Shown: piece after piece, positions 1 through 39,433 of the stretch
How the letters are laid out: every line of letters begins with the position of its first letter
Numbering within the stretch: position 1 is the first letter of the stretch
Virus record (IMG/VR): IMGVR_UViG_3300027754_000209
Location: 1 to 39,433 of that record
Source of the DNA: a virus
Strand: one strand, 5' to 3'
DNA length: 39,433 bases
Translations under genes and position numbers: made by a program
The notes under the pieces: model-generated
Told to the model about the DNA's origin: nothing
The model's input: the letters and a program-made list of their open reading frames with translations, nothing else
Databases searched by the model: none

Positions 1-275
1 CTAAGTCCATGCGCACCATATGCCAATGATATATTTGTAGAAAAAGGTTGATTTTGGTCTAGCTCAACGTATCTACCATCACTAAATTGCATAGTTGTAA
101 TACCTGCCTTATCTGCACTAATTATTGGTTCAGATGGTAATGTATATTCTACCGAACCAGCTTTATTATAAATATCTGATTTTACTTTAGTATTCTCTCC
201 TTTAGGAACAGAACCATGGTTATTTAATTCACCATGCTGTTTTGCTTCCTTTGGTACTTTTAAATGCTCACTCAT
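1..275 (-). CDS. Partial protein of unknown function, downstream of baseplate gene (C-terminus outside window)
   Basis: The frame opens with an ATG at 275 and stays open to the left edge, giving about 91 residues beginning MSEHLKVPKEAKQHGE. The start is preceded by an A-rich leader (TATAAAATAAAATT), like other starts in this window, and lies 15 bases after the stop of the tube-cap-like gene, so the two are probably co-transcribed. The N-terminus is hydrophilic and probably flexible, followed by a beta-prone stretch (QFSDGRYVELDQ). I do not recognise the family. The position suggests another baseplate or tail-assembly component, but that is inference from neighbours only. Confidence 0.7.
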   Translation of the reverse strand, partial: MSEHLKVPKEAKQHGELNNHGSVPKGENTKVKSDIYNKAGSVEYTLPSEPIISADKAGITTMQFSDGRYVELDQNQPFSTNISLAYGAHGL

Positions 276-290
276 AATTTTATTTTATAG

Positions 291-2135
291 TTATGGTGTT
301 GTCGTTTTAACAAGTGGTTGATAGCCGTATATTTCTTTATTTGTAGTACCTCTACTTTCAACAAATTTAAGACTAACTTCTACATTTATTATCATTGGTA
401 ATTTAAAATTTTCAGATGTTACAGATGTATCAATAACTGTAGCATATCCCCCATTTTGAACTTTTGTAATTTGTCCATTTGATAATTGTGAATTCATTCC
501 AATTTCCCAAGGTGTATTTGCATCAACATTAAATGCTAAACTTTCAATAAATGCATCCTTTCTATCATACATGTTTCCTAATGTAAATTTCAATAAAGGA
601 GGCGCAACAGCTCCAGTTGCTCCTTTATAATCCTGTGGGTATGTTAATTTTGCTAAAAAGTTTAATCTCTCCCATGCATTTATATGCTCATATAAATTTA
701 ATGAATATACTTTAAAACTAAACGTTAGTGAACGTTCTACTCCTTGATATGTATAAAAGTTAAAAGGATTTCCTATAAATTTATTAGACTCCCAAGTAGG
801 TGTAAATGTTTCTGATAATTCGGCAACCGTACATCTAAATTGTACTGTTTTATTTTGATATGTTGAATAGAATTTTAATGCTATAAAATCAAACGAATCT
901 AATGGTAGATTAGTTGTAGCATCTATTGCAGTTGTACCTGAATATGTAATTTCTTTACTTAGATTCAATGCATCTGCTCTTGAGCTCATACCTCTCATAG
1001 CAAACATACTTGTTTTAGAAACAGTATGATAAACAACCGATGCATTTTTTGGTTCTTTATTTATAGCAGCTATAAGACCTGCTTCACCAGTACTTCCAGC
1101 GGGTAAAGTTACTTTAATACCTTTATTTTGTATATCAGTAACAATATGTTGAAAAAATCTTCCCTTTAAACCAACCTGTTCTTTTAATGGTTTAAAAAAT
1201 TCAAAAGCATTTACTTGAGAATATGGTTTACTACTTGAGTATCGTTTAATACCATCGTTTGGTTGTGTTGATGTTTTTGCTTGAGGTCCTAACAATATAT
1301 TTGATAATTTTTGACCAACAATTAAATTAGTAGCTCCTCTAACTAAAGCAGTTGCTCCTACTTTTGCAAGCCCACCAACTATACTAGCTGCAGATGATAT
1401 TAAAAAATCTTTTGTTTGTGATAAAATATTTTTATTATTTTTTAATAAATTATCTATAAATTTAGGAACTTTTTTTTGTGAATTTAATTTAAGTATTTTT
1501 TTAGGAGTATCAAACTCATCTATAAAATCTACTTTCTTTTTATTTCTACCTTTTTCAAATTCATCAGCTACTTTGGTTGGCACCATTGGATTTGGAAGTA
1601 ATGCTCCCAATGCTCTATCAGCAACATCAATTGCTAATTCAGTGCCCAATGCAACTAAATCAGGTTTTGGTGGTAATTCTTTTTTACCGCTAAGTAAATT
1701 GGTAACTGCATCAGATGCATAACTACCAACTGCATTACCTATTTTATCATCAATACCTCCATTTGAACCTTTACCAGCTGCGGTATTCATTAGAGTAAAC
1801 GTTCTAGTTCTTTGATTTGATATTCTAAATATATCACCTCCGTATATGTAAGGTCTACCACTTATAGCAAATTGCTTTAATCCCATTTGCTCCACTTCGG
1901 CAGGTGTTTCCGTTAGTAAAACACTTTTCTTTCTACGTTTGTTTAATACACCAAGTACATCAAATAGTTTTAAAGGACCACCTCCTAAATTTGCAACTTT
2001 ATTTATAAAAAGATTAGATGATGTAATATCTCTGGATTTACTATCTTGTATAGCATAAGCTTCTTCTGCAGTTTTTCCTATATTAGGTCCTTCTGATATA
2101 ATTCGTTTTTTAAATAAATCTTCTAAACTTGGCAT
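291..2135 (-). CDS. Baseplate tail-tube cap/initiator-like protein (T4 gp48/gp54 type)
   Basis: This is a 614-residue protein. The C-terminal half (about 310-605) has the pattern I associate with tail-tube cap or initiator baseplate proteins of T4-like phages. A segment of the type FRCTVAELSETFTPTWESN is followed by a YTYQGVERSLTFSFKVYSLN block, a WERLNFLAKLTYPQ helix, a LKFTLGNMYDRKDAFIESL strand pair, TPWEIG, and a final LPMIINVEVSLKFVE strand. Such proteins sit on the baseplate hub and nucleate polymerisation of the tail tube. The N-terminal half is rich in Lys and Gly and contains small hydrophobic stretches near 240-275; I do not recognise it. It follows the tape-measure gene by 6 bases, as gene 48 follows 29 in T4. 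One protein may replace both gp48 and gp54. The family call is by pattern memory, not a search. Confidence 0.65.
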   Translation of the reverse strand: MPSLEDLFKKRIISEGPNIGKTAEEAYAIQDSKSRDITSSNLFINKVANLGGGPLKLFDVLGVLNKRRKKSVLLTETPAEVEQMGLKQFAISGRPYIYGGDIFRISNQRTRTFTLMNTAAGKGSNGGIDDKIGNAVGSYASDAVTNLLSGKKELPPKPDLVALGTELAIDVADRALGALLPNPMVPTKVADEFEKGRNKKKVDFIDEFDTPKKILKLNSQKKVPKFIDNLLKNNKNILSQTKDFLISSAASIVGGLAKVGATALVRGATNLIVGQKLSNILLGPQAKTSTQPNDGIKRYSSSKPYSQVNAFEFFKPLKEQVGLKGRFFQHIVTDIQNKGIKVTLPAGSTGEAGLIAAINKEPKNASVVYHTVSKTSMFAMRGMSSRADALNLSKEITYSGTTAIDATTNLPLDSFDFIALKFYSTYQNKTVQFRCTVAELSETFTPTWESNKFIGNPFNFYTYQGVERSLTFSFKVYSLNLYEHINAWERLNFLAKLTYPQDYKGATGAVAPPLLKFTLGNMYDRKDAFIESLAFNVDANTPWEIGMNSQLSNGQITKVQNGGYATVIDTSVTSENFKLPMIINVEVSLKFVESRGTTNKEIYGYQPLVKTTTP

Positions 2136-2141
2136 ATTATA

Positions 2142-4490
2142 TTATCTTTGTCCGTATGTAAAATTATTTCTACTACTTCTTTCCGAAGAAGCCGCTATAC
2201 CTGCCATAACTTTTTGTCCATCTAAAAATGTGTTTGTTACTATCTTACCGCTACTCATATCCGCTCTTAATGCTTTCATTTCAGTTATTAAAGCATTTAC
2301 TGCTTTATCACTACCACCCATTCCCATAGATAATATAGATGGTTGTGTTGCATTTGATGCTTCTTTAAGTTTTGAAATTGCGTTTGGTGCAACTGCGATT
2401 TGGTCATTTGGAGATGGATTAAATATACCACCTTCCTCTGTTGATATTTGCACCCCTTTTCCTGATTTAATAGCCATATCCCCTACATCCGTACCACCTT
2501 TACTATAAGCTGCCATAATTGCCGCTGTTGCTCCCACTGCTAAAGCAATACCAATAACACCCATTTTACTATTTGTCCATGCACTCATCAAAGCCTCTTT
2601 CATCTTAAGTAATGCAGTCTTTTTACTTAAAATATACATTGTTGTCAATCCTGCTATAATTGCTGGAAATAATCCGGGTATATAATTTAATACTTTAAAT
2701 ATTCCTCCAAATACATTTCCTATTATTGTCACAACCGGTGCTAATGCTTCCATTAATGGTAATAATCCTTCACCAACAGATGCAACAATACCCTTAAATG
2801 AATTTTCCATTTGAGTTATCTTATCTGCAATTTCTTCCTCTTTTGCTAATTGTTGAGTTTTAGCTTTTAATTGGTCATCTGTCATATTTGTAATATCCAG
2901 ACCCTTATCCATAGCAGCTGACATTCTTTTTTGTTCAACTTCACTTAAATCTCCTAATTTTTCTTGAATTAATAATTGTTTAGTAATTTGTTCAACAGTC
3001 ATACCTGCTGCATCTGCTAATGCTTTTTTAGTAAACATATCCTGGTCAGAAAACTTACCACTTCTTTCAATTTGTCTTAGTATTTCTTTTTGTGCATCAA
3101 CATGCTTACCAGCATATGCCAATGCTCTAGCTTGAGATAAATTGAATTGTCCACCTACAAATGTTGCAGCTACTAATTCTTTCTCAATACCATTTTCAAA
3201 ATCAAGTAAATCTTCTGTTGTTTTTAATACGTCTTTTAATGTAGTACCCAATCTTCTAGCTTCAATAGCTTGTTTAGCAATAAGATTTACATCACCTTTA
3301 AAATATGTAAAAGTACTTTCAGCAGAGTCTGCTATATCTTTAAATACCTTAGATGGAGCAACGCCTGCTAAGTTAGCCATATCAGCTACTTGTTGTGATA
3401 CACTTTGTGCAGTAGCATCACTTAACCCAGCCATACTTTGAAAAATCATATTTACAGCTGCGGCATCTGTTTGAGCAATTCCAAAGTTTTTATTTAATAC
3501 AGCTATATTAGCCGCTACTGCTTTTGATACTGGAATTACATCTCCAAATTCACCTTTAAATGCAGCAATACTATCATATGCAACTTCCGCATCAACACCT
3601 AATTTAGCAAAATCAACCGAAATACTATGTGCATCTTTTTGAATTTGCTTTGTTTGAGAATTAGTTAAACCAGTTTCTTCTCTAAACTTTTTACCAGCTG
3701 CCTGTATTTCACTAAACGATACCAATGCTGCCGCAAATAATGCTCCCATTATTACAATAGGACCAAGTCCACTTGAAATACCTTTAGCTAATTTCTTAGC
3801 CATATCAACACCATCTTGTAAAAATGCTGGCAATCTTTGATATAAATCATCTGCTTCTTCTTGTATCTTTGTTAATCTTTCGTTTTGTGATATTAAATTT
3901 TCATTTAATTTATACAAATCAGTTAGTTTCTTTTTTTCTGCAGGTCCTAAATCAGCTATACTTTCTTCAAAATGCATCCTTCTACTAGCTTGTTCAGTAA
4001 CACCCAATAATTCATTTTTAGTTTGTGCAGCTGCTTCGGCTTGGTTAGTAATAGATGTATATAAATTTGAATACACATCTAATTTTCGTTGACTAACTTT
4101 TAATTCATCTTCAGATAAACCAGCTTGCTGGTCTTTCATATCTAATATATCTGCTGCAAGAGATGCAAATGCAGTACTACCTATTTTATTAGTAGATATT
4201 AATTTTCTAGCACCGGCATCTAATTTTGTAAAAGATGATTGTAGAGTATCCTGTAAATCACTATATTCTTCTGCTAATGTATTTTGTTCTTCTAATGGTT
4301 TTACTTGTTTTTGTAAAGTCTTTAATTTTTCTTTCTCCCTCTCAATACGTTTTTCAAGCTTTTTACGCTCTTCCGCACCAACAACCGCAGCCTTTTTATT
4401 TTGCTCCTCAATACGTTGATTAGTTTCTTCAATTTCTCTAAGAAGGTCTAACCTAAGTTCATCTGCACTATCTGATAGTTTTTCAGCCAT
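2142..4490 (-). CDS. Tail tape-measure protein
   Basis: This 782-residue protein is the length ruler and injection-channel component packed inside the tail tube, equivalent in position to T4 gp29 (590 residues). Residues 1-80 form a charged coiled coil rich in Glu and Lys. A hydrophobic segment lies at about 243-263, a long hydrophobic stretch at about 584-622, and another at 643-662. The middle is alpha-helical and Ala-rich. The C-terminus has a Gly-rich stretch with STEEGGIFNPSPNDQIAVAP, resembling the conserved loop near the end of many tape measures. Placement just before a tube-cap-like gene and after the gp26-like and small genes supports the call. Being longer than gp29, it predicts a tail somewhat longer than T4's. 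The ATG at 4490 is 13 bases after the previous gene's stop. Confidence 0.85.
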   Translation of the reverse strand: MAEKLSDSADELRLDLLREIEETNQRIEEQNKKAAVVGAEERKKLEKRIEREKEKLKTLQKQVKPLEEQNTLAEEYSDLQDTLQSSFTKLDAGARKLISTNKIGSTAFASLAADILDMKDQQAGLSEDELKVSQRKLDVYSNLYTSITNQAEAAAQTKNELLGVTEQASRRMHFEESIADLGPAEKKKLTDLYKLNENLISQNERLTKIQEEADDLYQRLPAFLQDGVDMAKKLAKGISSGLGPIVIMGALFAAALVSFSEIQAAGKKFREETGLTNSQTKQIQKDAHSISVDFAKLGVDAEVAYDSIAAFKGEFGDVIPVSKAVAANIAVLNKNFGIAQTDAAAVNMIFQSMAGLSDATAQSVSQQVADMANLAGVAPSKVFKDIADSAESTFTYFKGDVNLIAKQAIEARRLGTTLKDVLKTTEDLLDFENGIEKELVAATFVGGQFNLSQARALAYAGKHVDAQKEILRQIERSGKFSDQDMFTKKALADAAGMTVEQITKQLLIQEKLGDLSEVEQKRMSAAMDKGLDITNMTDDQLKAKTQQLAKEEEIADKITQMENSFKGIVASVGEGLLPLMEALAPVVTIIGNVFGGIFKVLNYIPGLFPAIIAGLTTMYILSKKTALLKMKEALMSAWTNSKMGVIGIALAVGATAAIMAAYSKGGTDVGDMAIKSGKGVQISTEEGGIFNPSPNDQIAVAPNAISKLKEASNATQPSILSMGMGGSDKAVNALITEMKALRADMSSGKIVTNTFLDGQKVMAGIAASSERSSRNNFTYGQR

Positions 4491-4503
4491 TAATTTCTAT
4501 ATA

Positions 4504-4746
4504 TTAATTGTAATCCATTGGTATCATTCCCCAACTCTGAAACATTTTAAACATTTCAGGTTTTTCATCTCTAAGTTTATCAATCTCTGGCTTATACTTT
4601 GAATTTAATTTATCCACATCAGCCTTCAATCTTTTTAAAGTAGGGTCTTTATCAATCAATTGTTGAAGTTTAGCAGGTGTAGATTTTTTGGTAAATAATC
4701 CAAAAAATTCCTTTAATTGATGTTTTTTTATTTTATATTTTGCCAT
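4504..4746 (-). CDS. Small lysine-rich helical protein between hub and tape-measure genes
   Basis: An 80-residue protein, highly charged (many Lys, Asp and Glu), predicted to be mostly helical, with a C-terminal segment MFKMFQSWGMIPMDYN containing its only tryptophan. I do not recognise a named family. It occupies the place that genes 27 and 28 hold in T4, but is far too short to be the gp27 hub. It may be a tail-assembly factor or a tape-measure chaperone. It is the first gene after a strong terminator (4793-4835) and has an ATATTTATA box 28 bases upstream, so it probably starts its own transcript with the tape measure and tube-cap genes. Confidence 0.75.
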   Translation of the reverse strand: MAKYKIKKHQLKEFFGLFTKKSTPAKLQQLIDKDPTLKRLKADVDKLNSKYKPEIDKLRDEKPEMFKMFQSWGMIPMDYN

Positions 4747-4756
4747 AATATTCGCT

Positions 4757-4764
4757 TATTTATA
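4757..4764 (-). promoter_or_regulatory. Possible T4-type late promoter box TATAAATA (sense orientation)
   Basis: On the minus strand this reads TATAAATA, the exact T4 late promoter core, ending 10 bases before the ATG at 4746. A transcript from it would be almost leaderless. It is the only sense-oriented copy I noticed in an intergenic gap, so it may be chance in A+T-rich DNA. The ATATTTATA box at 4775-4783 is the more consistent candidate. Confidence 0.25.
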
Positions 4765-4774
4765 ATAATACAAC

Positions 4775-4783
4775 TATAAATAT
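4775..4783 (-). promoter_or_regulatory. ATATTTATA box, candidate promoter for the 80-aa/tape-measure unit
   Basis: The minus strand reads ATATTTATA 28 bases before the ATG at 4746 and just downstream of the terminator at 4793-4835. The same box stands before the other genes that follow long intergenic gaps. This is inference from recurrence and position. Confidence 0.45.
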
Positions 4784-4792
4784 CGCATAAAC

Positions 4793-4835
4793 AAAAAAGT
4801 TAGGAATAAGAGTGTTATCTCTTAAACCTAACTTT
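4793..4835 (-). terminator. Rho-independent terminator with nested stem, after gp51-like frame
   Basis: On the minus strand, AAAGTTAGG pairs with CCTAACTTT (9 bp). Inside this, TAAGAG pairs with CTCTTA (6 bp) across a 6-base loop, and the hairpin ends in a run of six T. The stop codon of the gp51-like frame (4815-4817) lies within the hairpin loop. It separates the gp26/51 unit from the tape-measure unit. Confidence 0.8.
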
Positions 4836-4982
4836 AGATGCGTTTGCCGATTGAGTTGCTTTATTATTTGCTTCAGCTTCTTTTTTCTTAGATTCTACTA
4901 ATTTATTATAATAAAAAGTTCTAAGATACGTTGGCATTTTATACAATTCCATAATAGTGAATCCGTTACTATACTCCACCAT
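4815..4982 (-). CDS. gp51-like small baseplate hub assembly protein, or C-terminal frameshift extension of the gp26-like protein
   Basis: From the ATG at 4982 this frame encodes 55 residues: MVEYSNGFTIMELYKMPTYL, then RTFYYNKLVESKKKEAE and a basic tail. The NGFT...LYKMPTYLRTFYYNKL pattern resembles the short proteins at the T4 gene 51 position in T4-like phages, thought to act in baseplate hub assembly. The frame is open upstream of the ATG, through the gp26-like stop codon, until a TAG just before the T7 run at 5031-5037. No Shine-Dalgarno or A-rich leader stands at normal spacing before the ATG. It could therefore be translated as a fusion to the gp26-like protein by frameshifting (about 319 residues in total) rather than separately. 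Its stop lies inside the terminator hairpin. Confidence 0.7.
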   Translation of the reverse strand: MVEYSNGFTIMELYKMPTYLRTFYYNKLVESKKKEAEANNKATQSANASKVRFKR

Positions 4983-5010
4983 CTCAAAAATTTGAGTATG
5001 AAGTAGTGCA

Positions 5011-5040
5011 CTATGATTCTTCGCCAGGCCAAAAAAAGCC
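5011..5040 (-). other. Candidate programmed ribosomal frameshift window (T7 slippery run)
   Basis: The gp26-like frame reads GGC TTT TTT TGG CCT GGC GAA GAA TCA TAG. In the +1 (equivalently -2) frame a TAG ends just before this run, after which the frame is open through to the gp51-like protein. The overlap is only about nine codons and is centred on seven T (5031-5037). A +1 slip of the TTT in the P site would re-pair perfectly and continue GGC CTG GCG AAG. Confidence 0.5.
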
Positions 5041-5775
5041 TACACCCATTGGGATAGGTGCCTCCTCCACCTCACCATCTTCATGAGTATAACTAAATTT
5101 CATATTCATATCAGGAGATATTGATTTTACATAATCTCTAAATGCCTTACTATCTCTAGCTAAAAATGAATTATTTACAAATTTTGTAATAGCACCCATA
5201 TCAGAATTACCATCCACACTTTTAATCATATATCTCAAACGAGTAGTGATTTCAAATGAAGTATCCTTATTTAATTTTTCTAAAGCTGTTATATCTTTAT
5301 CAATTGCTAATTCATCACCATGTGTAAGTAATTTGAATGTTAATTTATTTTTTCCTGTTGGGGTTGTGAATTCAAATTCATTTTTATTATTAAATCCAGA
5401 CATATCCACATCTTTTGTTGCTACTTTTGATAAATCAACAGTAGTTTCTAATGATGTACTTGTTTTAGACGAATAAAATGATACTTTATAATCTGCACCA
5501 TATCCCAATAAACGAGTTGCTAATATAATAGCGTTTTTATCACCAACCAATATATCATTGATATTTACATCATCCACTATAATAGATTCAAATAATTTAT
5601 CTAATACAATACCTTTTTTAATAAGATTTGTAGAAGAAAGAATATCTTCCTCTTTTGCGGTCATATACTTAATTGTGATTCTACCAGAAGATAAAGGGTT
5701 TTCTTTTGGATATAATTTACCTTTAGATGGTAAATCCAACACTTCGGTTGGAAAATCAAATTGTTTTTCTGTCAT
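5011..5775 (-). CDS. gp26: Baseplate hub protein, T4 gp26-like (T4_baseplate family)
   Basis: This 254-residue protein opens with the family hallmark: VLDLPSKGKLYPKENPLSSG, then ITIKYMTAKEEDIL, a basic and acidic helix, and an ILVGDKNAIILATRLLGYGADY block. That order of LPSKG..Y, MTA.EE..L, GD.....A.R...YG..Y is typical of T4 gp26 and related baseplate or tail-assembly proteins (Pfam T4_baseplate). The CxxC often following YG..Y in this family is absent here; the sequence reads SFYSSKTSTS. The C-terminus GFFWPGEES ends in a TAG just after a T7 run, and may be bypassed by frameshifting into the gp51-like frame. The gene follows a terminator and has an ATATTTATA-type box 26 bases before its ATG. 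It probably acts in assembling the baseplate hub. Confidence 0.85.
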   Translation of the reverse strand: MTEKQFDFPTEVLDLPSKGKLYPKENPLSSGRITIKYMTAKEEDILSSTNLIKKGIVLDKLFESIIVDDVNINDILVGDKNAIILATRLLGYGADYKVSFYSSKTSTSLETTVDLSKVATKDVDMSGFNNKNEFEFTTPTGKNKLTFKLLTHGDELAIDKDITALEKLNKDTSFEITTRLRYMIKSVDGNSDMGAITKFVNNSFLARDSKAFRDYVKSISPDMNMKFSYTHEDGEVEEAPIPMGVGFFWPGEES

Positions 5776-5801
5776 AACTTTACTTGTTTTAAGTTTGTAT
5801 A

Positions 5802-5809
5802 TATAAATA
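5802..5809 (-). promoter_or_regulatory. TATTTATA box upstream of gp26-like gene
   Basis: The minus strand reads GTATTTATATATAC, with the TATTTATA core ending 26 bases before the ATG at 5775 and lying just past the terminator at 5837-5865. It matches the recurring intergenic box of this window. Confidence 0.45.
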
Positions 5810-5836
5810 CATAGTTTTTAAAAAAATGGAAAGCAC

Positions 5837-5865
5837 AAAAAAGGGGATTCTTTTGAAATCCCCTT
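5837..5865 (-). terminator. Rho-independent terminator after tail tube gene
   Basis: On the minus strand, AAGGGGATT pairs perfectly with AATCCCCTT across a 7-base loop (TCAAAAG), continuing into a T-run (CCCCTTTTTTG). It lies about 20 bases past the tube gene stop. High expression of sheath and tube would make efficient termination here sensible. Confidence 0.85.
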
Positions 5866-5886
5866 AATTTTATGTTTTTTTGAATA

Positions 5887-6390
5887 TTAGTATTCAAGAA
5901 CAGCGTAATCGTAAGTTAATACTAAATCGATTGTTGCTGGTTCATTTGCGTTACTAAAATCTACTTCACCAAATGTTGCTTGAGATATAAATGCTCCATG
6001 CAAAGTCCATTTTTCAATTTTATCTCCAACCGGACCTAACATATAAAAGTTAATAGTCTTTTTGTAGAATTCTGCATATCCATCTCTACCAGTAATAGAT
6101 TCATGTGATAAACGAATCCACTCCATTACTAATTGTGCCGCTGAAGGAACAATTGGGTCATATAAAGTGATATTCAAATCTTGCCATGTACCTTTACCTT
6201 TAAGTTTTCTTTGTACGTTAATATGGTCGATAGTAACAGTTTCAAAGTTAATTTGAGGTCTATTTGCTGTTTTAACCATATACGCTGGGATTCCCACATC
6301 TGTCATTTCCATGTAGTAGCGGTTCTTCATTTTTGGTTCGAACTGCTGGAAAATCATCTTATCGTACGGTAGTATTAATTCGTCTGCCAT
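5887..6390 (-). CDS. gp19: Tail tube protein (T4 gp19-like)
   Basis: This 167-residue protein is close to T4 gp19 (163 residues). Recognisable features are an N-terminal FEPKMKNRYYMEM strand, the VKTANRPQINFETVTIDHIN block, GKGTWQDLNITLYDPI, and a C-terminal DFSNANEPATIDLVLTYDYA strand ending in Y. This order is typical of myovirus tail tube subunits, which stack as hexameric rings to form the inner DNA-conducting tube. It lies 53 bases downstream of the sheath gene, as gene 19 follows 18 in T4, and is followed by a strong terminator. The leader has AAAATAAAAGGA about 9 bases before the ATG, the only start I saw here with a Shine-Dalgarno-like AAGGA, which fits a highly expressed gene. Confidence 0.95.
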   Translation of the reverse strand: MADELILPYDKMIFQQFEPKMKNRYYMEMTDVGIPAYMVKTANRPQINFETVTIDHINVQRKLKGKGTWQDLNITLYDPIVPSAAQLVMEWIRLSHESITGRDGYAEFYKKTINFYMLGPVGDKIEKWTLHGAFISQATFGEVDFSNANEPATIDLVLTYDYAVLEY

Positions 6391-6415
6391 GTTGTATTCC
6401 TTTTATTTTGTATTA

Positions 6416-6423
6416 ATAAATAT
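6416..6423 (-). promoter_or_regulatory. ATATTTAT box upstream of tail tube gene
   Basis: The minus strand reads TAATATTTATTA, which matches the recurring box except for the last base, with the motif ending 25 bases before the ATG at 6390. It would allow the tube gene to be transcribed apart from the sheath. The copy is imperfect, so confidence is lower than for the other sites. Confidence 0.35.
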
Positions 6424-6443
6424 TAATTTTGTTTATTTTCATA

Positions 6444-8789
6444 TTATCCAGCAAATGATGCTCCAGTTGGTAAGATGTTGAAATCTATTACAATAAATTC
6501 CGCTGTCTTAGCCGGTTGAAGAAAAATTGCTCCCGCTAATATGTTTCTATCAATCACATCCGGTGTGTTATTAGAATCATCCATTACAACATTGAATGCG
6601 TACAAACCTTGTCTTTGTTGGATACCCTCTAAGTAAGGAGTTACAGTGTTGATAAATCTATTTCTAGTCTCAGTAGTATTTTGTTCAAATACTAAATAAC
6701 GAGATGTTGAAGCGATAAATTTCTTAACAGTGATTAGTAATCTTCTTACATTGATTCTATCTAATGCTGATGCTCTATCTTGCAAAGTCTTTTGTCCAAA
6801 TGCTACGATACCTTGTCCAGGGAAAGTTGCAATTGGGTTTACTTTGTTCTCATATAAAGTATCTCTTTCAGAATGTGTTAATCTATTTAAAACACTAACT
6901 GCTCCAGTGATACCACCTCTATTCAAACCAGCCGGTGCGAACCACTCTGCTGATAATCTATCACTACTAGCGAATACCGCTGGTAATAATGTAGATGGAG
7001 GTACAGTTGTAAGTTTGTTTGTGTTAGCATCTATTGTTTTCATCCAAGGATAGTAACAAGCTACATAGTTTGAATCCACTGCATTTGCTTGCTCAGTTGC
7101 TGTTGTAATATCAGCATCGTAGTCAGTAAAGTCAGCAATATAGAAACAATCTTGTCTATCTTCACACATATCAATAATCTTTTGTGTGATTGCTGGATGT
7201 AATTGTCTATTGATACCCGGCGCAACTACTAAGTTAATATCGTATTCATCAGGATTTCCTAAAGCGTTAATTCCTTTTGTATATCCTACTGAACCACTTG
7301 CGGTTGAACGATTACAATCTAATCCCTGATTGTTTGCTGGTCCCCAATCAGAATCTCCAGCTTTAGCTACAGATACAGTTGGATTAACACCATCAAAACC
7401 ACCTTGGAATGCTACTAAGAATTGTCTTTTAACCATATCCACTGCAGCCGAACCAGTCATTTGGTATGTTAAACCCTGTGCACCATCAAAAGCAAATACT
7501 ACGTTTGCACCAGCGTTTGCATTATTAGGAATTGGTTTACAATATTGTTTATTATCCATTTCAATACCAGTACTTTCAAAATCAAAACCAGCATAATATA
7601 CAGGAGATGATGATGTGTTATTTGCCGAACCGGTTTGGAAAACTACTGGAGGTACATAAGTATCTTCAGTTGCGTTGTTAGTTGTAATTGGATTAATATA
7701 TGCAGCGTGTCCAAATGGTGCTGCTGAAATTGGGAATGAACCTTCAGATACTACTTCAACTCTAAAGTTGGTTGATTTATTTGAGTAATCACCATATTCG
7801 GTTATTTTACCATTATTATCAATTGTAAAATATCTATCACCAACTACTCTAGCTATATATCTTGGAGAAGATGAATCTAAGTTTACATTGTTGTAAGTTT
7901 CAACTACACTCTTTCTCTTATCAGTATCACCAAATGTTCTTAACGTTACAGTAAATGTTGCGTAATCAGTTGAACCATCTTCACCAGCTGCTTTAACATT
8001 TGATATACCAACTTTAAATTTAGTATTATAGGTGTTACCATGTCCATTACTATGGAAACGGAAAAGGTCATATCTTTCACCACTTACTATTTGTGATTTA
8101 ATCCAAGGAGTAGATGCTACTTGTGCATCGTATGCAAAGTTTTGTGTTGGTAAATTTAATTCACTTATTCTTACACCATTTAAACCATCATTGATTGAAC
8201 CAGTATATAATAATGCTGCGTTTTCAAAGAAAGTGTAAGCGTATGCTGCTTTAGCTCCAAATGGAGATTCACCAAATACATCTGCTAAATCATTTGTAGC
8301 GGATGCTAAAATTGATGCAGATACACTAGCTACAGCTGAACCAGAACTAACTTTTCCAGATATTACAAATGAACCAGATATGGTTGCACTAGCTGTAATA
8401 TTTGTATCAATTGCTGTAAATCCAACTCCTTCATCACCAAATTTAGTTGAGTGTAAAGTACCAATTATTTTTGTACCAAGAGAACTTGATACTAAAATTC
8501 CCAAAGGTGCTACTTGTTGATATCCACCGATACCAGCTACTCTTACTACTGTTGCTGCTCCAGCTTCTCTTAAATAGTTTTGTACTGCATATTCAGTATA
8601 ATATGTTCCATCAGGTGTGCCGAAGATGTTCTCAAATTCGGATTGAGTTCTCACAATAGTTGGAACGAATGCGGGTCCTTGCTTAAAAGGTCCTATAAAT
8701 GCTGCCCCAATTTCTCCTATTCCTTGTGCTAAGAATGATAGGTCATTTTCTCTTGTGAATACGCCAGGTGATACGATTCTTTCTGCCAT
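6444..8789 (-). CDS. gp18: Tail sheath protein (T4 gp18-like)
   Basis: This 781-residue protein begins MAERIVSPGVFTREND, the characteristic N-terminus of contractile sheath subunits. The SEFENIFGTP...YYTEYAVQNYLREAG..VVRVAG block follows at about 47-88. The conserved C-terminal domain is clear: DCFYIADFTDYDADI, PWMKTID, PPSTLLPAVFASSDR, WFAPAGLNRG, LYENKVNPIATFPGQGIVAFGQ, and a final segment with DSNNTPDVIDRNILAGAIFLQPAKTAEFI. T4 gp18 has 659 residues, so this subunit carries about 120 extra residues. A Ser/Ala-rich stretch near 130-170 and a variable middle (about 110-470) probably form surface domains on the tail exterior. The sheath contracts to drive the tube through the host envelope. 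A terminator precedes the gene, and a candidate promoter box lies 59 bases before the ATG. Confidence 0.96.
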   Translation of the reverse strand: MAERIVSPGVFTRENDLSFLAQGIGEIGAAFIGPFKQGPAFVPTIVRTQSEFENIFGTPDGTYYTEYAVQNYLREAGAATVVRVAGIGGYQQVAPLGILVSSSLGTKIIGTLHSTKFGDEGVGFTAIDTNITASATISGSFVISGKVSSGSAVASVSASILASATNDLADVFGESPFGAKAAYAYTFFENAALLYTGSINDGLNGVRISELNLPTQNFAYDAQVASTPWIKSQIVSGERYDLFRFHSNGHGNTYNTKFKVGISNVKAAGEDGSTDYATFTVTLRTFGDTDKRKSVVETYNNVNLDSSSPRYIARVVGDRYFTIDNNGKITEYGDYSNKSTNFRVEVVSEGSFPISAAPFGHAAYINPITTNNATEDTYVPPVVFQTGSANNTSSSPVYYAGFDFESTGIEMDNKQYCKPIPNNANAGANVVFAFDGAQGLTYQMTGSAAVDMVKRQFLVAFQGGFDGVNPTVSVAKAGDSDWGPANNQGLDCNRSTASGSVGYTKGINALGNPDEYDINLVVAPGINRQLHPAITQKIIDMCEDRQDCFYIADFTDYDADITTATEQANAVDSNYVACYYPWMKTIDANTNKLTTVPPSTLLPAVFASSDRLSAEWFAPAGLNRGGITGAVSVLNRLTHSERDTLYENKVNPIATFPGQGIVAFGQKTLQDRASALDRINVRRLLITVKKFIASTSRYLVFEQNTTETRNRFINTVTPYLEGIQQRQGLYAFNVVMDDSNNTPDVIDRNILAGAIFLQPAKTAEFIVIDFNILPTGASFAG

Positions 8790-8848
8790 TTTGTTTCTAC
8801 AATTTGTATTTTAAGTTTGTAATTAAGAAAACCTTATATAATTACCTA

Positions 8849-8857
8849 TATAAATAT
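8849..8857 (-). promoter_or_regulatory. ATATTTATA box upstream of sheath gene
   Basis: The minus strand reads TTATATTTATATAGG directly after the T-run of the terminator at 8858-8910. At 59 bases before the sheath ATG it is the most distant copy of the box, implying a longer leader for the sheath transcript. Confidence 0.4.
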
Positions 8858-8910
8858 AAAAAAAATGTTCAAAACACAAATTTGTCTATAAATAAGTGAA
8901 TTGAACATTT
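8858..8910 (-). terminator. Probable terminator with palindromic loop, between 133-aa gene and sheath
   Basis: On the minus strand, AAATGTTCAA pairs perfectly with TTGAACATTT (10 bp) around a 28-base loop, followed by T8. The loop contains the perfect palindrome ACAAATTTGT (8876-8885) and a TATTTATA box (8887-8894). The stem is A+T rich, so it may be a weak terminator. It lies in the longest gene-free gap of the window (146 bases). Confidence 0.55.
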
Positions 8911-8935
8911 AAATTTTTTATTTTGTATAGTATTC

Positions 8936-9337
8936 CTAAATAGGAGGTATCATTGAACCAGTTGGCATTACATAATCATAACTAGCAGTAGACCAAGGAA
9001 GTGATTCAATTGGTACTAATTTTATATTATTTCTTTTTGTGTAAATATCTTTTGTTATTACCTCGTCAATATGTTGCCAATAGGTTGGATTATTTGAACT
9101 ACTAGCTACATTTTTAATCCATTCAACTACAATTTCTTCTGTAAGTTCTTCATACGGAGTATAATCATCTGGATTTATATGTTCTAATTTAAATGGAGTT
9201 GCTCCATCAAATTGTCCAAATTGACCATCATCGTCTGTACCAATCAATTTCCATTGTGTGCCTATAATAGCTCCAGTAAAATCTTCATTATCTGCTTTTT
9301 TTATTTGTTTTACTGACCATTCGTATGTTCTTGCCAT
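8936..9337 (-). CDS. Small phage protein of unknown function (WSV..F.G/WKL..D type)
   Basis: A 133-residue protein with MARTYEWSVKQIKKADNEDF near the start, a WKLIGTDDDG strand, a DYTPYEELTEEIVVEWIKN helix and a C-terminal PTGSMIPPI. The layout (a strand with WSV, a second strand with WxLxGTD, then TPYEELTEE.V..WI) resembles a small protein family I have seen beside tail-fibre genes in cyanophages and other T4-like marine phages. No function is known to me. It starts after a 41-base gap containing both an ATATTTATA box and an AAAATAAAAG leader, and is followed by a terminator, so it may be a monocistronic unit. A virion decoration or fibre-attachment role is possible but unsupported. Confidence 0.8.
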   Translation of the reverse strand: MARTYEWSVKQIKKADNEDFTGAIIGTQWKLIGTDDDGQFGQFDGATPFKLEHINPDDYTPYEELTEEIVVEWIKNVASSSNNPTYWQHIDEVITKDIYTKRNNIKLVPIESLPWSTASYDYVMPTGSMIPPI

Positions 9338-9356
9338 AATCTTTTATTTTATATTT

Positions 9357-9365
9357 TATAAATAT
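9357..9365 (-). promoter_or_regulatory. ATATTTATA box upstream of the 133-aa gene
   Basis: The minus strand reads AATATTTATAAAAT, ending 19 bases before the ATG at 9337, and is followed by the A-rich leader AAAATAAAAG. This is the tightest spacing among the copies of this box. Confidence 0.45.
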
Positions 9366-9378
9366 TATATTAAATACT

Positions 9379-9684
9379 TTATACTCTATCGCTATGCGAT
9401 GAATGTTCTATTGGTGTTAATCCAATTGTTTTACATAACTCATCTACCAAATGGGTATTACTACCAGACCATGCACTTAAAACATCAACCGGTACTTTCC
9501 ACATATTAGATGTAATAATAGTATCAGGTATTGCTACTGACTCTCTATTAGGGTCTACATATCTAAGTTCATATCTAACTCTACAATCATCTCTACCAAT
9601 ATCATAACTTAGTATGTTAGTAAACAATCTATTAACTGTATTTCCTAAAATTGTTGTTTCTTCTACTTTTGTAAAAATTGCCAT
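9379..9684 (-). CDS. Small protein of unknown function downstream of second giant fibre
   Basis: A 101-residue protein: an N-terminal beta-prone half (FTKVEETTILGNTVNRLF, then RDDCRVRYELRYVDPNRES) and a C-terminal helical half (WKVPVDVLSAWSGSNTHLVD, LCKTIGLTPIE). I do not recognise a family. Spacing to the preceding gene is 10 bases and the start has an AATAAAATAATT leader, so it is translated from the fibre transcript. The mixed beta/helix layout and position suggest a minor tail or fibre-associated component. Confidence 0.75.
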   Translation of the reverse strand: MAIFTKVEETTILGNTVNRLFTNILSYDIGRDDCRVRYELRYVDPNRESVAIPDTIITSNMWKVPVDVLSAWSGSNTHLVDELCKTIGLTPIEHSSHSDRV

Positions 9685-9694
9685 AATTATTTTA

Positions 9695-10261
9695 TTAAAG
9701 GTTTCCTTCGTTTCTTACTCTTAAATCTTCAGCGTAAGCTTCGGCAAAAGTTCCTTGAGATGCAGTTGTAGTATGGTCATCCTCAATATTTTCAGAACCA
9801 TATAATTCAATTAATTTATCTTTTAATTTAGCATATCCAAATTCAAAAATATTATGATTTTGAATCTGAGTCCAATCTGGTACTTTTAGTGTAGTTTGAA
9901 ATGTATTTGGTTCTATTTCTATTACATTTTCTGTCACATTATATGTTTTTGTTCCAATTGTTCTTTCTACTTGAATTGTCTTTGGAGTTTCTTTTGGAAC
10001 GGTTACAGTTTTAATTATTTCACGACTTAAATTTACTTTAATTTCATTTCCTAATTCAAAACTTCTACAAGTCAAATGATTTGCAGTTGCGTAGGTAGCT
10101 ATATTAGAATCTGCTAAAATTGCTTCCGCTTTTGATTTATATATATGAATATCAAATATACATTCTCCTGTTTTAAGAACTCTGTATTCATTAATTCTTA
10201 CATATGCATTTGTTGCAAGTCCTCTATCTGTACCAATTGGTGTTTTTATTATAAATGCCAT
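9695..10261 (-). CDS. Protein of unknown function directly after S74 fibre gene
   Basis: A 188-residue protein starting one base after the fibre gene's stop, so translation is probably coupled. Residues 1-65 look like a beta domain (AYVRINEYRVLKTGECIFDI). The middle is a run of Thr, Val and Glu strands (KTVTVPKETPKTIQVERTIG), and the C-terminal third is helical (FEFGYAKLKDKLIELYG), followed by a flexible acidic tail ending TTASQGTFAEAYAE. I do not recognise it as a named family. Tight coupling to the giant fibre gene suggests a fibre-associated structural protein or fibre connector. Confidence 0.75.
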   Translation of the reverse strand: MAFIIKTPIGTDRGLATNAYVRINEYRVLKTGECIFDIHIYKSKAEAILADSNIATYATANHLTCRSFELGNEIKVNLSREIIKTVTVPKETPKTIQVERTIGTKTYNVTENVIEIEPNTFQTTLKVPDWTQIQNHNIFEFGYAKLKDKLIELYGSENIEDDHTTTASQGTFAEAYAEDLRVRNEGNL

Positions 10262-10262
10262 A

Positions 10263-10601
10263 TTAACTATTTTCTAAATTTTCAATTCTCTCTAATAAAT
10301 ATTCGTTTTGTGCTTTTAAGAAATTAACTTCATTTCTTAATTCTTTAACCGATTGTACAAGTACAGGTATTAAAGATTCCATAGAAAGCGTTAATAATCC
10401 ACTCTTTTCATCAGTCCTTACTAATGTAGGGAATACTTCTTGAACGTTTTGAGCTGTAAAACCCATTTTGATATTAGTATCTTCTACAAATTCTGGGTCC
10501 AATGAATGCATCTTATATGTGTAGTAGATAGGTGTTAAATTATCCACTTTATCAAGTACATCCGTAATTACTCCATGTATATTTTTTACTGATGCATCGG
10601 A
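10263..10601 (-). other. Peptidase S74 (endosialidase-type) autocleaved C-terminal chaperone domain
   Basis: Codons 2285-2396 of the giant fibre. The motif S-D-A-S-V-K places Ser and Lys five apart, as in the known endosialidase chaperone. It is followed by the conserved P-I-Y-Y-T-Y-K strand, GFTAQNVQEVFP, a LLTLSMESLIPVLVQSVKEL helix and a heptad-like terminal helix. Predicted cleavage is just before Ser2285. The call rests on motif recognition. Confidence 0.85.
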
Positions 10602-13600
10602 GTATCCAGACCAACCATAGTAATATTGATATAGTACTACTCCACCATATGAACCCCCACCACACAACATATACATAGCGTTGTATCCATCAGTTTGTCC
10701 TATCCAGTTATACCCACCAGAAGAACGATAATAAATACCAAATCCACTTCCAGCATCAATATTACCATCTGAATTGTAGTTCATATTAATGAAGTTACGG
10801 AATCTTACAGAACCCTGAATATTAAATCTAATAAATCCATAAGTAGTTGAATCGACCGATGCACAGTTATTAGGTCTACTATAATAATAACTCCACCCAT
10901 TACCATTTTGTACATAGATACCACCATTACCACTCTCAAACATCAAGTTGTTGTAATAACCAGATGGGTCATTTACAAGCATACCACCATAACCACCTCT
11001 ATAATATCCAAATGTTTGATAACAACCATACGATGAATCAAAGTTAGTTCTAATATGAGAACCATATGATTGGTTGTATAAACCCCCACCACCTTGGTTT
11101 CTAAACCATCCATTTGCATAAACCTCTTGGAATGTAGGCGAAGCATCACTTCTTACACTTTGGTTTACGTTATTACTCATCCAACCCAAATATGCCAACC
11201 AAAGGTTATTATCATTTATATACGCACCTTCACTTCCGTTAGGATTTCTGAATATAAAGTATCCCCATTGTTGTCTTTGGAAATATAAGTGAGAACTATG
11301 CCATTGTATTTTGTAATATTCCCCAGTCCATCCACCAGGATCAGAATACAACATATAACCCGGTCTGATATATAAGTTATTTGTATATACTGCATTTAAA
11401 CTTGAAGTACCATTAGGGTCACAATAATATCCCGTATCATTTGAATCATAGAATATAGGAGAACGTGCTGAACCAACCATATAGGTATATCCTCTATATA
11501 CGTTAAATGCTCCACCATCCCAATACCAAATCCAACTATAACGGTTATCATGTACACCTACGTTATCACCGGTTGTACTCATAAAACAATGCGTACTAGC
11601 TATACCCCAGCCATACCAACCATTTCTACCACCACCATAAGTTGCTACGTGTCCATATGAGTTTCCAGCACCTTCAGGTGAAAAGAAACCTCTACCATAC
11701 GGCTCCCAATAGAAACCATTTGAAGTATTTTGTCTATACCATGCGTTTGAATAAATATCACCAGCAGTTAATGAACGAGTTCCACCACCAGTACCAATTC
11801 TAACACCAGGATATCCTCTATAATAAACTAACTCCAATGGGTCAGAATCGTATCCAGAGTTTACAGTATCTCTATATGAGTTTGTACCAATTGCACCATA
11901 GTTACCATCACCTCTATAATACACATTGTAAATATACATTGTGTTAAGATGAGATGTACCAGCAAAATCTCCATAATAGTTTGTATCATTTGAATCATAA
12001 AAATAAGGTGCTCTTAAGGAGTTTGCACCTTCCAAGTAATTGTAAACATATGTATAGTTTATACCCCAATATTGGTTTGTATAACGAGTACCAGATGTAT
12101 TGGTATTATAAAGAACCATACCACCATCTTGTTCAAAACGAATATATCCTTGTCCGTGGTTTGTATTTAATCTACCCCAATAATATGTGTTTGTATATTG
12201 GTTTGATGAGTTATCCACATTATATCCAATACCAGCTCCATTCCAAGTATTACCCGGTTCAGAACACCACATTTGCATATGAACATCACCTTGTCCAGAT
12301 CCATTATTAGCTGCTGCTAATGTTACACGCAATCTACTATTTCCGTGGTCACCAGTAACATGCAATCTAGTTGATGGTAATGCGTATCCAACTCCCAATT
12401 GCCACAATCTACTATCACCATTGGGGTCTACTCTATATGCCGAATCATCCCAATCATACCAAATATTAAAATATCCACTAGCACCCCTTAAAGTATTGTA
12501 TGGTCCCATGTATAATTGAACATCCGTTGCGCCTGCATATCCTTGAGTTGCTTGCGTACTATTGACTTGGTCTAATCTCCAACCATGCGTACTATATGTA
12601 CCAAATCCACCTCTACCAGCACCAGGCCAGTTTTGAATATAAGATGCTGAGTTATAATACGAATCATTTACACTATATGATTGAGCCCAAACGTTTTGAA
12701 GAACCGATAATCCTGCAGGGTCTGAATAATAATTTGTGTCATCTCTATCATAGAATCTATAAGAATAGACGTTTCCGCCCGTATATAAGTTATTAGTTAT
12801 TCTTACGTTTGAATCACCTGCACCAACACTCATTAGTTCCGTAGTGCTAACACCCGGAGAATCATTCATAAAACGAGTACCACCATATGATGGATTGCCT
12901 CCAATTTCAACACCAGTATGCCATCCTAAAGTCAAACGAGTATGTGTAGAGTATCCATTATTATATGGAGATTTTACATACATTAAATAGTAAGGTACGC
13001 CATCATTTCTTTGCCCAGATGTAATACCGGTGGATGAACCAACCGCAGATGGGTCAGATGTTGAAGTTGATAAATTTATATGTCTAGTGTTACCACTATT
13101 AATTCCTTTTTGGAATAAAAACGTTCCCCCTTGGTCATAAAAAGTATCACCATATATTGAAGGTGCTCTAAATGATGTTGCTGCGTAAGCATTACCATCA
13201 CCATATGCAGAGAATACTACACTTGACCATGCTCTATCCACTACCTCAAATCTAGTGTTACCACTACCACCTAATTGTAATGTTGAAATACCTGTTGCTC
13301 TATCAGCTGCTCTACCTATCCAAGCTTCACCACTATTATTTTGAGATTGTGCAAAAGAACCCATTCTAACCCAACCAGTTGGAGTAATATTACCAACAAA
13401 TTGGAATGCTGATTGAGCATCTCTAAACACCGTAGTAGATGTTGTCTTTATAATATTAGAATAGTAAGATGAGTTTGATAAGCCTCTATAAGCGTAAGTA
13501 CTACCAGTTGATTTTACACCATCTGCTCTTACTAAAGTTACCATAGCATCACCATCAGTATATCCAGCATATCCGGCGTTGTTATAACCACCAATATGGA

Positions 13601-16600
13601 ATACAGGGTGAGCAGTGTTACCACTATCTCTATTCAGTACTAATAAACCATCATTTACATTATAGTTATAAATTGCAGTTGCCCAAGCTTCACCAGACAT
13701 AACTTCATTTGTACTTCTAAAGTACACACCAGCTGCATCATTACTATTTGTTGCTTGTATAGTTGAAAATGAAACATTATCAGATGTTCTAACATACTGA
13801 TTCATAGTGTATGCGTAAACCTGGTCAATACTATTTAATAATTGTTGCCAAGCATTCCAAGTTGTTGCAGTACTTCCAAGTCTAGTCCATAATCTACCAG
13901 CAGCAGTATATGCAATTTGAATTGGCATTCCCCCACTTAAATCAGTACTACTACCATAACTTCTCCAATACATTTGTCCGTTATATGAACCACCATCACT
14001 CAATCCATTTGTACCATTTCCTTTAAAATCAAAACGAATTATGTTATTAAATGATTGTGGTAAATCATTTGTACTACGTGTATCTTGCGAATATATATTG
14101 TATGTATATGTTGATGAACCAGCTGAACTTACACTAAAGTTTGATGGATTCCAAGGATACATATTCACACCATCATTCGTTCCCCAAACATAAGTTGGCT
14201 GACCTGATTGTCCTGAATAAATAAAATCTATGTTTGTTCCGTCTGAACGTCTTGGATATGTTCTAATTCCCCATTGTCCACTATTATAAACTACTTGAGT
14301 TCCAGTATTGTATCCATTACCACCCACATACATTTGTCCAGCTGCATATAAATCTCCACCAGTACTTATTGATGATTTTACCGATGCACTTCCATTAGTA
14401 TAAAAATATAAAGCGTATCCAGTTTCAGCCCATAAAGCTGGGTCATAGTTTGCATTACCTTCCCATAATCCTCTACGAGTAAATCCACCAACGTTTGCAC
14501 TTCCGGCTGCATTTCTTATTCTAAATCCACTACTTGTTTGTGCATCAAAGTATGCTGTTCCTGTTACACCAGCAAATGTTACAGCATCCGTAGTTCTTAC
14601 GTTTTGATTCATTGCGTATAACTCATTGGCACCTTGTCCAGTATCAACAGTAGAGAATGTTACTGCATCTGATGTACGAATATTTTGGTTCATTAAATAA
14701 ACCTCTGTTGCTCCTTGTCCAGTATCTATTGTACCACTTAATGTTATATTACCGGCACCTACTGAAAGGTTACCACCAGTTACACTTACACCATTTGTTG
14801 CTGTAATTGTTGCATGAGTAACGTTATCGGTTGTACGAATATTTTGGTTCATTAAATAAACCTCTGTTGCTCCTTGTCCAGTATCTATTGTACCTGTTAT
14901 TACAACGTTACCACTACCACCAATATTACCTGCTACATAAAAATCAGTATCAGAATACCATCTTAATCCACTTTCATTCCAATAAAATTGTCTTGTTGCT
15001 TGATTTCCTCTCTTAACTTCTATACCAGCATTTTCAGTTGGTGTAGTTGATGCGCCAATATCCGCATTTAATGTAATAATATTATCACCTATGTTAAGAG
15101 TTGTTGTATTAATATATGTTGTTGTACCACTCACAGTAAGGTCACCAGTAATTGTAGCGTTACCGGTTACCGTAAGTAATGTACCATCAAAAGTTAAATT
15201 TGATTCAACAGTTCCATTTGGTGCACTTCCGTTTAAAGTAATTACACCATTATCAGTTGTACCTGTTAATGCTAATAATCCAGATGTACCAGATGTACCA
15301 CGTGTTCCTGATGACCCAGAAGTTCCTGATGACCCAGAAGTTCCCGATGTGCCAGAACTTCCCGATGTGCCAGCCGTTCCACCAGTACCACTACTTCCCG
15401 ATGTGCCACTCGTACCACTAGAGCCGCTTGTACCACTACTTCCAGAAGTTCCTGATGTACCTCCACTACCAGCTGTACCAGCCGTTCCTGCCGTGCCAGA
15501 TGTACCAGCCGTGCCAGATGTACCAGCTGAACCCGTTGAGCCGGATGTTCCACCACTACCAGCTGAACCAGATGTTGCTGATGTTCCTGATGTTGCTGAA
15601 GTTCCCGATGTACCAGATGTACCAGCTGAGCCAGACGTTCCTGTTGTACCACTACTTCCGCTTGTGCCTGCTGAACCTGATGTGCCGGATGTACCTGCTG
15701 AACCCGATGTGCCCGTTGTACCACCACTTCCAGAAGTTCCTGTTGTACCGCTTGACCCAGCTGTTCCAGCTGTGCCAGATGTACCTCTTGTTCCTGATGT
15801 ACCTGCACTGCCGCTTGTACCATCAATACCAGATGTACCTGCGCTTCCAGATGTTCCAGATGTGCCGCCACTTCCAGATGTTCCGGTTGAACCTCCACTT
15901 CCAGAAGTTCCTGTTGAGCCGCTTGTTCCAGAACTTCCCGATGTACCTCCAGACCCAGATGTGCCTGCCGTTCCACCTGTCCCAGCTGTTGCTGACGTAC
16001 CTGCCGTTCCTCCACTTCCAGAAGTTCCTGTTGTGCCGCTTGTTCCAGAAGTTCCTGATGTTCCAGCACTACCACCCGTTCCACCAGCTCCACTTAATCC
16101 TGATGTTCCTCCACTTCCAGTTGACCCAGATGTTCCAGAACTTCCTGATGTACCGCTACTACCAGACGTACCGGCTGAGCCACCAGCACCAGTTATACCA
16201 CCACTACCATTTGTTCCTGATGTACCACCAGATCCCGATGTACCATCTCTACCAGATGTGCCACTACTTCCTGATGTACCACTACTACCCGTCAATCCCG
16301 ATGAACCCGTTGTTCCCGATGAGCCAGTTGTTCCACTACTTCCTCCACTACCAGATGTTCCCGATGAGCCGCTTGTACCAGAACTTCCTGATGTGCCTCC
16401 CGTACCACTACTACCATCAGTGCCACTTGTACCACTACTGCCAGAAGTTCCCGATGAACCAGATGTTCCGGAGGTGCCTCCACTTCCCGATGTTCCGTTT
16501 GAACCCGTTGTGCCAGCAGTTCCCGATGTGCCACCACTTCCAGATGACCCAGACGTTCCTGTTGTGCCAGATGTACCAGAACTTCCCGATGTACCTCCCG

Positions 16601-17453
16601 TACCACTTGAGCCACCACTACCAGATGAACCAGACGTTCCCGATGTGCCACCACTACCAGAAGTTCCTGATGACCCGGTTGTACCACTACTACCCGTTGT
16701 GCCAGATGTACCAGCCGAGCCAGTTGTACCAGAAGTTCCTGATGTTCCAGATGATGCTGCTGCATATTTTCTACCAACTATACCAGTTACAGTATTATAT
16801 ACTAATACTTCATCCGTTGATGAATCATTTGGAAAATTTCCAACTCTTAAACTACCAGAAAGTAAAACACTTCCTGTTATAGCTACACTACCAGTAAATT
16901 CTTGCTTATCAGTTAATTGGTCACCAAATTTAGATGAACCAGTTGTATAAATTATTGAAGATGAAATATATTGAGTAAATAATTCCGTTGTTGTAATTTT
17001 ACCACCAACAGTTAAATCAGTTGTTATGATAGCTGAACCTGTTACAGTTAAATTGCCAGCAATAGCTGTTTTAACATTAATTTCCAATCCTTTGTTTGGA
17101 GATATTACACCTTGAGCTGAACCTGATTTAATTCTATCCACATCACCAATTGCTGATGCTGGAATATTTGTTATACCACTACCATCACCAACTAAATTAG
17201 CATATACCGTAGATGCTGATACGAATGAGCTTACATTTAATGAACCTGTTATTTGCTCATTTGCTTTTATTTGTAAAGGTGAACCATTTGATGTACCAAT
17301 TACATTAGATTGTACAGCCGATGCTGTAAAATTTCCTACAACACTTACGGATTCGGATGAAGCATTTAAAATAGAAGAACCACTTACAAAAAGTGATACA
17401 CTATTAATACTATTTTGATTTATACCATTAGGGTTTTTACCTTCAAACTTCAT
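10263..17453 (-). CDS. Giant tail fibre with Gly-X-Y tract and C-terminal peptidase S74 chaperone
   Basis: This is a 2396-residue fibre. Residues 1-235 are a phage-fibre N-terminal region with an IPASAIGD...RIKSGSAQGVISPNKGL unit and a YISSSIIYTTGSSKFGDQ...DKQEFTGSV module, both also found in the 3365-residue fibre. Residues 236-725 are a Gly-Ser-Thr tract in Gly-X-Y triplets. Next comes the shared linker beginning GTTDNGVITLNG, then repeated GTIDTGQGATEVYLMNQNIR units. Residues 1560-2025 hold at least four copies of a FYDSNDTNYYxDPxGTSxLN repeat, and the Tyr/Gly/Asn-rich distal shaft follows. The C-terminus (2285-2396) is a peptidase S74 intramolecular chaperone: S2285 in YSDASVK with K2290 five residues later fits the Ser-Lys arrangement of endosialidase-type self-cleavage, followed by MGFTAQNVQEVFP and a terminal coiled coil. 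The trimeric fibre is predicted to fold and then shed about 112 residues. It probably binds the host surface. Confidence 0.93.
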   Translation of the reverse strand: MKFEGKNPNGINQNSINSVSLFVSGSSILNASSESVSVVGNFTASAVQSNVIGTSNGSPLQIKANEQITGSLNVSSFVSASTVYANLVGDGSGITNIPASAIGDVDRIKSGSAQGVISPNKGLEINVKTAIAGNLTVTGSAIITTDLTVGGKITTTELFTQYISSSIIYTTGSSKFGDQLTDKQEFTGSVAITGSVLLSGSLRVGNFPNDSSTDEVLVYNTVTGIVGRKYAAASSGTSGTSGTTGSAGTSGTTGSSGTTGSSGTSGSGGTSGTSGSSGSGGSSGTGGTSGSSGTSGTTGTSGSSGSGGTSGTAGTTGSNGTSGSGGTSGTSGSSGTSGSSGTSGTDGSSGTGGTSGSSGTSGSSGTSGSGGSSGTTGSSGTTGSSGLTGSSGTSGSSGTSGRDGTSGSGGTSGTNGSGGITGAGGSAGTSGSSGTSGSSGTSGSTGSGGTSGLSGAGGTGGSAGTSGTSGTSGTTGTSGSGGTAGTSATAGTGGTAGTSGSGGTSGSSGTSGSTGTSGSGGSTGTSGSGGTSGTSGSAGTSGIDGTSGSAGTSGTRGTSGTAGTAGSSGTTGTSGSGGTTGTSGSAGTSGTSGSAGTSGSSGTTGTSGSAGTSGTSGTSATSGTSATSGSAGSGGTSGSTGSAGTSGTAGTSGTAGTAGTAGSGGTSGTSGSSGTSGSSGTSGTSGSSGTGGTAGTSGSSGTSGTSGSSGTSGSSGTRGTSGTSGLLALTGTTDNGVITLNGSAPNGTVESNLTFDGTLLTVTGNATITGDLTVSGTTTYINTTTLNIGDNIITLNADIGASTTPTENAGIEVKRGNQATRQFYWNESGLRWYSDTDFYVAGNIGGSGNVVITGTIDTGQGATEVYLMNQNIRTTDNVTHATITATNGVSVTGGNLSVGAGNITLSGTIDTGQGATEVYLMNQNIRTSDAVTFSTVDTGQGANELYAMNQNVRTTDAVTFAGVTGTAYFDAQTSSGFRIRNAAGSANVGGFTRRGLWEGNANYDPALWAETGYALYFYTNGSASVKSSISTGGDLYAAGQMYVGGNGYNTGTQVVYNSGQWGIRTYPRRSDGTNIDFIYSGQSGQPTYVWGTNDGVNMYPWNPSNFSVSSAGSSTYTYNIYSQDTRSTNDLPQSFNNIIRFDFKGNGTNGLSDGGSYNGQMYWRSYGSSTDLSGGMPIQIAYTAAGRLWTRLGSTATTWNAWQQLLNSIDQVYAYTMNQYVRTSDNVSFSTIQATNSNDAAGVYFRSTNEVMSGEAWATAIYNYNVNDGLLVLNRDSGNTAHPVFHIGGYNNAGYAGYTDGDAMVTLVRADGVKSTGSTYAYRGLSNSSYYSNIIKTTSTTVFRDAQSAFQFVGNITPTGWVRMGSFAQSQNNSGEAWIGRAADRATGISTLQLGGSGNTRFEVVDRAWSSVVFSAYGDGNAYAATSFRAPSIYGDTFYDQGGTFLFQKGINSGNTRHINLSTSTSDPSAVGSSTGITSGQRNDGVPYYLMYVKSPYNNGYSTHTRLTLGWHTGVEIGGNPSYGGTRFMNDSPGVSTTELMSVGAGDSNVRITNNLYTGGNVYSYRFYDRDDTNYYSDPAGLSVLQNVWAQSYSVNDSYYNSASYIQNWPGAGRGGFGTYSTHGWRLDQVNSTQATQGYAGATDVQLYMGPYNTLRGASGYFNIWYDWDDSAYRVDPNGDSRLWQLGVGYALPSTRLHVTGDHGNSRLRVTLAAANNGSGQGDVHMQMWCSEPGNTWNGAGIGYNVDNSSNQYTNTYYWGRLNTNHGQGYIRFEQDGGMVLYNTNTSGTRYTNQYWGINYTYVYNYLEGANSLRAPYFYDSNDTNYYGDFAGTSHLNTMYIYNVYYRGDGNYGAIGTNSYRDTVNSGYDSDPLELVYYRGYPGVRIGTGGGTRSLTAGDIYSNAWYRQNTSNGFYWEPYGRGFFSPEGAGNSYGHVATYGGGRNGWYGWGIASTHCFMSTTGDNVGVHDNRYSWIWYWDGGAFNVYRGYTYMVGSARSPIFYDSNDTGYYCDPNGTSSLNAVYTNNLYIRPGYMLYSDPGGWTGEYYKIQWHSSHLYFQRQQWGYFIFRNPNGSEGAYINDNNLWLAYLGWMSNNVNQSVRSDASPTFQEVYANGWFRNQGGGGLYNQSYGSHIRTNFDSSYGCYQTFGYYRGGYGGMLVNDPSGYYNNLMFESGNGGIYVQNGNGWSYYYSRPNNCASVDSTTYGFIRFNIQGSVRFRNFINMNYNSDGNIDAGSGFGIYYRSSGGYNWIGQTDGYNAMYMLCGGGSYGGVVLYQYYYGWSGYSDASVKNIHGVITDVLDKVDNLTPIYYTYKMHSLDPEFVEDTNIKMGFTAQNVQEVFPTLVRTDEKSGLLTLSMESLIPVLVQSVKELRNEVNFLKAQNEYLLERIENLENS
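15279..16748 (-). repeat. Gly-X-Y (collagen-like) tract in the 2396-aa fibre
   Basis: About 490 codons (residues 236-725) that read almost only Gly, Ser, Thr and Ala in GSS, GTS, GTT, GSG or GTA triplets, with rare Asp, Asn, Arg, Leu or Ile. At DNA level it is a degenerate tandem repeat of 9-base units. It is visibly richer in G+C than flanking sequence and creates long stop-free antisense frames that are not genes. Confidence 0.95.
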
Positions 17454-17470
17454 TAAATCTATATTTTATT

Positions 17471-17803
17471 TTATGTCAACTCTAATACTGAAACAATTAC
17501 ATCTGCTGAATTAGCAAGTGATGATGTTACTGAAAGAAAATCATTTGTTTCTAATACTAACTTTTGCTCACCTCCTATTAATACAGTAGAACTACCTTGA
17601 ACAATTAATGCATCTTTTACTAAATATACAGTTTTGTTTCCAGAACTATCTCTAGCCATTACACTAACTGAAATATTTTGTGATGCTGCATTTGCTACAT
17701 TTACACCAATTATAGTTGTTGTTGTAGCTGCTGGTACTTGATAAGCGATTACACCATTTGTACCAATTGAACCAGTAATACTATTTTTAAAGTAGTTTGC
17801 CAT
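17471..17803 (-). CDS. Small beta-rich virion protein, single-domain relative of the 305-aa protein
   Basis: A 110-residue protein, predicted to be all beta. It begins MANYFKNSITGSIGT, passes through a TTTTIIGVNVANAASQNISV core and ends NSADVIVSVLELT. The core (hydrophobic strand, N-A/N-x2-Q/T, then V-x-V-x-V) and the ending (VVLSLLE-like) match both halves of the protein at 29717-30634, suggesting a shared immunoglobulin-like or fibre-capping fold. It sits 12 bases after the 109-residue gene and 17 bases before the S74 fibre, with an ATAAAATAAAATAT leader before the ATG. The function is unknown; I infer a structural adapter or decoration of the fibre. Confidence 0.8.
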   Translation of the reverse strand: MANYFKNSITGSIGTNGVIAYQVPAATTTTIIGVNVANAASQNISVSVMARDSSGNKTVYLVKDALIVQGSSTVLIGGEQKLVLETNDFLSVTSSLANSADVIVSVLELT

Positions 17804-17815
17804 TTATATTTTATT

Positions 17816-18145
17816 TTATCCCAATGCAATTGAATAAGCTAATGCCGTATCTAATACGTTTACACCATCTTGTAAGTATGCACCTTGTGTTAAATTTATT
17901 GAACCAGTATTGTATATAGAACCAGTATTGTATATAGAACCAGTTATTCGTTGGATATCACTTACAAATGAACCTAATTTTAAAGTTCTTGTTACAGTTA
18001 AATTATCAAACGTAGCTGTTTGTACATCGATTTCTCCTTTAAATGAGCCAGTAAGTGAACCGGTGAATGAACCACTAAGGTCAGCATATGCATTATTCCT
18101 ATCTTGAATAATTGAACCTGAGAATATGGGACTATGTATTACCAT
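17816..18145 (-). CDS. Small GSFTGS-repeat structural protein preceding second fibre
   Basis: A 109-residue protein with a short GSFTGSLTGSFKG repeat near residues 25-37, a TATFDNLTVTRTLKLGSFVS block and a duplicated TGSIYN element (two identical 18-base repeats at 17901-17936). The same GSFTGS and GSFSGS vocabulary occurs at the N-terminus of the 3365-residue fibre (about residues 75-105), so this may be a small paralogue or detached module of a fibre shaft. It heads the second fibre transcript: the ATG at 18145 has two overlapping ATATTTATA boxes 25 and 31 bases upstream. I do not recognise a named family. Confidence 0.8.
   Translation of the reverse strand: MVIHSPIFSGSIIQDRNNAYADLSGSFTGSLTGSFKGEIDVQTATFDNLTVTRTLKLGSFVSDIQRITGSIYNTGSIYNTGSINLTQGAYLQDGVNVLDTALAYSIALG
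17901..17936 (-). repeat. Perfect 2 x 18-bp tandem repeat inside 109-aa gene
   Basis: Two back-to-back identical 18-base copies (plus strand GAACCAGTATTGTATATA) encode TGSIYN twice. A third, diverged copy follows. This is probably recent slippage duplication. Confidence 0.9.
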
Positions 18146-18170
18146 TTATATCTATACTATTGTTATGTGT

Positions 18171-18185
18171 ATAAATATAAATATT
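18171..18185 (-). promoter_or_regulatory. Two overlapping ATATTTATA boxes upstream of second fibre unit
   Basis: The minus strand reads ATATTTATATTTATA, two overlapping copies offset by 6 bases. The nearer copy ends 25 bases before the ATG at 18145. It lies in a 47-base gap and matches the recurring box at other unit starts. Confidence 0.45.
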
Positions 18186-18192
18186 TTTCCTT

Positions 18193-18636
18193 TTAAGGTT
18201 TAGTAGGCCAAGTTATATTAAATGGATTGGTTTGAGATGTAATATCTCTTAAAGATTGTCTATATTCAGACCAAACTACTTTTATTTCAGTTGATATATC
18301 TGCTAATTGTGTCCAATCACACTCTGCTAATAATTCATTTCGAGTTTCTCTAACAATAAACCATTGATTTTCTAATCTATAATCTATTTCACTTTCAGAT
18401 GCATTTGTTTGAATCCAATTTTGATAATACACACCATCCGTTAAAACAGGAGTTCCTTCGGTAATATTTTTTGTGTAATCATTTGGATATGGAGTAGGTA
18501 TAACAACATACATATCCCATTCAATTAAAGCTTCATCACTTAATTCAGCAGGTAAACTTACATTCGGAAATGCTTCTCTTAATTGAGGAATACTATACGG
18601 ATAGTTTATTGTTTCGTCTATAATTCGTAAATACAT
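18193..18636 (-). CDS. Tail fibre assembly chaperone-like protein (Phage_tail_APC type)
   Basis: A 147-residue protein. Its C-terminal 55 residues show the signature of phage tail (fibre) assembly chaperones: RETRNELLAECDWTQLAD, a W-S-E-YRQSLRDIT helix, then PFNITWPTKP at the end. In that family an R-N/D-x-LL-x-x-x-DWT motif is followed by YRQxLRD and a terminal WP-x-x-P. The N-terminal part (SIPQLREAFPNVSLPAELSD, WDMYVVIPTP) resembles the front domain of such proteins. It follows the LRR-type gene by one base, so translation is likely coupled, and sits between the two giant fibre genes. It probably helps fold or trimerise a fibre. The family call is by pattern recognition. Confidence 0.8.
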   Translation of the reverse strand: MYLRIIDETINYPYSIPQLREAFPNVSLPAELSDEALIEWDMYVVIPTPYPNDYTKNITEGTPVLTDGVYYQNWIQTNASESEIDYRLENQWFIVRETRNELLAECDWTQLADISTEIKVVWSEYRQSLRDITSQTNPFNITWPTKP

Positions 18637-18637
18637 A

Positions 18638-19543
18638 TTATTTAAAGTTTGCAGGTATAGATGCGTAATTCGTTAAATTAATACAATTGAAAAATGCAGC
18701 TGTACCCGATGGAGTTGGAGTTCTATTCCATAATTGAGGAGCTGTTCCCGTCAATGCATTTGTTGTAGAACTCATATTATAAATATTATTAAAAATAGTA
18801 ACTTGCGTATTATATGTAAATTGTAATACATTTGTTAATGCTCTACAATTTCTAAATGTTGATGAAAAGTTTACAACTAATGTATTTGTATCAAATAAAG
18901 TAGAGGGTACTGATGTTAATGCTGTACAAGCAAAGAAGCACGATGCAAATGTTGTTGCATTTGTAACTGCATCAAATAATCCAGCTGGTACGGTTGTTAA
19001 TGTTGTTATTGATGAAAAACTATCGGTAAAAGTTGTTGCGTTTGGAGAATAATCAAATATGTCCGCTGGTATTGATGTTATTCTAGTACTTCTCATAAAT
19101 GATGCAAAACTTGTTACTTCAGCCAATCCAGTATATCCCCCAACACCACTTAAAGATGTACTTCCTGGTATTGCTGTTAAATTAGCACAACCATAAAAAT
19201 TAACTACTCTTAATCCAACAATTCCCCATTGAACTAATTCGGTAATAAGATTTCTAATACTTGAACTATTATCCACACGAAAACCTGGCATAAACCCACT
19301 AATAGTAATAGTGTATGTTCCGGGTGTTACAAACGTATGAATTCTATTTACAGATGTAGATGATGTTATTAATGGTGAATTTCCACTACCATCTCCCCAA
19401 TTTATTGTTACAGATGGAGTTAATCCACTTGAATCAACTAATGGTACAGTAAATTGTGTATTACTTGCAGTTGTTGTTATTTTAAAAACAAATGGATATA
19501 CTTGCGATGAATCCGATTGTACTAATCTTCTTGCTATTCCCAT
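18638..19543 (-). CDS. PKD-like plus BspA-type leucine-rich-repeat protein (putative adhesin)
   Basis: A 301-residue protein. Residues 20-85 look like a PKD-type beta-sandwich: VTINWGDGSG (45-54) followed by HTFVTPGTYTITISG (69-83), the usual WGDG and H.F..pG.Y.I pairing. Residues about 115-240 contain repeats of 26-27 residues of the form LTSVPxxLFDxxTxxTxFxxxFxxC, typical of BspA-type or DUF285 leucine-rich repeats found in bacterial surface proteins. The C-terminal 60 residues (WNRTPTPSGTAAFFNCINLT) look like a cap. There is no signal peptide, as expected for a virion protein. It follows the giant fibre by 7 bases and precedes the chaperone-like gene by one. I infer a tail-tip or receptor-binding adhesin. 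Confidence 0.8.
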   Translation of the reverse strand: MGIARRLVQSDSSQVYPFVFKITTTASNTQFTVPLVDSSGLTPSVTINWGDGSGNSPLITSSTSVNRIHTFVTPGTYTITISGFMPGFRVDNSSSIRNLITELVQWGIVGLRVVNFYGCANLTAIPGSTSLSGVGGYTGLAEVTSFASFMRSTRITSIPADIFDYSPNATTFTDSFSSITTLTTVPAGLFDAVTNATTFASCFFACTALTSVPSTLFDTNTLVVNFSSTFRNCRALTNVLQFTYNTQVTIFNNIYNMSSTTNALTGTAPQLWNRTPTPSGTAAFFNCINLTNYASIPANFK

Positions 19544-19550
19544 AACTTTA

Positions 19551-22500
19551 TTAACTTAAATTTTTACCAGTTACAAATCCGTAATATGTTGTGCCACCAT
19601 CATAAGTATAGAATACTAAAACATCAATACCAGATGATGTTAATATTGGTGCACTTCCACCAACCCATTTAATAGTAGGCCAAGTAATTGAATATGCTCC
19701 AGCGTTTATAGCAACTAACGTAAATCCAAACGCCTTAGTAACAGGTGCTTGTGCAAATGTTAATGTTGCTGCTCCATTAAATTGTCTTCTAAAGTTATTT
19801 GCTGTTGATAAATCTAATGTTGCACTTCCTCCTGTTCCTAAATCAGAATAGGTTTCTCTATATGTTGTAGAACTTACATATCCACTAGCTCCAAAATTTC
19901 CAGTTAAAGTTATATCACCTGTTTGTGTAATATTACCACTCAATCCTAATGTAGTTCCATCGAAAGTTAAATTATTTTCAACAGTTGCATTTGGTGGAGT
20001 TCCATTTAATGTGATTACACCATTATCAGTTGTACCACTTAATAATAATGTACCAGATGTACCATTTGAACCAAGTCCAGATGTACCAGATGTTAAACCC
20101 GGAACAGAAGTTCCAGAAGTTCCCGATGTAATACCAGGCGTAGATGTACCCGAAGACCCACCACTACCAGACGTTCCACTACTTCCAAAGAATGTACCAT
20201 TTACACCAGACGAACCCGATGTACCATTTGTTGCAGATGAGCCGGATGAGCCAGCTGTACCCGTTGTACCATTCGTTCCCGATGTGCCTCCCGTACCTGT
20301 ACTACCAGAAGTTCCACTACTTCCAAAGAATGTACCATTTAAACCAGATGACCCAGATGAACCAGCTGATCCTGATGTACCACTTACTCCCGATGAGCCA
20401 GTTGAACCATCCGTACCTGATGTACCTCCAGAGCCCGTGCTACCATCCGTACCCGATGTACCATTTGTTCCAAAAAATGTTCCGTTTATACCAGACGAAC
20501 CAGTTGAACCAGATGAGCCAGCGGAGCCTGATGTACCATTTGAGCCTGATGTACCATCGTGTCCATCAGTACCAGACGAACCATTAGAGCCCGATGTACC
20601 AGATGAACCTTCAGCTGATGTACCAGATGACCCAGTAGTTCCTGATGTGCCATTTGAACCCGTAGTTCCTGATGTTCCTGTTGAGCCACTACTTCCGCTA
20701 CTTCCTGCTGTACCAGACGAACCAAAAAATGTACCATTTAATCCAGATGACCCAGATGTTCCGGTTGTACCACTACTTCCTGCTGTTCCTGTTGTGCCAT
20801 TTGAGCCACTACTTCCAGATGAACCAGATGAGCCAAAGAATGTACCATCTAATCCAGAAGTTCCCGTTGACCCAGAAGAACCACTACTGCCGCTTGTACC
20901 AGTCGAACCACTACTGCCGCTTGAACCAGACGAACCACTACTTCCAGATGAACCAAAAAAAGTTCCATCTAAACCAGATGAACCAGAAGAGCCATCAATA
21001 CCACTACTACCTGATGTACCCGTTGAGCCCGATGTACCAGATGTGCCAGACGAACCTTGTGTTCCAGACGAACCCGATGTACCTGTTGAGCCGGTTGTAC
21101 CACTTGAGCCAGTTGAACCAGATGTTCCAGATGAGCCAGCAGTACCCGTTGAACCATCCGTGCCGCTTGAACCAGATGTTCCTGAAGTACCACTACTACC
21201 CGATGTGCCCGTTGAACCAGTTGAACCACTACTTCCAGAAGAGCCTGCTGAACCAGTTGAACCATCAGTTCCACTACTTCCACTTGTGCCATCAATACCA
21301 GATGAGCCGGATGTACCAGCCGAGCCAGACGAACCATTCGAACCCGTCGAACCAGATGACCCAGATGAACCAGCCGTTCCTGTTGAACCATCAGTTCCAC
21401 TACTGCCATTTGAACCACTACTTCCACTGCTTCCACTGCTTCCACTACTTCCCGATGAACCCGTTGTTCCAGCAGAACCATTTGAGCCGCTTGTACCAGA
21501 TGACCCAGCAGAACCGCTACTTCCATCAGTACCAGATGACCCAGCACTTCCCGATGAGCCTGTTGTGCCAGAAGTTCCAGCAGAGCCCGTTGAACCAGAA
21601 GTTCCCGATGAGCCGCTTGTACCAGATGACCCAGCAGAACCACTACTTCCATCAGAACCAGATGTACCACTACTTCCCGATGTACCCGTTGTGCCAGATG
21701 TACCAGCCGAGCCAGATGTACCAGCCGAGCCAGATGTTCCTGTTGAACCACTACTTCCACTACTTCCAGATGAGCCACTACTTCCAGATGAACCATCACT
21801 ACCGCTAGTTCCAGATGACCCGCTTGAACCAGAAGTTCCTGATGAACCGCTTGAACCACTGCTTCCAGATGTGCCATCCGTACCACTTGTTCCCGAAGAG
21901 CCACTTGTACCAGATGTACCACTACTACCGGTTGAGCCACTACTTCCACTACTTCCAGACGAGCCACTACTTCCACTAGTTCCAGACGAACCAGATGAAC
22001 CGGATGAGCCACTTGAACCTGTTGTACCACTACTACCAGTCGTACCACTAGTGCCAGATGTTCCATCCGAACCTGATGTTCCCGATGTACCATTTTTTCC
22101 CGATGTGCCAGACGTACCATCCGTACCTCTAGCTCCCGTAGAACCAGACGTTCCTGATGAGCCAGACGTTCCCGATGAACCAGCTTGTCCACTACTACCA
22201 GAACTTCCCGATGTTCCATCACGTCCACTACTACCAGCTGTTCCCGATGTGCCAGACGTTCCCGAAGAGCCAGCCGTACCATTTGAACCCGTTGTACCTG
22301 AAGAACCAGATGTGCCAGATGTTCCCGAAGAGCCAGCCGTACCATTTGAACCCGTTGTACCAGATGACCCGGTTGTACCATTTGAACCCGTTGAACCAGA
22401 TGTACCTGCGGTTCCTGATGAACCTGATGTGCCAGCAGTTCCACTACTACCTGATGTACCTTCTGAGCCCGTAGTTCCAGCTGAACCATTAGTTCCACTA

Positions 22501-25500
22501 CTTCCACCACTTCCAGATGACCCAGATGTTCCTGATGTAGCGCTTGTACCAGATGACCCAGATGTTCCTGATGTACCATGCGAGCCAGTCGTACCACTAC
22601 TTCCAGCAGTTCCACTACTTCCAGATGAGCCACTACTTCCACTACTACCAGAAGACCCAGATGTACCAGAAGACCCAGTTGTACCACTACTTCCAGATGA
22701 GCCAGATGAACCGGATGACCCGCTTGAACCAGATGATCCTGATGTACCACTACTTCCAGATGTGCCACTACTTCCAGATGAGCCACTACTTCCAGATGAG
22801 CCCGTACTTCCAGATGAACCAGATGAGCCACTACTTCCACTTGAACCAGATGAACCATCAGAACCAGATGACCCAGATGTACCACTACTTCCACTTGAAC
22901 CAGATGAACCAGATGAGCCACTACTTCCGCTTGAACCAGATGTGCCATCCGTACCAGAAGTACCCATTGTACCATCTTGTCCAGATGTACCTGCAGCTTC
23001 TTGTACGTTTCTAGTTTCCACTTTCTTACTTACAGGATCCCAAACAACAACTAAATCAGATGCAGATGATGTATAAAAATTTGTTACAAATAAACTACCA
23101 CTAAGTCCTAAACTTCCCGTTACTATAAAACTTCCACTAAATACAGCATCTCCTTTATTTTGTAAAAATGATGCCGTATCAACATTTTGTGCATTCAATG
23201 CAAATTGTGCTATTGAAGAAAATGAAGATGAGTAAACATACATAGATGCCGTTTGGGCACTAGTCAAATCACCCCCACCACCCATTCCAGCGTTTAATGC
23301 GTAAGATGCAGTTAATGCGTAAGATGCAGTTAATACACTCATCGATGCTGTTTGTGCAGCTGTAATTAACTCATTTAGATTTAATCCACCTAAACCAGAA
23401 ACATAAGATGCTGTTAATGCGTATGATGAGGATACTGCTGAAAACACACTCATTGATGATGTTTGTGAATTCAATACGAATTGTCCAGTATTTAAAGATG
23501 CTGATAAAATAGCACTTATAGAACCACTATCTAACCCTGCTACAGAACCAGCAATTGTTGCGTAATCTGCATGAGATGCGGATAATATAGTACCAGTTAC
23601 TCTATCCGCTTGAATTGTACCACTAATCAATGAACCACCACTACCAATTACTACATGCCCAGAAGTTAATCCAGCAAATTTAATTTGTATTGTATTATTA
23701 TCAATTGATTTAATAGTACCAGCCATAATCTGGTCTTCTGAACCAGTAGCGTATACCTGAACTATTGGATAACGAATATCTAAATTATGTACGATTGTTA
23801 AATCACTAACGTTGTTAAATGATACAGTTTCAGTTAATGAAGTTTCAGGTTGAGGAATATAATATCCTCTATTTTCATCCCATCTTAAAATATCATAATC
23901 AACAGATGCAGTAGGTCCTACTCCTTGGAATTTATATGTACCTAATAAAGAACCAGTAAATTGAGGAGAGTAAATTATACTACCTGTTATTTGAGGAGAA
24001 TAAATTCTATTACCAACATAAAGGTCACCCCAAATAGATGCCGAAGTATTAACCACAAATCCTTTATCAGGAGAAATTGATGCAGTATATGAACCACTTT
24101 TTAATATTGCGGTTTCAAATGATAAATTTGCAATATTAATATTTGTCAATCCACTACCATCTCCTACGAATGATGAGCCAGATGTTAGAATTACATTTCC
24201 ACCTGTTACAAATAATCCACCACTAACTGCCAATGCACCAGACACACTTGCTTTTGTATTTACAACCAACCCTTTATCAGGAGAAATTACTGCTTCAGCT
24301 GAACCTGATTTAATTCTATCCAATTTAAGGTCTGTCAATGCTAATGCAGGAATATTAAATAATCCACTACCATCACCATCATATCTTGCAGCTGTTATTG
24401 GAGTATTAACATTTAATGTAGTTGGGTCTATTATTGCTCTAGCTGAACCAGAAATAATTCTATCTAATTGTAAATCTTTAAGAGCTGATGCGGGGATATT
24501 AAATAACCCCCCACCATCACCATCATAACGAGATGCTGATATTGAACCACTAATACTTACCGAACCAGTAAATTCTGCTCCATAATAGCCCCCAGATACA
24601 GCATTTGTAATTACTTGAAATACTTTACCACTTGCTACAGATGCTGTTGCCGAACCACTTGCTATTAATGGTGCTGCTGCCGCTTGTACGTTTGTTATAA
24701 ATCTACCATCACCAAATAAAAATCCTCTTGCGGTTACATCATCTGCTTTTAATGAACCACTAACTTCAATTGAACCAGTAAATTGAGAACCAATTAATGA
24801 ACCGGTTGCTGCAGTTTTTACAATAAATCTATCACCACTAGCTACCGATGCTGTTGCCGAACCACTAGCTATAAAAGGTGCAGCTGTTGCTACAACATTT
24901 GAAATATATCTACCATCACCTAAAATAAATTGAGCTCTCAAACTACCACTAACATCAACACTACCAGTTATACGAGTACCAACTTGATAATCTAATCCAG
25001 AACCAGTTGCTCCAGTTATTACTACAAAGGTATCACCACTAGCTACCGAACCAGTTGCAGAACCACTTGCTATGAAAGGAGCTGCTGCCGCTTGTACGTT
25101 TGTAATATATCTACCATCCCCAAAGAAGAAATCTTTTGCTGTAATACTTCCACTAACTTCAATTGAACCAGTAAATTGAGAACCAATTTGTTGGTCAAAG
25201 AATGGAGTTAATACTTTAAATCCATAATCAGGATCAACAGATGCAGTTATACTACCACTAGCAATTTTATATGGAGAGAATGATAATGCCGATTCAGGAA
25301 TATTAAATAATCCTTCACCACTACCACTAAAGTATCCAGACCCAGATGGAATTGTTAAATTTCCACTTACAAACATAGAGCCGGTAAATGTTGAACCACT
25401 TTCAATAGATAAAACTAGAAATCCAGCATCAGGTTTTACTGAAGCTGTTACACTACCACTTGCAATTCTAAATGCTTCTTCAGTTATAGCATTTCTAGGA

Positions 25501-28500
25501 ATATTCCACAAACCAGCACCACTACCAGTGAATACCGATGCAGATACTGCATATTCAAATGTTGCAAATGTGTTAAGTACAAATCCATTATCAGGAGAAA
25601 TTGATGCTGTTGCAGAACCACTAAATATTCTTGTAGAATCTATTGCTAAATTAGCTAATGTAATATTATTTAATTTAGAACCATCCCCAACAAAATATGA
25701 ACCAGTTGGTACAGTGATATCATTTTTTACAACTAAATTACCACTTACAATAGTATCTCCTATAAATTTAATTTCAGCAGGAACATATAAAGAATTAACT
25801 AAATTAATAGTTCCACCCATAGCCGAATGTAATTGGCAATTATAATATAATATATCAGGAGAACCCGATGGTGGAGTAAATAATATTACACCAACATCAA
25901 TTCCATTATTATCAACACCAGAATTATATGTATCAGATGTACCATTTGTTTTAGTTGTTTTTATAAGAAATGGATGGAAGGGTGCATTTAAATTAAATGT
26001 ATAAGTTAAACCTCTTACTAAAGTAATAGTAGGATTTGAACCACTCACTGCTCCGGAAAATGCATATGCACTATTACCATCACTTACAACATCAAATACA
26101 GTATTTAATGATGCTGTGGCTATTTCTCTCAATGATGATGAAACTATAAAACTTCCACTAATTGTAGAGAATGTATTTACTTCAAATCCTCTATCAGGAG
26201 AAATAGATGCTGATGCAGAGCCACTAAAAATTCTATTAAGTTTAAATGCTAATGCTGATTCAGGTATATCAAATAATCCTTTACCACTACCAGAGAATAA
26301 TGAACCACTACCCAAATAAATACTTCCACTAACTTTAAGACTTCCACTAATTTGCGAACCACTAATTTCAGATTCAACTTTAAAACCATATTCAGGAGTT
26401 ACCGATGCAGTTACACTACCACTTGCTATTCTAAAAGCATCTCCAGTTAAATTTGAGAATGGAATATCAAATAATCCTTTACCACTACCACTAAACATTG
26501 AAGCGGATACTCCATATTGAAATGTTGAAAATGTATTAACTACAAATCCAGTATTAGGTGCAATAGATGCTGTGGTTGACCCACTAGCAATTCTATAAAC
26601 TTCAGATGATAATGCTGATTGAGGAATATCAAATAATCCTTTACCAGAACCAGAATACATTGAAGCTGTAATTGTTGTATTAACTACCAATCCAGTATTA
26701 GGTGCAATTGATGCTGTAGCTGACCCGCTTGAGATTCTTGCTGCTTGAACAACTGCTTCTGCTAAAGCAGATAGTGGAATATCAAATAAATTTCTACCAC
26801 TTCCACTAAAATATGAACCTGAATTTAATGTTACACTACCACTTACTAATATAGAGCCCGTAATTTGAGAACCACTTAAAGATGATTCTACTCTAAATCC
26901 ATAATTAGGTGAAACAGATGCGGTTACACTACCACTAGAAATAAATGTACTTAATAATGCATCCGGTGTTAAAGCTGCTCTTGGAATATTAAATAATCGT
27001 TCACCACTACCAGAGTAAGATGAGCCAGATGCAATTTCTATACCTCTACCACCACTTACAAATAAAGAACCAGTAAATTGAGAACCAACTATTTCCGATT
27101 CAACTTTAAATCCAAAGTTAGGACTTACCGAAGCTGTTACAGAACCAGAAGCAATTCTAGGACTATCTCCGCTAAATGCTGTTCTTGGAATATTAAATAA
27201 ACCTTCCCCAGAACCAGAGAAAAATGAACCAGATGATAAATAAACACTACCACTAAATATACTTCCAGACACAGTAGATACTACAACAAATCCTCTATCA
27301 GGAGATACCGATGCGGTTACACTACCACTTGCTATTCTCGGTGCATCTCCAGAAAGTGCCGATTGTGGAATATCAAATAAATCTCTACCACTACCACTAA
27401 ACGAACCACTTATTTCTCTTGCCTCAATTCTATCTTGTACAAATAAACTACCAGTTACAGTAGTATCTCCAATAAAAAGTATTTTTTGAGAACGTCTAAG
27501 TACATCATGTATAATAAATGTACCAGCCATAGTATTATGGAATTGGCAATTATAATAATATTTGTCTTGTAATGAACCAGTTGGAACTTCCCATACTACA
27601 ATACCATTATCAGTACCATTTCCAGTAACCCCATCATTAACACCCAATGTATTTGATAACCCAGTAGAATTTACAGATTTAATCCAAAATGGATGATTTG
27701 GAGCTACTACATTGAATCTATATGTTACTCCTTTTACAATATCTAATGTTGGATTACCACCAAGTCCATTAAATGCATAAGATGAAAGACCAATATTTGT
27801 TACATCATATTGAGTTGTTAAAGATGATGTTAATATATCTGATGTTGATGATGATACTATAAAACTTCCACTTATTTCTGAAAATGTATTTACTCTAAAT
27901 CCATAATCAGGTCTAATTGATGCCGTTACAGACCCACTGCCAATTCTTGATAAATCTAAATCTTTTAATGCTTTAACGGGAATATCGTAAAGATTTAAAC
28001 CACTACCACTAAATGAACCACTTAATAATTTTACTGCTCCATAAAATTCAGCAGAAATAATTTCATAACTAGCACTATCAACATATCCGCCTGTCACAAA
28101 AATTGTTGTGTCAAAATGTGCACCAGATATTGATGTTACAACAAATCCCGCATCAGGAGATACGGATGCAGTAATACTACCACTTGCTATTCTAAATGCA
28201 TCTCCAGTAAATGCAGAACGAGGTATATTATATAATTTTTCACCACTACCACTAAAGTAAGAACCAGACTCTAATAAAATATTTCCAAAGAAAGTACTCC
28301 CACTATCAATTGATTCTACTTTAAATCCGTAATTAGGTGAAACAGATGCTGTTATACTTCCAGTTGCTATTAATGTTGCTACTAATGCATCAGGAGTTAA
28401 TGCAGAACGAGGAATATCAAATAAACCCCTACCACTACCACTAAACATTGAAGCGGATACTGAATAATCAAATTGTGCAAAAGTATTTACCGATAAACCT

Positions 28501-29648
28501 AAATTTGGTGAAATTGATGCCGTAGCCGAACCACTTGAAATTCTATTGATTTCAAACGATAATGCTGAACGTGGTATATCTGATAATCCTGCACCACTAC
28601 CAGAAAAATATCCAGAACCAGTTGGTATTACAATATTACCACTTGCAAATAATGAACCTGTAAATTGAGAACCACTACCTACGGATGTTACAATAAATCC
28701 TTTATCGGGAGCAACTGATGCTGTTACACTACCACTTGCTATTAAAGTTGCCGTTAATGCCGGAATATTAAATAATCTACTACCATCCCCAATAAAGAAT
28801 GATGCAGATACACTACCACTTATATCAACACTACCAGTAAATTCACTACCACTTATATTTGATTCTACTTTAAATCCATAATCAGGACTAACCGATGCAG
28901 TTATACTACCACTTGCTAATCTAGTTGCTTTTGGTAAATTAAATAAATTTGCGCCATCGCCAAAGAAAGAACCAGTAAAAGACCCACTAAATGAACCAGT
29001 TGCTTCGGCTAAACCAATAAATGAGCCAGTTAAATTACCAGCTATTGTAGAGCCCGATATTACATACGCATTTAATCTATCTCTAATTTCAACTGAACCT
29101 GTAAATTCTTGCTTATCAATTATTTCATCCCCAAATTTATTTGAACCAGATGAATATATTACAGATGAAGATATATAAGATACTAAAAGTTGCTCAGCGT
29201 GAATTGCGTTATCAACATATAAATCACCATGAATTATTGTATTTGTGTTTACATCTAAATTTCCTTCAATGAAAGATGCAGTTGCCGAACCACTAGCTAT
29301 AAATGTTGCGTTTGGTAAATTAAATAACGCAGAACCATCTCCATAAAATGAGCCAGAATAAGAACCTGTAAAAGAACCTGTAAAACTACCACTTAATTCC
29401 GCACTACCACTAAAAGAACCAGTAAATTTAGCTTTTACATTATCTAAATCTAAACTTCTTACAAATCCTCTATTACCTTGGTCATCAGAAACTACAATGG
29501 CTGGATTTGTTAAAAGGGATGCAGAAAAGTTAGGAACACCTAAATTTGGTTCAGCTTGAGATAAATCAAGGAACTCATACCTATCAGATGTTACATTTTT
29601 CGGGCTTACAACCCTTACCCTTCCTGTTAATAGATTACTTATTGCCAT
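19551..29648 (-). CDS. Giant modular tail fibre: SGSG/IP repeats, two cupredoxin domains, 980-codon Gly-X-Y tract
   Basis: This 3365-residue protein starts at the ATG at 29648. Residues 1-170 are an N-terminal domain with GSFTGS repeats and the YISSSVIYSSGSNKFGDE module. Residues about 200-1930 are tandem units of roughly 55-70 residues, with a core like SGSGKGLFDIPxSAL...RIASGSVTASVSPxxGF, probably a beta-rich trimeric shaft. Two cupredoxin-like domains interrupt it at about 603-715 (H652, C701, H704, M707) and 1180-1283 (H1225, C1271, H1274, M1277). Residues about 1946-2003 form a TIVHNLDIRYPIVQVY-type domain, followed by SSYALTASY repeats. Residues 2220-3199 are a Gly-X-Y tract. The last 165 residues carry the linker GTTDNGVITLNG shared with the other giant fibre, then a C-terminal head (YRETYSDLG..ATLDLSTANNFRR...WVGG). 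A doublet of ATATTTATA boxes lies upstream. It is probably a long tail fibre or whisker. Confidence 0.93.
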   Translation of the reverse strand: MAISNLLTGRVRVVSPKNVTSDRYEFLDLSQAEPNLGVPNFSASLLTNPAIVVSDDQGNRGFVRSLDLDNVKAKFTGSFSGSAELSGSFTGSFTGSYSGSFYGDGSALFNLPNATFIASGSATASFIEGNLDVNTNTIIHGDLYVDNAIHAEQLLVSYISSSVIYSSGSNKFGDEIIDKQEFTGSVEIRDRLNAYVISGSTIAGNLTGSFIGLAEATGSFSGSFTGSFFGDGANLFNLPKATRLASGSITASVSPDYGFKVESNISGSEFTGSVDISGSVSASFFIGDGSRLFNIPALTATLIASGSVTASVAPDKGFIVTSVGSGSQFTGSLFASGNIVIPTGSGYFSGSGAGLSDIPRSALSFEINRISSGSATASISPNLGLSVNTFAQFDYSVSASMFSGSGRGLFDIPRSALTPDALVATLIATGSITASVSPNYGFKVESIDSGSTFFGNILLESGSYFSGSGEKLYNIPRSAFTGDAFRIASGSITASVSPDAGFVVTSISGAHFDTTIFVTGGYVDSASYEIISAEFYGAVKLLSGSFSGSGLNLYDIPVKALKDLDLSRIGSGSVTASIRPDYGFRVNTFSEISGSFIVSSSTSDILTSSLTTQYDVTNIGLSSYAFNGLGGNPTLDIVKGVTYRFNVVAPNHPFWIKSVNSTGLSNTLGVNDGVTGNGTDNGIVVWEVPTGSLQDKYYYNCQFHNTMAGTFIIHDVLRRSQKILFIGDTTVTGSLFVQDRIEAREISGSFSGSGRDLFDIPQSALSGDAPRIASGSVTASVSPDRGFVVVSTVSGSIFSGSVYLSSGSFFSGSGEGLFNIPRTAFSGDSPRIASGSVTASVSPNFGFKVESEIVGSQFTGSLFVSGGRGIEIASGSSYSGSGERLFNIPRAALTPDALLSTFISSGSVTASVSPNYGFRVESSLSGSQITGSILVSGSVTLNSGSYFSGSGRNLFDIPLSALAEAVVQAARISSGSATASIAPNTGLVVNTTITASMYSGSGKGLFDIPQSALSSEVYRIASGSTTASIAPNTGFVVNTFSTFQYGVSASMFSGSGKGLFDIPFSNLTGDAFRIASGSVTASVTPEYGFKVESEISGSQISGSLKVSGSIYLGSGSLFSGSGKGLFDIPESALAFKLNRIFSGSASASISPDRGFEVNTFSTISGSFIVSSSLREIATASLNTVFDVVSDGNSAYAFSGAVSGSNPTITLVRGLTYTFNLNAPFHPFLIKTTKTNGTSDTYNSGVDNNGIDVGVILFTPPSGSPDILYYNCQLHSAMGGTINLVNSLYVPAEIKFIGDTIVSGNLVVKNDITVPTGSYFVGDGSKLNNITLANLAIDSTRIFSGSATASISPDNGFVLNTFATFEYAVSASVFTGSGAGLWNIPRNAITEEAFRIASGSVTASVKPDAGFLVLSIESGSTFTGSMFVSGNLTIPSGSGYFSGSGEGLFNIPESALSFSPYKIASGSITASVDPDYGFKVLTPFFDQQIGSQFTGSIEVSGSITAKDFFFGDGRYITNVQAAAAPFIASGSATGSVASGDTFVVITGATGSGLDYQVGTRITGSVDVSGSLRAQFILGDGRYISNVVATAAPFIASGSATASVASGDRFIVKTAATGSLIGSQFTGSIEVSGSLKADDVTARGFLFGDGRFITNVQAAAAPLIASGSATASVASGKVFQVITNAVSGGYYGAEFTGSVSISGSISASRYDGDGGGLFNIPASALKDLQLDRIISGSARAIIDPTTLNVNTPITAARYDGDGSGLFNIPALALTDLKLDRIKSGSAEAVISPDKGLVVNTKASVSGALAVSGGLFVTGGNVILTSGSSFVGDGSGLTNINIANLSFETAILKSGSYTASISPDKGFVVNTSASIWGDLYVGNRIYSPQITGSIIYSPQFTGSLLGTYKFQGVGPTASVDYDILRWDENRGYYIPQPETSLTETVSFNNVSDLTIVHNLDIRYPIVQVYATGSEDQIMAGTIKSIDNNTIQIKFAGLTSGHVVIGSGGSLISGTIQADRVTGTILSASHADYATIAGSVAGLDSGSISAILSASLNTGQFVLNSQTSSMSVFSAVSSSYALTASYVSGLGGLNLNELITAAQTASMSVLTASYALTASYALNAGMGGGGDLTSAQTASMYVYSSSFSSIAQFALNAQNVDTASFLQNKGDAVFSGSFIVTGSLGLSGSLFVTNFYTSSASDLVVVWDPVSKKVETRNVQEAAGTSGQDGTMGTSGTDGTSGSSGSSGSSGSSGSSGSSGTSGSSGSDGSSGSSGSSGSSGSSGSTGSSGSSGSSGSSGTSGSSGTSGSSGSSGSSGSSGSSGSSGTTGSSGTSGSSGSSGSSGSSGSSGTAGSSGTTGSHGTSGTSGSSGTSATSGTSGSSGSGGSSGTNGSAGTTGSEGTSGSSGTAGTSGSSGTAGTSGSTGSNGTTGSSGTTGSNGTAGSSGTSGTSGSSGTTGSNGTAGSSGTSGTSGTAGSSGRDGTSGSSGSSGQAGSSGTSGSSGTSGSTGARGTDGTSGTSGKNGTSGTSGSDGTSGTSGTTGSSGTTGSSGSSGSSGSSGTSGSSGSSGSSGSSGSTGSSGTSGTSGSSGTSGTDGTSGSSGSSGSSGTSGSSGSSGTSGSDGSSGSSGSSGSSGSSGSTGTSGSAGTSGSAGTSGTTGTSGSSGTSGSDGSSGSAGSSGTSGSSGTSGSTGSAGTSGTTGSSGSAGSSGTDGSSGSAGSSGTSGSNGSAGTTGSSGSSGSSGSSGSSGSNGSSGTDGSTGTAGSSGSSGSTGSNGSSGSAGTSGSSGIDGTSGSSGTDGSTGSAGSSGSSGSTGSTGTSGSSGTSGTSGSSGTDGSTGTAGSSGTSGSTGSSGTTGSTGTSGSSGTQGSSGTSGTSGSTGTSGSSGIDGSSGSSGLDGTFFGSSGSSGSSGSSGSSGSTGTSGSSGSSGSTGTSGLDGTFFGSSGSSGSSGSNGTTGTAGSSGTTGTSGSSGLNGTFFGSSGTAGSSGSSGSTGTSGTTGSNGTSGTTGSSGTSAEGSSGTSGSNGSSGTDGHDGTSGSNGTSGSAGSSGSTGSSGINGTFFGTNGTSGTDGSTGSGGTSGTDGSTGSSGVSGTSGSAGSSGSSGLNGTFFGSSGTSGSTGTGGTSGTNGTTGTAGSSGSSATNGTSGSSGVNGTFFGSSGTSGSGGSSGTSTPGITSGTSGTSVPGLTSGTSGLGSNGTSGTLLLSGTTDNGVITLNGTPPNATVENNLTFDGTTLGLSGNITQTGDITLTGNFGASGYVSSTTYRETYSDLGTGGSATLDLSTANNFRRQFNGAATLTFAQAPVTKAFGFTLVAINAGAYSITWPTIKWVGGSAPILTSSGIDVLVFYTYDGGTTYYGFVTGKNLS
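20052..22991 (-). repeat. Gly-X-Y (collagen-like) tract with GTFFG interruptions
   Basis: About 980 codons of near-continuous Gly-X-Y triplets (GSS, GTS, GTT, GSA, GTD, GSN) in the 3365-residue fibre. Six GTFFG insertions at 20185, 20323, 20470, 20722, 20833 and 20953 (plus coordinates of a CCAAARAATGTWCC-like site) break the triplet register, all in the C-terminal third. Proline is almost absent except near the C-terminal end. Confidence 0.95.
23640..23810 (-). other. TIVHNL...YPIVQVY phage fibre domain
   Basis: Residues about 1946-2003 of the giant fibre read LTIVHNLDIRYPIVQVYATG, then QIMAGTIKSIDNNTIQIKF and SGHVVIGSGG. This compact beta domain recurs in tail proteins of many phages, just before the distal part of the fibre. 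Its role is unknown to me. Confidence 0.7.
25800..26110 (-). other. Second cupredoxin-like domain in the giant fibre
   Basis: Residues about 1180-1283. The strand TITLVRGLTYTFNL is followed by FHPFLIK (H1225) and YYNCQLHSAMGGTI (C1271, H1274, M1277), the His, Cys, His, Met set used by type 1 copper proteins. It is flanked by the same ISGSFIVSSS and IKFIGDT sequences as the first copy, so the whole cassette was duplicated. Confidence 0.75.
27510..27840 (-). other. First cupredoxin-like domain in the giant fibre
   Basis: Residues about 603-715. TLDIVKGVTYRFNVVAPNHP with FWIK (H652) is followed by YYYNCQFHNTMAGTFII (C701, H704, M707). The order and spacing of ligands resemble plastocyanin or azurin-type domains, though Cys-x2-His-x2-Met is one residue shorter than the plant plastocyanin loop. 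It is inserted between standard shaft repeats. Confidence 0.75.
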
Positions 29649-29669
29649 GCGTTACTTTCCCAGCTTTGT

Positions 29670-29698
29670 TATAAATATAGAGAATCCCTTATAAATAT
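29670..29698 (-). promoter_or_regulatory. Doublet of ATATTTATA boxes, 20-bp period, upstream of giant fibre
   Basis: On the minus strand ATATTTATA occurs at 29690-29698 and again at 29670-29678, exactly 20 bases apart, ending 41 and 21 bases before the ATG at 29648. An A+T-rich inverted repeat (AATATCA/TGATATT, 29694-29712) overlaps the outer copy. Tandem promoters or a two-site operator are possible. Confidence 0.45.
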
Positions 29699-29716
29699 CA
29701 ATCAATGATATTATTG

Positions 29717-30634
29717 TTATTCATTCGCACTTTCTAACAAAGAAAGAACCACAGTCAATTCAGTTGAGCCGGATACTATAAAACCATATGTTTCTTCTAA
29801 TACTAATTTACCAGAAACCACAGGAGATAATGAATCAGCTGGAGGTATTGTTACGTTTGTCACCAATCTTACAGCAGATTGCTCTACTAATACAGGGGCT
29901 TCAATAGTTTTTTTAATTACATCTACTAAAGAATTCACAACATATATAGATGCTGATATTCCTGATTGCGTTCCATTTGTAAATCCACTTAATACGGATT
30001 GTGTAACTCCACTTTGAAATAATAGAGGTGAATCGGTAGAACCAGTTACAGATTGATTTTTTATAATTTGATTTGATAATACTTTTAAATAATCTAAAGC
30101 AAATATAGATGCAGAATATTCCGTTGTATCAATTGCAGATACACCATTTTTATCAAAATAAGCTTTTGCTGCTTTATTTGTTCGGATTGTTGTACTATTA
30201 ACTATATCATATTTTATTGCATCAACATCATCTAAAGTATTTTGCTCAAAGTATGATGATATAAAAGTAAATGGAGTTTCCGATAAATTATTTTGATTTT
30301 GAGTATATGCAGCTATTTCTTTTCTTAAAAATTGTCTATTTGCATTTAATAATAAAGATGCGCTAGAAAAGCTACCACTAAAATTTAATAATGATACAGA
30401 AGAACTTACAAATGAACTACCACTATATATATCACCAAACTGAGGTACAGGTACTTCTTTATTTGATGTTACAAATATAGTTACAGGTTGAGTTATCAAA
30501 CTATTGTTTGTAATTTGACAAGATAATACAATTGATGATACACCATCAGGTGTTGTATATATTTCATCAGGCTCTCCAGTCAATCCTGTTACTACTGACT
30601 GAAACCGATTTAAGGGTACGAATACTGTTGCCAT
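29717..30634 (-). CDS. Virion protein with two related beta domains, next to giant repeat protein
   Basis: A 305-residue protein. The N-terminal (about 1-110: FVPLNRFQSVVTGLTGEPDE, then SSIVLSCQITNNSLITQPVT) and C-terminal (about 205-305, ending VSGSTELTVVLSLLESANE) regions both resemble the 110-residue protein at 17471-17803, with which it shares the hydrophobic core strand, N/Q-rich turn and VVLSLLE-like ending. The middle (about 110-200) is helical, with TRTNKAAKAYFDKNG-like sequence. It has no recognised name. It starts 25 bases after the giant repeat protein, preceded by a purine-rich leader (AAAATAAAAAAA before the ATG) and without an ATATTTATA box, so it probably shares that gene's transcript. 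I infer an adapter or decoration linking the large repeat protein and the fibre. Confidence 0.8.
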   Translation of the reverse strand: MATVFVPLNRFQSVVTGLTGEPDEIYTTPDGVSSIVLSCQITNNSLITQPVTIFVTSNKEVPVPQFGDIYSGSSFVSSSVSLLNFSGSFSSASLLLNANRQFLRKEIAAYTQNQNNLSETPFTFISSYFEQNTLDDVDAIKYDIVNSTTIRTNKAAKAYFDKNGVSAIDTTEYSASIFALDYLKVLSNQIIKNQSVTGSTDSPLLFQSGVTQSVLSGFTNGTQSGISASIYVVNSLVDVIKKTIEAPVLVEQSAVRLVTNVTIPPADSLSPVVSGKLVLEETYGFIVSGSTELTVVLSLLESANE

Positions 30635-30659
30635 TTTTTTTATTTTTTTCTTTTCTTTT

Positions 30660-33600
30660 TTATATTTGTAGTGCTAATGAGAACGGAGTTACTAATGAGA
30701 ATAGAGATTTACTAAATGTTCTACCCACCAAAGTACCAGTTGCCTGATTAATACTCAATCCCGTACCAATTCTAAAGTCACCAGTTTCGTTACCAGATGT
30801 AAAGTAGATTCTACCACCACCTAATTCCGTAATTTCATATAATGGATTAGCTTTACCACTACCACCCTGATTTGGAGGAAGTGCTTTAAATGTTACACCA
30901 CTACCATTGTAAGAGTAGTCAATACCAGTAGCCACAATCAATGAACCAAATGCTTCAACCGGTGCACCTGCTACTATAAACTCTGCTCTTGTTCTTAAAT
31001 ATCTATTAGTTTCCAAAGTTTCCAATAATTGGTCTCTAGTAACTGCAATTGCACTTCCGTATTGACCTGTAAAGTAAGAAGATGCTGCTGCGATACCTCT
31101 TTCGTTACCACCATACAATAAGTCAGTACAACAAGCATCCACAATTAATCCAGTATCACGAGAACAACTTGCTTCGTTATAAACTAAGTAAGGGAATGCT
31201 CCGTTTGTATATCCAATTGCTCTCTGTCTTAATTCATCTTTAGCTGCTCTTAATCTATCAGCTGCTTGTCTTCTCTTAGTAGCAGGTGCTAAATAAGTTA
31301 ATAAAGTATTTGCAACAACCTTTTCAGATAATCCTCTTGCGAAATCAATACCATCAACAGTTTGAAGTTTTTGTCCAACTTCACCATTATCAGTATAAGA
31401 ATCTTTAATTGCCACAGATGGAATTTTATAATAGTAAGAACCAGCTTCAATACTTCTTTCGTTACCACCATAAACTAAGTCGGTTCTGATAGCATCTATG
31501 ATAAATCCTAAATCACGAGAACAACTTACTTCATTATATTTCAATGTACTCCAAGAAGAACTTAAGAATGTTATAGTTTCTTTTTGTATTAATTGTTTGT
31601 TGTTTGTTAATAAATTTGTAGTTGTTACTAATGATGCAGAAGGTATTACAAATGTTGGGTTTGTCACAACTTTACTTGCCAACTTACCAGCATATCTTAC
31701 ACCTGTAATTGTTGGGTCTAATTGTGCTGCCTCAGATGGTACACCTTTCACAGTAGCTTTTGATGGGAATAGGAAATAGTATGAACCAGCGGTTACACTT
31801 CTTTCAGTTCCGCCATAGAATAAATCCGTTGCTGCTGCATCAGTTATATACTTCACATCACGAGAACAACTTGCTTCGTTGTAGTAAACAGTACTCCAAG
31901 AAGAACTTACATATGCAATACTTTCGGATGCTATGAAGTTTTTATTATCTCTCAATAAATTAAATGATGCCGATACTTCTAAAGATGCTGTTACAAATTC
32001 AGTATTTTGTGCAACTTTTTGTGATATTCTACTTGCGTAAAGAATACCATCTAAAGTTTGTCCTAATTGTCCAATTCCATCACCATCTCCCAATAAAGTT
32101 GCCTTTGAAGGATATTTGTAATAGAAATCACCACTCATTACACTTCTTTCGTTACCACCATATAATATATCAGTTGCGATACCATCTACAATGTAACCAA
32201 TATCTCTCTTACACTTCTCTTTATTGTATTCAAAGAAACTCCAAGCTGAATCTAACCAAGCTATTGTTTCATTTTGAATAAATGCTCTATTATTTCTCAA
32301 TAATTCAACCGATGCTGATACTGATTGTGATGCCGTTACAAATGTTGTATTTGTAATTACATTCTTAGCCGTACCACCTGCGAAATCAATTGCGTTCAAT
32401 GTTGAATCAATTTGAGCTCCAGTTGCTTTAGATGGATATTTGAAATAGTATTGTCCAGCAGTTGCGCTTCTTTGATTTCCTCCGTAAAGAATATCAGTTG
32501 CTACTGCATCTACAATATATCCTACATCTCTCTTACACTTAGCTTCAGAGTAATCTAAACCAATCCAAGAAGAAGATACAAATGCGATTGTTTCTGCTTG
32601 TATGAATGGTTTGTTAGCTTTCAATGTTGTGTAAACTGCTGAAGCCGTTGCTGATGCAGTTACAAACAATGTATTAACGATTACTTTCTCTGCTAATTGT
32701 CCAGCATACTTAATACCTTCTAAAGTTTCATCTAATTGAGTATCAGTAGCTTGAGATGGATATTTGTAATAGAAGTATGCTGAATTAAATGTTCTTTCGT
32801 TACCACCATATAAGATATCAGTTGCGATACCATCTACAATGAACTTCACATCACGAGAACAACTTGCTTCGTTATAGTAGAATGCTGAATCAGAATAAGA
32901 ACCAGTCACCCACGAAGAACTAATGTATGCAATAGTTTCATTTTGAATAAACGGAGTGTTTAATCTTAATAATTCCCATGCAGTTTGTCTTTGGATAGAT
33001 GCAGTTACAAATTGAATACTTTGTGCTACTTTAGCCGCCACATCACCAGCATATTTAATACCAGTTGTTGTTTCACTTAATTGAATATCCGTAGCTTGTG
33101 AAGGATATAAGAAATAATATTCTCCAGCTTTCACACTTCTTTCATTACCACCATACCAAAGGTCAGTTGCTACATTATCAATAATATATCCAATATCTCT
33201 CTTACAAGTTTCTTCACTATAAACCTTACCACTCCAAGACGAACTGATAAATGCGATACCTTCGTTTTGAATAAATGCTTTGTTGTTTCTTAATAATGAA
33301 ACAGAAGCAGATACTTCGGTTGAAGGTAAATTAAATGTTACATTTTGAACAATCTTTTGTGCCAATCTACTTGCGTAATTAATACCATCTAAAGTTTGAT
33401 TGATTTGAGAAGTTTCAGCTTGCGATGGATACTCATAATAGTATTTACCAGCTACAATAGATGCTGAACTTACACCAAATAATATATCTTCTGCCGATGC
33501 ACTAAGGATTAAACCAACATCTCTTTTACATTTAGTTTCGTCATAAGATGCCGTAGTCCAAGAAGAACTTAAATAAGCTATTGTTTCAGATTGTATGAAA

Positions 33601-36600
33601 GCAATATTCTCTTTTAACAAATTGTATGCGTAAATAGCATTAGATGCTGATGTTACTGATGTATAATTTGTTGGAGTTGGTGCTACACCTAAACCATTTT
33701 CAACAATGTTAGTTACAATTGAAATAGATGCTGATATAATATTAGCTTCGTTTTGTGTACCAACATAAGATGCTGTAATATATTGTGGTGCATCAGTTGC
33801 TTTAATACTTGCCGATACATTTGATTTGATTGATGGAGTACCCAATATTGTATTTATTAAGATACTACCAACCATATCAGCTACATATTTAACCGCTGTT
33901 GTTGTTTCTTCCGATTGAGTTGTTGTTGCTAATGAAGGATATAAGTAATAGTATCTTCCAGCTTCGTTTACTCTTTCGTTTCCACCATATAATAAGTCAG
34001 TTGCTACCGCATCTACGATATATCCAGTATCTCTAGCACATTTAGTTTGGCTATAATAGTTATTTGGATAGTTACCATTTACAAAGTTGATAACCTCAGC
34101 TTTAATGAACTCTTTGTTATCTAATAATAAATCATAGATAGCTTGAGTTGATGGAATTGAAGTGTGGAATGTTGTACCACCGTTAACAATCTTCTCAGCC
34201 AAATGCTTAGCGTATCTAACACCACTTAATGTAGGTGCTAATTCAGAATTTGTTGCATTTGATGGGAATCTAAAATAGTATTCTCCAGCTAATGAACTTC
34301 TTTCGTTACCACCAAACAATAAATCAGTAGAAACTGCATCTATGATATATCCTACATCACGTCTACACTTAGATTCAATGTAAGTATGTTCACTCCAAGA
34401 AGAACTAATATAATTTACAACTTCGTTAGCGATAAATGTTTTGTTATTTCTTAATAAGTTATAAGAAGCAGATACATTGGTTGTTGGTGTTGTAAATGTT
34501 TTGTTTTGTACCAATTCATTTGCTAAGCCAGCTACATATTTGATAGCCTCAACAGTTTGATTCAATTGAGAACCAGTTGCTGCAGATGGATATAAGTAAT
34601 AGTACTCCCCAGCTTTAGTAGTTCTTTGATTTCCACCATATCTTAAATCAGTTGCTACCGCATCTACGATATAAGCCACATCTCTACTACAAGATGCCTG
34701 ATTGTATGTATATGCTACATCACTATTATCATCCACAGTCCAAGAAGAACTGATGTAAGCGATAGTTTGATTTTGTAAGAATGTTTTGTTACCTACTAAT
34801 AAATTGTAAGAGCCAGATACATTTGCTGATGGTGATACTAATGTTTTATTTAATACTACGTTGTTCATCACACCTTTAGCGTAGTTAATACCATCTAAAG
34901 TTTGTCCTAATTCTCCTAATGAATCACCATCACCAGCAACAGTTGCCAATGAAGGATATAAGTAGTAGAATTGTCCAGCTACAATACTTCTTTCGTTACC
35001 ACCATACACTAAATCAGTTCTAATAGCATCTAAGATATACTTAACATCTCTACTACACTTACTTTGGTTGTAAGGGAACATACTCCAAGAAGAACTAATA
35101 TATGCAATTGTTTCATTTGCAATAAAGTTCTTATTCAATTTGATTAACTCACTTGCTAATACATTTGTTGAGTTAGCTTGTGTGAATGTAGTACCTACAA
35201 CTAATTTTTGTGCTAAAGAACTTGCGTAATTTACACCATCAACAGTTTGTACTAATTGAGAACCAGTAGCTTGTGAAGGATATAAGAAATAATATCTTCC
35301 AGCTTCGTTGCTTCTTTCATTACCACCATATACAATATCAGTTGCTACTGCATCTACGATATAACCAATATCTCTCTTACAAGTTACATCATTATAATTG
35401 AACTCATTCCAAGAAGAAGATAAGTAAGCAATTGTTTCGTTTTGTATAAATGGTTTGTTATTCTTTAAGATAGTTGCTGCGTTTGTTTTGTTAGCCGATG
35501 CAGTTACAAATGTTGTATTTACTGCAATCTTTTGTGCTAACTTACTTGCGTAGAATAAACCATCTAATGTTTGATTTAATTGTACTCCAGTAGCTTGTGA
35601 TGCTGATTCAAAGTAGAATTTACCATTTACTATTGAAGCGGATGCTACACCAAATAATACATCTTCCAATGCTCCACTTATAATCAATCCAATATCACGT
35701 CTACACTTACTTTCATCGTAAGATGATGTACTCCAAGAAGAAGATAAGTAAGCGATAGTTTCATTCTGAATGAATCCTAAGTTTTCCTTCACTAAATTAT
35801 AAGCGTAGTAAACATTTGATGCAGTTGAAGGAGTTGAATAGTTAGTTGGAGTACCAGCTACACCCAATCCGTTTGCTACAATGTTTGTTACAATTGAAAT
35901 AGATGATGAAATCAATGATGCTTCGTTTGAAGTACCAAAAGATGAACTCAAATATTGTGAAGTTGATGTTACCTTAATATTACCATTTGTATTTGATACA
36001 TAAGTTGGTATTACACCTACACCATTTGTAATAATATTAACAACATTACTAATTGAAGAACTAATTTGAGTTGCTTCAGTTGATGTTGCAGCTGTTGTTG
36101 ATACAACTGATGTATTTGTTGCTTTAATGTTACCAGCCGTATTCTTAACCATTGTAGGTTGAGCACCCAATCCGTTTTCTATAATATTAGTAACAATTCC
36201 AACTGAATTATTTAATTTATAAGTTTCATTCAATGTTGCTCCACTTTGAGAAATGTATTGTGAAGTTGTTGTTACTTTAATTAAGTTATCAGTATTTGCA
36301 CTTACATAAGGAATTGATGTTATACCATTTGTGATGATGTTTATTACATTAGCAAATGATGAACTTACATTTACGATTTCACTAGCTGATGCCGATACTG
36401 ATTGTGATACAATTGCTGTACCTGTTGTATTAATTCTACCACTAGCGTTTGTTACTAATGTAGGATATGTTTGATTTTCAATAATATCAGTTACAATATC
36501 AAATGATGCCGTTACTTTGTTACCTTCAACATTTGAACCAGACAATGAAGAACTATAAATTCCGTTAGTTGTTGTTGCGTAAGAAGATGAAGCGTTATTA

Positions 36601-39433
36601 ACCAATGTTGGAATAGCACTTAATCCACCACCAATGATATCTTTAACAATACCAAATGATGAACTTACTAAACTTCTTTCGTAAGTTGTATTACCAACAA
36701 AAGATGTTGTTATTTGAGTTTCAGTTGAACTATGTATTGGTGTTAATGAAGCAAAGTTACCATTATTTACAGCCAATGCGTAATTTACATTACCATTGTT
36801 ATTAATGATATCATTTATTAATCTAACAGATGCTGTTATGATTGATGCTTCAATACCACTACCACTTAAAGTAGATGTATATTGAGTAGTATTTGTTACT
36901 TTAATACTTTGAGATACATTGTACTCTTTATTAGGTAATGAACCAACTCCGTTTTCAACTACATCAGTCACAATAGCGAATGAAGAACTTACTTTAGATA
37001 CTTCGGTTGCCGTTGCTGCGTTTGATGATGTATATTGAGTTGTACCAGTTACTTTAATGTTATTAAATGTATTGGATACTATTTGTGGTGTTGGAATTAT
37101 ATCACTCTTAATTACAGATATACTTAATCTCTTAGCGTAATTAATAGCTGCAGTTGTTTCTACTAATTGAACATCCGTTGCTATTGATGGATACTTAAAG
37201 TAGAACTCTCCAGCTATTGCTGCTCTTTGATTTCCTTTATATAATAAATCAGTTGCTGCCGCATCTACAATATATCCAACATCACGTCTACATTTAGTTT
37301 CATTGTAGTATAAATTAGGATATTTAGCGTTTATAAATGCAATAGTTTCATTTTGTATGAATTCTTTATTTGCTAATAATAAATCATAAGAATATTGAGT
37401 ATCAGGATGAGGTGTACTGAATGTTACATTTGATGCCAAATTCATTGCCACACCTTTAGCGTAGCCAACACCATCTAATGTTGGTTGTAATTGTGATGTA
37501 GTTGCTACCGATGGATATCTATAATAGTAATCCCCAGCTACATAACTTCTTTCATTACCACCATACAATAAATCAGTTGCTACTGCATCTACAATGTAAG
37601 CAACATCTCTACTACAACTTGCTTCGGTATAGTTAAAAGATGATGTACTCCAAGAAGAAGATATATAAGCAATTACTTCGTTTTGTATAAATTGTTTATT
37701 ATTAACTAATGAAGAATAAGATGCAGTTGTTTCTGCTGATGCTGATATATGTGTTAATACCGTATTTCTAACAACCTTTTCAGCCAATCCACTAGCATAT
37801 CTTATTGCTGTTAGAGTTTGGTCTAATTGTGAAGATGTTGCCGGTGATGGTACTAATGAATAAAACTGTCCATTTAAGAATGAACCAGAGTTTCCACCAT
37901 ATAATAAATCATATGCTGCTCCATTAATAATATATCCTAAATCACGTCTACACTTAACCTCATCATAATAGAATGTACTCCAAGATGAACTCATATATGA
38001 TATGGTTTCATCTATAATCATTAAGCTATTACTTACTAATAGGCTATAAGCTGATGTTATCTTTGGATTGGTATTTGCAGTTGCCGATGGTGCTACATAA
38101 GTTTGAGAACCAGTACCATTTAAGATAATATTAGATACTACCGCAAATGATGATGATACCAACTTAGCTTGTAATCTTTCTGCACCACTACCACTTATTA
38201 ATTGAGGTGTATCGGTTACTTTAATTCCATTGTATGTATTTGATACTAATGTAGTTGGATAGTTTCCTTTAATAATATCCATTACGATACCAAATCCGTT
38301 TGCAATCTTATCAATATCAGATTGAGTACCAGCTAAAGGAGCTTGATATGGAGTACCACCAGTTACATTTATAGAAGATGATGTATTTTCTATAATAGTT
38401 GGTATTGAACCAGTTCCATTATTAACAATATCAACAATTGTTTTATATGTAGAATCTACACTACCTAATGTTAATTTAAATGCTTCAAGAGGACTACCAT
38501 AGCTAACAGGAGTATTTCCAGTTATTTGCTGAGTTGAACTTATATGTAATAATGATGGTATTGAGTTTGGTGTAGCAATAGTTGTATCATCTACAAATGC
38601 ATAGAATTCAGTTACAGCTAAATAATCTTCAACCGAAACTATTCTAATATATCTTGCATTTATATCAACATCATAGGTTTGAATTGGTTGAGTAAATGTT
38701 CCAGTATTAAATACAATTGTCCAATTTGTACCATCTATTGAATATTGTACATTTTTATTTATTGAATATCCAGTTCCATAGTATGCAACAAGTGTTGTAT
38801 CATAATCTGCACCAATTACAACTTTTTTAACTTTAGCAACACTACCAAAATCCATTTGTATCCATTCTTCTGGATAAATGTAATCAGTACCTGTTTCATA
38901 ATATTCATCATAGATACCATTTGTCATGCCATCAAAACTTGCTGTTTTTTGAACATCAACACCATCCAAATATACTGAACTTTGTGAGTAAGTTATATTT
39001 GGTATTACTAACTCAAATCCATAATCATAATTTCTTGCTAAAGCATCAGGTATACCAGCTTCACCATAGTAGATAATATCTCTTACTAAATTGAATGAAG
39101 ATGTTACCAAATCAGCGTAAGTATCACCACCATTTATTGATGATGTAGTTGCAGTTAATCCAGTTACTTTGATACCAGCTTCAGTATTTAATACTTTAGT
39201 TGGTGAAGATTGAACACCACCACCAATTATATCAGTTACAATTGAAAATGAAGAACTAATCTTACTTATTTCAGTTGTACTAACACTTATAGATGAAGTA
39301 TATTGATTTGTATTAGTTGCTTTGATATTTGCTGAAGTATTATTTTTAACTTCTGGCTTTATTAATACAATATTTTGTGCAACTTTCTTAGATATAGCTT
39401 TAGCGTATTCAATACCAGATACAGTTTCAGAAA
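30660..39433 (-). CDS. Giant virion repeat protein (CxRD/YGGN repeats), N-terminus beyond window
   Basis: The frame is open from the right window edge to a TAA at 30660, giving at least 2924 residues. No start lies in the window: an apparent start at 39110 is an internal TTG, and the frame continues upstream with the same repeat type (SSSFSIVTDIIGGG). It has two repeat families. Family A (17 copies, about 105-115 residues) has the core NETIAYISSSW...YNExxCxRDVGYIVDAVATD, then LLYGGNERSxxAGxYYxxYP and a YAxxLAxKVxxNT helix. Family B (about 45-50 residues) reads NIKVTxTxQYxSS...ISSSFxIVTDIIxNGxGxxPT. One discoidin-like domain lies at 38585-38970. The C-terminal 95 residues (YNGSGVTFKALPPNQGGSGK, YFTSGNETGDFRIGTGL) form a distinct cap. 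Comparable CxRD repeats occur in large structural proteins of marine T4-like phages. The function is unknown; a long tail-associated fibre is likely. Confidence 0.9.
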   Translation of the reverse strand, partial: SETVSGIEYAKAISKKVAQNIVLIKPEVKNNTSANIKATNTNQYTSSISVSTTEISKISSSFSIVTDIIGGGVQSSPTKVLNTEAGIKVTGLTATTSSINGGDTYADLVTSSFNLVRDIIYYGEAGIPDALARNYDYGFELVIPNITYSQSSVYLDGVDVQKTASFDGMTNGIYDEYYETGTDYIYPEEWIQMDFGSVAKVKKVVIGADYDTTLVAYYGTGYSINKNVQYSIDGTNWTIVFNTGTFTQPIQTYDVDINARYIRIVSVEDYLAVTEFYAFVDDTTIATPNSIPSLLHISSTQQITGNTPVSYGSPLEAFKLTLGSVDSTYKTIVDIVNNGTGSIPTIIENTSSSINVTGGTPYQAPLAGTQSDIDKIANGFGIVMDIIKGNYPTTLVSNTYNGIKVTDTPQLISGSGAERLQAKLVSSSFAVVSNIILNGTGSQTYVAPSATANTNPKITSAYSLLVSNSLMIIDETISYMSSSWSTFYYDEVKCRRDLGYIINGAAYDLLYGGNSGSFLNGQFYSLVPSPATSSQLDQTLTAIRYASGLAEKVVRNTVLTHISASAETTASYSSLVNNKQFIQNEVIAYISSSWSTSSFNYTEASCSRDVAYIVDAVATDLLYGGNERSYVAGDYYYRYPSVATTSQLQPTLDGVGYAKGVAMNLASNVTFSTPHPDTQYSYDLLLANKEFIQNETIAFINAKYPNLYYNETKCRRDVGYIVDAAATDLLYKGNQRAAIAGEFYFKYPSIATDVQLVETTAAINYAKRLSISVIKSDIIPTPQIVSNTFNNIKVTGTTQYTSSNAATATEVSKVSSSFAIVTDVVENGVGSLPNKEYNVSQSIKVTNTTQYTSTLSGSGIEASIITASVRLINDIINNNGNVNYALAVNNGNFASLTPIHSSTETQITTSFVGNTTYERSLVSSSFGIVKDIIGGGLSAIPTLVNNASSSYATTTNGIYSSSLSGSNVEGNKVTASFDIVTDIIENQTYPTLVTNASGRINTTGTAIVSQSVSASASEIVNVSSSFANVINIITNGITSIPYVSANTDNLIKVTTTSQYISQSGATLNETYKLNNSVGIVTNIIENGLGAQPTMVKNTAGNIKATNTSVVSTTAATSTEATQISSSISNVVNIITNGVGVIPTYVSNTNGNIKVTSTSQYLSSSFGTSNEASLISSSISIVTNIVANGLGVAGTPTNYSTPSTASNVYYAYNLVKENLGFIQNETIAYLSSSWSTSSYDESKCRRDIGLIISGALEDVLFGVASASIVNGKFYFESASQATGVQLNQTLDGLFYASKLAQKIAVNTTFVTASANKTNAATILKNNKPFIQNETIAYLSSSWNEFNYNDVTCKRDIGYIVDAVATDIVYGGNERSNEAGRYYFLYPSQATGSQLVQTVDGVNYASSLAQKLVVGTTFTQANSTNVLASELIKLNKNFIANETIAYISSSWSMFPYNQSKCSRDVKYILDAIRTDLVYGGNERSIVAGQFYYLYPSLATVAGDGDSLGELGQTLDGINYAKGVMNNVVLNKTLVSPSANVSGSYNLLVGNKTFLQNQTIAYISSSWTVDDNSDVAYTYNQASCSRDVAYIVDAVATDLRYGGNQRTTKAGEYYYLYPSAATGSQLNQTVEAIKYVAGLANELVQNKTFTTPTTNVSASYNLLRNNKTFIANEVVNYISSSWSEHTYIESKCRRDVGYIIDAVSTDLLFGGNERSSLAGEYYFRFPSNATNSELAPTLSGVRYAKHLAEKIVNGGTTFHTSIPSTQAIYDLLLDNKEFIKAEVINFVNGNYPNNYYSQTKCARDTGYIVDAVATDLLYGGNERVNEAGRYYYLYPSLATTTQSEETTTAVKYVADMVGSILINTILGTPSIKSNVSASIKATDAPQYITASYVGTQNEANIISASISIVTNIVENGLGVAPTPTNYTSVTSASNAIYAYNLLKENIAFIQSETIAYLSSSWTTASYDETKCKRDVGLILSASAEDILFGVSSASIVAGKYYYEYPSQAETSQINQTLDGINYASRLAQKIVQNVTFNLPSTEVSASVSLLRNNKAFIQNEGIAFISSSWSGKVYSEETCKRDIGYIIDNVATDLWYGGNERSVKAGEYYFLYPSQATDIQLSETTTGIKYAGDVAAKVAQSIQFVTASIQRQTAWELLRLNTPFIQNETIAYISSSWVTGSYSDSAFYYNEASCSRDVKFIVDGIATDILYGGNERTFNSAYFYYKYPSQATDTQLDETLEGIKYAGQLAEKVIVNTLFVTASATASAVYTTLKANKPFIQAETIAFVSSSWIGLDYSEAKCKRDVGYIVDAVATDILYGGNQRSATAGQYYFKYPSKATGAQIDSTLNAIDFAGGTAKNVITNTTFVTASQSVSASVELLRNNRAFIQNETIAWLDSAWSFFEYNKEKCKRDIGYIVDGIATDILYGGNERSVMSGDFYYKYPSKATLLGDGDGIGQLGQTLDGILYASRISQKVAQNTEFVTASLEVSASFNLLRDNKNFIASESIAYVSSSWSTVYYNEASCSRDVKYITDAAATDLFYGGTERSVTAGSYYFLFPSKATVKGVPSEAAQLDPTITGVRYAGKLASKVVTNPTFVIPSASLVTTTNLLTNNKQLIQKETITFLSSSWSTLKYNEVSCSRDLGFIIDAIRTDLVYGGNERSIEAGSYYYKIPSVAIKDSYTDNGEVGQKLQTVDGIDFARGLSEKVVANTLLTYLAPATKRRQAADRLRAAKDELRQRAIGYTNGAFPYLVYNEASCSRDTGLIVDACCTDLLYGGNERGIAAASSYFTGQYGSAIAVTRDQLLETLETNRYLRTRAEFIVAGAPVEAFGSLIVATGIDYSYNGSGVTFKALPPNQGGSGKANPLYEITELGGGRIYFTSGNETGDFRIGTGLSINQATGTLVGRTFSKSLFSLVTPFSLALQI
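31000..38050 (-). repeat. Seventeen-copy CxRD/YGGN repeat array
   Basis: I counted 17 copies of the Cys-x-Arg-Asp motif, each followed by an I(V/I)DA-type helix, a YGGN turn in most copies, and a YYxxYPSxAT segment, at about 320-340 base spacing where contiguous. Copies 4 and 10 lack YGGN and share a variant (EDVLFGVxSASIV). Boundaries are approximate, and B-type repeats interrupt the array near 33630-33850, 35810-36560 and 36600-37100. Confidence 0.9.
38585..38970 (-). other. Discoidin (F5/8 type C)-like domain
   Basis: The segment EEWIQMDFGSVAKVKKVVIG, then VQYSIDGTNWTIV, then ARYIRIVS...AVTEFYAF follows the layout of F5/8 type C carbohydrate-binding domains (W-I-Q-x-D-F-G, Y-S-x-D-G-x-x-W, R-Y-I-R-I, E-x-x-x-F). 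It interrupts a B-type repeat near the window's right end. Sugar or host-surface binding is inferred. Confidence 0.75.

Follow-up and report, generated by a model that had tools for sequence, protein, structure and literature searches.

The question raised by this locus is how a reading frame without a start codon of its own is expressed behind a gene for a putative tail assembly chaperone. The window, as the whole analyzed stretch is called here (39,433 nucleotides, positions 1 to 39,433 of the IMG/VR virus record IMGVR_UViG_3300027754_000209), carries on its minus strand a gp26-like open reading frame (ORF) and a second ORF that overlaps its 3' end in the +1 (equivalently -2) frame. A run of seven T (T7) in the overlap was proposed in the initial annotation to be a +1/-2 programmed frameshift site that joins the two frames. 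The comparative analysis supports the +1 shift and speaks against the -2 shift, and the locus is very probably a tail chaperone gene that belongs to the T4 gp26 family (PF12322/phrog_150) and would produce its long isoform by programmed +1 frameshifting. This reading follows from the conserved slip site and its phase, the selection acting on codons ahead of the first ATG, the missing start codons in relatives and the adjacency of the tape measure gene.

Layout of the chaperone locus

The features of the locus and its surroundings are as follows.

5011..5775, minus strand: gp26-like zero-frame ORF, short tail assembly chaperone (TAC-N), 254 aa; phrog_150, PF12322
5031..5037, minus strand: T7 slippery run, zero-frame TTT TTT T(GG), +1 re-pairing of TTT to TTT
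4815..5030, minus strand: +1-frame extension, 71 aa, C-terminal part of the predicted long chaperone; gp51-like via intermediates only
4815..5775, minus strand: predicted +1 fusion, 319 aa, ...GVGFF-GLAKNHS..., long chaperone (TAC-NC), an inferred product
5040..5042, minus strand: TAG stop of the +1 frame, ahead of the slip site
4980..4982, minus strand: first ATG of the +1 frame, judged not to be a gene start; absent or much later in many relatives
5887..6390, minus strand: tail tube protein; phrog_4542, E 4.4e-30
6444..8789, minus strand: tail sheath protein; phrog_23, E 3e-73
4504..4746, minus strand: 80-aa ORF separating the chaperone locus from the tape measure gene; best E 0.036, no convincing family
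2142..4490, minus strand: tape measure protein, 782 aa; BLASTP match to the annotated tape measure protein of Flavobacterium phage immuto, E 2e-23

The gp26-like frame ends with GTA GGC TTT TTT TGG CCT GGC GAA GAA TCA TAG, the stop codon (5013..5011) lying eight codons from the first T of the run (5037..5031). The second ORF runs to a stop at 4817..4815, its frame is closed by a TAG (5042..5040) two bases ahead of the T run, and no ATG occurs in it until 4982. These features had all been described before and are borne out by the sequence, and a single four-base step at the T run, read in silico, gives a fused reading frame of 319 residues, as had been estimated. The inner ATG had been said to lack a leader like those of other genes; judged by eye, its leader is indeed less A-rich than the mostly A-rich leaders elsewhere in the window. 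In-frame TTTTTTT occurs in none of the 12,622 codons of the listed genes of the window outside the site and in none of 41,689 gp26 codons of relatives with the site excluded, and therefore the T7 at the site is not due to chance. The genes are arranged in the order of sheath, tube, chaperone and tape measure, with one 80-aa ORF before the tape measure gene; chaperones of the lambda G/GT type likewise usually lie between the tail tube and tape measure genes. Elsewhere in the window, the minus strand carries three very large ORFs of 2396, 3365 and 2816 aa (10263-17453, 19551-29648 and 30660-39110), two of which face long antisense ORFs (619 and 1021 aa); such giant ORFs may reflect an unusual or repetitive composition.

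Both sequence profile and fold place the gp26-like protein in the T4 gp26 family. The window ORF matches phrog_150 with an E-value of 2.1e-7 and PF12322 with an E-value of 3.8e-5 (23.9 bits, just under the cut-off of 24.5), and gp26 of a relative (L083) reaches 4e-15 in the family profile search. An AlphaFold2 model of the window protein (pLDDT 89) has 56 matches in BFVD at E <=0.001, some unnamed and several annotated as T4-type baseplate hub proteins or subunits. A PDB fold search with the model gave no match at E 0.001; BLASTP of the window protein against T4 gp26, hhalign of window-type gp26 against a T4-type gp51 alignment, a Pfam search with immuto gp26 and a viral scan with Bakedbeans gp26 gave no significant match either. 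Pfam, PHROG and PDB fold searches with the gp26 family revealed no link to lambda G.

The gp51-like label that had been given to the extension stands only through intermediates. The window extension matches no Pfam or PHROG family directly, tblastn with its 71 aa alone finds no match in the phage collection, and phrog_634 is matched by 1 of 29 clade extensions, weakly (best E 0.23). In profile comparisons, the E-values of which refer to single comparisons, the window-type extension aligns with the extension of cyanophages (probability 88.5, E 2.7e-6), and the latter in turn aligns with the C-terminal end of T4-type gp51, immediately behind the PF12322 domain (probability 95.9, E 5.5e-9); consistently, 18 of 19 cyanophage extensions match phrog_634. 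Because the direct comparison of the window-type extension with the T4-type gp51 profile is not significant (probability 1), the label is transitive, with the cyanophage extension as the bridge.

Conservation of the slip site and selection on the extension

Each IMG/VR scan was taken as its best 80 loci, and hence the junction sets are samples. In the best 80 loci of the first scan, TTT TTT TGG (TTTTTTTGG) is present in the gp26 frame in all 80, and the distance from the first T to the gp26 stop is 24 nt in 73 loci, 18 nt in four and 15 nt in three. The first and three further scans together with named phages provided 263 usable sequences out of 267, with 176 distinct junctions among the matches listed; no junction was obtained from L087, L189, L265 and L266, and L084, L085 and L086 were read one by one. 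Exclusion of three distant named phages left 173 distinct clade junctions for analysis. The clade includes immuto, which infects Flavobacterium, the Microcystis phage Mel-JY01 and the huge phage LR756508, and it is therefore not bound to one host phylum.

The slip site lies in the overlap and is conserved across the clade, and the alignment of related junctions that had been suggested as a check gives the same phase throughout. Among the matches listed, an exact T7 is present at the site in 129 of the 173 distinct junctions, and 160 of them have, behind the slippery site, a complete +1 extension that reaches 60 aa or more. The extension was looked for in the +1 frame behind the site, with all frames of each junction listed separately, and it lies in the +1 frame in all 160 complete junctions counted. 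Of the other 13 junctions, nine are cut by contig ends, two have shorter extensions and two carry a separate ATG-started ORF. The forms of the site in the 173 junctions are TTTTTTTGG (114), TTTCTTTGG (28), TTTTTTTAC (15), TTCTTTTGG (9), TTTCTATGG (3) and four others found once each; a looser T-rich pattern, which had been widened to admit variants, fits all 173. In the 57 window-type junctions, all nine bases of TTTTTTTGG are invariant, even though C would be synonymous at the wobble position of both TTT codons. Phe-Phe pairs elsewhere in the gp26 genes of the clade are encoded by TTCTTC (14), TTTTTT (3) and TTCTTT (2). In two loci (L023 and L061), the slip site is intact but the +1 extension stops early, after 40 and 52 aa, which may be an error or a real truncation.

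The codons between the gp26 stop and the usual ATG allow translation of the extension ahead of that ATG to be judged. The pN/pS comparisons are restricted to the 57 distinct window-type junctions with a site-to-stop distance of 24 nt; all pairs were compared and the values are hence not independent. For this stretch (56 rows used), pN/pS is 0.34 when read in +1, as compared with 2.20 for frame 0 and 1.24 for -1; as references, the last 40 codons of gp26 give 0.32 and the stretch after the ATG 0.23. The short overlap from the site to the gp26 stop gives 0.57 in the +1 frame, 1.36 in frame 0 and 1.06 in the -1 frame. By these substitution patterns, the extension upstream of the ATG is under protein-level selection, and in the +1 frame only. 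The position of the first ATG itself varies: in the 160 extensions it falls at codon index 8 or below in 10, at index 9 to 20 in 72 and later in 66, and 12 have none. Thus 78 of the 160 extensions are without an ATG in their first 20 codons, and one (L176) is without any ATG, GTG or TTG.

Direction of the shift and other routes to the second product

Variant sites in the clade bear on the direction of the slip. TTT CTT TGG is found 28 times, TTC TTT TGG nine times and TTT CTA TGG three times. By inspection of the pairing, the P-site tRNA can re-pair after a +1 step at the variants (TTT to TTC, CTT to TTT, TTT to TTT), and TTT CTT TGG, TTT CTA TGG and TTC TTT TGG allow no re-pairing after a -2 step. 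The +1 shift is therefore the explanation common to all of these sites, and a -2 shift is unsupported. The codon in the A site is TGG (TAC in some relatives) and not a stop codon as in prfB-type sites; TGG is not notably rare either (98 of 12,656 window codons). No clear stimulatory RNA structure is found at 56 window-type junctions (mean z -0.67 downstream and -1.23 upstream). GGNGTN just upstream of the site is, by eye, conserved in window-type junctions and could act like a Shine-Dalgarno sequence, but Gly-Val codons would equally give GGNGTN.

A shift of -2 has been proposed for phage Mu, and the T7 pairing alone would permit such a shift in the window, adding one extra Phe; we consider it very improbable here, because the clade also contains TTT CTT T, TTT CTA T and TTC TTT T, which forbid the re-pairing. 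Transcriptional slippage on the T run, which would yield mRNAs in the other frame, seems about as improbable: the T7 run suits it, but in relatives whose site is TTTCTTT or TTTCTAT or has a run of no more than four T, the two frames stand in the same relation although no long homopolymer is present. That a sequencing or assembly error has split one gene is hardly credible, nothing having been found in its favor and the same phase recurring in 160 complete and mutually distinct junctions as well as in the isolates immuto and Mel-JY01.

The downstream protein could instead be the product of a separate gene, started at the ATG at 4982 by re-initiation or by a ribosome-binding site of its own. The window shares this ATG with many near relatives, the downstream gene is annotated from an inner start in the records of immuto and S-RIM8, and in two of the 173 loci the extension is a separate ORF whose ATG lies 5 nt (L257) or 8 nt (L262) after the gp26 stop. 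The initial annotation had regarded separately started downstream genes in relatives as evidence against frameshifting; such genes are confined to these two loci, and 160 of the 173 junctions keep the +1 extension. Two separate genes are nevertheless a very unlikely arrangement for the window, given the pN/pS of 0.34 in the +1 frame ahead of the ATG, the lack of an early or of any ATG in many extensions and the conservation of the slip site. In L257, which has the separate ORF, the run has been lost and the site is TTC TTG TAT, where re-pairing is no longer possible. L262 has TTC CTT TGG and keeps CTT T, so that the site is not always lost where it is no longer needed. Re-initiation may still serve as a second route in the 82 of 160 relatives with an ATG in the first 21 codons of the extension.

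With +1 frameshifting as the preferred reading, the following mechanism is proposed. Most ribosomes would read the zero frame to the stop at 5013..5011 and produce the short gp26-like chaperone. In some of them, the peptidyl-tRNA-Phe on UUU would slip by +1 on the U7 run while UGG waits in the A site, and the slipped ribosomes would continue in the +1 frame to make the 319-aa protein with its C-terminal extension. Site, frame, conservation, selection, start codons and gene order are read from the sequence, and from them we infer that slippage occurs, its efficiency, the tRNA step and the roles of the two chaperones. By analogy with lambda gpG/gpGT, many short copies would coat the tape measure protein, and a few long copies would recruit the tail tube protein, thereby linking the tape measure to the tube.

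The same gene family in other phages and known chaperone systems

The gp26 genes of cyanophages and their kin end with T TTT TTC, one codon and the stop, and the ORF annotated as gp51 continues in the -1 frame. Among the matches listed, the T TTT TTC heptamer is present in 81 of 82 distinct cyanophage-type junctions (76 from IMG/VR and six named), and a -1 ORF extends at least 100 nt past the gp26 stop in 80 of the 82. These 82 junctions come from 87 loci, four copies and RB43 having been dropped, and the loci with the heptamer/-1 pattern are L267, L269, L272 and L274-L353. Cygsa01 has TAATG and no heptamer, its -1 ORF being counted among the 80, and the junction of L295 is cut by a contig end. 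Elsewhere in cyanophage-type gp26 genes, TTT TTC encodes 1 of 100 Phe-Phe pairs. RNA structure at the cyanophage-type sites is weak (mean z -1.44 for 85 junctions). In the cyanophage-type records inspected, gp51 is either annotated from an inner start or missing. In S-SCSM1 (L268), the heptamer is present as TCT TTT TTC GCT TAG and the extension lies in the +1 frame, which may be an error or a real change.

Ten further named phages add other arrangements. MED4-213, S-SSM5 and SRB7757 have T TTT TTC and Melnitz-1 has T TTT TTT; Moby and the Schizotequatroviruses 1.081.O and R11Z have the heptamer together with an overlapping ATG; VAP7 and D531 have TAATG only. In Kuttervirus PM10 (L359), the tenth, an unannotated extension-like -1 ORF follows gp26, with no ATG near its start and no classical heptamer. 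Apart from these ten, GXN1 has a +1 ORF behind gp26, and LR756511 (L085) has a TAATG start. The jumbo phage RAS14 (L086) has a gp26-like gene with AGT TTT TTT ATC and a -1 ORF, the fusion being unannotated.

In T4 (L087), gp26 and gp51 both match the whole length of PF12322 (E 8.8e-64 and 3.9e-52) and hence look like paralogs. T4 gp51 consists of a gp26-like domain and an extra C-terminal piece that aligns with the -1 extension of cyanophages. Because genes 26 and 51 lie on opposite strands, a frameshift cannot join them. T4 would hold the same short/long pair through duplication of such a chaperone gene. In a quick tree of 125 gp26-type rows (113 of 258 distinct gp26 rows after removal of near copies, plus 12 named), the mode of expression changes 6 times, as compared with 49.5 times with shuffled labels; Moby, 1.081.O and R11Z, with their additional overlapping ATG, were labeled -1. 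The long branches of this tree (T4, RAS14, RB43 and others) are unsure in their placement.

On balance, these observations favor a single T4-like tail chaperone family in which the direction of recoding has switched: the immuto-type clade, to which the window belongs, would shift by +1 on TTT T, CTT T or TTT C, and cyanophages and KVP40-like phages by -1 on T TTT TTC, with a coupled TAATG start elsewhere and duplication into genes 26 and 51 in T4. The +1 clade would then be undescribed, and the truncated "gp51" of cyanophages would be the frameshift half of a gp26-51 protein. This suggests that one family may meet the need for two products by a +1 shift, a -1 shift, a coupled start or duplication. 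Vladimirov et al. reportedly identified the tail chaperone genes of T4-like phages in 2022. The T4 26/51 pair is probably what was meant there, and the identification of gp26/gp51 would then already be in print; the significance of the +1 clade would be lower if that paper already covers it. In a 2025 paper, poly-T -1 signals in T4-like tail chaperone genes are called known, and the -1 cases of the gp26 family are thus perhaps in print as well. The open-access full-text literature, as far as it was accessible, yielded no report of +1 frameshifting in the gp26 chaperone family, and the forward-slip (+1) version of the T4-type chaperone pair may be new. Sullivan et al. (2010) described cyanophage and marine vibriophage gp51 as lacking the first ~200 aa, and the word frameshift is absent from the main text of that paper (PMC3037559).

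The practical consequences concern annotation and the study of slippage. The records of immuto and of the cyanophage-type phages inspected, which list the 3' part from an inner start or omit it, can be corrected. The sites UUU U, CUU U and UUU C are natural +1 sites without a stop codon or an obvious stimulator and offer test cases for +1 slippage.

According to the review by Atkins et al. (2016), a short tail chaperone coats the tape measure protein and a scarce long form links the tube protein, and the G/GT scheme is widely conserved in long-tailed phages, T4 excepted (PMC5009743). The +1 version would bring a forward-shifting form of tail chaperone recoding into the T4 gene family, the exception named there. 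The window locus resembles lambda G/GT in that a short and a long product come from one gene by a shift near its 3' end and target the tape measure protein. However, lambda G/GT shifts by -1 and the clade of the window by +1. The cyanophage and Schizotequatrovirus gp26/gp51 loci share the family, a T-rich 3' slip site and a profile-related extension with the window, but their site is the classical T TTT TTC with a -1 shift.

Three further systems are likened by description. The tail chaperone pair 17.5/17.5* of SPP1 has a putative -1 shift at UUUUUUC (PMC6316719), a heptamer that is also present in cyanophage gp26; SPP1 is a siphovirus, and its shift of -1 differs from that of the window. The tail chaperone of the haloarchaeal myovirus HSTV-2, for which the frameshift is very likely +1 (Atkins et al. 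2016, PMC5009743), is like the window in direction and differs in belonging to an archaeal virus. In Bacillus phage 0305phi8-36, gp143 and gp144 form a two-gene chaperone whose shared domain recapitulates G/GT (PMC2147016), with two genes and no frameshift, as seems to be the case in T4. T4 obtains its pair from the two genes 26 and 51, whereas the phage of the window is predicted to obtain its pair from one gene via a +1 shift.
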